A stretch of DNA of 64,000 nt from Helicobacter sp. GTDB lineage: Bacteria > Campylobacterota > Campylobacteria > Campylobacterales > Helicobacteraceae. Positions 1 to 64,000 of the stretch are shown piece by piece. Numbering within the stretch: position 1 is the first letter of the stretch; each line of letters starts with the position of its first letter. The stretch lies in assembly GCF_017502485.1 (NCBI RefSeq), contig NZ_JAFVUX010000028.1, positions 1-64,000 on the forward strand. Direction: 5' to 3'. Under the pieces are notes generated by a model, which worked only from the letters and a program-made list of their open reading frames with translations, had not been told where the DNA came from and ran no database searches. The translations under genes were made by a program, and so were the position numbers.

Positions 1-1
1 A

Positions 2-187
2 AGTCAAAACACCATAGAGAAGAAAATCACTAATGAGCAGATGTTTAAAAATAAAGAGCAAGAAGTCAAACAAATAGTTATTACCAATCCTAATGCCATA
101 GTGCTTATGCCCAAAGACCCACGCATTGATAAAAATGGATTCCCCGTGTTTGAGACAGGCAAAAAGAGCAGTAGTAGTGGGATTTAG
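2..187 (+). CDS. C-terminal fragment of an ICE gene (5' end outside window)
   Basis: An open frame runs from the window edge to a TAG stop and gives 61 residues. The tail is lysine-rich and ends in a Ser run (GKKSSSSGI). It contains a regular stretch around IVITNPNAIVLMPKDPRID. I do not recognise the family. Position at the end of the conjugation module makes a type IV secretion or coupling-protein tail possible, but nothing in the visible part proves it. The reading frame and stop are clear; the function is not. Confidence 0.6.
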   Translation, partial: SQNTIEKKITNEQMFKNKEQEVKQIVITNPNAIVLMPKDPRIDKNGFPVFETGKKSSSSGI

Positions 188-223
188 AAAAGCGGAGGCT
201 CAAGTAGGGGCTGGATAAGACTT

Positions 224-254
224 ATAGGCATACCCCTTGAGCAAGTATGCCTAT
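224..254. other. 10-bp perfect hairpin
   Basis: ATAGGCATAC (224-233) pairs with GTATGCCTAT (245-254) across an 11-nt loop. No U-run follows on either strand, so it is not a typical terminator. It lies just past the stop codon of the small minus-strand peptide gene and could stabilise the 3' end of that mRNA. Confidence 0.55.
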
Positions 255-262
255 TGGTAATC

Positions 263-334
263 CTAGTAAGCCTTGACTATTATCAATGATAATAGTAGTA
301 TAGCTACTAAGATTGTTGGAATAATCTTATCCAT
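263..334 (-). CDS. 23-residue hydrophobic peptide, candidate type I toxin
   Basis: A minus-strand ORF begins with ATG at 334-332 and ends with TAG at 265-263. A near-ideal ribosome binding site, AAAAGGAGG (349-341), stands six bases before the ATG, stronger than most sites in this window. The peptide begins MDKIIP, continues as one aliphatic membrane segment of about 15 residues (I, L, V, A) and ends VKAY. Tiny membrane peptides with strong ribosome sites in mobile elements are typical of type I toxins (Fst, Ldr, AapA classes). Plus-strand -10-like words near 287-304 and a hairpin at 367-390 could frame an antisense RNA over the start codon. It could also be a leader peptide or a chance ORF. 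No homologue is recognised. Confidence 0.45.
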   Translation of the reverse strand: MDKIIPTILVAILLLSLIIVKAY

Positions 335-366
335 AGATAACCTCCTTTTACAAAGTAGGCTATCGA

Positions 367-390
367 CTTAAGGGGTTGCCGCCCCTTAAG
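367..390. terminator. 9-bp hairpin, possible end of an antisense RNA
   Basis: CTTAAGGGG (367-375) pairs with CCCCTTAAG (382-390) across a 6-nt loop. The stem is perfect and GC-rich at its apex, but no U-tract follows. It is placed where a plus-strand RNA antisense to the small peptide gene would end. Confidence 0.4.
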
Positions 391-393
391 GAC

Positions 394-446
394 AGCCCCA
401 AGACATTATAGCGTAACTTGAGTAGCTGTAATGGGGCTTTTCTCTC
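394..446 (+). terminator. probable intrinsic terminator before the 575 gene
   Basis: AGCCCCA (394-400) pairs with TGGGGCT (432-438), and a pyrimidine tail TTTCTCTCT follows. The 31-nt loop contains a further small AGC/GCT pairing. It separates upstream ICE transcription from the promoter module at 482-552. Confidence 0.45.
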
Positions 447-481
447 TATCTGCTTATATTCCCTATCACATATCTTGACTT

Positions 482-552
482 ATGTTCATATGCCATTATC
501 ACACCTTGTCCTATGGAATGATTGTTTTTCTTCCTACAATGTAGCCTTAATC
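482..552 (+). promoter_or_regulatory. 71-bp promoter module, copy 1
   Basis: This segment matches 6609-6679 at 67 of 71 positions without gaps. It ends with a TACAAT -10-like word at 535-540, suited to start transcription for the gene at 575. The four differences are two paired swaps, TG/CA and CA/TG, flanking the same CCATTAT word. Conservation far beyond a -10 element suggests an operator or a common transcript leader. Confidence 0.6.
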
Positions 553-574
553 TAATAAATAAAGGATCAAGGCT

Positions 575-1867
575 ATGACTGAAAACGATTTAAAAGTGGA
601 AGAGTGGATAGATTCTTTCACCAAGATGTTTAGAATGCTGCAGCCAAAAGATAGAGACATTTATCTAAAAAAGCTTATGGAAGCAGTAGAAAACGCCAAG
701 AAAACACAAATGGAAGAAGACATTGCTAAAGAGAATCCAGCCAATGACTTCATAGATACAATTGCACAATCTGCCGCAGAGCTTGAAAATCAAATACAAA
801 CACAAGAGCTTATGGATACATTAAGCGAAGCCATTGATGAAGTAGCACAGGAAAATGATTCTAATATAGAAGCTACACAACTAGAATCCACGCAGACACA
901 AGAGCAAATTTCTCCACCACCCACGCAGGTGCAAGAAGATCAAGAACTTAGTGATAAAGAATTTGAGCGCGAGCTTGAAAAGGGCGGTTTTGTTCCCCTT
1001 GAAAAGCTAGATTTTTATCGCACCCTGCAAGACGCCATTGATGAGTTTATAGAATCCCACAAAGAAGAGCTACTTGAGCTTGGCATAATCTCCACTGATA
1101 CAGAAATGGGGATTGGTGCATTGTATGATAGAGACATTATCTTACCTAAAGAAGAGATAGATAAACTAGAGAAGCAATACAACAAAGACCCACAAAATTT
1201 CAACCCCACCATAAGCTTTGAAGAAGTCAAAAATCGGCGCATAGAGCACAATAACTTCAATAATATCTACCTTGATGAGATTGCTCAAAGCCTAGGCGAG
1301 CAATCCAACAATAAATCACTTGATGAAGTAAAAAAACTCAATCCAGATAGCTACTTTAGCGACATTATGGATTGGTTTAAGAAAAAGCAGATTGAAAATA
1401 TGAATATGCCTATGAGCAAAGATACCTTTAAAAAGGAATTTTACGACTATTGCAAAAATGGTATGAGTGAGAATGAAATGAAAATTCTGCTCATACTTGA
1501 CAATAAAGAACCTACAAAGCTCACAAAAGAGCATAAAGATATGATTAAAGAGGGACTAAAGCTTTGCACGGCAAATAACAAGCTGCTTGATAAGGGGTTA
1601 GAATCCGCAGTGCGTGCAAGCGTAGGTGAAAAGCTCACCAATGCCAATGCACTTGAGTTTAGCAAAACATTAGAAAAGGCTAAGGCTTCAAAAACCACTA
1701 TCGATAAGAAATTTATCGAGCCAGCCACTTCACAAAAGCTTATTGACACAATCAAGGCTGCCACACCAAAGCTCACTCAAGAAAACGCCAGAAATCTTGA
1801 TGATACGCTACTTGCCATACAGGGCAAATCCAATACCAAATCCAACAATCTCACCAAAACACTATAA
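575..1867 (+). CDS. ICE hypothetical protein, acidic, mainly helical (430 aa)
   Basis: A 430-residue protein starts at ATG 575 behind AAAGGAT and the promoter module at 482-552. The N-terminal 140 residues are very acidic and Gln/Glu-rich with coiled-coil-like helices. The middle (about residues 140-280) is more ordered, with repeated Leu/Glu heptads. The C-terminal 100 residues are Lys/Thr/Leu-rich helices. No signal peptide, membrane segment or catalytic motif is visible. It is the first gene of a plus-strand block leading to the ArdC homologue and may be a structural or DNA-transfer accessory protein, which is inference from position only. I do not recognise a named family. Confidence 0.75.
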   Translation: MTENDLKVEEWIDSFTKMFRMLQPKDRDIYLKKLMEAVENAKKTQMEEDIAKENPANDFIDTIAQSAAELENQIQTQELMDTLSEAIDEVAQENDSNIEATQLESTQTQEQISPPPTQVQEDQELSDKEFERELEKGGFVPLEKLDFYRTLQDAIDEFIESHKEELLELGIISTDTEMGIGALYDRDIILPKEEIDKLEKQYNKDPQNFNPTISFEEVKNRRIEHNNFNNIYLDEIAQSLGEQSNNKSLDEVKKLNPDSYFSDIMDWFKKKQIENMNMPMSKDTFKKEFYDYCKNGMSENEMKILLILDNKEPTKLTKEHKDMIKEGLKLCTANNKLLDKGLESAVRASVGEKLTNANALEFSKTLEKAKASKTTIDKKFIEPATSQKLIDTIKAATPKLTQENARNLDDTLLAIQGKSNTKSNNLTKTL

Positions 1868-1877
1868 AGGGGCAACT

Positions 1878-2084
1878 ATGGAACACCACAACACAACCAA
1901 AGACACTGCAAACTTAAACACTCTAGGGACACAAATTATTGTGCCAAATGCGCAAGAGTTAGAAGATTACGCACATCTTGCAGAAAATGGTGGAATTATG
2001 GATAGAAAGACTTTTAATGCCATAAAACTGCAAGAGCCACAAGCAATCTGCAATGCACAAGGAGTCAATAATGCAAATAAGTAG
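1878..2084 (+). CDS. small ICE protein (68 aa), unknown function
   Basis: ATG 1878 follows an AAAGGGGCAA ribosome site ten bases after the stop of the preceding gene, so this start is preferred over in-frame codons inside that gene. The product is polar, without membrane segment, Cys motif or signal peptide; its second half contains YAHLAENGGIMDRKTFNAIK. Its 3' end overlaps the start of the ArdC gene by 14 bases, implying translational coupling. Small acidic proteins paired with antirestriction genes are common in conjugative elements, but no family is recognised here. Confidence 0.6.
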   Translation: MEHHNTTKDTANLNTLGTQIIVPNAQELEDYAHLAENGGIMDRKTFNAIKLQEPQAICNAQGVNNANK

Positions 2085-3111
2085 TTTGGACAAATTTGCA
2101 CAAGAAATTGAGAGTAAAATCGTTGAAATGATTAAAAATGGCACTGCGCCTTGGCTAAAGCCTTGGGATTGCAAAAACGCTTCTCCGCGCAATCCAACCA
2201 CAGGGACAATTTACTCAGGGCTAAATTCTCTTAATCTCCTAGCTACGCAAATAGCACAAGGATACGATAGCCAAGAGTTTCTTACATTCAATCAAATAAA
2301 AGAGTTGGAGGGATCTGTTAAAAAGGGTGAAAAGGCTACAAAGATTCTCTACCGCAATCTTCTAGAAGCCAAAGATCCACCCAAAGAATTAGATGGGCGA
2401 TATACCACCATAGATGATAAAGTATATAGGAGAATCTTTAGTGCCTATGCTGTATTTAATATCGATCAGTGCGAGCATATCAATAAGGACAAACTCGCAG
2501 AGTTGAGAGAAAAATATGGCTTCAATAATGCATCAAAACAATTCCAAAACAACGATATTTTAGAATCCATCTTGCAAAATTCTGGTATCCACATTACCCA
2601 CTCCTACCAAGATAGAGCATATTATACTCCAGCGACAGACTCTATCACTCTGCCACATAAAAAATACTTCGACTCTAGCGAGCAATACTACTCAACAGCC
2701 CTACACGAGCTAGGACACGCCACAGGACACCTAAATAGACTCAATAGAGATCTAAGTGGTAAGTTTGGCACACCGCTATATGCCAAAGAAGAGCTTAGGG
2801 CAGAGTTATATTCATTTTTGCAAGCAATGGAGTTGCGCATTGATTATAACTTACACAATCACGCTTCCTATGTGGATTCTTGGATCAATGCACTAGAGAG
2901 AGACACAAAGGAAATTGGTAGGGCATTGAAAGATTGCGTAAAAATGGTGCAGTATGTCAAAGATAATTGGTATCCAAAAGAGCTACACAAAGAGCTTGCC
3001 AATGAGCAAAAACACTCTCAAACTGCGAGCAATGAGCAAGAAGTAAATAAGAATGCTACAAAGCACTACAATAACACAACGCCACCACGCTCTAATGGGA
3101 GAGAGCGATGA
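2071..3111 (+). CDS. ardC: ArdC-like antirestriction protein (ssDNA-binding plus zinc metallopeptidase-like domain)
   Basis: The start at 2071 is chosen because AAGGAG lies eight bases before it; an upstream ATG at 2053 lacks a site. Residues 1-125 fit the ArdC N-terminal ssDNA-binding domain (GTAPWLKPW, GLNSLNLL, VKKGEKATKILYRN, SAYAVFNIDQCE). Residues 170-280 form the metallopeptidase-like domain, with HELGHATGH from about residue 212 and a downstream EELRAEL as likely zinc ligand or base. ArdC proteins shield incoming single-stranded conjugative DNA from restriction in the recipient. The C-terminal 40 residues are a polar tail rich in Asn and Thr. It overlaps the next gene by four bases (ATGA). 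Assignment to the family is firm; activity is inferred. Confidence 0.88.
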   Translation: MQISSLDKFAQEIESKIVEMIKNGTAPWLKPWDCKNASPRNPTTGTIYSGLNSLNLLATQIAQGYDSQEFLTFNQIKELEGSVKKGEKATKILYRNLLEAKDPPKELDGRYTTIDDKVYRRIFSAYAVFNIDQCEHINKDKLAELREKYGFNNASKQFQNNDILESILQNSGIHITHSYQDRAYYTPATDSITLPHKKYFDSSEQYYSTALHELGHATGHLNRLNRDLSGKFGTPLYAKEELRAELYSFLQAMELRIDYNLHNHASYVDSWINALERDTKEIGRALKDCVKMVQYVKDNWYPKELHKELANEQKHSQTASNEQEVNKNATKHYNNTTPPRSNGRER

Positions 3112-3797
3112 GCAAAAGAGAGCTAGCACTATTTAACTTAGGCAAAAGCTTGGTGGAGTTGCTAGGAGAAGAATTGGCAATAGCAAATTTAACGCTGCTG
3201 TATCAGCGACACCCAGAAATGTTTGTTGATGAAGAAGAGCTAAAAAGAGTGATACAAAAGGTGGTGAGTAGCCCTGATATTATAGTGAAAAACCCTAAGG
3301 CAAAAAGTGATAAAGATTTTCTTGTTATAAAACAATTGGATCACAAAAAGGTTGGCGATATAGCTATACGAAATGATAATGGCACAAACATCATATTTCA
3401 CGCAAATAAAAAGAATATATCTAAGATTAATGTGGAGAAACTAAAGGAACAGATGTTGGTGGAGACGCCATCTGCACAAGCAGCACCCACAAGGTTAGAC
3501 CATTGCGCTGATAAACCAAATGATTTATCTAAGGACTGTAAAGCCCCTTCAACACCTGCTATCAGCATTATACCACACACTAAGCAACAGCTTCAGCAAG
3601 AGTTAGATAAACAGCTCAAATCCTATCTCACTGCACCATCAAAGCACCATAGAGAACGACACTTAGCTAATGCTAATGCCATTGCTATAAAAGCTAAAGA
3701 TAACAATATTGCCCTAGATTCTGCAAGCTTGCAAAAGCTTAAGCAATACAATAACAATGAAAAAAATTTATCTAAATCCAAAGGATTGCACAAATGA
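3108..3797 (+). CDS. ICE hypothetical protein (229 aa)
   Basis: The ATG overlaps the ArdC stop as ATGA, so the two are translationally coupled, and its own 3' end overlaps the nuclease gene by four bases. Residues 1-110 look like a compact alpha/beta domain (LFNLGKSLVELLGEELAIA, VGDIAIRNDNGTNIIFHANK). After about residue 115 comes a Pro/Thr/Ala-rich linker and then a Lys/Gln/Asn-rich helical tail. There is no signal peptide or membrane segment. No catalytic motif stands out and I cannot name a family. Tight packing between antirestriction and nuclease genes suggests a role in DNA transfer or establishment. Confidence 0.7.
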   Translation: MSKRELALFNLGKSLVELLGEELAIANLTLLYQRHPEMFVDEEELKRVIQKVVSSPDIIVKNPKAKSDKDFLVIKQLDHKKVGDIAIRNDNGTNIIFHANKKNISKINVEKLKEQMLVETPSAQAAPTRLDHCADKPNDLSKDCKAPSTPAISIIPHTKQQLQQELDKQLKSYLTAPSKHHRERHLANANAIAIKAKDNNIALDSASLQKLKQYNNNEKNLSKSKGLHK

Positions 3798-4309
3798 TAC
3801 CAATTAGCAAAAAATTATTAACCCTTATCCTAGCCGCCTTGCTGGGCGTTATTGGTGCGCAGTTTAGCGACTATAATCTCGCTTCCATCACGCCCAATAA
3901 AGGCACAATAGATGGAGCTATCATCAAAGTTTATGATGGCGATACTATTACCCTGCAAGCTCAAGGCAAAAAGCATAAGATTAGACTCTATGGGCTTGAT
4001 GCCCCAGAGATAGCGCAAAGCTTTGGAGTTAAAGCAAGAGACTATCTCTTGCAGCTTTGCCCCTTACATAGCAAAGCTCTTATAACAATCAAAGATACAG
4101 ATAAGTATGGGCGTATCGTTGGAATAGTTTCTTGCAATAACACCAATGTCAATGCCAAGCTTGTAAAAGATGGCTATGCGTGGGCATATCAAGACTACAC
4201 ACAAGCCTATCTGCCACTAGAAATATATGCAAGAGTCAATAAGCTTGGCTTATGGAGTGAAAAAAACCCAATAAAGCCAAGCGATTACAGAAAGCAAGGT
4301 AGATTCTAG
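3794..4309 (+). CDS. membrane-anchored or secreted thermonuclease (SNase) family protein
   Basis: Residues 7-25 form a hydrophobic signal or anchor segment. Residues 40-160 match the staphylococcal nuclease fold: VYDGDTITL, then IRLYGLDAPE near residues 62-71 (the Arg, Asp and Glu of the active site), then DKYGRIVG near 97-104 carrying the second catalytic Arg, and a closing LGLWSE. All expected catalytic residues are present, so a calcium-dependent nuclease acting outside the cytoplasm is plausible. The family is common next to conjugation genes in Campylobacterota elements. At 171 residues the length is normal. It is translationally coupled to the gene before it. Confidence 0.88.
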   Translation: MIPISKKLLTLILAALLGVIGAQFSDYNLASITPNKGTIDGAIIKVYDGDTITLQAQGKKHKIRLYGLDAPEIAQSFGVKARDYLLQLCPLHSKALITIKDTDKYGRIVGIVSCNNTNVNAKLVKDGYAWAYQDYTQAYLPLEIYARVNKLGLWSEKNPIKPSDYRKQGRF

Positions 4310-4335
4310 CACACATAAAAGATAAAGGAGAGCGT

Positions 4336-5502
4336 ATGCAAGATCTAACCAAGCTCCCATTGCACGAAATATTACTAAGCAATGGCTACACACTTGATAG
4401 AGAAAAAAGCTCTAGGAATAATCCTGTGCTATGCGATGATGATGGGCAAAAGCTTGTCATTAGCAAAAAAGGCGAAAACTATCTATACTTTAACCCAAAT
4501 GATGACAATGATCGTGGCAATATTATCTCCTATGCTCGCATAAGGGGCATTAGTGTGCAGGAGTTAGTAAAAAACTATGACCCCACCAAAGAAGTATCCC
4601 TACAAACCACTCAATCCTTTTTCCAAAACAAAGAGCAAGACCCATACCGCTTTATCAAGCAATATAATGACTTTAGTGAATGTGTCATTGCACAAAACCC
4701 CTTACTACAAAGGAGAGGCTTCTCGGCTGATATGCTTCAAGCATATCAAGGAATTTTAAAGCAAGATGAAAAAGGAAATCTTGTAACTGCGCAATACAAA
4801 TATAAATGCTTCAATTACCAAGATAAAGAGATACAGACAATTAGTATGTGTGGCTACACTAAAAGACTTAATATTCCCATCACTAAGAACCAAGATGGGA
4901 CATTAAAAGAGCGACCACTAAAAAACATCAATTATGGCAACAAAGGCTTTGAAATCCTATTAACCAATAATGATTACGCAAAGATGAGCCATATCATTAT
5001 CACGGAATCCATTTTTGATTCCCTAGCCTATATGCAGATGAAAAACCTAGATCCCCATAAATGTGTGCTGCTCTCTACTTCAGGTAACTTCAATTTAGAA
5101 TCACAAAAAATGAGCTTTGAACATATTTTTGATAAAGTGTGCAATGCGCGTATAGTGCTTGCATTTGATAATGATGAGCAAGGGAGAAAATACACTAAAG
5201 ATATGGAGCGTTATATTGCTTATGAGCGCAATAAACTGCCAATCACCTACACGCCATTTGCCAAAGATTGCAATGATGATTTAAAGTTGATGAACTTAAT
5301 CAAAAAGCCACTAAACAAAGAGTCTTACCAGCAATGGGCGAATTACACAATTTATCAGTATAAGCACGCCAGATCTAGCAATGATAGAGCGTTGCTGCTC
5401 CATAACCTACGCAAAGCAAACAACATAAAGCCGCTTGATGAAGAGAACAAGCAAGCATTTAACACAATGCTTAAGCATAAAAGAGTTAGGGATATACAAT
5501 AG
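4336..5502 (+). CDS. TOPRIM-domain primase-like protein
   Basis: ATG 4336 follows AAAGGAGAG. The N-terminal 80 residues resemble a primase zinc-ribbon-like region without its cysteines (YLYFNPNDDNDRGNIISYAR), the arrangement seen in DUF3991/TOPRIM plasmid and ICE proteins. The C-terminal half carries TOPRIM signatures: the acidic residue in ITESIFDSLAY near residue 222, and VLAFDNDEQGRK with the acidic D-x-D near 277. Such proteins probably make primers or handle single-stranded DNA after conjugative transfer. It is followed directly by the gene at 5505. Domain call is strong; the exact reaction is inferred. Confidence 0.8.
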   Translation: MQDLTKLPLHEILLSNGYTLDREKSSRNNPVLCDDDGQKLVISKKGENYLYFNPNDDNDRGNIISYARIRGISVQELVKNYDPTKEVSLQTTQSFFQNKEQDPYRFIKQYNDFSECVIAQNPLLQRRGFSADMLQAYQGILKQDEKGNLVTAQYKYKCFNYQDKEIQTISMCGYTKRLNIPITKNQDGTLKERPLKNINYGNKGFEILLTNNDYAKMSHIIITESIFDSLAYMQMKNLDPHKCVLLSTSGNFNLESQKMSFEHIFDKVCNARIVLAFDNDEQGRKYTKDMERYIAYERNKLPITYTPFAKDCNDDLKLMNLIKKPLNKESYQQWANYTIYQYKHARSSNDRALLLHNLRKANNIKPLDEENKQAFNTMLKHKRVRDIQ

Positions 5503-5504
5503 TA

Positions 5505-6170
5505 ATGGGGGATAAGCACCAAGATAGCTTTGCTACACTATTGCGGCAAGCAAACATCAAGCAGCAGCTACAAGAAACATTTATCAAACAACTAGCAGAA
5601 CTAAATGATTCTTACATACATACGGGAATACAGCTAGAATATCGCATATCCAGCATACCTACAAGCGATGATACACAAAGCTATGCTACAATAGAAGAAC
5701 ACTATTTGCTTATCAAAGATGGCAGCAAGCAAACAGAAATCCTATTGGAGCTACCTAATGAATACGACACCAATCGCACACCAGAGCAATACAGAGAACA
5801 ACTCAAACAAGCCTATAAGAATGAGCTGGGAAGAAGTGCAAGCATACTACAAGAAAGGAGCAGACGAGATGAAGAAAGAAGCAGACGAGATGAAGAAATT
5901 AGCAGATATGATGGAGACATTCGTAGATTATATGATAGCCAAATATCGCCCCAAGAAGCCAACGCAGCAGAGAGAAAAGTCTATGCAGAGCTAGAATCTA
6001 GGGCAAAAGTTATCAAAGAGCATAGAAAAGCTCAAGCACTCCACATTAGTGATAACTCTTTACTAAAAGAGCTTCTTACACTATCCAAGCCAAAACCACA
6101 AAGTAACACTAAAGAGAATCAAAAAACCAAGCCCAATAAGTCTAATGACAATATCTCTAAAAAACGATAG
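5505..6170 (+). CDS. ICE hypothetical protein with Arg/Glu/Asp repeats (221 aa)
   Basis: The ATG lies two bases after the upstream stop, so it is probably coupled. Residues 1-110 form a mixed domain (LEYRISSIPTSDDTQSYATIEEHYLLIKDG); residues 115-140 are an SRRDEERSRRDEE-type tandem repeat created by a 21-base direct duplication near 5860-5900; the rest is a charged helical tail. No known domain is recognised. A second frame from 5830 to 5994 encodes a more hydrophobic, helix-like sequence over the same bases (see findings). That leaves some doubt whether the original gene ended in that other frame. Confidence 0.65.
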   Translation: MGDKHQDSFATLLRQANIKQQLQETFIKQLAELNDSYIHTGIQLEYRISSIPTSDDTQSYATIEEHYLLIKDGSKQTEILLELPNEYDTNRTPEQYREQLKQAYKNELGRSASILQERSRRDEERSRRDEEISRYDGDIRRLYDSQISPQEANAAERKVYAELESRAKVIKEHRKAQALHISDNSLLKELLTLSKPKPQSNTKENQKTKPNKSNDNISKKR

Positions 6171-6236
6171 TTATTTTAAGGGGTAAAAAGTTCATCAAAT
6201 AGCGTATTTTACGATATTTTAGGCATTTATAGATAG

Positions 6237-6242
6237 TATAAT
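6237..6242 (+). promoter_or_regulatory. -10 box TATAAT for the 6270 gene
   Basis: A perfect TATAAT follows an AT-rich stretch with phased T-runs, the usual epsilonproteobacterial sigma70 layout. It stands 28 bases before ATG 6270, with AAGGAT as ribosome site. Confidence 0.6.
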
Positions 6243-6269
6243 TGTGTATCTTAAAAATAAGGATAGGCA

Positions 6270-6572
6270 ATGAGAAAGACTAAGAGACTTATCAATAAGT
6301 TAGCACAAGAGTTTTTTGATGATATGAGCGCAAAAGAGCAAGAGCGTTTTATTATCAAAAAGATAAAGGCATCAAAAGAATTTAGGACATTTATTAAGAG
6401 TCGCTTTTTACAAGAAGAACCAGCTTTGTTTGATGTGAGCGATCGTGGAGATTGGATAGGAAGCGAGCGCGATAAGGCATTGTATTTAAAAATGTGTCCG
6501 CAGCTTTTTGATGCAGAAGTATCGTGGCAGGAAGTAGAAGAGTGGGTAGATCGTAGAAATAGATGCTTGTAG
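6270..6572 (+). CDS. ICE hypothetical protein (100 aa)
   Basis: ATG 6270 has AAGGAT eight bases upstream and its own TATAAT promoter, separating it from the preceding operon. The protein is charged and helical: KRLINKLAQEFFDDMSAKEQ, then a central DVSDRGDWIGSERDKALYLK, then WQEVEEWVDRRN. It has no membrane segment or cysteine cluster. The independent promoter suits a small regulator or entry-exclusion-type accessory, but no helix-turn-helix is evident and I do not recognise the family. Confidence 0.65.
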   Translation: MRKTKRLINKLAQEFFDDMSAKEQERFIIKKIKASKEFRTFIKSRFLQEEPALFDVSDRGDWIGSERDKALYLKMCPQLFDAEVSWQEVEEWVDRRNRCL

Positions 6573-6608
6573 CTTAAGTGCAAGCAGGAGATGCGCCGCC
6601 CCTGACTA

Positions 6609-6679
6609 ATGTTCATACACCATTATTGCACCTTGTCCTATGGAATGATTGTTTTTCTTCCTACAATGTAGCCTTAATC
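6609..6679 (+). promoter_or_regulatory. 71-bp promoter module, copy 2
   Basis: This is the second copy of the 482-552 module, 67 of 71 identical and ungapped. It includes the TACAAT -10-like word at 6662-6667 and drives the block beginning at 6727. Two ICE gene blocks therefore share one promoter or leader and are probably regulated together. Confidence 0.6.
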
Positions 6680-6726
6680 CTAGTCCTTAATCCTAAAGAC
6701 TAAGAAAAACAATGTAAGGAGCAGTT

Positions 6727-7734
6727 ATGACAGATCAAGAGTTTAAGGCAAAGTTTGAATCAATCAAGCAAAGTGCGGTTGCAGAAATTGTCACTGCAAT
6801 AATGCGAAAAGATGCCCCATTTTTACAAAATGTAAGCAAAGAGAAATTGCAACAAAGAGCCTATAATGCGAGCAATGGCTTGGCATATGAGGGGGTAAAT
6901 TCCTTGCTATTGGATATAAAGCAAGCCCAGCACGGCTATGCAAGCAATGAGTGGATCAGTTTAGAAGAAGCGCAAAAACTCGGTGCTTCAAAAGATGAGA
7001 TACAAAATATACGCGATACTTGGAGAGAAAATTACGCCGATAAATGCGCAAAAGTGCATTATTTGCAAAAAACAGCAATAGTAAATGCGCACAAGCTTGA
7101 TGAGTTTGGTCAAAAGATTCCTTTGAAAAATGATCAAGGAGAGCAAAGAATAGGAAAAAATGGCGAGCCATTGTTTGAATACGATGGGCAGGTAAAAACC
7201 AATCCAAAGACAGGCAAAAGTTATTTTGAGATAAGGCAAGAGAGAATCACTCTGGAGCAGCCAATTCTACGCACAGAGCTTTTGTATAATGTGGAAGAGT
7301 TTAAAAGCATTGATAAAGAAAAGATCCGCGAGCTAAATACCCAGCAAGTTAAAAAGCATCTCTTAAAGAATTTACAAGAACACCAAAATGGCAATGATAG
7401 AACAAGAGTATTTTTTGAAGATTTAAAAGAGAGCCTCTACCCAGAAACAGCAAAGCAAATAGAATCTTACTTCAAAGCCCAAAGTTTTGAGAAAGATTAC
7501 ATTGCTAATACCAAGAATCAGCCTGCGCATACCATTAAACCAGAAGCAAAACAAAGCGTGGATAAAGCCATAGAATCTAGCAAGACAGCAAAAGAAGAAG
7601 TGGCTAAAAAGGACTATGCTCCAAAAACCAAGAAAGCGCAAAAAAGCATTGAAGCAAAGCAGCAAGAAAAGACCAAGTCTAAATATCAAACAAATACCCC
7701 TCCACCAAAAAAATCTAAAGCAATGGGGCGATAA
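6727..7734 (+). CDS. ArdC-N-like ssDNA-binding domain protein (335 aa)
   Basis: ATG 6727 follows TAAGGAGC. Residues 8-75 keep the layout of the ArdC N-terminal domain (IVTAIMRKDAPF, YNASNGLAYEGVNSLLLDI, GYASNEWISLEEAQKLG), and about residues 175-200 contain ILRTELLYNVEEF, comparable with the AVFN-type strand of ArdC. The metallopeptidase HExxH is absent. An Asp/Gly/Lys-rich hairpin (LKNDQGEQRIGKNGEPLF) is inserted between. The C-terminal 90 residues are a Lys/Gln/Pro-rich disordered tail. It is followed by the SSB gene, which fits handling of transferred single-stranded DNA. Domain assignment is by pattern and less certain than for the gene at 2071. Confidence 0.65.
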   Translation: MTDQEFKAKFESIKQSAVAEIVTAIMRKDAPFLQNVSKEKLQQRAYNASNGLAYEGVNSLLLDIKQAQHGYASNEWISLEEAQKLGASKDEIQNIRDTWRENYADKCAKVHYLQKTAIVNAHKLDEFGQKIPLKNDQGEQRIGKNGEPLFEYDGQVKTNPKTGKSYFEIRQERITLEQPILRTELLYNVEEFKSIDKEKIRELNTQQVKKHLLKNLQEHQNGNDRTRVFFEDLKESLYPETAKQIESYFKAQSFEKDYIANTKNQPAHTIKPEAKQSVDKAIESSKTAKEEVAKKDYAPKTKKAQKSIEAKQQEKTKSKYQTNTPPPKKSKAMGR

Positions 7735-7752
7735 GCCTGCATAAAAGGATAA

Positions 7753-8202
7753 ATGATGAATAATGTTAATATTAGTGGATACTTAACAGATAATGCTGTG
7801 TTAAAACACTTGAATACACCCAACCAAACTCCTTGCCTTGAATGCTCCATTGGACACACAAGAGCTTTTACCAATGAGAAAGGCAATGTAGAAAAAGAAA
7901 CTTCATTTTTTGACATAGTAATCTATGGAAAATACGCCGAGCATATAGAGAGTAGAATGACTAAAGGCACGCTTATTTTTATTGAGGGAACACTTAAGCA
8001 ACACAAATGGAAACACGAGGGCAAGAGCTATGCAAAAGTTGTCATCATCGGCAAGCGTGTGAATATTATTGATAAAATCAAGCACACTCACAATACAGAC
8101 AATAAAGAAAAAGAACACTGCGTAGCTAGTGATTGTGAAAATTCCACTCCACCCAACATTGACCAAAACGAGCAACAAGTCAGCAGTATTGTCCCAATTT
8201 AA
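7753..8202 (+). CDS. ssb: single-stranded DNA-binding protein (ICE-encoded SSB)
   Basis: The protein starts at the ATGATG behind AAAGGATAA. Residues 1-105 form an OB fold of SSB type: MNNVNISGYLTDNAVLKHL, then ETSFFDIVIYGKYAEHIESRMTKG, then GTLKQHKWKHEGKSYAKVVI. The tail from residue 115 is polar, but the usual acidic DDDIPF tip is missing; it ends SSIVPI. Plasmid and ICE SSBs coat incoming DNA and support replication. The gene lies eighteen bases after the ArdC-N-like gene and is closed by a clear terminator at 8229-8266, so it ends this operon. Confidence 0.88.
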   Translation: MMNNVNISGYLTDNAVLKHLNTPNQTPCLECSIGHTRAFTNEKGNVEKETSFFDIVIYGKYAEHIESRMTKGTLIFIEGTLKQHKWKHEGKSYAKVVIIGKRVNIIDKIKHTHNTDNKEKEHCVASDCENSTPPNIDQNEQQVSSIVPI

Positions 8203-8228
8203 TCTCTTTAAATTTCTCTAGCTTAAGG

Positions 8229-8266
8229 GATAAATGCCTGCTGCAAGGGCATTTATCGCGTTTTTT
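8229..8266 (+). terminator. strong intrinsic terminator after ssb
   Basis: GATAAATGCC (8229-8238) pairs perfectly with GGCATTTATC (8248-8257) over a 9-nt loop, followed by GCG and six T. It is the best Rho-independent terminator in the ICE part and separates ssb from the recombinase gene. Confidence 0.88.
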
Positions 8267-8315
8267 CCTGCATTATATATGTTATGCTACTTGTTATTTA
8301 ACGCAAGGAGCATAA

Positions 8316-9347
8316 ATGAAACTTTCTACACAACAAGCAATCCAATATTGCGCAGAATTTATTTGCTTTAAGGCAAAAATGAGTAGCCACAATACTACTC
8401 TAAAAAAGCAAAAGACTCTAAATTACCTAATCTTACGCCAGAATCCAGCTCATTTTACAAGCTTTGATGCGATTATATCACTTATCAACAGCCTTAGTAA
8501 AAGTGGGTTAGAGAGTGCGCGTGGCTTTACAATTCTAGTAAAAATGCTTGCATTTTATTGCGATAGGCATCAAGGCTTTGATTCCACAATGAGCGAAGAT
8601 GAGTATTTTTCTTTCTTTCACCCCTTAACAAAAGATTTAAAAAACTCCACACTCAATACCTACTCCAAACGCTTACAGGTGTTTTTGAACTATTTGCGCG
8701 ATGAAAAAAATTTAAAAATAAGCTCATTGAGCAATATTAAGAAAAAATTTTCCAAAGAAAAAACACTACCATCATTTTTGCACGCCAATCAATACCAAGC
8801 TTTTTTGAACTATGTGCAAAAAATGCCAACTACCACACTTGCACAAAAAAGAAATAAGCTCACAATGCTAATTGTAGGCTACACAGGTATGCGCACAAGA
8901 GAAGTTAATAATCTCTTACTTGATAATATATCCATTGACCACACCAATGCAGTATATTTGTTTAAGATTCAAGGTAAGGGCTTTAAAGAGCGTATTGTAA
9001 GTGTCAAATGCCATTTGATTAAGGATATACTAGAAGGGTTTTTGCAAGATAAGAAGTCTCAAGGAAAAATCTCCCCGTATCTTACACAATTGCGCAATGC
9101 TAATATACCTATCCGCAATCACATCAACCTAAAACCTGTTTTACAAGAGCTTAAATGTGTGCAGCCTAGGGGTAATTATTTGCATTTATTGCGGCATAGC
9201 TTTGGAAGCTTTGTGTATGGTAAAAGCAAAGATTTAATTCTTACCCAGCAAGTTTTAGGGCACTCCAATCTATCTAGCACGCAAATTTATATCCACTTAA
9301 ATCAAGAAGCGCACGCAAAGGTAGCGGGATTTTTTAGTATAGTGTAA
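8316..9347 (+). CDS. Xer-family tyrosine recombinase (XerT/XerH-like ICE integrase)
   Basis: ATG 8316 follows AAGGAGC, behind an AT-rich promoter region (TTATATATG, TTATGCT). The N-terminal core-binding domain spans about residues 20-140. The catalytic domain has the Arg in GYTGMRTREVNNLL near residue 192, the beta-hairpin Lys in KGFKER, HLLRHS near 289, LGHSN near 315 and the tyrosine nucleophile in TQIYIHL near 324. All catalytic positions are intact at 343 residues. In H. pylori TnPZ/tfs elements XerT excises and integrates the element; placement beside par and relaxase genes supports the same role. XerT and XerH cannot be separated with certainty by eye. Confidence 0.9.
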   Translation: MKLSTQQAIQYCAEFICFKAKMSSHNTTLKKQKTLNYLILRQNPAHFTSFDAIISLINSLSKSGLESARGFTILVKMLAFYCDRHQGFDSTMSEDEYFSFFHPLTKDLKNSTLNTYSKRLQVFLNYLRDEKNLKISSLSNIKKKFSKEKTLPSFLHANQYQAFLNYVQKMPTTTLAQKRNKLTMLIVGYTGMRTREVNNLLLDNISIDHTNAVYLFKIQGKGFKERIVSVKCHLIKDILEGFLQDKKSQGKISPYLTQLRNANIPIRNHINLKPVLQELKCVQPRGNYLHLLRHSFGSFVYGKSKDLILTQQVLGHSNLSSTQIYIHLNQEAHAKVAGFFSIV

Positions 9348-9351
9348 ATAG

Positions 9352-9430
9352 TTATATTGTATATACAATATAATACTATACAACACAATAAAATATAATA
9401 CATTTATATTTTTGTATTATAATAACAATA
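9352..9430 (+). promoter_or_regulatory. palindromic operator region of the par operon
   Basis: A perfect 22-bp palindrome at 9352-9373 has half-site TTATATTGTAT. The half word TATTGT/ACAATA recurs at 9385-9390 and 9425-9430, with further TACAA words between, all within very AT-rich DNA just before the gene at 9453. This is the form expected of a site for par autoregulation or a small centromere (parS). The core TTGTATATACAA is also the centre of the palindrome before the hef operon (28516-28555). Confidence 0.6.
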
Positions 9431-9452
9431 CATTACAACAAAGGACATTGCA

Positions 9453-9680
9453 ATGATTAACATTGACCTTAATAACAATATCGCGGATATTGCCGCTAAT
9501 GGTAATCTCGAAGTATTGGGCAGTGAGATAGTCTATGCCATAGGCGCATACTATAAGCTCTGTGAGCAGCACACCAATACACCCCTTACCCAAGAGCAGC
9601 TTTTCCAAGACTTATCTCAAAAAATTCTATTTTCAAAAGAATTTTTCAATGCAAAATCCAAACTCATAAAGGGGCAATGA
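9453..9680 (+). CDS. small protein of the par operon (75 aa)
   Basis: ATG 9453 follows AAAGGACATTGCA. The product is acidic at the start (INIDLNNNIADIAANGNLEV) and helical after (GSEIVYAIGAYYKLCEQH). It overlaps the start of parA (ATGATG at 9677), so the two are coupled. No DNA-binding motif is evident. It may be a partner or regulator of the ParA system; I do not recognise the family. Its position directly behind the palindromic operator makes it the first gene of the operon. Confidence 0.65.
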   Translation: MINIDLNNNIADIAANGNLEVLGSEIVYAIGAYYKLCEQHTNTPLTQEQLFQDLSQKILFSKEFFNAKSKLIKGQ

Positions 9681-10381
9681 TGAACAATCAAAGCGCACAT
9701 ATCTTTACCATAGCTAACCAAAAAGGTGGTAGTGGCAAATCCACTCTTGCTATCAACCTTGCAACAAAGCTACTAGAAGTATCAGACAAAGTGCTCATTA
9801 TAGATACAGATCCACAAAAGAGCATTGAGAGCTTTACAGATATACGAGAAGCAGAATCCAATAAAGATAAGGGATTGCGCCCTTTTACGCTTGTTAATCG
9901 CACAGGCAATATCGCTGAATCACTAAAGCAATTTGTGCAAATGTATGATTATGTCATTATTGATACAGGTGGGATTGATTCCCAAGAATCTCGCAAAGCT
10001 ATGCTATTTGCAGACTCTCTCATCGTGCCAACTACACCATCACACTTTGATTTTGAAGCATTGTATATGATGTTTGAGCGGATTTTAGAGATAAAAGACA
10101 CCAATGAAGCTATGCAAATCTCCATTGTTATGAATAAAATCAGCACCAATGTTTTCTTACATAAAGAATTGCTCGATTTCCAAAACGCCATCACAGCAAT
10201 CAAAGAGCGACTTGACAGCAACAATGATTTTAGACTCTTAGACAATGTGCTTAGTGATCGTATTGCTTATAAAAGAGCTATTAGCGAGGGTAAAGGGATC
10301 ACGGAATACACTGATATGAAAGCAAAGGCAGAGTTTGAAATGGTGTTTGAAGAATTATTACAGAAGGAGCAAATATGCTAG
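9677..10381 (+). CDS. parA: ParA-family partition ATPase
   Basis: The protein has the deviant Walker A motif NQKGGSGKSTLAINLA near residues 14-29, switch I/A' LIIDTDPQKS near 40-50 and Walker B YVIIDTGGIDS near 93-103, with VPTTPSHFD following. At 234 residues it is a small, plasmid-type ParA without an N-terminal helix-turn-helix. It should position or stabilise the excised circular element and may help retention of the ICE. It is translationally coupled to the 75-residue gene before it and overlaps a small ORF and then the gene at 10430, which probably encodes its DNA-binding partner. Confidence 0.92.
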   Translation: MMNNQSAHIFTIANQKGGSGKSTLAINLATKLLEVSDKVLIIDTDPQKSIESFTDIREAESNKDKGLRPFTLVNRTGNIAESLKQFVQMYDYVIIDTGGIDSQESRKAMLFADSLIVPTTPSHFDFEALYMMFERILEIKDTNEAMQISIVMNKISTNVFLHKELLDFQNAITAIKERLDSNNDFRLLDNVLSDRIAYKRAISEGKGITEYTDMKAKAEFEMVFEELLQKEQIC

Positions 10382-10446
10382 CTGCACCAAATCCTAGAAT
10401 CCAAACTCGACACATTAAGGTAAAATACGATGAAATACAACATTGA
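10375..10446 (+). CDS. 23-residue ORF bridging parA and its neighbour
   Basis: An ATG at 10375 with AGAAGGAGC eight bases upstream overlaps the parA stop (10379-10381) and reads to TGA at 10444-10446, overlapping the next start at 10430. The peptide starts MLAAPNPRIQTRHIK. The strong ribosome site in a seventy-base junction suggests either a coupling leader that carries ribosomes from parA to the next gene or a real small protein. The gene at 10430 lacks a comparable site of its own. Confidence 0.4.
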   Translation: MLAAPNPRIQTRHIKVKYDEIQH

Positions 10447-10762
10447 GCGAAACAACAAAAGTGCGCAAGAAAAAATCGAATCAATCACAAAGATAGAATC
10501 TAGCCAAAAGGCAAGAGATATTATAGATTCTGCTACAAGCTACAATAGCCACAATAAAGCCAAAGAGCATAAGCGCAAGAAATACTACTCACTCTACTTG
10601 CAAGAAGAAGTAATGGAGCAGCTAGAATTATTTTTACAAGAATTTGGTGAAAACAAAGAAAATCGTGGAGACTTTATAGAAAAAGCTATTCTTGCAATGA
10701 TTGAGACAAGAAAGAGTCTTTTGCTACAAACCTTGCAGGAGAAAATCAACAAGCTGCGATAA
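10430..10762 (+). CDS. putative ParB-like partner protein of ParA (110 aa)
   Basis: The basic N-terminal 50 residues (KYNIERNNKSAQEKIESITK, HNKAKEHKRKKYYSLY) are followed by a short beta strand and helices resembling ribbon-helix-helix partners of small ParA proteins: YYSLYLQEEVMEQLELFLQE and then NRGDFIEKAILAMIETRK. This is the usual size and order for a plasmid-type partition operon. No HTH_ParB motif is present. It probably binds the palindromic operator at 9352-9430 and regulates the operon. Family assignment is by context and predicted fold, so the name is left blank. Confidence 0.65.
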   Translation: MKYNIERNNKSAQEKIESITKIESSQKARDIIDSATSYNSHNKAKEHKRKKYYSLYLQEEVMEQLELFLQEFGENKENRGDFIEKAILAMIETRKSLLLQTLQEKINKLR

Positions 10763-10860
10763 TGTAGCTCTAAAGACAGATGTTATGTTATGCTTTTTCT
10801 ATAAAGCTTATTAAGATACTTAGCCACTCTCTCCCCTATATCTTTAATCTATATAAGCGC

Positions 10861-10899
10861 AGAATTTAACTTCCAATGTATTAAGAAATAATTAAGAAT
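10861..10899 (+). repeat. direct repeat, unit 1
   Basis: About 39 bp sharing GAATTTAACTTCCA and TTAAGAAT with 10991-11029, with small gaps in alignment. The units are 130 bp apart and enclose two AT-rich palindromes. Confidence 0.55.
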
Positions 10900-10990
10900 G
10901 AATGATTGTATCTATTATTTAACACAATTAGTGCTTATATTATTTAATAATAGTGCTCCTCTTTCCCTTATATTATTATTTAATAAGGGC

Positions 10991-11029
10991 GGAATTTAAC
11001 TTCCAGCAATGTAAGAAAGGTTTAAGAAT
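10991..11029 (+). repeat. direct repeat, unit 2
   Basis: Second unit of the repeat starting at 10861. It ends TTTAAGAATC close to the relaxase stop codon. Confidence 0.55.
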
Positions 11030-11072
11030 CGTGCAAGAGTGCAATAAAATGGCTTAGGATAATTGCTATTGC

Positions 11073-12932
11073 CTAAAGTGTTCTTGGTGGTGATTGGGTA
11101 GCTATCTCTTGTTTGCTCGTGTTTGCTTGGCTGGATTCTTTGGATATGGCATTGCTTGGGTTTAAGTCCTTAGATTCTGGTGTTTTGGTTTGTAAAGATT
11201 CTAGCGTGTGTTTAGCAGCATTATGCAAGCCTGTATCAATCACCAAGCCATAATCAATGCCATATCTATCAAAAACCTTTTTACAAAATGCTAGCTCTTT
11301 TTCACAATAGAGATGTTTTTGGTAAAGCCGAAGCGTGGTTTGGAATGCTTGCAGATATAACTCATCAGGCAAAGTTTGTTTAGTATAAGTGCTAGCAAAT
11401 GACTCTAAAAAGGATTTTGATTCTTTAGCTTGGGTTTGTAAATAGCTAAATCGCGCAAGTATTGCAGAATGCAAGCTAGCTTCAAGCTCTGCAATATCGC
11501 TAAGAGCTTTGTCTTTTTGTTTGCTTGATCGCACATCATCAAAGCTCATAGAATCCACAATGCCCCTAAATTTATGCAAGCGATGTAGCTGTTTTTGCAG
11601 GGCAAATGCAGAGCGTTGCTTGGAGCGGCTTTGCTGTAAGACACTTGTAGAAAATTCTGCAAAATGGTGCTGCAAAGCAACACTAGAGTAATGCACTTCA
11701 TTTTTGATGACATTAAGTTTAGCAATTAAATCTTTTGACAAATACCGCTCAAAACCCTTGCAACTACTAAGTAAAGCCTTTTTCTTATGCAGAGCATTAA
11801 AATGCTTAGTAAAGCTAGCAAAGTTTTCATTAGAATCCACTAGCTGCCTAATACCAGCCCTTAAGTGTGCAAGCTGCTTATTATTGTCTTGGATTTGATT
11901 ATGCAAGCAAACAATCCTATCTGCAAGGACACGCTCTTTTTCTATAAGGCGCGTTGGAGTTTTACCTTGTTCTATAATGTGTGCAATCTTTTTGGTAACA
12001 TTGGTGCGATAAATATTTGTGTTTCTGCACTCTTTTTCCAGCTCTTGTGTGTGCAAGTAAAGGGTTTTTGCTTTTATATTAAGAGAGTCCAATGCACGCT
12101 TTTGCGTGATGATATATTCTATATCTTTAATAATTGCCGAGCCATCATCGCTGGAAGCAGATTGCCTAATAGATTCTTCCTTGCTTGCTAGCAAATTTTC
12201 TCTAAATTCCTTGCTGGTAACTTCATTGGTATAGTCAAGCTTACCTTGGGAGTAGGTTAAAAGATTGTAGGCAAAGTCTTCACGCAGCGTGTTAAAAAAA
12301 TTTGAAATCTCTGCTTTATTCTTGAAGTGAAGCTTTTTCTTTGTAAAGATATTGGTTTTGTTGATAATTAGGTGGATATGGGGGCGGTTTTGGTGATTAT
12401 GAGGAATCATCACATATTTATAGTCGGCAAAATTTGCTTGCATTGTTTCACTAACGGCACATTGGAGAATTTCACTAGCTCCTTGGCTAGGGATTTCGTC
12501 AAGCGAAAAAACAAGATGCAACGCTTCATTTGTGTGTGGATTTTTAGAAAAATCCTTGCTCCAATCATCAAGAATCTGCTCATAGCTAAGGGCTCGATGG
12601 CACTGATCAAAAGCTATACCTTGCGCGATTGATTCTTGTAATAAAACTTGCAGGGCATTGTGATTCAAACTTGAGTTTTTTAAACAATAGCCAAGAGCAT
12701 TGCGCAAATGCGCTTGCTTCATATTACCAATATTCTTAATCACAACCTGCTTTTTGTGAGAGCTTGTAGAAAAAATTTGTTTGCTAGTAGAGATGTGGGA
12801 GTGAAATTGCGCAAATGCTTTGCGCTCATAGGGCACTGCACTTTGTTTTTGTTTTTTAAAAGAGACATACTCAAACAGCGACTCATCTTTATCAAGCAAA
12901 TGCTCTGTAACATCAAGCACAACTTTGCGCAT
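11073..12932 (-). CDS. MOBP-type conjugative relaxase (VirD2/TraI-like)
   Basis: The 619-residue protein begins MRKVVLDVTEHLLDKDESLF. Residues 65-230 form the relaxase domain: IKNIGNMKQAHLRNALGYCL contains the likely nucleophile Tyr, and HNHQNRPHIHLIINKTN near residue 180-196 is motif III with its metal-binding His pair. From about residue 250 on, the protein is long charged coiled-coil, ending in a Ser/Thr-rich tail. Such relaxases nick oriT and pilot the strand through the type IV channel. It is transcribed toward the par operon, opposite to all other ICE genes seen. A nic-like site lies 175 bases upstream of its start (13107-13114), which supports the call. Confidence 0.88.
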   Translation of the reverse strand: MRKVVLDVTEHLLDKDESLFEYVSFKKQKQSAVPYERKAFAQFHSHISTSKQIFSTSSHKKQVVIKNIGNMKQAHLRNALGYCLKNSSLNHNALQVLLQESIAQGIAFDQCHRALSYEQILDDWSKDFSKNPHTNEALHLVFSLDEIPSQGASEILQCAVSETMQANFADYKYVMIPHNHQNRPHIHLIINKTNIFTKKKLHFKNKAEISNFFNTLREDFAYNLLTYSQGKLDYTNEVTSKEFRENLLASKEESIRQSASSDDGSAIIKDIEYIITQKRALDSLNIKAKTLYLHTQELEKECRNTNIYRTNVTKKIAHIIEQGKTPTRLIEKERVLADRIVCLHNQIQDNNKQLAHLRAGIRQLVDSNENFASFTKHFNALHKKKALLSSCKGFERYLSKDLIAKLNVIKNEVHYSSVALQHHFAEFSTSVLQQSRSKQRSAFALQKQLHRLHKFRGIVDSMSFDDVRSSKQKDKALSDIAELEASLHSAILARFSYLQTQAKESKSFLESFASTYTKQTLPDELYLQAFQTTLRLYQKHLYCEKELAFCKKVFDRYGIDYGLVIDTGLHNAAKHTLESLQTKTPESKDLNPSNAISKESSQANTSKQEIATQSPPRTL

Positions 12933-13794
12933 AGCTCTCCCCTTACACTAGAAGAATTACTAGCTACACCTAAGTTTTATAACAAGCTAAAAAGTTTGAT
13001 GAAAGTCGCAAAAATCTTTTGCGTGCATTATAAGAATTTTTTGCAAACAACTAACTAAAAATCAAATTATTAAAAATAGCTTAAAAATACATTTTTTGCA
13101 AAATGTGCAGGATAACCCTAATGATGTTCATAGCATAGCTAGAGCACCCTTGCAGTCGGCATTTGGAGTCAATCGCTACTATGTTACGCGATTTCAGGGG
13201 CAAGAAAATGCAAATTTTACTAACAAGCTGTGTAGAAATTTTTATCGCCAAAAATAAGAAAATTTCGTGCATAAGCCATATCCGCACATCAAATCAAATA
13301 TCTCCAACTACTATGGAAAAATAACCAAAGAGCAAAAGAAATAAACCTAAGTGCAGTGCAACTCTTCTCTAAAGCAATCTCAAATCAAACCTTAGAGCAA
13401 AATACTTAAACTTCAAAGCAAAGTTAAGTAACTTGAAGCACTGCCCAAGCTTGCGCTTGCAACAAAGCAGCATAAAGTAGCTCCAAATCAAAAAGTTGTT
13501 TAACTACAAAACCGCAATGCAAGAGCATGGATTTAACACAAACTTTAAGGGGGATAATGGATTTATTTTTGTTTAAGGTTTATTGCTTTAGAATCCCAAG
13601 CAATTTTTTAACTGCTTCAAGTCTAACTTAAAATCACTTTAAATTCTAGGTTTCTAAAGAAACTGCGCTTCGCTCGTTTTCTAAAGAAATCTACTTCGGC
13701 TTTGCCTTGCGCCACTTTGGCGCGCGTTGCCTACGACAACACTCATAAGAACAGAAATGGCGTGATTAGTAAAAGACTAGATTCTAGCTAGAAT
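12933..13794. other. 862-bp gene-free stretch: oriT candidate and ICE/chromosome boundary
   Basis: No gene is supported here. The first 200 bases are AT-rich and hold the relaxase promoter region and the oriT candidate. Beyond about 13,150 the sequence becomes mixed, with GTTTCTAAAGAAAC and TTTCTAAAGAAAT repeats near 13650-13695 and a GC-rich part near 13715-13735. The element's right end probably lies in this stretch, but I could not find a duplicated attachment site because the left end is outside the window. Confidence 0.5.
13089..13114 (-). promoter_or_regulatory. candidate oriT nic site with adjacent hairpin
   Basis: Read on the minus strand, TATCCTGC (13114-13107) equals the classic MOBP nic consensus YATCCTG|Y of RP4/R64-type origins. 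Directly 3' of it on that strand is a perfect 7-bp hairpin, ACATTTT/AAAATGT with a 4-nt loop (13106-13089). It sits upstream of the relaxase gene in a gene-free region, the usual place for oriT. The motif is short, so chance is possible; location and hairpin raise the odds. Confidence 0.5.
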
Positions 13795-13797
13795 CTA
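13778..13797. repeat. perfect 20-bp palindrome (TAGATTCTAG type)
   Basis: TAGATTCTAG is followed at once by its reverse complement CTAGAATCTA. The palindrome covers the stop codon of the PLD-family gene. It belongs to the word family that recurs throughout the chromosome (see findings). Confidence 0.8.
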
Positions 13798-15357
13798 AAT
13801 TTGACTCTCTGGGAAAATCCGCATAAAGAAATTCAAAGTCCTTAGCCACAATGTCGTATCTGGCAAATGCGTTACACATACATCACCATCGCCTTCAGAG
13901 CTACTATAAGCGCACCACTTAGTCTTTTTCCCATCAAGCTCGATATGCCAAGCACCTTGCATATCAAGGTGGATAAGCTTAATGCTCTCTTTTGCAAACT
14001 CTTCATTATCAAAGATCGCTACTACTTCGGTATTAATGATACTTGATCTAGGGTCTAGGTTGAAGCTCCCTATCCACGAGATTTTCTTGTCAAACACAAG
14101 TGTTTTGCTATGCAAGCTCGCCCCAGAAGTTAGCTTACCTTTGATTTGGATTTTGCCAGCACTCTTGCGATACTCATACACCTGCACGCCCATTTTCACA
14201 AGCTTATCTCTATACCGCTCCCAGCCTGCATACACAGGCAAAGAATCCGTGCTTGAGAGAGAGTTTGTAAGCACAAACATCGAAATCCCTTTGTCAATAC
14301 ATTCTTGCATTTCTGCCAAGCCCCTTTTGCCCGGCACAAGATACGCCGAAGAGATATACATAGAATCTGTCGTGTTTCGTATAATATGTTGCAAGGCTTC
14401 ATAGACTTTGCTTGTGGGGTTTTTAGCATCGATCTTTTCTGGTAGGTCTGCGATTAGGCGGGCGCTGCCCCAGTAGATTGTATTAGCGCGCTTGTCATAC
14501 TGCCTGATAATTTCCGCGATAGTTTGCTCATATTGCTCCCACTCACTAGAAGACTCCTCAAGCCCTGCTACAATCTCTTCATAATGCTTCATAAACTTCT
14601 TCATCTTGCGTTTTGATGGCAAAAGCTCCACAGGGATAGCTCGGTGATATTCCCAATACTGCTGGAAACTCTCTCTTGCTTGCTTAGCAATCGCACCGAC
14701 GAAAAGCGCATCTGTATCAGAGAAGTTCACATCTTCTTTGTTGTTAAAGTAATTATCCGCGATATTGCGCCCACCGATGATAAGCCCCACAGAATCCGCT
14801 ATAAAAAGCTTATTATGCATACGGCGATTGATGCGATTAAAGTGCAAGATCATCTCTGGCAAGCGCAAAAACTTAATCCTATTGCGATAAGGGTTAAAGA
14901 TTTTGACCTCAACATTTGGGTGGTTATTAAGCGCGATAATGTCGGAGTAGTCAGAATCTAGCCCATTATCATCAACAAGCATTTTGACTTTCACACCACG
15001 ATTAGCCGCTCGCCAAATCTCATGCATTAGCACGCGAGAAGCAATATCATTTTTATAGATATATGTCTGTATCTCTAGGGAGTAGCGAGCTTTACGCACT
15101 AAGGCTGCGCGCTGCAAAAACGCGCTTGAGCCATCAGCGATAAGCATAGCCCCACTAGAACTAGGCGATAGTGAAAGCTCCTTGGCATAAGGGATGGCTA
15201 TGGGGGAATCTAGCGGATTGAATGCTGCAAAACCACTAGATTCTGGTGGGGTTTTGAGATAGCGCGTTGAGGGAACGATAGAAGCACACCCTGCTAAAAT
15301 AAAAAACAAAAAAAACACAATTAAAGCAATATGCATATCATTCATAAATATATCCAC
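13795..15357 (-). CDS. phospholipase D/cardiolipin synthase family lipoprotein (ClsC-like)
   Basis: Residues 8-22 form a signal peptide ending in the lipobox LAGC, so the protein is probably an inner- or outer-membrane lipoprotein. Two HKD motifs are intact: MHNKLFIADSVGLIIGGRN near residue 180 and LHSKTLVFDKKISWIGSFN near residue 420. This is the form of ClsC/YmdC enzymes, which make cardiolipin from phosphatidylglycerol and phosphatidylethanolamine, though some relatives are nucleases. At 520 residues it is of normal length. It stands alone, divergent from flaA and next to the ICE boundary. Confidence 0.85.
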   Translation of the reverse strand: MDIFMNDMHIALIVFFLFFILAGCASIVPSTRYLKTPPESSGFAAFNPLDSPIAIPYAKELSLSPSSSGAMLIADGSSAFLQRAALVRKARYSLEIQTYIYKNDIASRVLMHEIWRAANRGVKVKMLVDDNGLDSDYSDIIALNNHPNVEVKIFNPYRNRIKFLRLPEMILHFNRINRRMHNKLFIADSVGLIIGGRNIADNYFNNKEDVNFSDTDALFVGAIAKQARESFQQYWEYHRAIPVELLPSKRKMKKFMKHYEEIVAGLEESSSEWEQYEQTIAEIIRQYDKRANTIYWGSARLIADLPEKIDAKNPTSKVYEALQHIIRNTTDSMYISSAYLVPGKRGLAEMQECIDKGISMFVLTNSLSSTDSLPVYAGWERYRDKLVKMGVQVYEYRKSAGKIQIKGKLTSGASLHSKTLVFDKKISWIGSFNLDPRSSIINTEVVAIFDNEEFAKESIKLIHLDMQGAWHIELDGKKTKWCAYSSSEGDGDVCVTHLPDTTLWLRTLNFFMRIFPESQI

Positions 15358-15459
15358 TGGATTTAATTGATGTCGTGCTTTATGCGCGATAATTGCGTCA
15401 AATCCGCGCTTTTTGACAATCGCAAATTATAGCAAATCGTAATATTTTTACAAAAAACA

Positions 15460-15489
15460 TTACAACTTTTTTCGTTTTTGACCGATTAT
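15460..15489 (+). promoter_or_regulatory. sigma28 (FliA)-like promoter of flaA
   Basis: CCGATTAT at 15482-15489 resembles the FliA -10 consensus (GCCGATAA) and is preceded at proper distance by a T-rich -35 region. H. pylori flaA is known to be sigma28-dependent. The gene starts 58 bases downstream behind AAAAAGGAG. The -10 match is partial, so this is probable rather than certain. Confidence 0.5.
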
Positions 15490-15547
15490 ATCCCTGTCAA
15501 AGGCAAGGAAGCCTGAAGACTTAATCATTTTCAAAAAGGAGTTTCAA

Positions 15548-17092
15548 ATGGCGTTTCAAATTAACACCAACATCAACGCTCTTAACGCACACGCTCAGAG
15601 TGTAGGCACACAGCTAGGTCTCAAAAATTCTTTGGAAAAGTTGAGTTCAGGTCTTCGTATCAATAAGGCAGCGGATGACGCTTCTGGTATGATTATCGCG
15701 GATTCTTTGCGCTCTCAAGCAAGTGCATTGGGACAAGCGATTGCCAACACAAACGATGGTATTGGGATTATCCAAATTGCGGATAAGGCGATGGATGAAA
15801 TGTTAAAAATTCTTGACACAGTGAAAGTCAAAGCTACTCAAGCTGCACAAGATGGGCAAACAACAATTTCAAGAAAAGCGATCCAAAACGACATTATCCG
15901 CTTGATCCAAGGTCTTGACTATATTGGTAACACCACTTCTTACAACGGACAGGCTCTTCTCTCTGGTCAATGGACTAACAAAGAGTTCCAAGTTGGTGCA
16001 TATTCTAACCAATCTATTAAGGCAAGTATCGGCACTACTACTTCGGATAAAATTGGGCAAGTGCGCTTAGAAACAGGAGCTATGATCACTTCTTCTGGTG
16101 AAGTTAGCTTGAAGTTTAAGGCTGTCGATGGTGTCAATGATGTCCAGCTAGAATCTGTGAAGATCTCTCACTCTTCAGGCACAGGTCTAGGGAATCTTGC
16201 TGAAGTCATCAACAAAAGCTCTGATAAAACAGGTATCCGCGCAAATGCTATCGTGCTTTCTACTTCTAATGAAGAGATCAAAGCGGGCGACTTGAGACAA
16301 CTTGTTATCAACGGCTTTACACTTGGTGATATTATTGGTATTAAGCAAGCCGACTCTGATGGGCGATTGGTGCAGGCTATCAATGGTGCTACCGCTGAGA
16401 CAGGTGTAGAAGCTTATACAGATAATGAAGGGCGACTTAACCTACGCAGTATCGATGGACGAGGGATTGTTGTTACATCAAACAATCAAGGCTCTAACTC
16501 TCCTGTAGCGATTGAGAAGATCAATGATCAAGAAATCGAAGGAACTACAACAGATGGTGTGCCAAATGGTGGCTCTATCAACTATGGACGCCTAGCGATG
16601 ACTCGCCTAGATTCTAGGGACATTATCGTATCTGGGACAAATATTAGCTCCACAGGTTATGGTGATGGACAAAATGTCGCTGAATGGGTTGCTAACTTGC
16701 GCGATGTTTTAGGCGTGTTTAATGAAGCCGTGCGCTCTGCTGCTGGTGCGAATGAAAACAATGCCGAAGCTTTGAACAACAGGATTCTAGGTGCTGGTGT
16801 TACGACACTTCGAGGTGCGATGATCGTTATGGATATTGCAGAATCTGCTGGAAGAACACTTGATAGAATCCGTGCGGATCTTGGTTCAGTGCAAGGACAA
16901 ATGCAAGCCACAGTTAATAACATCACCATCACTCAAGTGAATGTTAAAGCAGCTGAAAGCCAGATCCGTGAAGTGGATTTCGCAAGCGAATCTGCTGAGT
17001 TTAACAAATTTAGCATCCTTGCACAATCTGGAAGCTACGCGATGAGCCAAGCAAACGCTGCGCAACAAAACATTTTAAGACTACTTTCTTAA
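15548..17092 (+). CDS. flaA: flagellin A, major flagellar filament subunit
   Basis: The 514-residue protein starts [20 protein letters not shown] and ends [10 protein letters not shown], the conserved coiled D0/D1 ends of Helicobacter FlaA. N-terminal [20 protein letters not shown] and C-terminal [19 protein letters not shown] are canonical; the central D2/D3 region (about residues 180-400) is variable. It is exported by the flagellar type III apparatus and polymerised with FlaB. A FliA-like promoter precedes it and a GC hairpin follows. Helicobacter flagellins are usually glycosylated with pseudaminic acid. The second flagellin, at 45113, matches FlaB instead. Confidence 0.95.
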
Positions 17093-17109
17093 GTGTTTGC
17101 GACTTTGGA

Positions 17110-17126
17110 CTTGGGGACTCCCCAAG
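17110..17126. terminator. terminator hairpin between flaA and msrA
   Basis: CTTGGGG (17110-17116) pairs with CCCCAAG (17120-17126) over a 3-nt loop, between convergent genes. A T-rich stretch lies about twenty bases beyond. It probably serves both strands. Confidence 0.6.
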
Positions 17127-17146
17127 CCTAAAGCTCAAAACTATTT

Positions 17147-17722
17147 TTATCTTTCTTTACTTCTTATTTTTGCTAAGTTTAGATTCTGCATATCTGCGCT
17201 ATAACAGTCATCTCTAGAGCTTGTATCCCATAGCTTCAAAGCAGAATCTATATTGATATGGCAGTAGCCTTGCGGGTTAGCTTGCAGGTAGTTTTGGTGG
17301 TAGGGTTCTGCTAGGTAGAAGTTTTGCAAGGACATAGCTTCTGTAGCTGCCTTGCGAGCATTGCGCTGCTCCCAAAGCCTAATGCGCTCTATGATAATGT
17401 CCAAATCACCGCCACACTCTTGCAAATAATACACACCATTGCGATATTGAGTACCGATGTCATTGCCTTGATAGTTAAGCGCACTAGGATCAATGATAGC
17501 AAGTAGCCTATCGACGATCTCACCAAGCCCTAGACGCTTCTCATCATAACAAAGCTCTAGTGCCTCTACCGCGCCACTTATCCCAGAGCAGACAAGCTCA
17601 TAGCTAGGGTTTGCAATGTGTGAGTTTGCATAGCCTACGCTAGATTCTAGCACGCCAGACACGCGCGCAAAATACGCCTGTATCCCCCAGAAGCACCCAC
17701 CAGCTAGATAAATTTTGCGCAT
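17147..17722 (-). CDS. msrA: peptide methionine sulfoxide reductase MsrA
   Basis: The protein begins [24 protein letters not shown], with the GCFWG active-site motif whose Cys attacks methionine-S-sulfoxide. [19 protein letters not shown] and [20 protein letters not shown] follow as expected, with a possible resolving Cys near the end. At 191 residues it is a stand-alone MsrA without a fused MsrB. It repairs oxidised methionine in proteins. It lies 20 bases downstream of lemA on the same strand. Confidence 0.94.
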
Positions 17723-17742
17723 AGATTCTATCTCTTCAAATC

Positions 17743-18333
17743 TTAGAATTGCACTTTAGGTGCGGACTCTAGCTGCTGCGCATCAAACTCTAATGTCTTG
17801 CGATCATCTCTTAAGCGTGCAAACATTGCGGAGATAAGCACATTAGGGAAGCTTTGCTTGTAGATGTTAAAGTTGGTTACACTATCGTTGTAGGCTTGGC
17901 GGGAGAAGGCGATTTTATTCTCCGTGGTGGAGAGCTCTTCAGTAAGAGAGAGCATATTTTGACTAGCTTTTAAATCTGGGTAGGCTTCTATCGTGATATT
18001 TAGCCCTTGGAGCGCGTGCGTTAGGGTGGATTCTGCTTGGGCTAATGTACTTAAATGCGCGCCATCTAAACTAGAATCTACTTTTTGCAAGGCGACTTTA
18101 GCAGCACTTCTTGCTTCCACAACTCTAACCAATGTTTGCTCCTCGTGGGAGAGATAGCGTTTTGCTACTTCGACGAGATTTGGGATAAGGTCATAGCGTC
18201 TCTTTAGCTGCACTTCCATCTGTGCGAAAGCATTTTCCACACGATTAAGCAGCAAAATCAAGTGGTTATAAACACTTATGCCATACACTAGCAAAGCCAG
18301 CACGATAAGCCCAGTAATCACAGCCCACGCCAT
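17743..18333 (-). CDS. lemA: LemA family membrane-anchored protein
   Basis: Residues 2-22 form one membrane helix ([20 protein letters not shown]). The rest is the helical LemA domain with its conserved [20 protein letters not shown] and [19 protein letters not shown] segments, and [20 protein letters not shown]. The predicted layout is a short N-terminus outside or inside the membrane and a helical bundle. Its function is poorly known. It is transcribed divergently from rpoD and leads into msrA. Confidence 0.9.
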
Positions 18334-18381
18334 TAGACACTACCTGTTTTAGATTTTATATTTACACAAGATAAAACATTA

Positions 18382-18387
18382 TACAAT
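18382..18387 (+). promoter_or_regulatory. -10-like box upstream of rpoD
   Basis: TACAAT within ATTATACAATCC lies 94 bases before the rpoD start in the lemA/rpoD divergent gap. Match and spacing suit a sigma70 promoter. Confidence 0.4.
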
Positions 18388-18475
18388 CCGCGCTTTAAAA
18401 ATCCTTTTATCAGCCGATGTTCGCTAGTCATGGTCTCTTAAATCCTAACCCGAATCCACCCTAAAAGGCACACAA

Positions 18476-20341
18476 ATGTCTACAAAAACAATCAACCAGC
18501 AATTAGAAGAGCTCTTTACCACCTCTGAGCAGAAGATGATTTCCCACGAGTCTATTGCACAGATTCTAAAAAAACCCCCCACAAGTGCACAGACGAAGAA
18601 AATCATAGACCTAGCCAAAAAGCATAAATGCGAGCTTGTAAGCTCCTCTGAGCTAGCCAAAACACTCAACACCCAAGATAAAATCAAGCTTGAAGAAGAG
18701 CGCAAGAAACTCCTAGATGAAGAGCTTGAAGAAGAGTTTGACTTTATGAAAGAGCGCGAGCTACTTGAGTGGAGCAGAAGCGATAGCCCTGTGCGTATGT
18801 ATCTGCGTGAAATGGGACAGATCGACCTACTCACCAAAGAAGAAGAAGTCGAGCTAAGCAAGCAGATAGAATTTGGCGAAAACATTATCCTTGATGCTAT
18901 TTGCTCTGTACCTTACTTGATTGACTTTATCTATGACTACAAAGACGCGCTAATTAACCGAGAGCGCCGCGTCAAAGAGCTATTTAAAAGCTTTGATGAT
19001 GAAAGCGATAGCGATGGAGAAAACTTCGAAGAAAACGAGGAAGAAGAGAGCGAAGATGATAGCGAGGAAGGCAAGCGCCCCATTTCTAAGAAAGATCAAA
19101 AGCGGATCGATAGAGTACTAGAGAGTTTTAAAGCCCTTGAAAAAGCAAAAAAGGACTGGCTAAAGGTGCTAGAATCCCACGCAGATACGAAGTTTGAGAA
19201 CAAGACTCAAGAGCTTGTGTTTATCCTAACGCTTGCGCATAAAAAGGAGGTGCTAAAGTCTAAGCTCCTTGATCTAGGACCTACAAGTAAGCTCATTAAC
19301 GAAATTGTAAAAGCTATGGAAAATAGCCTAAAAAATGGTGATGGCTTCGAGAAAGAGCTAGCCCGCTTAGAATACAAGCTTCCGCTCTTTAATGACACTC
19401 TAGTCCAAAACCACCAGAAAATCCTTAGCAATATCACCAATATGAGTCGCGATGATATCATCCAAGCAGTGCCAGAAGCGACTATGGTAAGCGTCTATAT
19501 GGAGCTAAAAAAGCTCTTCCAAACCAAAGAAGCAAGCGAGAGTAGCTTCAATATCGACCCAGAAAAACTCAAAGAGATTTTAGAGCAAATCAAGCGCGGT
19601 AAATCAATCTCCGATAAAGCCAAAACCAAAATGGCAAAGTCCAATCTCCGCCTAGTTGTAAGTATCGCTAAGCGTTATACCAACCGCGGACTACCATTCC
19701 TAGATCTTATCCAAGAGGGCAATATCGGGCTAATGAAAGCAGTGGATAAGTTTGAGTATGAAAAAGGCTTTAAATTCTCCACTTATGCAACTTGGTGGAT
19801 ACGCCAAGCCATCTCGCGCGCGATCGCTGACCAAGCCCGAACCATTAGAATCCCTATCCACATGATAGAGACAATCAATAGAATCCACAAAATCATACGC
19901 AAGCACCTGCAAGAGACAGGCAAGGAGCCAGATGTCGAAGTCATCGCGGAAGAGGTGGGGTTAAGTGTGGATAAAGTCAAAAATGTCATAAAGATCACCA
20001 AAGAGCCTGTGAGCCTTGAAGCACCTATTGGCAGTGATGATGATGGGAAGTTTGGCGACTTTGTCGAAGATAAAACGACCTTAAGTGCTATGGACTATAT
20101 CTTAAAAGAAGACCTACGCGCCCAGATTGATGAAGTGCTATCCCAGCTCAATGAGCGCGAGCAATCTGTGATCAAAATGCGCTTTGGGCTACTAGAGGAT
20201 GAGAGCGATCGCACGCTAGAAGAGATTGGTAAAGAGCTGAATGTAACGCGTGAGCGCGTGCGCCAAATAGAATCTAGCGCGATCAAAAAGCTCAAACACC
20301 CAAAAGTGGGCAGAAAGCTTAAAAACTACATAGAAGAGTAA
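18476..20341 (+). CDS. rpoD: RNA polymerase primary sigma factor RpoD (sigma70)
   Basis: Region 1.1 covers the first 80 residues. Region 1.2 has SPVRMYLREMGQIDLLTKEEEVELSKQIE near 103. An acidic nonconserved insert (about residues 180-200, EENEEEESEDDSEEG) follows. Region 2 includes YTNRGLPFLDLIQEGNIGLMKAVDKFEY and FSTYATWWIRQAISRAIADQ; region 4.2 has the helix-turn-helix near TLEEIGKELNVTRERVRQIESSAIKKL. At 621 residues it is complete. It recognises TATAAT-type promoters without strong -35 boxes in this group. The glycosyltransferase reading frame begins two bases after its stop. Confidence 0.97.
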   Translation: MSTKTINQQLEELFTTSEQKMISHESIAQILKKPPTSAQTKKIIDLAKKHKCELVSSSELAKTLNTQDKIKLEEERKKLLDEELEEEFDFMKERELLEWSRSDSPVRMYLREMGQIDLLTKEEEVELSKQIEFGENIILDAICSVPYLIDFIYDYKDALINRERRVKELFKSFDDESDSDGENFEENEEEESEDDSEEGKRPISKKDQKRIDRVLESFKALEKAKKDWLKVLESHADTKFENKTQELVFILTLAHKKEVLKSKLLDLGPTSKLINEIVKAMENSLKNGDGFEKELARLEYKLPLFNDTLVQNHQKILSNITNMSRDDIIQAVPEATMVSVYMELKKLFQTKEASESSFNIDPEKLKEILEQIKRGKSISDKAKTKMAKSNLRLVVSIAKRYTNRGLPFLDLIQEGNIGLMKAVDKFEYEKGFKFSTYATWWIRQAISRAIADQARTIRIPIHMIETINRIHKIIRKHLQETGKEPDVEVIAEEVGLSVDKVKNVIKITKEPVSLEAPIGSDDDGKFGDFVEDKTTLSAMDYILKEDLRAQIDEVLSQLNEREQSVIKMRFGLLEDESDRTLEEIGKELNVTRERVRQIESSAIKKLKHPKVGRKLKNYIEE

Positions 20342-20343
20342 CT

Positions 20344-21391
20344 ATGCGTGCGATAAAATTTAGCATTAAGCGCGCATTATGCGCACTTGGCTTTTCGCAA
20401 AAGACTATCACGCATTTGAGCTTCTTTTACACGCGAGGGAAGAGAAATGCGCGCATCGCGCTTTTTTTGATACAAACGATGTGTAGGCAAAATCTCATAG
20501 GGGGGGGGGCAGACAAGTAAGGGTTGCGCTTGTGGCGATAAAGCAGGGGGGCTGCCTTTTGCTGATGAAATCCGCGATTCTAGCCTCAAAGCCAAATCGC
20601 CACAAACCCCGCCCGTGCTAGTAAGCCTAACCTCCTTCCCAGCTCGCCTCCCCTATCTCCATCACACACTCTACTCACTTCTCACTCAAGACTACAAAGA
20701 CTTCCATATAGCCCTATTCCTTAGCTCTAGTGAGCTAGCTCCAAGCAAGCTCCCATATATCCTAAAGATTTTTACAAAGCTTGGTTTGCTTACAATCCAC
20801 TTCGTAGAAGAAAACTTACGCGCGTATAAAAAGCTCTTTTACGCCCTACAAGCCTACCCAAGCCACATCATCATAACCATTGATGATGACCAAATTTACG
20901 CCCCAAATACCATAAGCTTGCTACTAGAATCTTATGCGAGATTTCCTCGCGCGATCCACACGCACCTAGCCTATGATGGCGCGTATATGGCAGATATTTT
21001 AAAGCTAGATTCTGCTACATACTGCGCGATTATTGAAGAAAACGCCCCCCATCTAGCCCTTGCTAGCGTGGGGGTCTCTGGCGTACTCTATCCGCCAAGA
21101 GCCTTCACACAGGAGTTTTTCAACAAGCAGGCAATTATCTCTCTCGCACCTTATAGTGATGATTTGTGGTTTTATGTAATGAGTGTGCTAAATGATATAC
21201 CAAAAGTACTAGTAAAAGGTGCGCTAGAGCACCCTAAAGAATCTAGCATAGCTCAAGATGAGAGCCCAAATCTTTGGGAGATAAACTGCGAGCAAAATCG
21301 CAACTATGATCAGCTAAGAGCCTTGCTACAAGCCTATCCGCAAGCTAGGGTAAAGATCCTAGAATCACTAGGGCTAGCTCCTAGAGCCTAA
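20344..21391 (+). CDS. phase-variable glycosyltransferase, frame OFF in this sequence
   Basis: ATG 20344 opens a frame that runs into ten consecutive G (20500-20509) and then stops at TAA 20519. With nine G the frame would continue unbroken to 21391, giving 348 residues. As read here, only a 258-residue piece from GTG 20615 is open. That part carries a GT-A-like fold: VSLTSFPARLPYLHHTLYSL at its start, a DDD metal motif in IITIDDDQIYAP, and a C-terminal SDDLWFYVM. It probably adds sugar to lipooligosaccharide or another surface glycan. Slipped-strand switching is inferred from the tract and frame arithmetic. The gene follows rpoD by two bases. Confidence 0.8.
20500..20509 (+). repeat. G10 homopolymer, phase-variation tract
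   Basis: Ten G lie in the 5' part of the glycosyltransferase frame. A one-base loss restores the full reading frame. Poly-G tracts of this length are the common contingency loci of Helicobacter and Campylobacter. Confidence 0.85.
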
Positions 21392-21876
21392 ATGCTAGCT
21401 ACTAGACTCTAGCTTTTGCCATTGCAAGCGTTGGTGCTAGGTACACGGGTAATCCAGCTAGAATCTACCCAAAGTCAAGCCAGCATAGTCTCTTAGTAAA
21501 TCTAACCGCGAGTGACTCCGCACCAAATACCCAACACCCCAATTCTAGCTCCCAAATCTTAGAATCGCTTGGGTTTTACTAGAATCTAGCCACGCTTGTG
21601 CCTGCGAGTTGTGTAGAGTTTGCATTTTGGGTCAAGCCCTTAGGATCCTTTGCTAGCTCATTTAGATGCTAATCGGTGGTAGAGTCTAAGCTATGGATTT
21701 TGCTACGCTTACAATGACTAAAGGAGCTTCATTGTGCGCGCACGCACTAGCTCTGCGTAACAGCCGCACTAGCATCTATTTTACAAAAGTGGATTCTAGG
21801 GATGTAGATAAACAAAGCGAAGCAGCGCAAGGCATAGCCAATGTTCTTTGAGAAGAGTTAATACCCCATAAAGATT
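21392..21876. other. 485-bp gap between convergent genes
   Basis: No gene or RNA is supported. The stretch contains several CTAGAATCTA/TAGACTCTAG-type words (near 21411, 21463, 21579) and a GC-rich AAAGCGAAGCAGCGCAAGGC segment near 21814. It looks like decayed or filler sequence. Confidence 0.5.
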
Positions 21877-23313
21877 CTAATCTTTTGGCTTCGTGCTAAG
21901 CCACAGCATACCAACCCCAAGTAGCAATGCCAACGATGAAGAGTAGAGAATAGCCAGCTTTGAAACCATTATAGCCTGCATACCTTGCTCCAAATTAGCA
22001 TACGCGAGATTTGCGACAAAAACCGCCATCGTAAAACCAATGCCAGCCAATATCCCCACTGCAAACACTTGCATAAAGCTAAGATTTGCCGGCTTTGTAG
22101 CGATCCCTAGCTTGACCCCAACATACGCAAAAACAAAAATCCCAAGCGGCTTGCCCACCACAAGCCCAACAATCGTGCCTAAAAAAATCTCATCAATATC
22201 AAAGCTTATCCCAGAATCCACCTTAACACCCGCATTGATAAAAGCAAAGAGTGGCACGATACAATAAGAACATAGCGGATGCAAAACACTTTGCAAACGT
22301 AGAAGCGGATTTTGCGCTTGCAAGGAGTAGCGCGAGATGGAGTCTAAAATCTCCACGCGCTTGCTTTGTTGCTGCAAGTCAAACTGCTTCTTTGGACTAT
22401 CATCACCAAAAAATCGTGCGAGATTTTTCCACAAACCCTTAAGACTAAACTTTGTGCGCACGATATTTGTCTCAAAGAAATTTCCCCCACTTTGCGCCAT
22501 TGTATAGATCCCTTCAAGCTCCTTTTTAAGATTGAGCAAACAAGTATCAGAGACATTCGATCGCCCCGGGATACAAAACGCCAAAATCACCGCAGCAATG
22601 GTAGAATGCACCCCGCTATTAAACACAGCCACCCAAAGCAAAGCCCCAAGTAGTAGAAAGCTTGAGAGCTTGTAAGTGTCTTTATAGTTGATATACACAA
22701 GCAGGACAACTATCATCCCTGCTACAAGTAGCCAGCCAATATGCAGTGTATTAGTATAAAACAGCACGATGACTAAAATCGCGCCTAGATCATCAACCAC
22801 CGCCAAAGTTACCAAAAACACCTTACAGCTTAGTGGCACTCTCTTGCCTAGTAGCAAGATCGCCCCAAGTGCAAACGCCGTATCCGTACTCATCGCCACG
22901 CCAAAGCCATTAGCACTTGGTGTGCCATAATTGAAGAAGAGATAAATAGCAATAGGCACGATAATGCCCCCAATTGCCCCAAGCATAGGGAATATGACTT
23001 TCTTAAACCCAGCAAGCTCGCCATAGAGAATCTCTCTTTTCATCTCAAGCCCCATCATTAGAAAAAACAAGCTCATCGCTACATCGTTGATAAAATGCTC
23101 CACGCTCATACCCTGACGATAAGGACCAAGGAAAAGCCCAAGCTCTAGGTCTTTTAGCGCGAAATACAATGGAGAAAAATTGGAGTTTGCTACAAGCATA
23201 GCAAACACTACACAGAAAAACAGCAACACCCCACCAAAAGACTCGTGATGGATAAAGGCGATCAAATCCTTTTTAAGGCGATCTTTGTTGTAATTTTTAA
23301 GTGTGGGCTTCAT
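21877..23313 (-). CDS. nhaA: Na+/H+ antiporter NhaA
   Basis: The ATG at 23313 is preferred because AAGGA stands just upstream; an in-frame codon 12 residues earlier lacks a site. The protein (478 residues) has about 12 membrane helices. The paired aspartates of NhaA are seen in TLAVVDDLGAILVI, with AMSTDTAFALGAILLLG before them. A long hydrophilic loop (about residues 240-330) is inserted in the C-terminal half, as in Helicobacter NhaA proteins, which are longer than that of E. coli. It exports sodium in exchange for protons and supports alkaline and salt tolerance. It is divergent from exbB. Confidence 0.94.
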   Translation of the reverse strand: MKPTLKNYNKDRLKKDLIAFIHHESFGGVLLFFCVVFAMLVANSNFSPLYFALKDLELGLFLGPYRQGMSVEHFINDVAMSLFFLMMGLEMKREILYGELAGFKKVIFPMLGAIGGIIVPIAIYLFFNYGTPSANGFGVAMSTDTAFALGAILLLGKRVPLSCKVFLVTLAVVDDLGAILVIVLFYTNTLHIGWLLVAGMIVVLLVYINYKDTYKLSSFLLLGALLWVAVFNSGVHSTIAAVILAFCIPGRSNVSDTCLLNLKKELEGIYTMAQSGGNFFETNIVRTKFSLKGLWKNLARFFGDDSPKKQFDLQQQSKRVEILDSISRYSLQAQNPLLRLQSVLHPLCSYCIVPLFAFINAGVKVDSGISFDIDEIFLGTIVGLVVGKPLGIFVFAYVGVKLGIATKPANLSFMQVFAVGILAGIGFTMAVFVANLAYANLEQGMQAIMVSKLAILYSSSLALLLGVGMLWLSTKPKD

Positions 23314-23473
23314 TGCAATCCTTGGGTAGTGTAGCATAGCTGGAATCATAGATTCTAGCCTGATTGATAACTTGGACTTGTTTGCTTTCTTGAATTCTCG
23401 AATAAAGCTTGCGCGCGGATTATAGCTAAATCTTGCGTGTTTTTGTGGGGTTGTTGATTTACAAACACTTTAA

Positions 23474-23498
23474 TAATACTTTTATCAAATAAGTATTA
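23474..23498 (+). promoter_or_regulatory. NikR-like operator before exbB
   Basis: TAATACT (23474-23480) and its inverse AGTATTA (23492-23498) are separated by exactly 11 bases. The H. pylori NikR consensus is close to TATWATT-N11-AATWATA, and its exbB/exbD promoter is a known NikR target. The arms match that consensus at five of seven positions. An AT-rich -10-like TAAAAT follows near 23508. Confidence 0.45.
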
Positions 23499-23603
23499 GT
23501 ATCACACTAAAATAAAAATGATTCTTAAGATTCTCGCATAGTGAGAATCGAGCAGGATTTGGCTAGGCTGGATTCTGTTTGCTAAGGATAGAAAGGCTAG
23601 GAT

Positions 23604-24044
23604 ATGGACTTTTTGCGAGAGCATATTGATTTTATTGTGTTTTTGGTACTTGGGATAATGAGCTTTCTAGCACTATGGTTTAGTATTGAGCGGATTATAT
23701 TCTATGTGCGTGTTGATGTGCGCGTATATGCTAGTCTTGATGCGCTTGAAGAATCGCTTAGCAAGAATCTAACCGCGCTTTATATCATCTACTCAAACGC
23801 TCCTTATGTTGGACTGCTTGGAACTGTGTGTGGGATTATGATCACATTTTATGATATGGGTATAAGTGGGGGAATGGATGCCAAAACGATTATGGTGGGG
23901 CTCTCGCTAGCACTTAAGGCTACGGCGCTTGGGCTATGTGTAGCTATCCCTACGCTTATGGTCTATAATGTGCTTTTGCGCCGTTGCGATGTACTAAGCA
24001 ACCGCTACAAAACTCTTAAAAAGCATAGCTATAATGAAGCCTAG
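23604..24044 (+). CDS. exbB: ExbB, TonB-system proton channel subunit
   Basis: The 146-residue protein has three membrane helices: near residues 10-29 ([19 protein letters not shown]), near 64-85 ([20 protein letters not shown]) and near 96-120 ([20 protein letters not shown]). The GLLGTVxGI motif is the ExbB/TolQ/MotA signature. It works with ExbD to feed the proton motive force to TonB for uptake of iron, heme or nickel. The short form is normal for Helicobacter. Its stop overlaps the start of exbD by eleven bases. Confidence 0.93.
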
Positions 24045-24414
24045 ACGCGCAGAGGGGCTGAATATCGTCCCTTTTATTGATGTAATGCTTGTTTTGCTAG
24101 CCATTGTGCTGAGTGTCTCAACTTTCATCGCTCAAGGCAAAATCCCTATCAATCTCCCTCAAGCTGACAATGTGGAGAAAAAAAACGACGATAAAGTCAT
24201 ACAGATTCTAATAAGCGCGGACAATAGAATCTACATCGATGATAAAGAGCTAGATTCTAGCGCGCTACGCGAACAGCTTGACGCACTTGATAGTGAAGCG
24301 ATGGTCGAAGTCAAAAGCGACAAGGACGCACGCTTTGAAAGCTTTGTGCAAATCATTAGTATCCTTAAAGATAAAGGACACGAGAATGTCTCTATCACTG
24401 CCCAAACACCTTAA
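24034..24414 (+). CDS. exbD: ExbD, TonB-system membrane subunit
   Basis: A basic N-terminus ([10 protein letters not shown]) leads into one membrane helix with the essential Asp: [21 protein letters not shown] near residues 11-31. The remaining 90 residues form the periplasmic domain ([36 protein letters not shown]). At 126 residues it is complete. It overlaps exbB upstream and tonB downstream, so three subunits are translated in a coupled row. Confidence 0.93.
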
Positions 24415-25096
24415 ACAACCATCTGTTATAGGCTTTTGCGTATCGCTTGGGGCGCATTTGCTCGCTACGGCGTGGATTGTGGGGATATTTAGCCAAGAGA
24501 AAGTCACGCAAGTAGGAAATGCACCCATTACAATGAGTCTAGCAAGTATCAATACTAACGCCCCGCAAAAAACCTACTCCAAGCCCACCAAGCCCAAGCA
24601 GCGAAATGAGCAAAATAAGCTCCACAAGCAAAAGCACAAAGCCAAGCACAAAATCCCCACACAAGAAATCTTACAAGACCAACCCCAAGTAAAGCAAATC
24701 TCACAAGATGATACCGCCAAACCCACGCCACAAGAGGGCGAAGAGACTAAAGAGAGTGCATCAAATCAAGATTCGCAAGGCTCTACACAAGAGCTACTTG
24801 CACATAACGAGGGTATAAGCGATGAGTTTTACACGAAGGTGCAAATTGCCATAGCGCGCAAGCACGACTACCCCCAGCTCGCTAGAATCCGCGGTATGCA
24901 AGGCACGGTTGTCGTGGAGTTTTGCCTAAAACCTGATGGAAGCATTGAGGGGATACGCGTAGTGCGCTCAAACGCGGGTGATATTCTCAACAAGCAAGCT
25001 ATACAAACAATCAAAGCCGCACACAAGTCTTTCCCTATCCCCAGCAAGATTGTTTTGCTAAAAATTCCCATTAACTACGACTTGACAGATAGTTAG
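24386..25096 (+). CDS. tonB: TonB energy-transducing protein
   Basis: The start at 24386 lies inside the exbD end and has AAAGGA upstream; it is preferred to an earlier ATG because it places the membrane helix (VIGFCVSLGAHLLATAWIVG) at residues 12-31, with the His near the centre typical of TonB. A Lys/Pro/Gln-rich spacer (residues 55-135) spans the periplasm. The C-terminal domain contains YPQLARIRGMQGTVVVEFCL and GSIEGIRVVRSNAGDILNKQAI, the YP motif and beta-alpha-beta fold. It couples ExbBD to outer-membrane receptors. No receptor gene is nearby. Confidence 0.92.
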   Translation: MSLSLPKHLKQPSVIGFCVSLGAHLLATAWIVGIFSQEKVTQVGNAPITMSLASINTNAPQKTYSKPTKPKQRNEQNKLHKQKHKAKHKIPTQEILQDQPQVKQISQDDTAKPTPQEGEETKESASNQDSQGSTQELLAHNEGISDEFYTKVQIAIARKHDYPQLARIRGMQGTVVVEFCLKPDGSIEGIRVVRSNAGDILNKQAIQTIKAAHKSFPIPSKIVLLKIPINYDLTDS

Positions 25097-25285
25097 AATC
25101 CTTTTGGAGCGATTTGGCTTTGGGTAGGCATTTGCATAATTGCGTGATCTTTGGAGCGAGCCATTACCGCTTACCCTAAACAAGATGCAAGTCCAAGGTA
25201 CAATCGTAATTTCTTTAGTAAAGAATCTACCAAAGATTCTAGCTAGGTTCTCGCGCTTATATGCCAAGTTTATATCAAGTTTAGC

Positions 25286-25291
25286 TATAAT
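25286..25291 (+). promoter_or_regulatory. -10 box TATAAT for purM
   Basis: A perfect TATAAT within TTAGCTATAATGCC lies 33 bases before ATG 25324. Confidence 0.6.
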
Positions 25292-25323
25292 GCCAACCTA
25301 ACTCCCACAAGTTAAGGACTACA

Positions 25324-26334
25324 ATGCCCCAAAGCCACGCCCCAAAGGGGCTCACCTACAAAGATTCTGGTGTTGATATTGATTGTGGTAATGCTCTTGT
25401 CCGCGCGCTAAAGCCTTTGGTACGAAGCACTTTCTCTCCTCAAGTGATCGGTGGGATAGGCTCGTTTGCCGGAGCGTATGCGCTACCTAGTGGGTATAAG
25501 GAGCCTGTGCTCCTTGCAGCCACCGATGGTGTAGGCACGAAACTAAAACTTGCCATAGAGTCCAATAAGCTAGAATCTGTGGGGATTGATTTAGTAGCAA
25601 TGTGTGTAAATGACCTTATTTGTAACTTTGCTACGCCAATGTTTTTCCTAGATTACTACGCTACAGGTAAGCTTGACAAAGACGCTGCCCTGCGCGTGAT
25701 AAGTGGCATTGTAGATGGCTGCAAGCAGGCGGAGTGTGCGCTCATTGGCGGAGAAAGTGCAGAAATGCCCAGTATGTATAAGGATGGAGACTTTGATCTA
25801 GCGGGCTTTGCCGTAGGTATCGCAGAAAAAAACGAGGTAGAATCCACTTTAAATGCAAAGGCTGGCGATGTGCTTATCGGACTGCCTAGTAGTGGGCTAC
25901 ACTCTAATGGCTTCTCTCTTGCGCGCACTCTGCTATTTGATAGACTCAAAATGCGCTTTAGCGATAGGCTAGATTCTAGCTCACTCATTGACACACTCCT
26001 AGAGCCCACTAAAATCTATGTCAAAACTTTCAAAGCCCTAAAGTCGCTGATCCACTCACTGGCGCATATCACAGGTGGGGGTATTGTGGAGAATCTCCCT
26101 CGCGCCCTGCCTAGAGAGCTTGGTGCGCGCATTGATACAAGTGCGATCCCCAAGCAAGAGATATTCACACTTTTGCTTAAGCATATTGAGCGCGAAGAGG
26201 CTTACCGCGTGTTTAATATGGGGGTTGGAATGATTTTTGCTGTGGCACAAGAGAATGTCACTGAAATTCTTGCCAAAAGTGGTGGATTTGTGCTAGGTGA
26301 AGTTGTGAAGCAAGAAGGCATTACACTCATTTAA
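25324..26334 (+). CDS. purM: phosphoribosylformylglycinamidine cyclo-ligase (AIR synthetase) PurM
   Basis: Expected PurM motifs are present: LTYKDSGVDIDCGNALVRAL at the start, LLAATDGVGTKLKLA near residue 60, VNDLICNFATPMFFLDYYATG near 95 and LIGGESAEMPSMYKDGDFDLAGFAVG near 140, then GLPSSGLHSNGFSLAR and HITGGGIVENLPRALP. It closes the imidazole ring to make AIR in purine synthesis, using ATP. At 336 residues the length is normal. It has its own promoter and is followed by the SH3-domain gene 26 bases later. Confidence 0.96.
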   Translation: MPQSHAPKGLTYKDSGVDIDCGNALVRALKPLVRSTFSPQVIGGIGSFAGAYALPSGYKEPVLLAATDGVGTKLKLAIESNKLESVGIDLVAMCVNDLICNFATPMFFLDYYATGKLDKDAALRVISGIVDGCKQAECALIGGESAEMPSMYKDGDFDLAGFAVGIAEKNEVESTLNAKAGDVLIGLPSSGLHSNGFSLARTLLFDRLKMRFSDRLDSSSLIDTLLEPTKIYVKTFKALKSLIHSLAHITGGGIVENLPRALPRELGARIDTSAIPKQEIFTLLLKHIEREEAYRVFNMGVGMIFAVAQENVTEILAKSGGFVLGEVVKQEGITLI

Positions 26335-26360
26335 ACCCTTAGGGGTCATAAGGACACGCA

Positions 26361-27050
26361 TTGAAATCTCTTATCAAAACCTACGCCCTGCCTTTGATCG
26401 TGCTATTTATAGGTTGTGGGCTTTACTATGTGGTGTTCTCCAAAAGTGTCCAATCACATCTAGGGACTAAGAGTGAGAGTACCGCCACGCTAGATTCTAG
26501 CCCACCATCAATTAGCCCTCAAGGTGAAGTTTATATCGCAGAGCAAGAGCTAAACCCGCTAGATTCTACAACTCATAGTGATAGTACGCTTGTAGCAGAT
26601 GCTACAAGCTCCACTCTAGAATATAGCGCAAAGAGCAACGCGGAGCTAGATTCTATCACGCAGAGTGAGCCTAAGCCAAAGCCTGAAGCCATCTACTACT
26701 CCAAAGCTACGAATCTCAATATCCGTGCGATCCCTAAGACTTCTGGGCGCATTGTAGGACGACTTACGCTAGGGCAGAGTGTGGTGGTCGTGGAGATAGA
26801 AAATGAGTGGGCGAAACTTGACTCCGGCGGGTGGGTGAGCCTAGCTCTGCTCTCTCCCACACAGCTAAGCGAACGACTCTATGTCGTTATCCCAAATACC
26901 CTAAATGTCCGCCAAAGCCCAGAATCTAGTGCGCCTGTGGTAGGCGCACTCTACAAGGGACAGAAAATCCAAGTCCAAACTACACAAGATGAGTGGGCGA
27001 AACTTGACTCCGGCGGGTGGGTGAGCTTGCGACTTATCAAAGCCCTATAA
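26361..27050 (+). CDS. membrane-anchored protein with two bacterial SH3 domains
   Basis: The start is TTG or an adjacent weak codon just after a GGACACGCA ribosome region. Residues 5-25 form a signal/anchor helix (YALPLIVLFIGCGLYYVVF). A Ser/Thr-rich linker with several LDSS/LDST words spans residues 35-110. Two SH3b repeats follow, each with LNIR/LNVR and a strand ending NEWAKLDSGGWVSL or DEWAKLDSGGWVSL. The two ends are coded by an identical 38-bp stretch (26803-26840, 26989-27026). SH3b domains often bind peptidoglycan, so a cell-envelope role is likely. It overlaps aroE by one base. Confidence 0.75.
   Translation: MKSLIKTYALPLIVLFIGCGLYYVVFSKSVQSHLGTKSESTATLDSSPPSISPQGEVYIAEQELNPLDSTTHSDSTLVADATSSTLEYSAKSNAELDSITQSEPKPKPEAIYYSKATNLNIRAIPKTSGRIVGRLTLGQSVVVVEIENEWAKLDSGGWVSLALLSPTQLSERLYVVIPNTLNVRQSPESSAPVVGALYKGQKIQVQTTQDEWAKLDSGGWVSLRLIKAL
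26803..26840 (+). repeat. 38-bp exact direct repeat in SH3b gene, unit 1
   Basis: This stretch, starting ATGAGTGGGCGAAACTTG, is identical to 26989-27026. It encodes EWAKLDSGGWVS in each SH3b domain. Exact identity points to recent duplication or gene conversion. Confidence 0.85.
26989..27026 (+). repeat. 38-bp exact direct repeat in SH3b gene, unit 2
   Basis: Second unit of the repeat at 26803-26840. Recombination between the two would delete one SH3b domain in frame (186 bp). Confidence 0.85.
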
Positions 27051-27949
27051 TGCGCTATCTCTGCGTCTTTGGCAACCCTATTGAACACTCGTTCTCGCCC
27101 CTTTTGCACAATGCAATCCTACAAAGCTACAAGCTCCCCTATCTCTATGGGCGTTTTATGCTTAATAACGGAGAGGATCTAGGCAGAGTATTTGATAGTC
27201 TAGGGCTTTGTGGAGCAAATATCACGCTACCTTTCAAGGAGCAAGCCTGCCTTGTAGCCCACACACTTTCTCCCTTAGCCAAGCACATTGGCGCGGTGAA
27301 TACGCTTGTGCGCACTACATCTGGCGAGATTTATGGCTATAACACCGATGCCCCCGGATTTATCACTAGCCTTTTGCTTAGTGGATTTAAACTTGGAAGT
27401 GCTAAGGGCTTGGAAGAATTTCTTCAAAGTGAGGAGATGAACAGGCTTGCGCCACTTTTGGGGCAAAGCAGTAGCGATTATATAGAATCTGTGCTGATTC
27501 TAGGAGCTGGGGGTAGTGCCAAAGCCCTAGCGTGTGCCTTGCAAGAGTGTGGCGTGCCTGTCGTGGTGGCAAATCGCTCAAACAAGCACGAAGCATTTTT
27601 CACACAAAGACAAATCCCTTACTGCACATTTGATAAGCTAGATTATAGTGCGCGATTTGACCTAGTCATCAATGCCACAAGCTCCAGCATAGCCAAAGAT
27701 CTCCCCCTGTCAAAATCATCCCTGCTTCTCTTGCTCAAACACTCTAAGCTTGCCTATGATCTAATGTATGGAGCACCCACACCTTTTGCGCAAATAAGCA
27801 AAGAGTGTGGCGTAGCGTGCAAAGATGGTGCAGATATGCTGATCTTACAAGCCATTAGTGCGCTTAGGCTCTTCTGCCCACAGCTAAATGACACCCGTAG
27901 AATCTACACAATTATGCGCAATGTTTTCGCACAAGGACGCAGTGTGTAA
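27050..27949 (+). CDS. aroE: shikimate dehydrogenase AroE
   Basis: The start at 27050 overlaps the previous stop (TAATG) and places the conserved CVFGNPIEHSFSPLLHN at residues 4-20; a codon 11 residues upstream is inside the previous gene. NITLPFKEQA carries the catalytic Lys near residue 66, VNTLVR and YNTDAPGF follow, and VLILGAGGSAKALACALQE is the NADPH-binding Rossmann motif near 149. It reduces 3-dehydroshikimate in the aromatic amino acid pathway. A linker (about residues 108-145) is longer than in E. coli, as common in Helicobacter. Confidence 0.94.
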   Translation: MRYLCVFGNPIEHSFSPLLHNAILQSYKLPYLYGRFMLNNGEDLGRVFDSLGLCGANITLPFKEQACLVAHTLSPLAKHIGAVNTLVRTTSGEIYGYNTDAPGFITSLLLSGFKLGSAKGLEEFLQSEEMNRLAPLLGQSSSDYIESVLILGAGGSAKALACALQECGVPVVVANRSNKHEAFFTQRQIPYCTFDKLDYSARFDLVINATSSSIAKDLPLSKSSLLLLLKHSKLAYDLMYGAPTPFAQISKECGVACKDGADMLILQAISALRLFCPQLNDTRRIYTIMRNVFAQGRSV

Positions 27950-28038
27950 CTTTATCACTCTTCTTTTTTCAACACTTTCCTATAATCACCCGTGATCTAC
28001 AAAGGGATCTATAAAGATTTATAAAGAGAGTAAGTGTT

Positions 28039-28161
28039 AGCTACAATCCCCCAAACCACACGCAAGAAAATCTAAGCCGCAGAAAGCTACTTAAGCTTAT
28101 GGGCGCAGGTGGAGCAGCTCCTATGCTACCTTACTTTGGTGCGACAAGGGAAGCTGGGTGA
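28039..28161 (+). pseudogene. remnant of a twin-arginine signal peptide coding region
   Basis: An open frame without a usable start encodes NLSRRKLLKLMGAGGAAPML near its middle, a textbook Tat signal: SRRKLLK followed by a Gly/Ala-rich hydrophobic stretch. It then meets TGA at 28159. Only the export signal remains; the cargo enzyme, perhaps a molybdopterin or metallo-oxidoreductase, is missing. It appears to be the leftover of a deletion between aroE and the hef operon. Confidence 0.5.
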
Positions 28162-28237
28162 ATTAGCTTATCAAGGTGCATTAATGAAGCCATAGTTATG
28201 TAAGGTATGATTTACGCAAGAGCATAAAGAAGTAAGA

Positions 28238-28450
28238 ATGAGCAATTTAGACAAAACGATCCACCCACTTGTAGCAATGCTACTTTTCTTTATCTTTGGC
28301 TTTGTATATACCCAAGCTGGTGGTAGTTTATTGCACTACTGCTACTTTTTAAGCGCAGTGTATGGGTATTGCCCACTATATAAGCGTATAAAAAGTCTAG
28401 CCAAAGACTCTTGTAGTCTAGCTATACAATCAAGCAAAATCTCCCCCTAG
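28238..28450 (+). CDS. small membrane protein (70 aa), unknown
   Basis: ATG 28238 follows AAGAAGTAAGA. The peptide has one or two hydrophobic segments (HPLVAMLLFFIFGFVYTQAGG, LLHYCYFLSAVYGY) and a basic stretch PLYKRIKSLAKDS. It lies between the Tat remnant and the hef operator and could itself be a fragment. No family is recognised. Confidence 0.4.
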   Translation: MSNLDKTIHPLVAMLLFFIFGFVYTQAGGSLLHYCYFLSAVYGYCPLYKRIKSLAKDSCSLAIQSSKISP

Positions 28451-28515
28451 ATTCTAGCCAAGCAGTGTAAGTACTCCACGCTTCTACAAAAGCCCGAAAA
28501 TACCATAATTACGAG

Positions 28516-28555
28516 ATTTTCTTAAATATTTGTATATACAATTATTTAAGAAAAT
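28516..28555. promoter_or_regulatory. 40-bp near-perfect palindrome, likely repressor operator of the hef operon
   Basis: Two 20-bp halves mirror one another with one mismatched pair. Outer arms are ATTTTCTTAAATA and TATTTAAGAAAAT; the core is TTGTATATACAA. It ends 17 bases before the TATAAT at 28572, so a bound protein would cover the -35 region. Multidrug pumps of this class are often controlled by TetR-type repressors such as CmeR in Campylobacter, though this site differs from the CmeR sequence. Confidence 0.65.
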
Positions 28556-28571
28556 ATTAAATTCTTTGTGT

Positions 28572-28577
28572 TATAAT
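28572..28577 (+). promoter_or_regulatory. -10 box TATAAT of the hef operon
   Basis: A perfect TATAAT follows TTTGTGT and lies 57 bases before the first gene at 28634. Confidence 0.65.
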
Positions 28578-28633
28578 CACGCTCCACTTTGATGAAGCTA
28601 CCAATTATAAATGATTAGGATCTAGGAGTTTCT

Positions 28634-30076
28634 ATGCGATGTATGCGATATGGTATTGCGTTGCTACTTTGCGCCTATGCTTATGGGCTATCTTTCCAAG
28701 AACCGCCGCGACCGGTGCCAGTGCTAGAATCTAGCGCAAGCACTACCCCTTCAGGTAAGCTTACAGATGAGCCAGCACTAGGGGTCAATGAGCTACTTAA
28801 GCAAATCGATGATCTCACCAAAGATTCCACCCAAAAAGTAGGGTTAAAGGACTTGCTAAATGGTGCGGATAGTAACTACTCTCTCCAAGCCCAAATGCTA
28901 CAAGCCCAGTCAAACAAAAAAGTCGCTTCAGTCGCTAAAGCAGCATTTTTGCCGAGGTTTGATATAGATTATGACTACCAGCACAATTACAAAACCATCA
29001 ACAATATGATGCAGTTTGGCAACTTTGGTAACTACCAAACCCAAGCGGCAAACGCACGCTTCTCGCTTGATCTCTTTAGTGGCTTTAGCACTATTAATAT
29101 GATTCGAGAGAAAAATGCCACCTACCGCTCATCAGTCGCTGATGTAGAATACACTAAGCAAAGTATCTATCTCCAAGTAATCCAGCAGTATTACAGCTAT
29201 TTCAACAATCTCTCCCAGCTTCTCTCGCTCAAACGCCAGCTTGATCAAGTGCGTGCGGATTTAGTGCGCATACAAAAGCTCTATGAATCTGGGCTCTCCA
29301 CCATAGACGACCTAGAATCTTTGCGCTCACAAGTCTCATCAAGCGAATACCAAATCGCGGATATGCGCCTAAGTGTAGAGCAAAATATCCTAATGCTAAA
29401 ATACCTAACCAACATTGATTTTGATGGCTTAAAGCGCGAGGATCTCGCCACCCCAGCTCTAAAAGATAATCTCGAGCGACAGGATATTATTTCCCTAAAA
29501 GAGCAAATTAACGCACTAAAATACCAGAACAAGCAGCAACACTACTACCCCACTATAACGCTAAGTGATACCTACACTTGGCAGATCCAAAAACCTGAGT
29601 ATGTAGCCAACCCAACAAAGTTTGGTAGCGACCCAGCGACAGCTCCGTTTTATCAAAGATTGTTCCCCACGCACGCTAATGTGATAGGACTAAGCGTTAC
29701 GCTAAAGGTGTTTGATGATATAGGGGTTAGCTTTCAAAAGCAAGTCCTGCGCCTATCCCAGCTTGCTCAAGAGAAGCAGCTAGCTTACAAGCAAGCCGAA
29801 AAGACAAAAGATGAAATGCTCTATCGCAAGACTCTTGAAGTCGCTCGCTCTAAGATTCTCTCTGCAGAAGCAAGCTTAAAATCTGCGAACATTTCCTTTG
29901 ATAATGTGCGCAAGAAGTATAACAACCAACTTGTAAATTTCACTGATTATCTGCGCGCGCTAAGCACTAAGTACAATGCTGAAGCCACTTACAACCAAGC
30001 TCTAAACAATTACGAACTACAAAAAGCAAACTACATCTTTTACAGTGGGCAGCAAATCCAAGAGTATATTAAATAA
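28634..30076 (+). CDS. hefA: TolC-family outer-membrane efflux channel (HefA-like)
   Basis: Residues 1-18 form a signal peptide (MRCMRYGIALLLCAYAYG). Two TolC-type repeats follow, with long coiled helices: LLNGADSNYSLQAQMLQAQS near residue 75 and LRALSTKYNAEATYNQALNNYEL near 435, and beta strands such as DIDYDYQHN between. At 480 residues it matches H. pylori HefA. It forms the trimeric outer-membrane duct for the adaptor and RND pump encoded next. ATG 28634 has GGATCTAGGAG upstream. Confidence 0.9.
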   Translation: MRCMRYGIALLLCAYAYGLSFQEPPRPVPVLESSASTTPSGKLTDEPALGVNELLKQIDDLTKDSTQKVGLKDLLNGADSNYSLQAQMLQAQSNKKVASVAKAAFLPRFDIDYDYQHNYKTINNMMQFGNFGNYQTQAANARFSLDLFSGFSTINMIREKNATYRSSVADVEYTKQSIYLQVIQQYYSYFNNLSQLLSLKRQLDQVRADLVRIQKLYESGLSTIDDLESLRSQVSSSEYQIADMRLSVEQNILMLKYLTNIDFDGLKREDLATPALKDNLERQDIISLKEQINALKYQNKQQHYYPTITLSDTYTWQIQKPEYVANPTKFGSDPATAPFYQRLFPTHANVIGLSVTLKVFDDIGVSFQKQVLRLSQLAQEKQLAYKQAEKTKDEMLYRKTLEVARSKILSAEASLKSANISFDNVRKKYNNQLVNFTDYLRALSTKYNAEATYNQALNNYELQKANYIFYSGQQIQEYIK

Positions 30077-30085
30077 GGAGACCTA

Positions 30086-30793
30086 ATGAAGCAGATTCTA
30101 CAAGCAATGATGGTGAGCGCACTTTGTGCAAGTGTGATCTATGCAGAAGAAGTGTATGCGATCTTTAACATCAAAGCCGTGCAAGATGCCAATCTCGCGC
30201 TAGATTCTGGTGGGATTGTCGATAAGATTCTCGTTGATGTCGATAGCGCGGTGAAAAAGGGTGATGTGCTACTCACTCTCGCCAATAAAGACAAAGCCTC
30301 CCAGCTCCAAGCGATTAAAGAGCAATATCTCTTCGCCAAAAAGCAATATGAGCGCTATAGCAAAAGTGCTGATGTGGTCGATAAAAACACCCTAGATCAA
30401 TACCACTCTAACTACAAAAAGCTAGAAGCTGACTACAACTACTACCAATCAAGCTATGAAAAAAGCATCTTGCGCGCACCCTTTGATGGTGTGATCGCTG
30501 AGAAGAAAATCGAAGTAGGAGATGGTGTTAGTGGGGCTTCCACCACACTCTTCCGCCTTGTAAGTACAGACAAAAAAATTGTCTTGCAATTTGACTCCAA
30601 ATACCAAGACAAAGTGCGCGTAGGAGATTTATATGAGTATAGTGTCGATGGAGGTGGCGTGAAAAAGACCGCCACCATTACCAAAATCTACCCAGCAATC
30701 GATACTGCCACACGCAAGATGACTGCTGAAGCAGCCGTAGATAGCGCAATGACCCCCGGACTTTTTGGCGATGGCTTTATCAAAATACGCTAG
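30086..30793 (+). CDS. hefB: RND efflux periplasmic adaptor (HefB-like)
   Basis: A signal peptide (MKQILQAMMVSALCASVIYA) is followed by a short membrane-fusion protein: lipoyl half-motif GGIVDKILVDVDSAVKKGDVLL near residue 43, a helical hairpin, second lipoyl half ILRAPFDGVIAEKKIEVGDGV near 130, then beta-barrel. At 235 residues it is short for the family, as in H. pylori HefB. It bridges the RND pump and HefA. AAGGAG lies six bases before the ATG and the gap after hefA is nine bases. Confidence 0.9.
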   Translation: MKQILQAMMVSALCASVIYAEEVYAIFNIKAVQDANLALDSGGIVDKILVDVDSAVKKGDVLLTLANKDKASQLQAIKEQYLFAKKQYERYSKSADVVDKNTLDQYHSNYKKLEADYNYYQSSYEKSILRAPFDGVIAEKKIEVGDGVSGASTTLFRLVSTDKKIVLQFDSKYQDKVRVGDLYEYSVDGGGVKKTATITKIYPAIDTATRKMTAEAAVDSAMTPGLFGDGFIKIR

Positions 30794-30837
30794 ATTCTAG
30801 GCTTTTAGCATAAGGACAACCACTAAAGGACAATTGA

Positions 30838-33800
30838 ATGTATAAATTTGCTATCAATCGCCCCATTGCGACCTTGATGTTTTCACTGGGGATTATATTT
30901 TTTGGCGTGCTTGGGTTTAAGAAGATTCCAACCGCACTTTTCCCAAATATCGACTTCCCCATCGTGCTAATTAGCACTGTGTATCCGGGGGCTTCACCTA
31001 CGACTATTGAAAGTAAAGTAACTGATAAAGTCGAAGAGCAAGTGCTTGGTATTGATGGACTTAAGCAAGTTACATCAATGAGCGTGCGCAACACTAGCCT
31101 TGTCATCGTACAATTCCAGCTTGATAAGCCTATAGATCAGGCAGTAAGTGATGTGATCAACAAAGTCTCATCCGTTACCTTTACGGATGCAGATATTCGC
31201 AAGCCAGCCATTGATAAAATCGATACCAACGGGCAGGCGATCATCTCACTTTTCCTTAGTAGCGCGACTCACACCCAGCCAGATTTGATGAAGCACGCAG
31301 ATACTATTATCAAACCTCAGCTACAAAAGGTAAGTGGTGTTGGTGGCGTGCAGCTAAATGGCTACCGAGAAAGACAAGTAAGAATCTACCCTGACCCAAC
31401 CCTAATGGCAAAATACAACATCACCTACCCACAAATCGCCCAAGCTATTGGTAAGGAAAACACCGAGCTTGATGGTGGGCGCATTGTCAATGAAACAAGC
31501 GAGTTTGCTATCACTACCGATGGCAATAGTCCAAGTGTGGAAAAAGTCGGCGATATTCGTATCACGGATAATATTTTGCTCCGCGATGTTGCTGTGGTAG
31601 AGGATGGGCTAGAAGAGTACAAAACTTATGCGGCATTTGATGGCGTAGGTGGGGTGATTATGGAGGTGCAGAAAATCTCTGGAGCAAATGATATAGCCAT
31701 AGCCGATGGTGTATATAAAGCCCTGCCAATGATCCAAGCAGTAAGCCCGGGCTATGAAGTGCGCACATTTCTAGATACCACAGAGTTTATCCGCGCAAGC
31801 TTGCACGATATTGAAGTAGATTTGATTTTAGGGGGGATTTTGGCGGTGGGCATTGTGTTTGTCTTCTTGCGCAATGTTACTATCACGCTTGTTTCAGCGA
31901 TTTCTATCCCTATTTCTGTGCTTGGAACATTTGCGCTTGTACAGATGATGGGCTACTCGCTTAATATGCTTACAATGATGGCTATCACACTCTCCATTGG
32001 GATCATTATCGATGATGCAATTGTCGTTATTGAAAATATCCACAAAAAGCTAGAATCTGGTATGCAAAAGCGTGAAGCTGCCTATGAGGGTGTGCGCGAA
32101 ATCGCCTTTGCGATTTTTGCTATTTCTGCGATGTTGCTCTCAGTCTTTATCCCTGTGGGAAATATGTCTGGAATCATTGGAAAGTTTTTCCAAAGCTTTG
32201 GGATCACTGTGGCTCTTGCCATTGGTGTTTCATATATTGTGGTAATGACTGTAGTACCTATGGTAAGCTCGCTTGTAGTAAGCCCTAAGCAGTCTAGATT
32301 CTACCACTGGAGCGAGCCATATTTTGTCAAAATTCAAGATGCTTATGCTAGGACGCTTCAAGTCGTAATGAAGCAAAAGACCCTAGTAACAATCCTTATC
32401 TTTGGTATATTTGCCGTCTCGATAGTTGTTTTAAGCAAGCTTGGTATGGACTTTATGCTTAAAGAAGATCGCTCGCAGATGTATTTTTGGGTGCAGACAA
32501 AGCCGGGCATTAGCATCTATGATATGCGCAAGAAAACAGAAGCCTTGCAAAGAGCCATTATGGCAGACTCTGCTAATGTAGAATACACCACAATCCAAGT
32601 CGCCTATGGCAAGACGCAAAATACCAACAAATCTAAAATCTATGTCAAGCTAAAAGATGAAAAACAGCGCAATATCGATCAATTTAGCTGGGCAAAAAAT
32701 ATGGCAAAAACTCTCTATGCTCTACCTGAGGCAAGCGGGCTTACCATTATCCCAGCAGAAGTCCCACTTATTGGCGGGGGAGATAACTCCGCCTTGCAGG
32801 TAATCATCTACTCACCCTCACAAGCTCTTGTTGATGAGAGTGCTACAAAGCTTAAATCTATGCTACTTGAGGGTGCGCTTAAAGGCAGTGTGGTGGATTA
32901 CCACGAGAGTGTATCTGACTGGACACCAGAATATCGCTTGCGTATCCTACGCCAGAATGCCAACCAATATGGCATAACAGCCCAAGATATAGGGCAAGCG
33001 ATTAGCTCGGCATTTGCTGGGGAGAACAAAGTGGGCTACTACAAAGAAAATGGCAAAGAATACAGCATAACCTTGCGTGTGCCAGATAATCGCCGCTTAA
33101 GTGTAGAAGATATTAAGCGCATACAAATTAAAACCGCTAGTGGAGAGAGCGTATTTATCGATGGGCTTGTAGAAATAGAAGAAACAAGTATGCCCTCCAT
33201 AATCAATCGCTACAATCGCCAGCGCAGTATCACTATCTATGCCAACCCAGCAGAAAAAGATGGCAGAAAGATCGATTTAGGCACACTACTTCGCACCATT
33301 GATGAAAAACGCGCAGAGTGGGCGAGCGAAGGTGCAGGCTATGTCTTTAGCGGAGAGGCAGACAACCTAGCAGAGACACAAGAAGCCTTTGCCATTGCCG
33401 TGGCGACAGCCTTTGTGCTAATCTATCTAATCCTAGCCGCCTTGTATGAGTCTATCCTAGAGCCAATTATCATTATGGTAACGATGCCTCTAAGCTTTTC
33501 TGGGGCGTTTTTCGCACTAGGGATTGTAGGACAACCGCTTAGTATGTTCTCTCTTATGGGGCTTATCTTGCTCATTGGTATGGTGGGAAAAAACGCCACC
33601 TTGCTCATTGATGTGGCAAATGAAAAGCGTGAAGAAGGATATAGTATAACCGATGCGATCCTTTTAGCAGGGGAGTTGCGCTTGCGCCCAATCCTTATGA
33701 CAACCATTGCTATGGTCTTTGGTATGCTACCACTAGCCTTTGCCACAGGGCAAGGGTCATCAATGAAGTCTGCCATTGGAATTTGTATGATAGGAGGACT

Positions 33801-33918
33801 TATTGTCTCAATGTTCTTAAGCTTGCTCATTGTCCCAGTGTTTTACAGAATCCTAGCTCCAATTGATGATAAAATCAAAAAGTTCTACAAAGTATCTAGA
33901 GATCAAACGCTTACATAA
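30838..33918 (+). CDS. hefC: RND multidrug efflux pump inner-membrane protein (HefC-like)
   Basis: At 1026 residues the protein has the RND plan: first helix FAINRPIATLMFSLGIIFFG, large periplasmic loop, helices 2-6 near residues 335-480 with the proton-relay Asp pair in GIIIDDAIVVIENI near 390, second loop, and helices 8-12 near 860-1010 with GKNATLLIDVANEKREEG. Drug export driven by protons is expected; H. pylori HefC contributes to bile salt and antibiotic resistance. It begins behind AAAGGACAATTGA and closes the hefABC core. Confidence 0.95.
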   Translation: MYKFAINRPIATLMFSLGIIFFGVLGFKKIPTALFPNIDFPIVLISTVYPGASPTTIESKVTDKVEEQVLGIDGLKQVTSMSVRNTSLVIVQFQLDKPIDQAVSDVINKVSSVTFTDADIRKPAIDKIDTNGQAIISLFLSSATHTQPDLMKHADTIIKPQLQKVSGVGGVQLNGYRERQVRIYPDPTLMAKYNITYPQIAQAIGKENTELDGGRIVNETSEFAITTDGNSPSVEKVGDIRITDNILLRDVAVVEDGLEEYKTYAAFDGVGGVIMEVQKISGANDIAIADGVYKALPMIQAVSPGYEVRTFLDTTEFIRASLHDIEVDLILGGILAVGIVFVFLRNVTITLVSAISIPISVLGTFALVQMMGYSLNMLTMMAITLSIGIIIDDAIVVIENIHKKLESGMQKREAAYEGVREIAFAIFAISAMLLSVFIPVGNMSGIIGKFFQSFGITVALAIGVSYIVVMTVVPMVSSLVVSPKQSRFYHWSEPYFVKIQDAYARTLQVVMKQKTLVTILIFGIFAVSIVVLSKLGMDFMLKEDRSQMYFWVQTKPGISIYDMRKKTEALQRAIMADSANVEYTTIQVAYGKTQNTNKSKIYVKLKDEKQRNIDQFSWAKNMAKTLYALPEASGLTIIPAEVPLIGGGDNSALQVIIYSPSQALVDESATKLKSMLLEGALKGSVVDYHESVSDWTPEYRLRILRQNANQYGITAQDIGQAISSAFAGENKVGYYKENGKEYSITLRVPDNRRLSVEDIKRIQIKTASGESVFIDGLVEIEETSMPSIINRYNRQRSITIYANPAEKDGRKIDLGTLLRTIDEKRAEWASEGAGYVFSGEADNLAETQEAFAIAVATAFVLIYLILAALYESILEPIIIMVTMPLSFSGAFFALGIVGQPLSMFSLMGLILLIGMVGKNATLLIDVANEKREEGYSITDAILLAGELRLRPILMTTIAMVFGMLPLAFATGQGSSMKSAIGICMIGGLIVSMFLSLLIVPVFYRILAPIDDKIKKFYKVSRDQTLT

Positions 33919-33927
33919 GGATAGCAA

Positions 33928-34542
33928 GTGTCTAGCGTAGTGCGAGTTAGCGTAATAGTTTTAGCCTGCTGTGTGCCACTGCTTGCAACTCCTTCGCTAG
34001 AATCTAAAAGCGTAGAAGAGCCTGCTTCTAGAGTGTTTGTGGGTGCAGGTGCACTGCTAGCATTCCAGCAAGACTTAGCTCCAAATAGCAAGCCTATCGC
34101 CACCTACCCTGCCCTAAGTGTATCCGCACGCGGTGGGTATCAGCACAAGTTTTTCTCTCCACTTATTGTGCGCTTGTACTTAGACTATACAATGAGTGTG
34201 CGCCCCACTGGGCTTGAGAGTATTACTACCTCAAGCTTCCTTATCAATAGCGATGCTGTGTCGTATTTTTACACACTTGGCTCGATACACTTTGGACTAT
34301 TTGCTGGGGTGGGGCTTGGGGTCGCAACTTATGGAAAAGAAGTGCAAGAAGATCCTAGCGCGCTAGACTCCGTGCTAGCAAAGGGCTTTAGTGCATTTCT
34401 CAATGGTGGCTTAAGCGTGCTATTTGCTAGCGCACACCGCTTGGAGCTTGGCGTGAAGCTTCCTCTAACAAAGCTAGAGCTAGCACCTACTAGGCACTAC
34501 CGAGATACGCATTTGCTTTTAATATATGATTATATATTTTAA
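33928..34542 (+). CDS. predicted outer-membrane or periplasmic protein (204 aa)
   Basis: The start is GTG 33928 behind AAGGATAGCAA, nine bases after hefC, so it is probably the fourth gene of that operon. Residues 4-19 form a signal peptide (VVRVSVIVLACCVPLLA). The remaining sequence alternates aromatic and small residues in a small beta-barrel pattern (VFVGAGALLAFQQD, LIVRLYLDYTMSVRP, SIHFGLFAGVGLGVA) and ends with the aromatic strand LLLIYDYIF, typical of Helicobacter outer-membrane proteins. The exact family is unknown. Its 3' end overlaps the convergent rnr gene by four bases. Confidence 0.65.
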   Translation: MSSVVRVSVIVLACCVPLLATPSLESKSVEEPASRVFVGAGALLAFQQDLAPNSKPIATYPALSVSARGGYQHKFFSPLIVRLYLDYTMSVRPTGLESITTSSFLINSDAVSYFYTLGSIHFGLFAGVGLGVATYGKEVQEDPSALDSVLAKGFSAFLNGGLSVLFASAHRLELGVKLPLTKLELAPTRHYRDTHLLLIYDYIF

Positions 34543-36851
34543 GGGATTTGCACATAGATTCTAGCAGTGATTAGATCTACTCGCTCTATCACCGCGGTGT
34601 AAATATTCTCACGCATAAGCTCGTAGCTACTTTGGGAGATGACTACACGCGCACCTTGGAGAAGTGGAGCTTTTTTTCTGGAAGATTGAGTGCTGCTAGA
34701 ATCTAGCTTTTTAGATTCTAGCGTGGTTTGAAATTCTCCATGTGCTAGGCTTTCTTCTTCAAGGATTCTAGGAATCGCGGTGTTGTGTGCAGGAGAGCTA
34801 GACTTGCAGTCTGCATCTCTTTTAATTGCAAAATTAGTGCAATGATTATCCAAAACAAGCCTAGTGCTTGGCGTTAGCCGATGTTTATTTGGTAATGCCA
34901 GATCTTTTGCGACCACCACTCCCAGTACCGGATACCTCTCATCAACCACCTGCACCAACACCACCGCCCCACTATGCGCCTGTGCCTCTCGCGCGTATTT
35001 TCTGTCCTTGAACTCCGCTTCTGCCCTAGAGATTTGCCGCTCTCTCTCATTAAGCAAAGGAACCATCACGCTACTAGATTCTAGGACATAGGCTATTTGC
35101 TTGCGCGCTTTATCCCCTAGAGCAATAATCGCATTTGCCATAATCACACGCCTAGGATCATCGCGCATTGCGATTTTTAGCAAGCGGTGGGCGATTAGAT
35201 CGCTATATCGGCGAATGGGCGAAGTGAAATGCGTATAAGCCTCAAACCCTAGTCCAAAGTGCACTTCCTTTCTATCCGTGTAGCGCGCTTCTTTCTGGGC
35301 TTTGATGATGAGAGTGTCTAGCTGCTTGCGCGCACTCTCCCCGCGCTTTAGGGCTTCTTGCTGCAAGGCTTGGATTTGGGCGTGGAAATTAGAGCCTTTG
35401 ATCGTGTAGCCTAGCTCTTTGGTGTGAGCAAACAGCGCATAAATCCTATCATCGCTTGGAGGCTCGTGCGCACGGTATATCCCACCATCTTCACAGATAC
35501 CCGCTAGCACTTGCGCGCTTAAGATATTTGCCAAAAGCATTGACTCTTCTATGAGAGAGTGGCTAGGACAGGCAGTGTGTGTGTGGATAGATTCTATCGC
35601 ACCTTGGGGATTTAGGCGCATAGTGGTATCGCTAGTTATAAAGTCATAGCCCTTTGTCAGTCGTTTTGCCTTTAGCTTTTGGGTGATCGCGTATAAATCG
35701 CGTAGCCACGAGAAGTGCGCAAGGCTAGATTCTAGCTTGCAAGCTCTTGTCTCCCCAGAATCTAAAATCGCTTGCGCTTGCTCATAGCTAATATTCGCGC
35801 GCGGGGTGATGAGTGCTTCATAGAGTCTAGCAGATCTAGGGAGCTTAGTGCGCCTATGTAGCATAATCTCCCACACAAGTGCTAGCTTAGGCTCATTAGC
35901 ACGCAAGGAGCAAAGAGACTGGCTCAAAGCATTTGGCAACATAGGGTAGCAAGTATGCGGGAAATATAAGCTAAAGCAGCGTGATTTTGCCTGTATGTCT
36001 AGCTCAGTGTTTGGCAGCACATATTCACTCACATCAGCGATAGCGATATAGAGCGTGTGGGAACCCTGATCCCAAAACACCGCATCATCGTGGTCTTTGG
36101 CATCACTTGGATCAATGGTGATAAAAGGCTTATCGCAGAGATTGACCCTATCTGGGTAGCATCTCGCATCGACATCGCCAAAACTCTGGGCGAAAACTTG
36201 CGCAGCTTGGCTAAAGCTATCAGCGAAGTTATATTTAGCTAGGACAAGCTTCTCATCAACACTAGGGTCAAGCAAAGAGCCCAAAACTTTTGTAATCTGC
36301 CCAGCACTATACTCAAGCACACAATGCTTGGGCAAGGCGCGCAAAGACTTTTGCGAAAACGGCAAGGAGATAGGCTCTAGACTCTTACAATCTAGAGCAA
36401 TGATTTTGCCTCTTTTTTGCACAAGACATAGTAGCCTTGAGACAGGCACACTAGAGCAGCTAAGCACCTTTATAAGTCTTGGCTCTTTAGGCTTAGTAAG
36501 CAGTAGCACCAAGTCGCCATCGGCAAGCGCATTAGCGCGCCTATCTCTGCCTCTACGCAAACGCAGTCCCCTATCTTTTGGGTTAGCAATATTTTGTGCG
36601 AAGAGTGCGCCACTATTTTTATGGATTCTTGCTAGCATAAATACAGGAGCAAGCTTATAAAGCCTAGAGTCTTTAGCAATCGCACCGCAAGCGCGTAGCT
36701 GCTCATACACGCTGGCAAATTTCTTGGGTATATCACGCCTACCTACCACAAGACTTACTAGAAACTCCTCCACACGACCCCTTACAAGCAAATGTGTTAT
36801 AGTAGCATTAATGTCCTTAAAGCTCTTAGTGTGCGCTTGCCACAGCCCCAA
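34539..36851 (-). CDS. rnr: ribonuclease R (VacB/RNB family 3'-5' exoribonuclease)
   Basis: The catalytic RNB domain spans about residues 225-560 and includes FITIDPSDAKDHDDAVFWD with the metal-binding Asp cluster, SRCFSLYFPHTCYPMLPNALS, and AYTHFTSPIRRYSDLIAHRLL. An N-terminal cold-shock-like domain precedes it; the C-terminal S1 domain is interrupted by a Ser-rich insert (about residues 690-740) carrying LDSSSTQ and LESKKLDSSS words. At 770 residues it is longer than H. pylori VacB, mainly because of this insert. The start is a TTG at 36849-36851, which is uncertain. It degrades structured RNA. Confidence 0.9.
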   Translation of the reverse strand: MGLWQAHTKSFKDINATITHLLVRGRVEEFLVSLVVGRRDIPKKFASVYEQLRACGAIAKDSRLYKLAPVFMLARIHKNSGALFAQNIANPKDRGLRLRRGRDRRANALADGDLVLLLTKPKEPRLIKVLSCSSVPVSRLLCLVQKRGKIIALDCKSLEPISLPFSQKSLRALPKHCVLEYSAGQITKVLGSLLDPSVDEKLVLAKYNFADSFSQAAQVFAQSFGDVDARCYPDRVNLCDKPFITIDPSDAKDHDDAVFWDQGSHTLYIAIADVSEYVLPNTELDIQAKSRCFSLYFPHTCYPMLPNALSQSLCSLRANEPKLALVWEIMLHRRTKLPRSARLYEALITPRANISYEQAQAILDSGETRACKLESSLAHFSWLRDLYAITQKLKAKRLTKGYDFITSDTTMRLNPQGAIESIHTHTACPSHSLIEESMLLANILSAQVLAGICEDGGIYRAHEPPSDDRIYALFAHTKELGYTIKGSNFHAQIQALQQEALKRGESARKQLDTLIIKAQKEARYTDRKEVHFGLGFEAYTHFTSPIRRYSDLIAHRLLKIAMRDDPRRVIMANAIIALGDKARKQIAYVLESSSVMVPLLNERERQISRAEAEFKDRKYAREAQAHSGAVVLVQVVDERYPVLGVVVAKDLALPNKHRLTPSTRLVLDNHCTNFAIKRDADCKSSSPAHNTAIPRILEEESLAHGEFQTTLESKKLDSSSTQSSRKKAPLLQGARVVISQSSYELMRENIYTAVIERVDLITARIYVQIP

Positions 36852-36984
36852 ACTCCTCTAAAAAACTCCAATGCTTTTTAGCTCCTATCTCTTTATCTTG
36901 TAACATTTCAGCAAATTGTTAGAGCATCTTGCTTAGAATATACTATACCCGCACCAAATCAAGCAAAACCAACAAGGAGAGACA

Positions 36985-39900
36985 ATGCTCTTTGAAGACA
37001 TTATCCAGCGAATTTACCAAGATAGCTTAAGCACTAGGCAGCAAGGTAGCAAGTTTGAAAAGCTTGTGAAAAAGCTCTTGCAGCTTGCTCCAAGCTTTAA
37101 CGCACGCTTTGCAGATGTGTATCTATGGAGTGAGTTTAGCGATGCCTTTGGGCTAGCACAAAATGACATAGGCATAGATATAATGGCGCGCGATTTTGAT
37201 GGCAAATGGGTAGCGATCCAGTGCAAAGCCCTAGAGCCAAGCACAAGCCTAGCTCTAGCAGATTTGAAAAACTTCTTAGGAGTGCGCACGATCACTTCAC
37301 CTAGTGGCAAAGTGTTTTGCCATATTTCCCAGCACCTAATCTTCCACACCTGCAAAGATGTCTCTCAAAATGTCTTTAAAGCCCTGCAGCAAGCCCAAGA
37401 TAGCACAACACTTGAAGCCAAAGCTTATGGCTACTACGATTTGCAAGAGCTTGGGATCTTGTGGGAGAGCTTTGATACAGATGATATAAACTCTCTTAAG
37501 CTAAGTGGCAAAAAGCAGCTACGAGAGCACCAAAAGCAAGCCTTAAGTGCCATACAAAGCCACTTTATAGAGCAGGGCAATACACGAGGGAAAGTGATAA
37601 TGGCGTGCGGCACGGGCAAAAGCCTGCTAGCTATCCGCACCATAGATAGCCTAGTAAATCCGGGTGAAATCGCACTTTTCTTAGCACCAAGCCTAGCCCT
37701 AATCGATCAAATGATAAAAGAATTTTTCAAAGAAAGCCTATCGCCTAGCTACCAAGTCTTTGCCGTATGCAGTGATGGCAAGGTCGGCTCTGCTAAAAGC
37801 GAAGATTTGCACGAAAATGAGCTATGTATCTCCCCCACCACAAGCCCCAAAGCTCTAGCACACGCGATAAATGTAATGCTTGTTAATGTTGCTATTTCTA
37901 CGGGGGGGGGGGGGGACAATGCGCATAGCCTAAAATCTGTCCCCAAAATTGTCATTTTCTCCACCTACCAAAGCCTAGATGTTATCATAGACTCACAAAA
38001 GCTCTTTAACAAACCCCTTAAAATCATCATAAACGACGAAGCCCACCGCACCGCTGGCGTGCAAAAGCTCGATGAGTCCGGTAATGTCAAAGAAATCAGC
38101 GTATGGCAAAAAACACATAATAATGACTTGCTAGATTCTACCTATCGTTTATATCTAACAGCTACACCAAGGATTTATAGCGATAAAGCTAAAGACAATT
38201 TGAAAGAAAAATCCCAAGGCAACGACCTGTCCCTTTTCTCAATGGACGATGAAGCCACCTTTGGCAAGGAGATCTACTCCCTTAGATTCCACCAAGCCAT
38301 CAAGCAAAATCTCTTAAGCGATTATCGTGTGGTGATTAGCTATATGCGTAAAGAGTATTTAGCCGAGTATCTAGGTAAGCTCACCAAAGCTCAAGAGAAG
38401 CTCAATATAACCTTAGAAGATGCAGGGAAGATGGTCGCCTTCTCCCACGCTCTAAAAAAGCGTAACTTAAACTTCGTCGATGAAAATGGTGCGTTTGAAA
38501 ACTATGTAGATGACACACCTATGCGCCGTGCAGTGGCGTTTCACCGATCTATTAGAAACTCTAAGGTTATGACTAGCTTTTTCTCCGGGGGAGAAAGCCC
38601 CATTGATAAAGACACGATTTTCACCCATATTGATGGCACAGACAATGCCTACGCCAAGTCCAAAAAGCTAGGCTGGCTAGCCCAAGATCTAGGCGAGCAA
38701 GAAGCACGCGTCCTAAGCAATGCCAAGTGCTTGACAGAGGGTATTGATGTGCCTAGTCTTGATGCGGTATGCTTCTTTGACAAGCGGGATTCTGTGGTAG
38801 ATATAGTCCAAGCAGTAGGGCGAGCGATAAGAAAGAGTGATGGCAAGAAATATGGCTATATTATCCTGCCTTTGGTGCTAAGTGATGAAGAGATAAAAAA
38901 CTACGATAAAACGCTCAACGAAGATAAATTCAAAATCGTATGGCAGACGCTCAAAGCCCTTAGAAGCCACGATGAGCGGCTTATCGATGAAGCTAGGATT
39001 GCTGAAGTAGTAAGCATATCAGCAGAGTGGGAGCCTAGTGAGATCCCAGAGTCGCTGCTTTTCTCTCTTAGCGAGCTTTTCACCGAGATGAAAAACGCCG
39101 TGCCTAAAAACTTAGGCGACCTGCAGTATTGGGAAAACTACGCAAGCAAAGTCGGCGATATTATGCAAGCTCTCATACTTCGCATACAAGCCCTGCTAGA
39201 TTCTAGCCCTGCTATACAAGAGCTCTTTGCCACCTTTTGCAAAGCCCTGCAGAGCAACCTAAACGCTAGCTTTGATGAGAGGCAAGCCATAGCCCTAGTA
39301 GCCCAGCACATCATCACAAAGCCTATTTTTGAGTGTATATTCCCAAGTCTTGACTTCACCACATTTGACAAAGTCTCTGCCGAGCTAGAGAAGCTCCACA
39401 GCAAGCTCCTAGAGCAAGGGCTAAATGCCGAGACAAAGACGCTAGAGAAGTTCTACACCTCCGTGCGCCAGAGTGCCGAGTATGCCAAAAGCGATAAATC
39501 CAAACAAAGCTTAATCAAAAATCTCTACAATACCCTATTCAAAAAAGCGTTCAAAAAGACACAAGAAAAGCTAGGCATAGTCTATACCCCCATTGAGGGC
39601 GTAGATTTTATCGTTCACTCAACCCAATACCTCTTGCAAAAGCACTTTGGCAAATCTCTAGGCGATGAGCATATCCACATAGCAGACCCATTTACCGGCA
39701 CAGGCACATTTATCACCCGCACGATACAAAGTGGCTATTTAGACTCGAGGCTAGAATCTAAATTTGCTAAAGAGCTATGGGCAAATGAGATTACACTGCT
39801 AGGATACTATATCGCACAGATAAACATCGCCACCACTTACCACGAAAGACTTCTATATCTTAGGGATTCAGTATTGAGCGATAAATCGGCGATTGCTTCG

Positions 39901-41076
39901 CGCGCGCTGCGGTTACATACACCAAATATGCGCCCTTGCACGCACTCACAAAGCCCCGATTTCTCATCGCAATCCTTAGAATCCCAAGGCGGTGATACTA
40001 CCCTAGAATCCACTTTTGAAACTAGAATCCTTGAAGAAGAAAGCCAAGCTTCCCAATCGTCATCGCGAGCCGACACCCCCTCTCCGTCATTGCGAGGCGA
40101 TACAATCGCCGAAGCAATCCACACAAAGGCACAAAAGCTAGATTCTAGTATGGATTGCCACGCGGACAAGTCCGCTCGCAATGACAAAAATCTAAACGAG
40201 CAAGCAAAGGATTCTAGGATTTGCGAAAACACTCAAAGTGTCGCCACCCAGCAGGCGGAAGCAGTTGAGATGAGAAATCGTGGCTTTCAAGCTGGAGGCG
40301 AAGGGAGTTACCTAAGCGGTAATGACCGAGCCTCCAGCGCAGAATCCGCGATTTATCGCTCAAATGCGACGCCCACAGAGATAAAGCTTTTTGATAATTT
40401 ACTCTTCACCGACACCTTCAACACCTACGCCCCAGACTCCAAAGGCTTCAAGGGCAGGAGAGAAGACCCCAAGCTCTTTGATAGCGAATATTTGGAGAAA
40501 AACTACGCCAAAATCCAAGAGTTTAAAAACACCGAGTTTAAAATCTTTATGAGTAATCCCCCATATTCCGCTAAGCAAGAATCTGTAAATGATGATAATG
40601 CCAATGAAAAATCCCCCCATATTGACAAACGCATAAGCGAAACCTACCGAGCCAAGTCCCTAGCCACTAGCACCAAAAACACCAACTTTGACTCTTTCAA
40701 ACGCGCCCTGCGTTTTATGAGCGATAGGATAGGAGAGAGCGGGGGGATTATAGGGCTTGTAGTCAATGGCAGTTTCTTAGAGAGCAATAGCGATGATGGC
40801 TTGCGCGCGTGCTTAGAAGCAGAGTTTGACTATATCTATATCTTTAATCTTAGGGGCAATCAACGCACTTCCGGCGAGACTTCACGCAAAGAAGGCGGCA
40901 AATTCTTTGACTCCGGCTCACGCACCCCTGTGGCGATATGCTTTTTTGTCAAGCTAGATTCTAGTGCAGAATCTAGCTTGACAATAAAACCGATACCCCC
41001 TCTCCGTCATTGCGAGGCGGTGGCAAAGCCACCAACGAAGCGATCCATAAATCCACGCAAGTGGATTCTAGTGTGA
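36985..41076 (+). CDS. type ISP-like restriction-modification enzyme: nuclease, DEAH helicase and adenine methyltransferase; phase-variable, C-terminus cut off by frameshift
   Basis: ATG 36985 follows AAGGAGAGACA. Residues 15-125 hold an Mrr-like nuclease (IGIDIMARDFDGKWVAIQCK, catalytic D/QxK). Residues 170-640 form an SF2 helicase with Walker A ACGTGKS near 208 and box NDEAHR near 349. The methyltransferase begins near 860, with SAM motif DPFTGTGTF near 901 and NPPY near 1191. These two motifs lie unusually far apart because a Ser-rich insertion with palindromic repeats fills about residues 975-1130. A G14 tract (37902-37915) encodes the Gly4 at about residue 308 and is in frame here. The frame ends prematurely at 41076 inside another insertion; the target-recognition part continues in a different frame from 41010. 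Confidence 0.85.
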   Translation: MLFEDIIQRIYQDSLSTRQQGSKFEKLVKKLLQLAPSFNARFADVYLWSEFSDAFGLAQNDIGIDIMARDFDGKWVAIQCKALEPSTSLALADLKNFLGVRTITSPSGKVFCHISQHLIFHTCKDVSQNVFKALQQAQDSTTLEAKAYGYYDLQELGILWESFDTDDINSLKLSGKKQLREHQKQALSAIQSHFIEQGNTRGKVIMACGTGKSLLAIRTIDSLVNPGEIALFLAPSLALIDQMIKEFFKESLSPSYQVFAVCSDGKVGSAKSEDLHENELCISPTTSPKALAHAINVMLVNVAISTGGGGDNAHSLKSVPKIVIFSTYQSLDVIIDSQKLFNKPLKIIINDEAHRTAGVQKLDESGNVKEISVWQKTHNNDLLDSTYRLYLTATPRIYSDKAKDNLKEKSQGNDLSLFSMDDEATFGKEIYSLRFHQAIKQNLLSDYRVVISYMRKEYLAEYLGKLTKAQEKLNITLEDAGKMVAFSHALKKRNLNFVDENGAFENYVDDTPMRRAVAFHRSIRNSKVMTSFFSGGESPIDKDTIFTHIDGTDNAYAKSKKLGWLAQDLGEQEARVLSNAKCLTEGIDVPSLDAVCFFDKRDSVVDIVQAVGRAIRKSDGKKYGYIILPLVLSDEEIKNYDKTLNEDKFKIVWQTLKALRSHDERLIDEARIAEVVSISAEWEPSEIPESLLFSLSELFTEMKNAVPKNLGDLQYWENYASKVGDIMQALILRIQALLDSSPAIQELFATFCKALQSNLNASFDERQAIALVAQHIITKPIFECIFPSLDFTTFDKVSAELEKLHSKLLEQGLNAETKTLEKFYTSVRQSAEYAKSDKSKQSLIKNLYNTLFKKAFKKTQEKLGIVYTPIEGVDFIVHSTQYLLQKHFGKSLGDEHIHIADPFTGTGTFITRTIQSGYLDSRLESKFAKELWANEITLLGYYIAQINIATTYHERLLYLRDSVLSDKSAIASRALRLHTPNMRPCTHSQSPDFSSQSLESQGGDTTLESTFETRILEEESQASQSSSRADTPSPSLRGDTIAEAIHTKAQKLDSSMDCHADKSARNDKNLNEQAKDSRICENTQSVATQQAEAVEMRNRGFQAGGEGSYLSGNDRASSAESAIYRSNATPTEIKLFDNLLFTDTFNTYAPDSKGFKGRREDPKLFDSEYLEKNYAKIQEFKNTEFKIFMSNPPYSAKQESVNDDNANEKSPHIDKRISETYRAKSLATSTKNTNFDSFKRALRFMSDRIGESGGIIGLVVNGSFLESNSDDGLRACLEAEFDYIYIFNLRGNQRTSGETSRKEGGKFFDSGSRTPVAICFFVKLDSSAESSLTIKPIPPLRHCEAVAKPPTKRSINPRKWILV
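37902..37915 (+). repeat. G14 homopolymer, phase-variation tract
   Basis: Fourteen G between the Walker A and DEAH motif regions of the restriction enzyme. The frame is open with 14. Loss or gain of one would truncate the protein after about 310 residues, removing helicase and methyltransferase together. Confidence 0.88.
40086..40185 (+). repeat. cloverleaf palindromic element, copy A (in-frame in restriction gene)
   Basis: Outer arms GTCATTGCGAG (40086-40096) and CTCGCAATGAC (40175-40185); left hairpin GGCGAT/ATCGCC; central stem GCAATCCA (40114) and TGGATTGC (40151); right hairpin GCGGAC/GTCCGC. The loop of the central stem contains CTAGATTCTAG. Coding frame gives SLRG, EAIH, LDSS, DCHA and ARND in order. 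It lies between methyltransferase motifs I and IV. Confidence 0.85.
40291..40338 (+). repeat. second palindromic family, 48-bp copy 1
   Basis: GCTGGAGGC (40291-40299) pairs with GCCTCCAGC (40330-40338) around a core AAGGGAGTTACCTAAGCG followed by GTAATGACCG. The same core with different arms recurs at 53292-53338 in the NAD(P)H-hydrate repair gene. Confidence 0.7.
40948..40982. repeat. 15-bp perfect inverted repeat at the frameshift
   Basis: GTCAAGCTAGATTCT (40948-40962) and AGAATCTAGCTTGAC (40968-40982) pair perfectly over AGTGC. It lies at the end of the intact methyltransferase frame and just before element B and the frame change. It is the strongest coding-strand hairpin seen in the window. 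Confidence 0.85.
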
Positions 41077-41114
41077 AAGTGGATTGCCACGCGGACAAGT
41101 CCGCTCGCAATGAC
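41006..41114 (+). repeat. cloverleaf palindromic element, copy B (at the frameshift)
   Basis: Outer arms at 41006-41016 and 41104-41114 as in copy A, exactly 109 bp. Left hairpin is GGTGGC/GCCACC; right hairpin is GCGGAC/GTCCGC. In the frame of the downstream ORF it reads SLRGGGKATNEAIH, then DSS, DCHADKSARND; in the upstream frame it reads to a stop at 41076. Confidence 0.85.
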
Positions 41115-42863
41115 GATAAAACAAGTCCCCTTAGTCATTGCGAGACTTCCGCAGGAAGTCGCGGCAATCCACAACCAAGCAAAGCCAAAATCTACTACTA
41201 CGACATCGGCGACTACCTAGACCGCCAAACCAAGCTAAACATTATCCAAAACTTCAAATCCATAGAATCTATGGAAACTCAAGGGCTTTTCACTCTCATC
41301 ACGCCCAACAAAGACTACGACTGGATAAATCAGCGTGATTATAGCTTTATGGCTTTCACTCCTATGGGTAGCACAGGACAGAAGCTAAAGCCCCTAGCCA
41401 TAAACGCTAAAGGCGAATTAGAGCTAGAAATCTTTGAGATTTTCTCTCAAGGCGTGGTAACAGGCAAAGATAATTGGAGCTTTAACTTCTCTAAAGAGAA
41501 TCTAGCCAAAAACATTGCCCTTTGTATTGATACCTATAACACCGAGCGAGAAGCCCTAGCAGCAAACCCAGCTCATAAGCTCTGTAATGACCTAAGCAAG
41601 GTTACTTGGGGTGGGAGCTTAGATAAAAGAGTAAGAGCAAATAGAGAGCTAGTCTTTGATGAAAGCAGGATTAGAGTCTGCTCTTATCGCCCTTTCACAA
41701 AGGAGTTTTTATATTTTGGTAATGGCTATAACCATAGCCATTACCAAATGGATAAAATTTATCCATTTGGTAATAAAGGCGAGGCGATAGCCTGTATAAA
41801 TGGGGGGTTTGAAAATGTGGCAATTGCTATGAATGGTGGTGGTGATAGAAAAGAATTTTCAGCACTTATACATAATTTGATTACAGAACTTGGCACATTA
41901 CCAAATGGGCAAAACTTCCCGCTCTACTACTATGAGCGAGTAGAATCTAACGCAGAAAATGGGCAGATGACTATGGACTATGACCTAGCAGAATCCAGCG
42001 GCAACGCCTTTTCTCCGTCATTGCGAGGCGGTGGCAAAGCCACCAACGAAGCAATCCACAAAAATACGGATTCTAGTGCGGAAGTGGATTGCCACGATTC
42101 TGCTAGTGCAGAATCTCGCAATGACAAAAATACTGCCTACTATCGCAGAAAAGATGCCATAAGAGATGAAGCCCTAGCATTTTTCCAAAATGCCTATAAT
42201 GACAGCACCATTACAAAAGAAGATATGTTTTATTATATCTACGCTATTTTAAATCACCCCGCCTACATCGCTAAATACAAAGACAATCTCTCCAAAATGC
42301 TCCCTAGAATCCCGCTTATGCAGGACTTCTGGGGATTTGTGGCAAGCGGCAGGGCATTAGCAGGGCTACATATCAACTATGAGAGCTATAATAAGCCAGA
42401 TTCAAGGGCTTTTGCCTGCTTGGCAAAGGACTTGCAAGAGTTTAAGACAAGTGCTAAAGGCTTGTTTGAAAAAGACTTTAGGCAAAAGGCTAGAGAAGAT
42501 ATAGAGCATTTAAGTGAAGAAGACTTTAGGATAGAGACGATAAAATTTCACACCAAAGGCGTGAAAGATAGCATTTTGCTTAATGACAAAATCGCCATAG
42601 TCAATATCCCGCACAAGGCTTATGCGTATAAAGTCAATGGCAAAAGCGCGATAGAGTGGATACTAGATCGCTACAAAATCAGCACCGATAAAGCAAGCGG
42701 CATAGTCAATGACCCAAATCTCTATGAGAGCACAAGCGGGGCATTGAAGGGGCTAAAGGGCGGGCGATATGTCTGCGCGCTACTACTCTCTATCATCGAA
42801 ATGAGTGTGCGCACAAGCGAGGTCCTAGAATCTATGCCAGAGTATAAGCTACTAGAGAGCTAG
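41010..42863 (+). CDS. target-recognition and C-terminal part of the split restriction-modification enzyme
   Basis: This frame is open from about 40979 but has no credible start or ribosome site; 41010 is only a TTG. The first 50 residues are encoded by palindromic elements. From about residue 60 (KAKIYYYDIGDYLDRQTKLNII) the sequence continues the methyltransferase/target-recognition region of type ISP enzymes, with YSFMAFTPMGSTG, RICSYRPFTKEFLYFG-like and ALAGLHINYESY segments up to the native C-terminus. The frame differs by one from the upstream ORF, so the enzyme is split here. It needs a single-base change, or expression as a separate polypeptide, to be functional. A third palindromic copy (42017-42125) interrupts it in frame. 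Confidence 0.75.
   Translation: MRGGGKATNEAIHKSTQVDSSVKVDCHADKSARNDDKTSPLSHCETSAGSRGNPQPSKAKIYYYDIGDYLDRQTKLNIIQNFKSIESMETQGLFTLITPNKDYDWINQRDYSFMAFTPMGSTGQKLKPLAINAKGELELEIFEIFSQGVVTGKDNWSFNFSKENLAKNIALCIDTYNTEREALAANPAHKLCNDLSKVTWGGSLDKRVRANRELVFDESRIRVCSYRPFTKEFLYFGNGYNHSHYQMDKIYPFGNKGEAIACINGGFENVAIAMNGGGDRKEFSALIHNLITELGTLPNGQNFPLYYYERVESNAENGQMTMDYDLAESSGNAFSPSLRGGGKATNEAIHKNTDSSAEVDCHDSASAESRNDKNTAYYRRKDAIRDEALAFFQNAYNDSTITKEDMFYYIYAILNHPAYIAKYKDNLSKMLPRIPLMQDFWGFVASGRALAGLHINYESYNKPDSRAFACLAKDLQEFKTSAKGLFEKDFRQKAREDIEHLSEEDFRIETIKFHTKGVKDSILLNDKIAIVNIPHKAYAYKVNGKSAIEWILDRYKISTDKASGIVNDPNLYESTSGALKGLKGGRYVCALLLSIIEMSVRTSEVLESMPEYKLLES
41134..41171 (+). repeat. cloverleaf palindromic element, left half only
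   Basis: GTCATTGCGAG (41134-41144) is followed by the hairpin GACTTCC/GGAAGTC and GCAATCCA (41164-41171), then ends. It equals the left half of elements A-C with yet another hairpin arm, lying twenty bases after copy B. Confidence 0.75.
42017..42125 (+). repeat. cloverleaf palindromic element, copy C (in-frame)
   Basis: Outer arms at 42017-42027 and 42115-42125, again exactly 109 bp. Left hairpin GGTGGC/GCCACC as in copy B; right hairpin is GATTCTGC/GCAGAATC, different from B but still self-complementary. Encodes SLRGGGKATNEAIH, DSS, DCHDSASAESRND within the recognition-domain ORF. Confidence 0.85.
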
Positions 42864-42920
42864 ACTACTTGTGCTAGCCAAAGCGCGCAATGACAAAAAG
42901 GGCGTTAGTGCAAAGTGGAT

Positions 42921-43559
42921 CTAGGGCTTGCAAAAGCCTAGCAATAGGCGAAAATGCTCTAAAGACTCTTTCTTCAAGCTTGGGTTGCGCAGGAGTGCGG
43001 AGATAGAGTGTGTGGCGATAGCTTTCTTGCCAAAGACATCAAGTAGCGCGCCCTTATGGCTAGAATCTAAACCTAGCAAAGACTCTAGCACTACTTCACC
43101 AAAAAGCACGAGACAAGAAGCCTTTAGGCTTTGGATTTGGCTAATGAGATAGGGCTTACATAGCTCGATCTCTTGAGGGCTAGCTGGGTGAGAAGCGCAT
43201 TTGAGTAAAGATAGCACACTAAAGTGCTGAAGCTTGAAGACTCTTTGAGCGATGTTAGTGAGCATTTGCGAAGCTTTAGAATCTACAAGCCCAGACTCAT
43301 CGCCCATAGCAAGCTCCACAACAAACACAAGCGGAGAAGCTTGGATATAGCCTGCTTGCGGGTGCGCGCTGCTGCTCCTTGGACAGAGCTTGCAGTGGGC
43401 GATCGTGCTAGCAAGCGAGCTTTGGCGGGAGTCTATAAGCTCTTGCGCATTTGTAGATACTCTTTGCAAAGGCTGGACAAACTCCACCCCACAAGCTCGC
43501 GCGACATAAAGCTTATAGAGCTCTCGCTTGAGCTCTAGGCTTGTGGCACTCTTAGGCAT
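42921..43559 (-). CDS. uracil-DNA glycosylase family 4-like protein
   Basis: The 212-residue protein has an N-terminal CKLCPRSS motif near residue 56 like the Fe-S cysteines of family 4/5 glycosylases, then VVELAMGDESGLVDSKASQML in the place of the GE-PG active-site loop and SLLKCASHPASPQEIELCKPYLISQI with the later conserved Cys pair. The active-site loop is degenerate, so catalytic activity is uncertain. It would excise uracil from DNA in base-excision repair. Its start overlaps the aspA stop by eight bases, forming a minus-strand pair. Confidence 0.6.
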   Translation of the reverse strand: MPKSATSLELKRELYKLYVARACGVEFVQPLQRVSTNAQELIDSRQSSLASTIAHCKLCPRSSSAHPQAGYIQASPLVFVVELAMGDESGLVDSKASQMLTNIAQRVFKLQHFSVLSLLKCASHPASPQEIELCKPYLISQIQSLKASCLVLFGEVVLESLLGLDSSHKGALLDVFGKKAIATHSISALLRNPSLKKESLEHFRLLLGFCKP

Positions 43560-44970
43560 TAGTTTTAGTATTTTGATACATATGTGGGTTAAGCATATTT
43601 TCTAGCGTGAAGATTTCATCGAGCTTTTCCTTGCTTAAAAGCTTTCGCTCTAGTGCTATGTCATAGACTGACTTGCCTGTTTGCAAGGATTCTTTAGCAA
43701 TGCTTGCAGAATTTTCATAGCCGATGTAGGGATTAAGAGCAGTAACAATACCAATGGAGTTAAACACAAAATCCCTACAGATTTGCTCATTTGCCGTGAT
43801 GCCATCGATACATTTGTGCGCTAGCGTTACAATCGCACGGGAGAGTATTTTAATGGAGCTAAATAGCCCATAAGCGATCACTGGCTCAAAGACATTAAGC
43901 TGGAGCTGTCCGCCCTCTGCTGCCATAGTGATTGTCATATCATTGCCAATGACACTAAAGCACACTTGATTAACCACTTCTGGGATCACGGGATTGACTT
44001 TACCCGGCATTATGGAGCTACCCGGCTGCATTTTAGGGAGATTGATTTCATTAAGCCCTGCGCGTGGTCCAGAGCTTAGTAGGCGCAAGTCGTTGCAAAT
44101 TTTAGAGAGCTTCACGCTAACACGCTTTAGCACCCCGCTAATTTGCACATAGCCACCTGTGCCTTGTGTGGCTTCGATGAGATCTGTGGCTGTGATAAAT
44201 GGGCGTCCGGTAACTTCTTGGAGCTTTTTCTCTACGATATTGCGGTAGTCTGGGTGAGAGTTGATCCCCGTGCCAATGGCTGTCCCACCAAGATTGATCA
44301 CACGGATAAGATTTCTAGCATCAAGTATGCGCTCAATATCAATGCGCACCATAGAAGCATACGCACTAAACTCCTGCCCAAGTGTCATAGGCACGGCATC
44401 TTGAAGCTGTGTGCGCCCCATTTTTAGTACATTTTTAAACTCCTCTCCCTTGCGCTTGAAGCTCTCCTCTAACACCGCCATAGACTCACTAAGCATACTA
44501 AGTCGCTCATACAATGCCACGCGCAATGCCGTGGGGTAAGCATCGTTAGTGGATTGAGAGAGATTGACATGGTCATTTGGATGGCAGTATTGATACTCGC
44601 CCTTTTTATGTCCCAAAATCTCTAGGGCAACATTAGCAATGACTTCATTAGCATTCATATTAGTGCTTGTACCAGCACCACCTTGGATCATATCGACAAC
44701 AAACTGGTCGTGAAACTCCCCTGCGATGATTCGATCACAAGCTTTAATGATGGCATCTTTGATACTAGAATCTAGCAAGCCTAGCTCGTGGTTTGCAAGG
44801 GCAGCTGCCTTTTTCACTTGGGCTAGTGCTATGATAAACATAGGAAAGTCGTTTAATCTCTGCCCTGTAATGTTGAAGTTCTCTAATGCGCGGAAAGTCT
44901 GCACACCATAATACACACTATCATCAATCTCAAGCTCACCGATGAAGTCGTGCTCTACTCGCTTTTTCAT
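43552..44970 (-). CDS. aspA: aspartate ammonia-lyase (aspartase) AspA
   Basis: ATG 44970 has AAGGAG upstream; an in-frame codon five residues earlier lacks one. The family signature GSSIMPGKVNP is near residue 317, with HPNDHVNLSQSTNDAYPTALR near 130 and GRTQLQDAVPMTLGQEFSAY near 188. At 472 residues it is complete. It converts L-aspartate to fumarate and ammonia, feeding fumarate respiration and nitrogen metabolism in microaerophiles. The close relative fumarase C is excluded by the Helicobacter-type aspartase motifs, though by eye this is strong rather than absolute. Confidence 0.93.
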   Translation of the reverse strand: MKKRVEHDFIGELEIDDSVYYGVQTFRALENFNITGQRLNDFPMFIIALAQVKKAAALANHELGLLDSSIKDAIIKACDRIIAGEFHDQFVVDMIQGGAGTSTNMNANEVIANVALEILGHKKGEYQYCHPNDHVNLSQSTNDAYPTALRVALYERLSMLSESMAVLEESFKRKGEEFKNVLKMGRTQLQDAVPMTLGQEFSAYASMVRIDIERILDARNLIRVINLGGTAIGTGINSHPDYRNIVEKKLQEVTGRPFITATDLIEATQGTGGYVQISGVLKRVSVKLSKICNDLRLLSSGPRAGLNEINLPKMQPGSSIMPGKVNPVIPEVVNQVCFSVIGNDMTITMAAEGGQLQLNVFEPVIAYGLFSSIKILSRAIVTLAHKCIDGITANEQICRDFVFNSIGIVTALNPYIGYENSASIAKESLQTGKSVYDIALERKLLSKEKLDEIFTLENMLNPHMYQNTKTNA

Positions 44971-45112
44971 CTTAACTCCTTGCAATATAGCGTTTAAGCC
45001 CTACATATTGGCAGAAATTTGCTTAAGGTTTGATTGTGTATAGGGGCTTTGTAGAGACTTGGATGGTAGTAGAGAGTAGTGCGCCTTTTAAGCGCATTGC
45101 AATAGCAAAGGA

Positions 45113-46657
45113 CTATTGCAAGAGTCTAAGAACATTTTGCTGCACAGCATTTGCCTGCGCCATAGCGAAGCTTCCGCTTTGTGCCAAGATGTTAAATTTA
45201 GAGAAGTTTGCCGACTCGCTTGCGAAATCCACTTCGCGGATTTGAGATTCTGCGGCTTTGACATTAACTTGTGTTACAGAGACATTGTTAATGGTTGCTA
45301 CAAGCTGCATTTGCACAGATCCAATATCTGCGCGCACTTTATCAAGCTGGATTCTAGCAGAATCTGCCATATCCATAACAAGCATAGCACCCTTTAAGCT
45401 TGTAACCCCAGCACCAATGCCTTTCCAGTTAAGATCACTTTGCGCGGTGTTGGCATTTGCTCCATAAGCACTTGCGATATTTGCGCCAAATATCCCGCGC
45501 AATTCGCGTAAGTTTGCGGTGTATTCTGCGATACCTTGTGCAGAGTGGAATCCTATGTGGCTATAATTTACCCCACTCACTAAAATATCTCTCGCATCAG
45601 TGCGGATAAGTGTTAGCCGCCCGACAATGGCGTGATTGACCCCAGAAATCCCATTAAAGTCCCCACCACCAAAGACTTGTGCTGCTTCACCACCGCCTTG
45701 GATTTGGATCGCACGCCCATCTGGTGAACTTAGGTTTAATCGTCCTGTGATGTCAAGATAGGCATACACGCCTGTGCGCTCCTTAACACTATTGATCGCG
45801 TTGATAAGCCTACCATCAGAGTCATTTTTGCGCACATCATTGATATTTCCAATCGTAGTGCCATTAATCACTAGATCACGCACCGTGCCAGACATTACAG
45901 GCAGCGAGCTTGTTGCTTGGACATTATAAGCAGCCCGTATCCCCAAAGTATCAGAAAATTTGTTGATAATCTCACTTAGTGCGCCCACACCTGTGCCTGC
46001 TGAAGTGGAGATTTTCGCCGCTTCTAGCTGGAAAGAGTTCACCCCATCAGTTTGCAAGAAATTTAAACTTACTTCAGAGAGATTAAGCCCCCCAGCACTC
46101 GCTAGCATTCCCTCTCCTAAGATTGAAGAAGACTCCATACGCACATGCCCGATTTTGTTGGAGTTTGTAGGACCGATGGAGGCTTTAACAGTGGTATTTG
46201 AGTAAGCACCGATTTGGAACTCTTTGTTAGAGAAAGAGCCAGAGAGCATTTGCTGCCCGTTGAAGCTGGTGGTGTTAGCGATATTATCAAGCTCTTCTAG
46301 CAAGCGTTGTATATCGCTCTGTAATGCGCGACGAGATTCTAGCGTCTGCCCATCTTGTGCGGCTTGGATAGCCTTTGTCTTAATCGTGTCCAAAATCTTT
46401 AGCTGCTCATCCATCGCTTTATCTGCGACTTGGATCATACCAATGGCATCATTAGCATTCCTAATAGCCTGCCCTAAGCTCTCGCTTTGAGATCGCAAGC
46501 TATCAGCGATCGCCATACCAGAAGCATCATCAGCAGCTTTATTAACCCTAAGACCAGAGCTTAGCTTCTCTAATGACTGCCCAAGTTCTCTATTTACCTG
46601 CACCCCTGTAGTATGCGCTGTCAAGGCGGCGATGTTTGTGTTTATCCTAAAGCTCAT
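45113..46657 (-). CDS. flaB: flagellin B, minor hook-proximal flagellin
   Basis: The 514-residue protein starts [20 protein letters not shown] and ends [11 protein letters not shown], matching Helicobacter FlaB rather than Fla[22 protein letters not shown] and [20 protein letters not shown] are further FlaB marks. It forms the filament part nearest the hook. A perfect-spacing sigma54 promoter lies at 46695-46708, the expected class for flaB, whereas flaA at 15548 has a sigma28-like promoter. The genes lie 28 kb apart as separate units. Confidence 0.96.
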
Positions 46658-46694
46658 AATGCATCCTTTGCAATGTGATTGTGCAAAGGGTTAA

Positions 46695-46708
46695 GCAATC
46701 ATTGTTCC
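46695..46708 (-). promoter_or_regulatory. sigma54 (RpoN) promoter of flaB
   Basis: On the minus strand TTGGAACAATGATTGCTT contains GG-N10-GC with exact spacing and the GGAAC/TTGC-type elements of Helicobacter RpoN sites. The predicted start point lies about 25 bases before the flaB ATG. Confidence 0.85.
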
Positions 46709-46797
46709 AAAATTAAAAGTAAATGAAATTTTGCCGATTAGGGCTGGCTACAAAGATTGTGCTAGAATCCGCTTTAAATTCTAGCTAAAGAGGTGGT

Positions 46798-47574
46798 ATG
46801 ATACTTTCACAGATTATAGAGAGCACGAAAAAGCGCGTAGCTCAGTGCAAAAAAGATCTCCCACTACACACCTTGCGCGAGCAAGCCGAAGCCCTACATA
46901 AAGCCAAACCCTATACAAGAAGCTTTGAAAACGCCCTGCGCACTGATGGCTTAAGTGTGATTTGCGAGATTAAGAAAGCTTCTCCATCAAAGGGCATTAT
47001 CAATGCTTCTTTTCCCTACCTTGATATCGCTAGAGCATATGAAAAAGCCGGGACAAATGCGATCTCTTGCCTAAGTGAGCCACACTACTTCCTAGGTAGC
47101 GATGAGATTTTCACACAAGTTAGAGAGATTTGCGCGCTTCCTATGCTACGCAAGGACTTCACAATCGATCCGTATATGATCTATCAGGCAAAGGCTATGG
47201 GTGCAGACGCAGTGCTACTTATTGTAGCTGCACTAGATTCTATGGAGCTTAGGGATTTTTACGCGCTTGCAGAATCCCTTGGACTATGTGTTTTGGTAGA
47301 GACACACACAGCTCAAGAAATCGAGCAAGCCTTGAATCTTGATGCACGCATTATCGGGGTAAATAACAGAGACTTGCACACCTTTAATGTAAATTTGCAA
47401 ACAAGCCTAGATCTGCGCTCTCTCGTGCCAGAATCTAAAGTCTTTGTCAGTGAGAGCGGGATAGGAAGCGTAGATGACTTGCGCATTTTGCTAGATTCTG
47501 GGATTGATGCTGTGCTTATAGGCGAGTGGTTTATGCGTCAAGGAGCAAGCGCGCTTAAAGAACTTTATACCTAG
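46798..47574 (+). CDS. trpC: indole-3-glycerol-phosphate synthase TrpC
   Basis: The start MILSQIIESTKKRV is followed by VICEIKKASPSKGIINASF near residue 54, with the catalytic Lys and Glu; PMLRKDFTIDPYMIYQAKAMGADAVLLI near 114, GVNNRDLHTFNVNL near 182, and VSESGIGSVDDL near 215 complete the TIM-barrel pattern. It closes the indole ring in tryptophan synthesis. At 258 residues it is a stand-alone TrpC without fused TrpF. No other trp genes are adjacent. Confidence 0.95.
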   Translation: MILSQIIESTKKRVAQCKKDLPLHTLREQAEALHKAKPYTRSFENALRTDGLSVICEIKKASPSKGIINASFPYLDIARAYEKAGTNAISCLSEPHYFLGSDEIFTQVREICALPMLRKDFTIDPYMIYQAKAMGADAVLLIVAALDSMELRDFYALAESLGLCVLVETHTAQEIEQALNLDARIIGVNNRDLHTFNVNLQTSLDLRSLVPESKVFVSESGIGSVDDLRILLDSGIDAVLIGEWFMRQGASALKELYT

Positions 47575-47642
47575 AGTGCTAGCATAGTCAGGATGCGCGA
47601 TCTTGTAAGCGGAGATTTAAAATCTGTTTAGATTCCATAATG

Positions 47643-47648
47643 TATAAT
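47643..47648 (+). promoter_or_regulatory. -10 box TATAAT for tgt
   Basis: A perfect TATAAT in ATGTATAATCC lies 32 bases before the preferred tgt start. Confidence 0.6.
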
Positions 47649-47679
47649 CCAGCCTAGTCAATCACTCAAAGGCGTGCAG

Positions 47680-48795
47680 ATGTTTGAGCTTTTGCACACT
47701 GATGGTAGCGCGCGTGCAGGTAAGCTAAATCTAGCACACTCCATCGTGTCCACCCCTGTGTTTATGCCAGTAGGTACGCAAGCTTGTGTCAAGGGGCTTG
47801 ATGCCACAGATTTGCAAGAAATCTTACAAGCAAAGCTAATCCTGGCTAACACCTACCACACCTATTTGCGCCCGGGTGCAGAGATTATGAAAGAGTTTGG
47901 CGGGGTACATAAGTTTAGCGGATTTGGTGGGAGCTTTTTAAGCGACTCTGGTGGATTCCAAGCCTTTAGCCTTGGCACAAATGTAAAAAAAACTGATGAA
48001 GGCGTGTGGTTTTGCTCACATATTGATGGGAGCAAACATCTCTTCACCCCAGAATCCGTGCTTGCTATGCAATACGCGCTAAATAGCGACATTATGATGG
48101 TACTAGATGATCTAATAGCCCTGCCAGCCACACAAGAGCGACTCGCACAAAGTGTAAAGACTACGACAAAATGGGCAAAACGCTCCATTGACTACCATCG
48201 CGCGCAAAAATCCCAAGGCAAAGCCAGCACCAATCATCTCTTTGGCATTGTGCAAGGCGGAGTAAGTGAGAGTTTCCGCACACAAAGTGCGCTAGAGCTT
48301 GTGGAGCTAGAATTTGATGGCTATGCACTTGGAGGACTTGCAGTGGGAGAGAGTGCGGAGCAGATGTATGCCACCATAGCGCATACCGCGCCCCTCCTCC
48401 CAGAGTCTAAACCTCGCTATCTTATGGGGGTAGGTACACCGGAGAATATCATCGAATCTATCGATAGGGGAGTGGATATGTTTGACTGTGTGATGCCTTG
48501 TAGAAATGCGCGAAATGGCACGCTTTTTACACACTTTGGCAAGATTAATATCAAAAATACCCAGCACAAACACGATCAAAGTGCGCTTGATCCACTATGC
48601 ACCTGCTACACTTGTGCGCGCTACTCTCGCGCCTACTTGCACCACCTAAACAAAGCTCAAGAAATCACCTACCACCGCCTAGCTACTTTACATAATCTTA
48701 GCTATTATATGACTTTAGTTAATGCCGCTAGAGAAGCAATTTTACAAAATAAGTGGCAAAGCTTTAAAGCAGAGTTCTATGCAAAAAGAGCCTAG
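47680..48795 (+). CDS. tgt: queuine tRNA-ribosyltransferase Tgt
   Basis: ATG 47680 is preferred to the GTG two codons earlier because AAAGG is then properly spaced. [12 protein letters not shown] near residue 91 carries the catalytic Asp, GSKHLFTPE near 117 and [35 protein letters not shown] near 250 carry the nucleophile Asp, and [20 protein letters not shown] near 300 supplies the zinc cysteines. It exchanges guanine for preQ1 in the tRNA wobble position. A YhhQ-type queuosine-precursor transporter gene lies at 55126 in the same window. Confidence 0.96.
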
Positions 48796-48821
48796 ATCCA
48801 CACCATAACAAGGAGAAACAA

Positions 48822-49208
48822 ATGAGTAAATACCAAGAAATCACGCGAGAAGGATTAAACAAGCTTATGGATAGTTTTTATGCCAAAGTACGCGCAGATA
48901 AGGGCGAACTAGGTGCGATTTTCCGCGATAAAATTGGCACAGATGATGAGAGCTGGGAGAAGCATAAGCAAAAAATCGGTGCATTTTGGGGCGGGGTGTT
49001 TCTAGGCGAGCAAGAATATCACGGCGCACCTTTGCGCGCGCATTTAGAGCTACCGCCATTCCCAAGAGAGCTTTTTAGCGTTTGGCTAAATCTTTTTGCA
49101 CAATCTGTGCAGCAGATCTTTGAAGCACCTTGTGCGCGCCAGATTCTGCAAAGAGCACAAGCGATCGCGGAGCGTTTTCAACATGTCTTATATGATATGC
49201 CACACTAA
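48822..49208 (+). CDS. group III truncated hemoglobin
   Basis: The 128-residue product fits short group III globins of Campylobacterota (Ctb-like): helices with DSFYAKVRADKGELGAIFRDKIG, then WEKHKQKIGAFWGGVFLGEQEYHGAPLRAHLELPP containing the distal and proximal residues, then FSVWLNLFAQSVQQIF. These proteins bind oxygen or nitric oxide and moderate oxygen supply or nitrosative stress. ATG 48822 follows AAGGAGAAACA. It lies 26 bases after tgt and 9 before the aminotransferase, so it is probably in a tgt-led operon. Confidence 0.85.
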   Translation: MSKYQEITREGLNKLMDSFYAKVRADKGELGAIFRDKIGTDDESWEKHKQKIGAFWGGVFLGEQEYHGAPLRAHLELPPFPRELFSVWLNLFAQSVQQIFEAPCARQILQRAQAIAERFQHVLYDMPH

Positions 49209-49217
49209 GGGGTTGTA

Positions 49218-50441
49218 ATGCAAAAGGTAGAGCAAGTTGCATTTTTGGATCTAAAAGCGCAGTTTAGCGATATGGAGAGAGAGATTCTAGCAGGGATACG
49301 AGAAGTATGCCAAAGTGCGGAGTTTGTGCTAGGGAGTGCTGTGAGTGCGTTTGAGCAAAGCTTTAGTGATTATATATTCTCCTATGAGAATGATCCAGAG
49401 CTTAGTATGGAGCAAGCTCTAGAATGGCGCATACAAAACCTTAGTAGCAACACCCACCCTAATCGCTGTGTAGGTGTAGGTAATGGCACAGACGCTCTAG
49501 AAATCGCCATAGCAGCACTTGATCTTCCGCCAAAGAGTGAGATCATAGTGCCAGCAAACGCGTATTTCGCCTGTGTGGAAGCAGTGCTTAATGCAGATAT
49601 GAAAGCAGTGATTGTAGATTGTGAAGAAGATGGGAGCTTTATCCCCAAAGATTCTATGCTCACACCACAAACTCGCGCGATTTTATGTACGCATTTATAT
49701 GGGGCTATGCAAAATATAAGTGCGATTGAAGCTTATGCGCAAAAACACTCTTTAAAGCTCATTGAAGACTGCGCGCAAGCGCACGGCGCAAGCGATGAAA
49801 GAGGGCGTAGAGCTGGGAGTATCGGCGATATTGCTTGCTTTAGCTTCTATCCGGGGAAGAATCTAGGCTGCTATGGTGATGGTGGAGCAGTGGTCTCAAA
49901 AGATTTAGCCCTAGTGCAAAAAGCACGCGAGCTAGCAAACCACGGGCAGAGATTCCACAATGGTATATGGGAAAAAAATACCCACTTATCACTAGGGCGG
50001 AACTCTAGGCTTGATAGCATCCAAGCAAAAATCCTACACCTAAAACTTGCTTCACTTGATAGCCACAATGCCCACCGCCAGCGATGTGCTAGAGAGTATT
50101 GCACGCAGCTTGAGCGATTTGCTTATCTTAAACTGCCTAGCGTATTTACCCAAAGCGTGTGGCATTTGTTTGTGGTTGAGTGCTCTGCGCGTGCAGAATC
50201 TAAGCGCGATGAGCTACTAGAGTTTTTGCGCCAAAGGGGAGTAGAGTGTGGTGTGCATTATCCTAATGCACTTAGCGAGATTGCTATTTTGCAAGCCTGT
50301 GATGATGTAGCTATCCACCCAGCTCCTAATGCCAAGCATCGTGCAAGCACTACCCTAAGCCTGCCCATTGGTGAGCATTTAGACTTTTCACACATTGCCT
50401 ATATTGCGCAAATCCTTGCAGAGTTTGAACAGACATTGTAG
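49218..50441 (+). CDS. DegT/DnrJ/EryC1-family sugar aminotransferase
   Basis: The protein starts with VAFLDLKAQFSDMEREILAGI as in nucleotide-sugar aminotransferases. GVGNGTDALEIAIAAL, IIVPANAYFACVEAV, LIEDCAQAHGA and the PLP lysine in FSFYPGKNLGCYGDGGAVVS near residue 215 are all present, with a C-terminal HYPNALSE segment. It is closest in pattern to FdtB/QdtB-like enzymes making amino sugars for surface glycans, but the substrate cannot be told by eye. At 407 residues it is slightly longer than usual because of an insert near residues 50-75. It is followed by the DUF354 gene. Confidence 0.85.
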   Translation: MQKVEQVAFLDLKAQFSDMEREILAGIREVCQSAEFVLGSAVSAFEQSFSDYIFSYENDPELSMEQALEWRIQNLSSNTHPNRCVGVGNGTDALEIAIAALDLPPKSEIIVPANAYFACVEAVLNADMKAVIVDCEEDGSFIPKDSMLTPQTRAILCTHLYGAMQNISAIEAYAQKHSLKLIEDCAQAHGASDERGRRAGSIGDIACFSFYPGKNLGCYGDGGAVVSKDLALVQKARELANHGQRFHNGIWEKNTHLSLGRNSRLDSIQAKILHLKLASLDSHNAHRQRCAREYCTQLERFAYLKLPSVFTQSVWHLFVVECSARAESKRDELLEFLRQRGVECGVHYPNALSEIAILQACDDVAIHPAPNAKHRASTTLSLPIGEHLDFSHIAYIAQILAEFEQTL

Positions 50442-50460
50442 TAACGCATATAAAAATTAA

Positions 50461-51603
50461 ATGTTATGGCTTGATATTACAGACCCTAAGTACGCTCTGT
50501 TTTTCTCGGCATTCTTGCCAAGGCTTTTGGAGCTAGATTCTATCCTAATCACCACAAGAGAGTCTCCTAACTACACAGAGTGTGCGCGGATTCTCTCCAA
50601 GGTAGAATCTAGCTATGCTAAAAAGGATGTACGCTTACAAATTTGCAGTGTGGGGGGCTATGGCGGAGCAGATAAGCTTGGCAAATACCACGCAAGAGTG
50701 CAAAGAGAGCAGGAGTTTCTATCGCTTTTTGGCAAGATTGGCACGCCTAGAGTGTTTATGAGTGGAGCGAGTGTGGAGGGGGCGCAGTGTGCCTTTGGAC
50801 TAGGGATTCCTATCGTGCATTTTGCCGACACACCTATCGCTGGGCACGCTTATGATCCCAAAGACATCACCGCTCTAGCACGCCTAAGCATACCACTCTC
50901 AAGCGTGCTTTTTCACCCATTTGTGATCCCTTCATCTGTCTTTAGTGGCTTTGGGCTAGAATCTAGCAATGTTTATAGCTATGATTTTATCGATATAGCA
51001 CTCTGGCTAGATTCTAGCTCATCCATCTCTAGCTCAATTCTCCCAAGCTTCATTACCCAAAGCTCACTGCCCAATGCCATCCCACTTATCATCGCGCGTG
51101 AAGAAGAGTATAAAGCCCACTATGTCAAGGCGCAATATCGCCTATGGTATGAGAGCGTGCATTTACTAGCCCAAGAAAGAGTGCGCCTACTGATTATTCC
51201 TCGCTATGATACATCCCAGCTTGAAGCGGAGTTTGGTGCTTATAGCAATGTCCAAATCGCACAAGAGATAATCGCCCCGCACGATTTATACGCACACGCT
51301 AGCTTGCTGCTAGGAGGTGGGGGGACTATGAATCTTGAAGCTTGCTTCCTAGGGATTCCCACTATTTCCACTCGCTCGCTTTTGCTTTATCACGACTGCT
51401 ATTTATTGGAGCATAAGCTTATGTGCCACGCAAAAAGTGTAGAAGAAGTCTTACAAGCCTTTTATGCCTACCGCGATAGCGGCTTTGCCCGCAAGGATAG
51501 CAAAGCTCTCTTCATCAAGCCAAATCATCTAAACACCCTAAAAGACGCCCTAGAAAACTCTCTACACTCCATAGTCCAAACCATCGCCACTAGATTCTAC
51601 TAG
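50461..51603 (+). CDS. DUF354 family protein (glycosyltransferase-like fold)
   Basis: The start MLWLDITDPKYALFFSAFLPRLLE and ILITTRESPNYTECARIL resemble DUF354 proteins of archaea and Campylobacterota, which fold like GT-B enzymes. GGYGGADKLGKYHARVQREQEFL and the C-terminal GGGGTMNLEACFLGIPTIST correspond to the family's conserved N- and C-terminal halves; the latter resembles UDP-GlcNAc epimerase/glycosyltransferase sugar-nucleotide sites. A Ser-rich loop (LDSSSSISSSIL, about residue 184) is inserted. It follows the aminotransferase by 19 bases, so both may act in one glycan pathway. Confidence 0.75.
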   Translation: MLWLDITDPKYALFFSAFLPRLLELDSILITTRESPNYTECARILSKVESSYAKKDVRLQICSVGGYGGADKLGKYHARVQREQEFLSLFGKIGTPRVFMSGASVEGAQCAFGLGIPIVHFADTPIAGHAYDPKDITALARLSIPLSSVLFHPFVIPSSVFSGFGLESSNVYSYDFIDIALWLDSSSSISSSILPSFITQSSLPNAIPLIIAREEEYKAHYVKAQYRLWYESVHLLAQERVRLLIIPRYDTSQLEAEFGAYSNVQIAQEIIAPHDLYAHASLLLGGGGTMNLEACFLGIPTISTRSLLLYHDCYLLEHKLMCHAKSVEEVLQAFYAYRDSGFARKDSKALFIKPNHLNTLKDALENSLHSIVQTIATRFY

Positions 51604-51621
51604 CCCTATCAAAAGCGCATT

Positions 51622-51647
51622 TAGATTCTAGCCTAGGCTAGAATCTA
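51622..51647. repeat. perfect 26-bp palindrome (TAGATTCTAG type)
   Basis: Half-site TAGATTCTAGCCT is followed directly by its reverse complement. It lies 18 bases after the DUF354 stop in a gene gap without a U-tract, so it is not an ordinary terminator. It is the longest member of the TAGATTCTAG family seen here. Confidence 0.85.
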
Positions 51648-51686
51648 CCTACTACTTAAATAAGCAGTTTTAATAGGATGGCATAC

Positions 51687-51692
51687 TATAAT
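51687..51692 (+). promoter_or_regulatory. -10 box TATAAT for the TRL-like lipoprotein
   Basis: A perfect TATAAT in ATACTATAATACC lies 60 bases before ATG 51753. Confidence 0.55.
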
Positions 51693-51752
51693 ACCGCGCC
51701 TAGAATCAGCTTTATAGGGGATTGGTTTTAGAGTATATGTTTGGAGTTTTGT

Positions 51753-52118
51753 ATGAAGAAGACTTTGTTGTTTGGGATTGTTGTGGGGGCTTTGTTTTTT
51801 GCCGGGTGCTCGCAAAATGTAGCGAGATTTTCTGTGGCTTCTACGGAGAATCTACCTTTACAAAATGTCAAAAAGGGTGATTATGTCAAGGGGAAAGATT
51901 GTGTTTGGTATTTGTTTGGCTTCCCGCTTGGCAATACACAAAACCGCGTAAGTGGAGCTGTGGCAAAGGCTCTTGAAGTCGCCGCTAAGAAAGACAAAGA
52001 AGGCGTAGGTGCGAGTGATGCACTTGTCAATGTCGATATAAGCGTATCATCTTGGACACTATTTATCATTAGCAAAGACTGCTACACAGCTAAAGGTCAG
52101 CCTATCACCACGCACTAA
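51753..52118 (+). CDS. small TRL-like lipoprotein (121 aa)
   Basis: The start at 51753 has GGAG seven bases upstream; a codon four residues earlier lacks it. MKKTLLFGIVVGALFFAGC is a clean lipoprotein signal with Cys at residue 19. The mature part (ENLPLQNVKKGDYVKGKDCVWYLFGFPLG, then ALVNVDISVSSWTLFIISKDCY) matches the TRL-like family of small envelope lipoproteins of unknown function, with the conserved Cys pair and an Asn/Gly-rich turn. It stands alone under its own promoter. Confidence 0.75.
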   Translation: MKKTLLFGIVVGALFFAGCSQNVARFSVASTENLPLQNVKKGDYVKGKDCVWYLFGFPLGNTQNRVSGAVAKALEVAAKKDKEGVGASDALVNVDISVSSWTLFIISKDCYTAKGQPITTH

Positions 52119-52163
52119 TGCTACTTAGCACCTGTGCAATCTGCTTCAATCTTATAAGTCCTT

Positions 52164-52189
52164 GCTTCTTGCTAGCAATAGCAAGAAGC
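52164..52189. terminator. bidirectional terminator hairpin
   Basis: GCTTCTTGCT (52164-52173) pairs perfectly with AGCAAGAAGC (52180-52189) over a 6-nt loop, between convergent genes. Short T-runs lie on the plus side. Confidence 0.7.
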
Positions 52190-52243
52190 GCTATTTCTCT
52201 GCTGTATCTTTTTAGATTCTAGTGTTTAGGCTCTCTTGTGAAG

Positions 52244-54190
52244 TTATAGCGCGCCTAAATGCTCAATCAAGCGCAAAGGCGTTAGCGCATAGGTGTTTTT
52301 CTCTTTAGTGGCGGCTTTGGCGTGGGCTAGTGAGCCATAAATCGCAGAATCTAGCGGGCTAAAACCTTGCGCTAAATAGCTTGCGATAACACCGCTAAGC
52401 ACATCGCCACTACCACCTTTAGCAAGCGCACTTGTGCCTAAGGGGTTGATATAGAGCTTGCCATTATGAGCGATGATTGGGTTTGCCCCTTTAAGCAGAA
52501 GTGTGGGGGCTTTGTAGGCTTGAGTGAAGCACAGGGCTAACTCGAAGCGATTGTGTGCGACTTCTGCTATATCACCACTAAACAGCCCGCATAAATGCAA
52601 AAGCGCGTGGAACTCTTTGGGATGGGGAGTTAGGACAAGATTGTGCGCGGAAGTGGATTCTAGGAGGGGGAGTAAAGAGTGCTCATAAAACACATCTGCA
52701 TCAAGCACACACAATCTATCTCCAATGAAGCTAGGCTCAAGCAAGCAGCCAAAGCCACTGCCAAGCCCCATACCTAGGCATAGGACATTGGCATTCTCAG
52801 GGATTGAGTGGGGATACATAAGCTCATTTTGCTGGGGTAAGGTCGATTGGGCTTTCTTGGTGGATTCGGCTTTCGGGCTAAAATCGTGGATTTCTTCGGC
52901 TCGCTGTGGGGATGGACCGCAAGTCTTATCCCCTTGCTCGCCTTGAAAAACCCCGATTTGTAGCTCCAAAATCCTAGAATCCTGCGCCGAGTTGTTTAGA
53001 TTTTGGGCGTTGCTAGAATCCACTTTTGCTTCTGTCTGTGGGTTGGTTGCATTTGCGGCGTTATTTCCGTCATTGCGAGCAAGCGCGCTAGTGCTTGCGT
53101 GGCAATCCATAGCTTCAAGGCTAGAATCTGCGTTTTGATTATGGATCGCCACGCCGCTTTGCACGGCTCGCGATGACAACTCTAGCGCGGTTTGGTTGTC
53201 TGCAAAGATTCTAGCTTTTTCACTCTGCTTTTGGGATTCTAGCCCATTATCCTCGCGGCAGGATTTTTGAGCTAAAAATGGGGCTTTGCAAGGTGAGTCA
53301 AGGGAGTTACCTTGAGTGGTAATGACCGCAGACTCGCCGCAGCAATCGCCATTTTTAGCCAAAAAGCCAACGCGCCCTTGCTCACCCAAAGCGCAATCCC
53401 TGCTAACCACACTCACTAGCCCCGCCCCCATTCTCAGCCCACTTAACGCACTAAGCGTTGCCGCTCCAGCCTTCTCCCCAGAAATAACTGCAATATGCCC
53501 AAATGTGCCTTTATGGCAGTTTTGCTTCGTGCGGTGGGGCAAGCGCATATCACTCTCTTCTAGGAGATAAAAGGGGCTTTGCACTTCAAAAAGCTCTCGC
53601 GATACACCTAGATCTCCCACTAGCACCTGCCCGACAATATCCTTTGCCATATCACTAAAGAGCGCGACTTTTAGCGCACCCATACTAAGCGTGTAATCCG
53701 CGCTAAAGGCATAGGACTCCACATACCCTTGCAAATTTAGTCCGCTTGGTATATCGCACGCGATTTTTATCCGCGCACAAGTATTCATCTGCTCCAAAAG
53801 CCTGATAGACTCCGCGCTTAGTTCCCCAGCAAACCCACTGCCAAAGAGACAATCAACCAGCACATCACAGGGCAGAAGCTTTTTGACCCACTCACAGCCT
53901 GCCACTTGCGCGCGCTCACTTTGGATCTTACACAAGCGCGATTTAGGCTCTCTTGCCTCATAGATTCTAGTGATATAGCTACCTTGGAGCTTCCTAGCGC
54001 AAGCGTAGCCATCTGCGCCATTATCTCCACTCCCACACACGATTGTAACCACGCTACCTTTATGCGTGAGCTTATCAATAAGCTTAAGCAAAGCATTAGC
54101 AGCATTTTCCATAAGTAGCTCATCACTTAAGAGATACCTTGAGATTGCACGCTTATCAAGTGCTTGTGTCGTGGTGTAGAGATAACGCAC
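52244..54190 (-). CDS. nnrD: bifunctional NAD(P)H-hydrate epimerase/dehydratase (NnrE-NnrD) with large repetitive insertion
   Basis: Residues 1-205 are the NnrE-type epimerase (GSGDNGADGYACARKL near 55, VDCLFGSGFAG near 111). The ADP-dependent dehydratase domain spans the rest, with VISGEKAGAATLSALSGLRMGAGLVSVV near 235, LTPHPKEFHALL near 525 and AKGGSGDVLSGVIASYLAQG near 590. Between them, about residues 285-460, the sequence is Ser/Asn/Gln-rich and coded by palindromic repeats (53069-53177 and 53292-53338), although the reading frame stays open. The enzyme repairs hydrated NAD(P)H. It forms a minus-strand pair with the dehydrogenase upstream. Confidence 0.88.
   Translation of the reverse strand: MRYLYTTTQALDKRAISRYLLSDELLMENAANALLKLIDKLTHKGSVVTIVCGSGDNGADGYACARKLQGSYITRIYEAREPKSRLCKIQSERAQVAGCEWVKKLLPCDVLVDCLFGSGFAGELSAESIRLLEQMNTCARIKIACDIPSGLNLQGYVESYAFSADYTLSMGALKVALFSDMAKDIVGQVLVGDLGVSRELFEVQSPFYLLEESDMRLPHRTKQNCHKGTFGHIAVISGEKAGAATLSALSGLRMGAGLVSVVSRDCALGEQGRVGFLAKNGDCCGESAVITTQGNSLDSPCKAPFLAQKSCREDNGLESQKQSEKARIFADNQTALELSSRAVQSGVAIHNQNADSSLEAMDCHASTSALARNDGNNAANATNPQTEAKVDSSNAQNLNNSAQDSRILELQIGVFQGEQGDKTCGPSPQRAEEIHDFSPKAESTKKAQSTLPQQNELMYPHSIPENANVLCLGMGLGSGFGCLLEPSFIGDRLCVLDADVFYEHSLLPLLESTSAHNLVLTPHPKEFHALLHLCGLFSGDIAEVAHNRFELALCFTQAYKAPTLLLKGANPIIAHNGKLYINPLGTSALAKGGSGDVLSGVIASYLAQGFSPLDSAIYGSLAHAKAATKEKNTYALTPLRLIEHLGAL
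53069..53177 (-). repeat. cloverleaf palindromic element, copy D (in-frame in nnrD)
   Basis: Outer arms GTCATTGCGAG (53069-53079) and CTCGCGATGAC (53167-53177, one change), exactly 109 bp. Central arms GGCAATCCAT and ATGGATCGCC; left hairpin GCAAGC/GTGCTTGC-type; right hairpin GCCG/GCACGGC-type. On the coding strand it reads SSRAVQSGVAIH, DSS, AMDCHASTSALARND, the same frame as copies A-C. Confidence 0.82.
53292..53338 (-). repeat. second palindromic family, 47-bp copy 2
   Basis: GGTGAGTC (53292-53299) and GACTCGCC (53331-53338) flank the core AAGGGAGTTACCTTGAGTGG that continues TAATGACCG, shared with 40291-40338. It is inserted in the opposite orientation to the host gene here and still leaves the frame open. 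Confidence 0.68.
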
Positions 54191-54193
54191 AGC

Positions 54194-55129
54194 CTACACC
54201 TTTAAAAACTCTTTGACATTATCGATGCTCATTTGCACCAAAGTTTCTAGCGAGTTTTGGTAAGCATAGGCGATATGGGGGCTTAGTAGCAAACGATCTT
54301 GGATACTAGAATCTAAAAATGGGTGATCGCTTCTCATAGGCTCACTCTCTAGTACATCGCACGCATAGTAGAACTGCGCCCCACTCTTTAGCCTGCAAGC
54401 CAGCGCATCTTCATCGACAATCCCCCCTCTACCGACATTGATTAGCACGCAGTCTTTTTTGAGCAATGAGAGCTTTTGCGCATTTATTAGTCCTTTGGTT
54501 GCGGAGTTTAGCGGAGCATGGATAGAAATAATATCACTCTGTGTTAGTAGCTCATCTAGGGCTAAATGCGGGTAAGCTTGTGCGGTATTCTTCCCACTTG
54601 TTGAAGTATAGCTCACTCTAGCTCCAAAGCTTGTGGCAAGCATAGCAACTCTCTGTCCAATAGCCCCTAGCCCAATAATCCCCCACGAACAGCCATCAAT
54701 ATCTCTTCTCCCTTGTGCCAAATGCGTAAAGCAAGCACTTTTAGCCCATCCCCCCTGTTTGACATAGCCATCATAGTAGGGCATTTGACTAAACAAATTT
54801 AGCGCGAAAGTAAGCGTATGCTGGGCGACACTTAGCGTAGAGTAACCAGCAGCGTTGCGCACGGGAATATTGCGCTGCTTGGCATACTCTACATCAACAA
54901 TATTTGTGCCAGTAGCGGTTACAACAATAAGCTTGAGATTAGGCAGCTTAGAGAGTAGGGATTTATCTAGCACGACTTTGTTGGTTAGAATTATGTCTGC
55001 ATCTTTTACGCGCTCATAAGTCTCCTCATAGCTTGTTAGCGGATAGCTCACATAGCTACCAAAATTCTTCAACTCGCTAAAATCAGCATCTACGCCAAGT
55101 GTGCTTGCATCAAGATTGACAATATTCAT
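54194..55129 (-). CDS. D-2-hydroxyacid dehydrogenase (NAD-dependent)
   Basis: The NAD-binding motif WGIIGLGAIGQRVAMLATSFGARV is near residue 140, INVGRGGIVDEDAL with the catalytic Arg region near 226 and LLLSPHIAYAYQN with the catalytic His near 278. N-terminal ILTNKVVLDKSLLSKLPNLKLIVVTATGTN is typical of glycerate/hydroxypyruvate and related dehydrogenases. At 311 residues it is complete. The substrate cannot be stated; hydroxypyruvate or glyoxylate is the usual guess for this subgroup. Its start overlaps the end of the transporter gene at 55126 by four bases. Confidence 0.88.
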   Translation of the reverse strand: MNIVNLDASTLGVDADFSELKNFGSYVSYPLTSYEETYERVKDADIILTNKVVLDKSLLSKLPNLKLIVVTATGTNIVDVEYAKQRNIPVRNAAGYSTLSVAQHTLTFALNLFSQMPYYDGYVKQGGWAKSACFTHLAQGRRDIDGCSWGIIGLGAIGQRVAMLATSFGARVSYTSTSGKNTAQAYPHLALDELLTQSDIISIHAPLNSATKGLINAQKLSLLKKDCVLINVGRGGIVDEDALACRLKSGAQFYYACDVLESEPMRSDHPFLDSSIQDRLLLSPHIAYAYQNSLETLVQMSIDNVKEFLKV

Positions 55130-55737
55130 TTCCTACTCCTTTTAGATTCTAGGGTAGATTTTTGCCATAGGCACCTTGCCCTAATGGCAAGGATATAAAA
55201 TAATGGCGTATTCATCACACCCACAAAGGCTTTGATCATATAGTCTGCTACTGCCATATCCATACACTCATTGAAGCTTTTCACCCCCCAAAACGCAAAG
55301 CTAAAGAAAATAAGTGTATCAAAGCTTTGTGCAAAAATTGTCGAAAAGCAATTCCTAAGCCACCACAACTTAGGGAAAAACCGCTTAAACGCGTAAAAAA
55401 TTACCACATCAATGGGTTGGGAGATACAAAAAGCAGCAATGGAAGCGAGTGCGATTTGCGAAGTAGCAGAGAGATAAGAGGGGTAGAAGGCAATGCAAAT
55501 GGCTAAGGCGATGACTTTTGTAACATCTTGGCGACGATACTTCTCGCTTAGCACATCAAGGAGCAAAAAGCTAAAAGGGTAAGCCAAAGCCCCGAAAGTT
55601 AAAGGCGTATCCCCTAGATGAAACTGCACGGAGTAGTTTGCTATGATGACAATTAAACTCAGAAGACAAGCAGCGATAATAAGCACCTTCAGGGGCATTT
55701 TAGCAGGAGTGTTCAAAGTGGATTCTAGTGGTTTCAT
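55126..55737 (-). CDS. queuosine precursor transporter, YhhQ family
   Basis: Five to six membrane helices are visible, with the YhhQ/VUT marks TFGALAYPFSFLLLDVLSEKYRRQ near residue 48 and ISQPIDVVIFYAFKRFFPKLWWLRNCFSTIFAQSFDTLIFF near 103-143. The family imports 7-deazaguanine precursors of queuosine. This fits the tgt gene at 47680, which uses such a base. At 203 residues the length is usual, with a short Ser-rich N-terminus (LESTLNTPAKM). It lies between the dehydrogenase and the ABC ATPase on the minus strand. Confidence 0.85.
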   Translation of the reverse strand: MKPLESTLNTPAKMPLKVLIIAACLLSLIVIIANYSVQFHLGDTPLTFGALAYPFSFLLLDVLSEKYRRQDVTKVIALAICIAFYPSYLSATSQIALASIAAFCISQPIDVVIFYAFKRFFPKLWWLRNCFSTIFAQSFDTLIFFSFAFWGVKSFNECMDMAVADYMIKAFVGVMNTPLFYILAIRARCLWQKSTLESKRSRK

Positions 55738-55768
55738 AGCTATTCTTACACTTGTTGCTTAAGCTTAC

Positions 55769-56416
55769 TCAATGAAGTTGCAACGGCTCTAAGCCGTGCT
55801 TTTGTATGCGATAAATTTTGGTGCATTTTTTAGCGATGGACTCATCGTGCGTGGCGATGATAAGCGCACCATTTTTGTCTGCAATATAAGCTAACAGGGC
55901 GTCCATCACGCTATGGGCAGTCGCTTTGTCTAAATTACCCGTGGGTTCATCGGCAAAGATTATGGTAGGCTGCTTCATTAGCACACGTGCGATAGAGAGT
56001 CGTTGCTGTTGCCCACCAGAGAGATCAGCAGAGTTTTGCTCCAAAGTATGGGCTATGCCAAAGTTTTCTAAAAGTTGCATATCAATGGATTGCCTTGCCA
56101 AAATCGTGCCTACTTCTAAATTTTCCCTAGCACTAAACCCGCGAAAGAGATAGTGGGACTGAAAGATTATGCCAAGCTTTGTACGCAAGAGACTAAGTCT
56201 TTGAGACTCTTTAAGCGCGTAAATATCCTGCCCCAAAATCTCCACACACCCGCTACATGGCTTTAGCATAGTGGAGAGATTTGCTAGCAGAGTGGATTTC
56301 CCCGAGCCAGAGACACCAAGGATAGCAATACTCTGCCCAGAATCTACTTGTAAATGGATATTCTCATACAGTGGCATATCAAAATGATGTGATAAAGCTT
56401 TAGCTTGTAGTAGCAT
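55769..56416 (-). CDS. ABC transporter ATP-binding protein (LolD/MacB-like)
   Basis: Walker A VSGSGKSTLLANL is near residue 35, Q-loop IFQSHYLFRGFSAREN near 89, signature LSGGQQQRLSIARVLM near 135 and Walker B TIIFADEPTGNLDKAT near 153, with the switch His in IATHDE. The LDKAT and short N-terminus fit LolD-type ATPases that power lipoprotein release or related permeases. No permease gene adjoins it; the upstream partner is lnt, which supports lipoprotein traffic. H. pylori has a similar ATPase next to lnt. The gap to lnt is one base. Confidence 0.87.
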   Translation of the reverse strand: MLLQAKALSHHFDMPLYENIHLQVDSGQSIAILGVSGSGKSTLLANLSTMLKPCSGCVEILGQDIYALKESQRLSLLRTKLGIIFQSHYLFRGFSARENLEVGTILARQSIDMQLLENFGIAHTLEQNSADLSGGQQQRLSIARVLMKQPTIIFADEPTGNLDKATAHSVMDALLAYIADKNGALIIATHDESIAKKCTKIYRIQKHGLEPLQLH

Positions 56417-56417
56417 G

Positions 56418-57914
56418 CTACTCCTTGTGGGACAAGATTCTAACAGCCCTTATGTCATCGACAAAGGGTGTAATGATGATAGAGCCAGAGTAATTTGCTG
56501 AATGCACAATACTTGTACTATGTAATCTTGCGTAGTATTTTAGCAACACACGCTGCAAAAATGGCTCGATACTTGGGTAAAACCACGCATTATTACTAAT
56601 CATCACAAGGTGCTTAGGAGCATCTACATAGATTGCCTTACTTGTGCCCTCATAGCAGATTGCATTGCGCCAGATTCTGCCAAGCGCGCTAAAGTCTTGC
56701 GGATCTTTAGCCGCTTGTAGTCTATTTTCTATGCCAAAAAAGAGTCTATACAAAGGCTTTGCTAAGAAGTCTGGGAGTGGGATCTTCTCGCCAAATGGGG
56801 CTAAAATAACTTTATGCAAGATTTGCAAGCTAGAGTTGCTAAAGACATAAGTGGAATTATGCACCTGCGCACCTTGCGTGCTAAAAGCCCCAAGCACGAT
56901 AGCAATATCCCTACTTTTTACCAAAAGTGTTGCTAGCACTTGCTTTGGGAAACTTAGTCCATCATTTAGCACAAAGGGTAAAATCGTCTCTGGGAAAATG
57001 ATCATCTGCTTAGATTCTGCTATGGCAGAATCTATCGCACTAGCTATGCTTACAAGCACAGAATCTATGGTGCTTTGCTCCCATTTGAGATCCTGAGGGA
57101 TAGCACTTTGCATAATGGCAATATCCCTTGCAAGTGGCGTGATCTGCGCGCGTGCTTGGATATGCCCACTTGTCATAGATTCTATCTCCTGCCAATCTAT
57201 GCACATAAGCAAGATAGCCGCACTTACTAGAATCCGTATTTTTCTAGCTCTCCCACGATATAGCCCAAGTGCCAGCGCACACATAATGCCCACAAATGCC
57301 AAATCCCCTACCCCAAACACACTATAAGCCAGCCACGCCTTAGGCACAAACCAATCAAACGAAAATGGTGCGATAATCCCTAGCATAAATAGCGAAGCAA
57401 TGCGATAGAGTTTGCTTGTAAAATATAACCCTAAATAAAACAAAGTCGCATAGACAAGTCCTATACCGACACACACAAAGCCTAACAAAAATGGCGCGAT
57501 AGAAAAGCGAAATGAAAGCCCAATCCAATAAAACAGCAAAAGCCCCGCAAAAAACCCAAAATATCCAATAATGGCGCGAGGCACAAGCAGCCAAATACTA
57601 AAGCTTACTAATACAAGCATACTTAGAAGTAGCGCACTAAAAGCTTGTGCTAGTAAGCTAGCATCTAGTGTGAAAAATCCTGCAATAAGCGCAAAAACAT
57701 AGAGCCACGCACAAAATCCTAGCGCATAAAGCAAGCCAAGCATAAGGCGTGTGAAAAAAAGAGCGCTAGAATCTTTGCTAAAAATCTTGCGCATTCTCAC
57801 GCGTATGCTGGGGTTAAGAGCGTGAGATTTTAGTGTGATTGTGTGAAAAAGTAGGGAGAAAAAGTAGGGAGAAAAAGTAGATTCTAGCAAGCCTTGCGCA
57901 GAAGCTTTTTTCAA
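56418..57914 (-). CDS. lnt: apolipoprotein N-acyltransferase Lnt
   Basis: About seven membrane helices fill residues 45-250, followed by the nitrilase-like periplasmic domain. The catalytic Glu is in IIFPETILPFVL near residue 300, the Lys in VILAPFGEKIPLPDF near 368, and the nucleophile Cys in WRNAICYEGTSK near 420. SNNAWFYPSIEP near 445 matches the conserved loop. The enzyme adds the third acyl chain to lipoproteins, such as the several lipobox proteins in this window. The N-terminus may start a few codons later; the reading shown begins MKKASAQGLLESTF. It is divergent from cvpA. Confidence 0.9.
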   Translation of the reverse strand: MKKASAQGLLESTFSPYFFSLLFHTITLKSHALNPSIRVRMRKIFSKDSSALFFTRLMLGLLYALGFCAWLYVFALIAGFFTLDASLLAQAFSALLLSMLVLVSFSIWLLVPRAIIGYFGFFAGLLLFYWIGLSFRFSIAPFLLGFVCVGIGLVYATLFYLGLYFTSKLYRIASLFMLGIIAPFSFDWFVPKAWLAYSVFGVGDLAFVGIMCALALGLYRGRARKIRILVSAAILLMCIDWQEIESMTSGHIQARAQITPLARDIAIMQSAIPQDLKWEQSTIDSVLVSIASAIDSAIAESKQMIIFPETILPFVLNDGLSFPKQVLATLLVKSRDIAIVLGAFSTQGAQVHNSTYVFSNSSLQILHKVILAPFGEKIPLPDFLAKPLYRLFFGIENRLQAAKDPQDFSALGRIWRNAICYEGTSKAIYVDAPKHLVMISNNAWFYPSIEPFLQRVLLKYYARLHSTSIVHSANYSGSIIITPFVDDIRAVRILSHKE

Positions 57915-57945
57915 AATATTTACCTTGATTTTATGTATCTTTAGT

Positions 57946-57951
57946 TACAAT
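57946..57951 (+). promoter_or_regulatory. -10-like box before cvpA
   Basis: TACAAT in TTAGTTACAATGG lies 42 bases before the preferred cvpA start and should drive the cvpA-lysS-glyA operon. Confidence 0.5.
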
Positions 57952-57992
57952 GGTAGCCTTTTTAAGCTAAATTTTCCGTAAAAAGAGTGGTG

Positions 57993-58589
57993 ATGAATTA
58001 TATCGATGTCGCGCTGATTGTTATTATTGTCGTAATTGGATTTCGTGGGTTTGCCTCTGGGTTTGTCTCGGAGTTTTGTAGCTTAGTGGGAATACTACTT
58101 GGTGTGTATTTAGGCTCAGTATTTGCTAGTCCCATAGGGAATGCGCTGAAAAATGTCTATGATTTTGGCAGTGCCACGATCCATACGACTTTAGGATTTA
58201 TCATCGTGCTACTTGTGTGCTGGGCGCTATTTACGCTACTTGGAGTTGTGCTAGCAAGCAAGCTTGTATTTTTGCGTTTAGATTTTCTTAACAAGGGCTT
58301 AGGCTTTGTGTTTGCTTCAGTTAAGGTGTTTTTCATCTTTAGCTTTATCGCCTATGCTGTATCGCAAATCAACTTTATCCGCGAGAATTTCGCACAAAGT
58401 GCTAGAGAAAAGAGTCAAGTGTATGTCAATATGATCAATGTTGCGCAAAAGATTATGCGCCTGCCAGTAGTCAATGAGACAAAGCAAAATCTAAGCAATA
58501 TAAGCCAAGGCAAAGCAAGTGCGAAGAGCTTTGCGCAAGGAATTGAAGAAATCAAGCAAACTGCGCAGCAAAGCGTAAGTGGCAAGTAA
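57993..58589 (+). CDS. cvpA: CvpA family membrane protein
   Basis: ATG 57993 is preferred to the two GTG codons just before it. The protein starts [33 protein letters not shown], the CvpA pattern, and has four membrane helices (about residues 5-25, 30-50, 65-88 and 100-125). The C-terminal 70 residues are a charged helical tail. CvpA is needed for colicin V production in E. coli and in other bacteria for envelope stress and bile tolerance. It begins the operon with lysS, the order also remembered from H. pylori. Confidence 0.85.
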
Positions 58590-58608
58590 TCATCTGTGTG
58601 GTTGTGCT

Positions 58609-60210
58609 ATGTTTGATAATACCTACATCGCTCAAAGAGTCCAAAAAGCTAACGCGCTAAGAGAGCTAGGACTCAACCCTTACTCCAACGCACTTACACG
58701 CACAATGAGCAATGCTGCATTTTTGCAATGCTACGCGCATTTGCTAGATTCTAACCCCAGCCAAGCTCTAGAATCCACCTCATCGCTAGAATCTACAACA
58801 TCAAAATCCAATACCTCACAAACCAGCAAGTTAGAATCTAACGCAACAGAGTCGCAACCACTAGAGTCGATTGTGGGGCGCGTGAAGTTTATCCGCATTA
58901 TGGGGAAAGCCTGCTTCATCAAAATCCAAGATGAAAGTGCGATCCTGCAAGCTTACTTGTCCAAAAATGAGCTAAGTGAGCAAGAGTTTTTAGTCGTTAA
59001 GAAATTGCTTGAAGTAGGCGATATTGTTAATATCACAGGCTATGCTTTTGTTACCAAAACAGGCGAGTTAAGTATCCACGCTAATGCGTGTAAGATTCTC
59101 ACCAAGTCCATTATCCCACTCCCAGAAAAATTCCACGGACTTACTGATATTGAAGCACGCTATCGCCAGCGGTATGTGGATTTGATTATGAACCCTAGCG
59201 TGAAGGAGACTTTTATTTTACGATCGCGCATTATCGCGCTTGTGCGGAGATTTTTCGAAGAAAAGGGGTTTTTAGAAGTGGAGACTCCGATGCTCCATCC
59301 AATCCCTGGAGGTGCAAATGCCAAGCCCTTTATCACCCGTCATAATGCCTTAAATGTAGATCGCTACTTGCGTATCGCACCAGAACTATATCTAAAACGG
59401 CTTATTGTAGGGGGGTTTGAAGCAGTTTTTGAGCTTAATCGCAACTTCCGCAATGAGGGCATGGATCACTCCCACAACCCAGAGTTTAGTATGATTGAAT
59501 TTTACTGGGCATATCGCACTTATGAAGAACTCATCACACTTACAAAGGAGTTTTTCGCCTACTTGCTAGAGAAACTCAATCTCCCTACGAAACTACCTTG
59601 GGGTGATGTGGAAGTGGATTTTAGCAAATGGAGTGTGCTAAGCTACAAGGAGAGTTTGCACTCTATTGGCAACATCCCAGAATCCGCACTAGAGAATGCC
59701 AAAAGCCTAGAAACCCATCTCTTGCAAAAGGGTGTAAAGCTAGAATCTAATCTCAACTATGGCAAGTTGCAAGATGTCGCCTTTAGTGAGTTTGTAGAAT
59801 CTAAACTCATCCATCCTACCTTCATCACACAATACCCTATAGACATAAGCCCTCTAGCTAGGCGCAACGACGAAGATCCAAGCATTGCCGATCGGTTTGA
59901 ACTCTTTATCGGTGGCAAGGAAATTGCCAACGGATTTAGCGAGCTAAACGATCCACTTGACCAATATGAGCGATTCCTTGCCCAAGTGCGCCAAAAAGAT
60001 GCAGGCGATGAAGAGGCGCAATATATGGACGAAGACTTTGTCAATGCACTAGGCTATGGTATGCCGCCAACCGCAGGGCAGGGTATAGGGATTGACCGAC
60101 TTGTAATGTTACTTACAAACAACAAAAGTATTAAAGATGTGCTACTTTTCCCAGCGATGAAGTCCCAAACAAAAGCTACTGACACAGAATCTAGCAAACC
60201 ACTTACTTAA
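58609..60210 (+). CDS. lysS: lysyl-tRNA synthetase LysS (class II) with serine-rich insertion
   Basis: The start at 58609 ([22 protein letters not shown]) matches the family; a GTG ten codons earlier is possible. A Ser/Thr/Asn-rich stretch (about residues 45-85, with [10 protein letters not shown] and KLESNATES words) sits between the N-terminal helix and the OB fold [23 protein letters not shown]. It is coded by CTAGAATC-type repeats and absent from ordinary LysS. Class II motifs are intact: motif 2 [20 protein letters not shown] near 290 and motif 3 [20 protein letters not shown] near 485. It charges tRNA-Lys. Confidence 0.94.
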
Positions 60211-60219
60211 GGAGTTATA

Positions 60220-61470
60220 ATGAGCTATGAGATAGAACGAGTTGATGCAGAGATTTATAATCTTATCAACGCGGAACTTACGCGCCAAAATGAGCATTTA
60301 GAGATGATTGCCAGTGAGAATTACACCTTTCCAGCAGTTATGGAAGCTATGGGTAGTGTGCTGACAAACAAATATGCTGAAGGCTATCCCAATAAGCGGT
60401 ATTATGGGGGCTGTGAATTTGTCGATGCGATAGAATCTATAGCCATTGAGCGAGCCAAAAAGCTCTTTGGCGCGAAATTTGCCAATGTACAGCCACACTC
60501 TGGCAGCCAAGCAAACGGCGCAGTCTATAATGCACTACTTAAACCTTATGACAAGATTCTAGGTATGGATCTAAGCCACGGTGGACATCTTACGCACGGC
60601 GCGAAAGTGAGTATTACAGGGCAGATTTATCAAAGCTTTTTTTATGGCGTGGAGCTAGATGGTAGGATTAATTACGACAAGCTACGCCAAAGTGCGCTAC
60701 TTGTGAAGCCAAAAATTTTAGTATGTGGCTTTTCTGCCTATACAAGAGAGCTAGATTTTGCCAAGTTTAGGGAGATTGCTGATGAAGTGGGTGCGATTTT
60801 GATGGCAGATATTGCTCATATCGCTGGGCTTGTGTGCGCAGGTGAATACCCCAACCCTCTCCCCCACTGCGACATAGTGACTTCCACAACACATAAAACA
60901 TTGCGCGGTCCTAGAGGAGGGCTTATCCTGACAAATGATGAAGACATTGCCAATAAGATCAATAAAAGCGTATTCCCGGGCTTGCAAGGTGGACCGCTTA
61001 TGCATATTATCGCAGGCAAAGCTGTAGGTTTTAAGGAGAATTTAAAGCCTGAGTGGAAGACTTATGCTAAACAGGTCAAGGCAAACATTGGCAAGATGGC
61101 TGAAGTGCTTGTAACTAGAGGGTATGATTTGGTGAGTGGCGGAAGCGATAATCATCTTATTTTACTAAGCTTTTTATCAAAAGATTTTAGTGGGAAAGAC
61201 GCAGACATTGCACTAGGCAATGCTGGAATCACGGTAAATAAAAACACTGTGCCTGGCGAAAAACGAAGTCCATTTGTAACAAGTGGTATCCGCATAGGCT
61301 CTCCAGCACTGACAGCTAGAGGTATGAAAGAAGCAGAGTTTGAATGGATAGCACACAAAATCGCTGATATTTTAGATAATATTACCGATACAAAACTCCA
61401 GGAGAGTATAAAAGCGGAAATCAAGGAGCTAAATAGAGGGTTTGTGGTTTATCAAAAGCCCATTTTTTAA
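60220..61470 (+). CDS. glyA: serine hydroxymethyltransferase GlyA
   Basis: At 416 residues, the protein has [37 protein letters not shown] near residues 28-65, [10 protein letters not shown] near 120, [19 protein letters not shown] near 200 and the PLP lysine in [15 protein letters not shown] near 230. It converts serine to glycine and makes 5,10-methylene-tetrahydrofolate. It is the third gene of the cvpA operon, nine bases after lysS behind AAGGAG. All catalytic positions appear intact. Confidence 0.97.
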
Positions 61471-61479
61471 GGACGCAAT

Positions 61480-62022
61480 ATGACGGAAATGGAATTAAAG
61501 CTCATCAAAATGCACAGCGCGTTTTACTTCAAGAAGCTTGATGGTCTTGGTCAAAAGGTGCATTATAATGGGCGTTTGCTATTTGATAAATTCCAGCGCG
61601 TCAATAGTATCCTTACAAGCCAAATTATTAGAGATCACTTCGCACGCAAAATCATCATAGCCCATAGCTTGATTTTACCCGGTGATAAGGTAGAAAATAT
61701 CGTATTTGATTATAATGGTAGAAGCCCTGATCGTTTCTATCACAAAGCACAGCTACTCTTGCGTGATGAAGGCTTTATCAACTTCACTGCATACAATACA
61801 AAAACTCCGGGTCATTTACATTTATATATCCATAAGGGACACACAGATTTGAGCGAAGGGCAGAGACTTGCGCGCACGCTTTCACTAAAACTTGGGCAAA
61901 AAATGCCACTTGAATGGCGCGTCTTTCCTAATCTTGATTTACCAAGAGACTTTAATATACTTGTTGTGCCCTATGAGGTTTATGCCAAGGAGCGTGGAGC
62001 TTCGTGGGCTAGACATATGTAA
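61480..62022 (+). CDS. DUF1882 domain protein (Campylobacterota-specific)
   Basis: The 180-residue protein is the DUF1882 type found next to glyA in Helicobacter. It begins [24 protein letters not shown], and has [24 protein letters not shown] and [26 protein letters not shown]. The [12 protein letters not shown] stretch with its His/Asp pattern and the Arg-rich helix could form a nucleotide or metal site. No function is established. ATG 61480 follows TAAGGACGCAAT, nine bases after glyA. Confidence 0.82.
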
Positions 62023-62038
62023 CTAAGGAGAGTATAGT

Positions 62039-62890
62039 ATGGAAGAAAGACAAGAATTAAGCGAAATCCTGCTAGGCAATAGCAAGCAGTCTTCAAGTGG
62101 AAAAAAAGCTGTATTTGTTGTCATAGCAGCGATTGTTATTGTAATTGTTGTGGTGTTTTTGGTGTGGAAGTTTCTCATCACTAAAGAAGAGCCACTACCC
62201 CAGCCAAAAATTATCGACACAGATGCGATGAAACCAGCAGATGATTTATTTAGTGGCAATTTTGGCACGCTAGATTTTGGGCAAGACATAAATAGCAGTG
62301 TGCCAGAACCTGTTGATACATATGGTGTGCCATCTATGCCACAAGATTTGAATTTAGGCTTTGAGCAAGAGCCCATCAATGCTCCTGATGACAAGACTAG
62401 CACTGATATTGATAGCGCACTTAATAACATTGAAGAAGTGATTGCTCAAGCTCCTAAGGTTACACCCAAGATAGAATCTAACCCCAAGCCTCAAACTCCT
62501 AAGCCGACAGAAAAGCCAAAACAAGAAGCATTAATAAAAAAAGCTCCAGAAGCTCCCAAACCGGCAACTAAACCTGCTACAGAGACACCCAAGATAGAAT
62601 CTAACCCCAAGCCTCAAACTCCTAAGCCTAGTAGCACACCGACTCAATCTAATGGATCTGCGCCTACGCAAGGATTCTATTGGCAAGTTGGCGCGTTTGA
62701 AAAAGAGCCAAATGCAGAGTTTTTAGCACTGATTAAGAAGTATTCTTACAGAATTCAGCATATTGTCTTAGACAATAAACCAAATACGCGCTATCTCTTA
62801 GGACCATACAAGAGCAAAGCCCAAGCCCCAAGTCGCGAAGAGATAGCAAAGATTTTTAAAGAAAATCCAACGCCCCTTGAAATCCCATAA
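62039..62890 (+). CDS. SPOR-domain membrane protein
   Basis: Residues 23-45 form one membrane helix (KKAVFVVIAAIVIVIVVVFLVW). A long acidic and then Lys/Pro-rich linker follows, containing two identical PKIESNPKPQTPKP segments coded by a 44-bp exact repeat (62462-62505, 62585-62628). Residues 215-283 form the SPOR domain (GFYWQVGAFEKEPNAEFLALIKK, TRYLLGPYKSKAQAPS), which binds denuded peptidoglycan at division sites. It is probably a septal-ring protein. It closes the operon 16 bases after DUF1882. Confidence 0.85.
   Translation: MEERQELSEILLGNSKQSSSGKKAVFVVIAAIVIVIVVVFLVWKFLITKEEPLPQPKIIDTDAMKPADDLFSGNFGTLDFGQDINSSVPEPVDTYGVPSMPQDLNLGFEQEPINAPDDKTSTDIDSALNNIEEVIAQAPKVTPKIESNPKPQTPKPTEKPKQEALIKKAPEAPKPATKPATETPKIESNPKPQTPKPSSTPTQSNGSAPTQGFYWQVGAFEKEPNAEFLALIKKYSYRIQHIVLDNKPNTRYLLGPYKSKAQAPSREEIAKIFKENPTPLEIP
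62462..62505 (+). repeat. 44-bp exact direct repeat in SPOR gene, unit 1
   Basis: This 44-bp stretch is identical to 62585-62628 and encodes a proline-rich PKIESNPKPQ segment. Recombination between the units would change linker length in frame by 123 bp. Confidence 0.85.
62585..62628 (+). repeat. 44-bp exact direct repeat in SPOR gene, unit 2
   Basis: Second unit of the repeat beginning at 62462. Confidence 0.85.
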
Positions 62891-62937
62891 TTTTGGGGTT
62901 TGGATTCTACAAATTCTTCTATAAACACTTTTCATAA

Positions 62938-63013
62938 GACCCTTTCATCTAGCGGTCAAGGATACTGCCCTTTCTAGGCAGTCACGGAAGTTCGAATCTT
63001 TCAAGGGTCGCCA
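62938..63013 (+). tRNA. tRNA-Glu (anticodon TTC)
   Basis: A full cloverleaf is visible: acceptor GACCCTT/AAGGGTC, D arm with AGCGGTCAAGGA, anticodon stem CTGCC/GGCAG around CTTTCTA with TTC, and T arm GTTCGAATC. G and a genomic CCA end at 63013. It lies 47 bases after the SPOR gene. Confidence 0.95.
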
Positions 63014-63111
63014 TCATTATAGCTTCATATTAAAATCATATTAAGTTCTCAAGCCAAACTCCGCCGAGATAGAATCTCAAAATTAGTTCTAGAGCTTTTG
63101 TGTTCTCTAAG

Positions 63112-63152
63112 TAGATTGCTTCACAAATCCTAAAGTGTTTGCTCGCAATGAC
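63112..63152 (+). repeat. cloverleaf palindromic element, right half, intergenic
   Basis: TAGATTGC (63112-63119) and the outer right arm CTCGCAATGAC (63142-63152) are kept, with no left arm. It is a decayed or partial copy outside genes, between tRNA-Glu and flgB. Confidence 0.6.
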
Positions 63153-63183
63153 AAAGAGCTAAAATCTAGTAAAGTCTCAAATA

Positions 63184-63209
63184 TTAGATTCTATGTGTAT
63201 AGAATCTAA
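63184..63209. repeat. 11-bp inverted repeat (TAGATTCTA type)
   Basis: TTAGATTCTAT (63184-63194) and ATAGAATCTAA (63199-63209) pair perfectly across GTGT, just upstream of the flgB sigma54 promoter. It could be an activator site, but it belongs to the general TAGATTCTA family. Confidence 0.75.
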
Positions 63210-63221
63210 AGCACCCAATAT

Positions 63222-63235
63222 GGAATCAAATTTGC
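63222..63235 (+). promoter_or_regulatory. sigma54 (RpoN) promoter of flgB
   Basis: TGGAATCAAATTTGCTT gives GG-N10-GC with exact spacing, 35 bases before ATG 63271. H. pylori flgB is RpoN-dependent, so position and class agree. Confidence 0.82.
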
Positions 63236-63270
63236 TTATAACGAGATGAAAAAGCCCCTAAGGAGTATAA

Positions 63271-63720
63271 ATGATTTCTTTTGCGGTAGAGTCTAAAGTC
63301 TATTCTCTAGCATACAAGGCATTGGATTTTCGTTCTTTGCGACAAGATTTGATAGCAGGCAATATTGCTAATCAAAATACACCATTTTACCGCCCGAGAG
63401 ATATAGAATTTACACAAATGCTAGCACTAGAGCAAGCAGAGATTCTTGAGCATAAAAAGCCGCCAATCTTGCATATAGCGCAGACAAAACCTAAGCATTT
63501 TAACCTAGACGATAGTCGCACTTCGCGTCATATTTACAAGCCTGATATGTTTTTCCGCGATGGGCATTTGGCAAGAAATGATGGCAATAGCGTGGATTTA
63601 GATATTGAGACGACAGAGCTTGGGAAAAATTCTGTTGTCTATCAGGGGCTAACCACCGCACTAAAAAAGCATAAAGGCATTTTAAATTACGCCATCGAAG
63701 CTGGTAAAAATATTTCATAA
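63271..63720 (+). CDS. flgB: flagellar basal-body rod protein FlgB
   Basis: The protein has the rod signature ALDFRSLRQDLIAGNIANQNTPFYRPRDIEF near residues 17-47 and the C-terminal SVDLDIETTELGKNSVVYQGLTTALKKHKGILNYAIE pattern. At 149 residues it is complete. FlgB forms the proximal rod after export by the flagellar apparatus. ATG 63271 follows TAAGGAGTATAA and the RpoN promoter at 63222. It is ten bases from flgC. Confidence 0.95.
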   Translation: MISFAVESKVYSLAYKALDFRSLRQDLIAGNIANQNTPFYRPRDIEFTQMLALEQAEILEHKKPPILHIAQTKPKHFNLDDSRTSRHIYKPDMFFRDGHLARNDGNSVDLDIETTELGKNSVVYQGLTTALKKHKGILNYAIEAGKNIS

Positions 63721-63730
63721 GGAGTAGGCT

Positions 63731-64000
63731 ATGAACTTTTTCAACTCATTTGATATTAGCGGCTATGGGTTATCGGCTCAAAGAATCCGAGCCAACCTAA
63801 TCTCTGCCAATATTGCTAATGCAAATACTACGCGCACTGATGAAGGCGGACCTTATAGGCGACAAATGATTTCATTCCGCGCATTTGACTTCAATAAAAC
63901 TCTCAACCAAAAGCTTGAGAAAAACTCTAATGGTATAGAGTATGAAGACCCACTGAATGAAGGAGATTTAGGCAAAACTCCAAAGCCTGCTATAATGGGT
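63731..64000 (+). CDS. flgC: flagellar basal-body rod protein FlgC, N-terminal part (cut by window end)
   Basis: ATG 63731 follows AAGGAGTAGGCT. The 90 visible codons encode MNFFNSFDISGYGLSAQRIR and then ISANIANANTTRTDEGGPYRR, the FlgC/FlgG rod signature. The rest lies outside the window. It is the proximal rod partner of FlgB and, in this group, is usually followed by fliE. Confidence 0.93.
   Translation, partial: MNFFNSFDISGYGLSAQRIRANLISANIANANTTRTDEGGPYRRQMISFRAFDFNKTLNQKLEKNSNGIEYEDPLNEGDLGKTPKPAIMG

Follow-up and report, generated by a model that had tools for sequence, protein, structure and literature searches.

Host gene, insert and palindromic modules

The window, that is, the whole 64,000-nucleotide stretch of DNA that was analysed, belongs to a relative of Helicobacter canis (GCF_017502485.1, the studied genome). 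It contains nnrD, whose product carries the Pfam domains YjeF_N (1.4e-32) and Carb_kinase (1e-37) and matches the solved homologue PDB 3k5w at 2.1e-114 (Table 1). Alignment reveals a low-complexity insert of 187 residues within the C-terminal dehydratase domain, where 3k5w has a 6-residue loop; the insertion point falls between 3k5w positions 275 and 282. An earlier note on this DNA had described a Ser/Asn-rich region of about 170 residues between the epimerase and dehydratase motifs, which has to be corrected in both length and place, since Pfam and 3k5w indicate that the insert splits the dehydratase domain instead. In the AlphaFold2 model, the flanking domains mostly have pLDDT values of 85-98, residues 278-320 and 340-454 of the insert fall below 50, and a helix at 317-343 reaches about 65; the insert is predicted to be disordered. 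The enzyme around it shows dN/dS values of 0.07-0.15, which indicates purifying selection.

Table 1. Features of nnrD and of the Type ISP restriction-modification gene in the window
Feature	Coordinates	Strand	Description or basis
nnrD, bifunctional NAD(P)H-hydrate epimerase/dehydratase	52244..54190	-	648 aa, GTG start; ORF, Pfam and PDB matches
In-frame insert, residues 269-455 of NnrD	52826..53386	-	alignment to 3k5w and relatives; predicted disordered
F1, palindromic element, 109 bp	53069..53177	-	outer stem, hairpin 1, inner stem, loop, inner stem, hairpin 2, outer stem
F2, second palindromic repeat (RVGFLAKNGDCCGESAVITTQGNSLDSPCKAPFLAQKSC)	53258..53374	-	roughly a dozen matches (70 bp or longer) at other places in the studied genome
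F3, inverted F2 copy on the opposite side of F1 (NLNNSAQDSRILELQIGVFQGEQGDKTCGPSPQRAEEIHDFSPKAESTKKA)	52850..53002	-	arm complementarity with F2
F3b, companion segment after F1 (GNNAAN...AQNLNNSAQDSRI)	52970..53068	-	dispersed, one frame
F1 copy, Type ISP restriction-modification gene	40086..40185	+	element search, in-frame reading
F1 copy, break point of the Type ISP frame	41006..41114	+	element search, ORF comparison
F1 copy, Type ISP C-terminal ORF	42017..42125	+	element search, in-frame reading

The element F1 begins with GTCATTGCGAG, ends with CTCGCGATGAC and has terminal inverted repeats of 11 bp with one mismatch; its fold on the + strand has a predicted minimum free energy of about -57 kcal/mol. 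The outer stem is formed by GTCATTGCGAG/CTCGCAATGAC and the inner stem by TGGCAATCCA/TGGATTGCCA, with two variable hairpins flanking the inner stem and a loop that usually contains GATTCTAG. On the coding strand, F1 translates in the nnrD frame as SSRAVQSGVAIHNQNADSSLEAMDCHASTSALARND, in which the peptides AIH, DSS, DCHAST and ARND named in the earlier note are all present; the terminal repeats, strong fold and in-frame reading bear out its account of a 109-bp palindromic copy inside nnrD. At the conserved 3' end, two of the three reading frames are open, and the one used here (the RND frame) is hydrophilic, with a mean GRAVY of -0.86 versus 0.02.

Judged from its sequence, F1 is one module of a nest that holds several palindrome families, not a solitary insertion. 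F2 and F3 belong to one family, whose inverted copies flank F1 and are both dispersed in the studied genome. Their self-complementarity scores (64 for F2, 54 for F3) exceed the shuffled maxima of 46 and 40, respectively, and their arms are complementary to one another at 86% (52948-52975/53260-53287) and 76% (52868-52900/53336-53368). For F3b, 50 of 64 matches in the sampled genomes are in sense orientation and in the same frame. A further palindrome, F0, is present in NnrD orthologues.

The claim that the nnrD copy is read in the same frame as those of the restriction gene holds in that the element frame (S-L-R ... R-N-D) is common to all three Type ISP copies; however, the 41006 copy does not share the frame of the upstream Type ISP part and continues only the downstream ORF. 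The studied genome and H. canis carry inserts at the same three places of this gene, with different contents. Type ISP is a single 2038-aa ORF in H. canis and is split here (36937-41073 / 40977-42860) at the 41006 element, and this break may be a real frameshift, phase variation or an assembly error. Directly upstream of the same element is a hairpin, TCAAGCTAGATTCTAG...CTAGCTTGA (region 40930-41260). Elsewhere in the window, a 77-bp direct repeat occurs at 476-552 and 6603-6679 (94% identical, 6.1 kb apart).

Occupied and empty sites among relatives

Across 121 Helicobacteraceae genomes, most NnrD ORFs measure 460-540 aa and nearly all of the matches lack the insert. Long NnrD proteins (648-756 aa) with this insert occur only in the studied genome, H. 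canis CCUG 32756T (G001, its closest named relative) and G004, together termed the canis clade. The empty site that the earlier note had proposed to seek by aligning NnrD of several Helicobacter is found in the sister species G002 (529 aa) and G003 (502 aa), and the outcome it had set against its own reading, a comparable insert in every NnrD of the Campylobacterota, is not what the Helicobacteraceae display. The long NnrD proteins of the g3 genomes were considered as further cases and rejected, as the motif is absent from those genes.

F1 sits at the same NnrD position in all three genomes of the canis clade, and this copy is old because they share it at one place. Outside hairpin 1, a single difference in 96 bp of F1 separates the studied genome from G004, whereas about 30% of third positions differ in the NnrD domains; the probability of at most one difference in the 32 third positions of F1 is 1.5e-4. 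Hairpin 1 has been swapped whole between these two genomes (CCGTGCAAAGCGG versus ATTTGCCCCAGCAAAT) with its pairing kept. By this sequence comparison, the F1 DNA in NnrD is more conserved than the surrounding enzyme, which could be explained equally by a constraint acting on the DNA and by interspecies exchange. The mobility suggested earlier agrees with the dispersal of the element, its absence from most NnrD proteins and its presence or absence at orthologous sites of other genes, but the NnrD copy is not a recent insertion, given the position shared by three species and the single difference from G004.

Two other genes show occupied and empty sites. NAD kinase ORFs without an insert measure 314 aa (G003) and 326 aa (G002), and those with one measure 361 aa in the studied genome, 420 aa in G001 and 522 aa in G004; they have one common insertion site filled with differing modules, F1 being found in G004 only. 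An oxidase lacks the insert in G002, carries F3-type modules in the studied genome, and carries F1 plus F3-type modules in G004. Both NAD kinase and NnrD stay conserved around their inserts. The compared sites are nested, and none of them offered a clean single-element empty site with target duplication.

Genomic copies, reading frame and arm pairing

The exact motif GTCATTGCGAG occurs 61 times in the studied genome (1.80 Mb, 47 contigs) versus 2 for the reversed control, and half motifs number 61 there, 112 in H. canis and 408 in G004 (control, 0-2). Genomes were sampled rather than read whole, and an element counts as in a gene when it lies within an ORF of at least 150 aa. By this definition, 44 of 60 non-redundant sampled elements of the canis clade lie within ORFs of unrelated proteins, compared with 0 of 9 sampled copies in G002, all intergenic, and 1 of 5 in G073; 13 of 43 G004 elements lie outside such ORFs. 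Most canis-clade copies are genic, and the intergenic fraction is small. The F1 hosts include NAD kinase, DAP epimerase, MurJ, a GlmS-like protein, a DnaG-like primase, methylases, transport proteins and glycosyltransferases. The interrupted primase may not be the essential one, because a second copy of ordinary length exists in G001 and G004. The regions 1-20000 and 60001-80000 of G004 contig C1 form a duplicated stretch that has identical elements and a DnaG-like primase with an in-frame element.

The RND frame is used in 48 of 53 in-ORF elements and the other open frame in 5 (p 7e-10), a count that covers the canis clade plus G042 and G046, two second-genus genomes with in-gene copies, and that should be read with the caveats that these elements are partly copies of one another, hence not independent events, and that location within an open ORF itself selects for open frames. 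Among 218 cases, 139 have a 3' arm whose length is 1 mod 3; in G002, 4 of 21 do. As a matter of arithmetic, arms of this length in the used frame pair third codon positions with third positions, which would let a stem drift while barely altering the peptide.

The F1 layout with other hairpins was found in further Helicobacteraceae genera, and the half motif abounds in certain unrelated bacteria and occurs in unrelated phyla. A Campylobacteraceae MAG (G126) has 220 exact copies of GTCATTGCGAG within 1.4 Mb, most of them not in long ORFs, and is an independent high-copy intergenic version of the motif. The coding-compatible design proposed in the earlier note has the one preferred frame in its favor but has to be qualified: most copies of the motif in G002, G073 and this MAG are intergenic, two of three frames are open at the 3' end, and the G002 arms have no coding-frame length preference. 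In some lineages, the element has secondarily adapted to coding sequence.

The side hairpins of F1 vary in sequence yet remain self-complementary. Among 39 distinct segments of 40 nt with arms of 19 nt, 87% of cells were paired, versus 61% after shuffling and 26-45% in slid pairings, and arm covariation was 0.674 versus 0.193 when shuffled; over all arm lengths, the mean z of the 117 distinct arms relative to shuffles was -2.4. Arm changes were double-sided in 74 cases and one-sided, of the G-U type, in 3. Selected RNA helices usually change through G-U steps. Because such intermediates are nearly absent, maintenance at the DNA level, through template switching or the exchange of whole hairpins, is suggested in place of selection on RNA.

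The loop motif GATTCTAG (extended consensus TAGATTCTAGC) occurs 79 times in the window (1-64000) versus 2.9 expected, with 41 and 38 occurrences on the two strands and hence no strand bias. It is dense in G000 and G004 and sparser in G002 and G003, and it is present in 68 of 74 canis-clade elements versus 0 of 9 in G002. These counts suggest GATTCTAG as a candidate DNA-uptake-type signal. That the coding palindromes of the canis clade carry it as such, with natural transformation and nest-to-nest recombination as their means of spread, is a tentative idea that we consider rather doubtful; if true, surface loops of housekeeping enzymes would be continually rebuilt from shared palindromic modules.

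Interpretation and known systems

At the level of sequence, the element is multi-copy, has empty orthologous sites, is constrained in frame and arm length and shows strong arm covariation. We consider it likely (probability roughly 0.8) that F1 is a coding palindromic repeat, nested in a surface loop of the dehydratase, translated and tolerated. A multi-copy DNA palindrome would persist mostly within genes in the H. canis clade, its used frame giving a peptide that is hydrophilic and probably disordered. The NnrD nest, made of two palindrome families, would have grown in the dehydratase surface loop before the studied genome, H. canis and G004 split; the insert is most likely translated and retained in the mature enzyme, and we propose that it is tolerated because the loop is exposed. 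Copies probably spread by recombination between repeats or by transposition activity supplied in trans, and arm complementarity may be preserved at the DNA level, by way of a cruciform, a single-strand hairpin or template switching. Reverse transcriptase (PF00078) is absent from the studied genome and G002, and no plasmid records resembling a sister copy of the element were found at E<=0.01.

The strong covariation of the hairpin stems would also be expected if arm complementarity were kept for a functional RNA structure, acting for example in translation pausing or mRNA stability. The balance of 74 to 3 favors DNA copying or whole-hairpin exchange, and with Rfam gathering scores the window yields only a tRNA, F1 matching no known RNA family; we regard this explanation as unlikely. 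To a similar degree improbable is the view that these are ordinary intergenic REP/MITE-type repeats whose in-gene copies are frame-sparing leftovers in genes turning neutral. It draws on the mostly intergenic motif of G002, G073 and the Campylobacteraceae MAG, on its occurrence in unrelated phyla, and on those canis-clade copies that lie outside ORFs or out of frame, such as the one at 41006. However, NAD kinase and NnrD are conserved around their inserts, one frame outnumbers the other open one, and the canis-clade copies lie mostly in genes and not in the small intergenic fraction. Strong secondary structure and placement in essential enzymes could further point to an insert that is removed before the protein works, as an intron, a bypassed segment or a protein-splicing unit. 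This seems very unlikely: removal or bypass at the RNA level needs no open frame, yet frame and arm lengths are constrained, the element has no Rfam match, and Pfam scans of the host proteins gave no intein domain.

A coding palindromic repeat of this kind shares with REP/RAYT systems the short, multi-copy palindromes, but the RAYT domain PF01797 has no match in any of five genomes of the genus, and the copies here are mostly genic whereas REP are mostly extragenic. QMITE1 of Coxiella, a small inverted-repeat element, is at times fused in frame to genes (PMC5896051, PMC10969869); unlike in such MITEs, the coding position here is the rule, not the exception. At the nested sites no target duplication was found, and no parent transposon was noticed. 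Inverted repeats inside protein-coding genes have also been outlined for Nematomorpha mitochondria (PMC6649704), where they are mitochondrial, long and perfect. A search of the open-licence literature yielded nothing relevant on GTCATTGCGAG-type palindromes, Helicobacter coding repeats or GATTCTAG.

The Rickettsia palindromic elements (RPEs), as summarized from Ogata et al. 2000, 2002 in PMC10969869, are in-frame palindromes in unrelated genes with a conserved peptide. They measure about 150 bp and form ten families, with 44 integrations in R. conorii, nearly half of them in ORFs; coding palindromes have been reported as recurrent yet unique to Rickettsia, and the same 2024 review calls a similar mechanism elsewhere conceivable (PMC10969869). 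The Helicobacter elements resemble them as self-complementary palindromes of about 100-150 bp, in several families, in frame in unrelated genes, where they code for a conserved peptide, and with empty orthologous sites (NnrD, NadK, oxidase). They differ in phylum and sequence, in a higher copy number by half-motif counts (408 in G004), in the nesting of several families in one loop, and in side hairpins that vary yet remain self-complementary. This Helicobacter lineage is in culture, its genomes each have dozens to hundreds of half motifs, located in essential enzymes, and close relatives carry the same motif between genes; this makes a route from selfish DNA to protein testable, and allows one to ask if the host proteins tolerate the extra peptides or make use of them. 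The RPE1 model TIGR01045 gave no match over its cut-off in five genomes; we claim no RPE membership and do not equate the elements with RPE1 by sequence, but by functional description and analogy they appear to work like RPEs.
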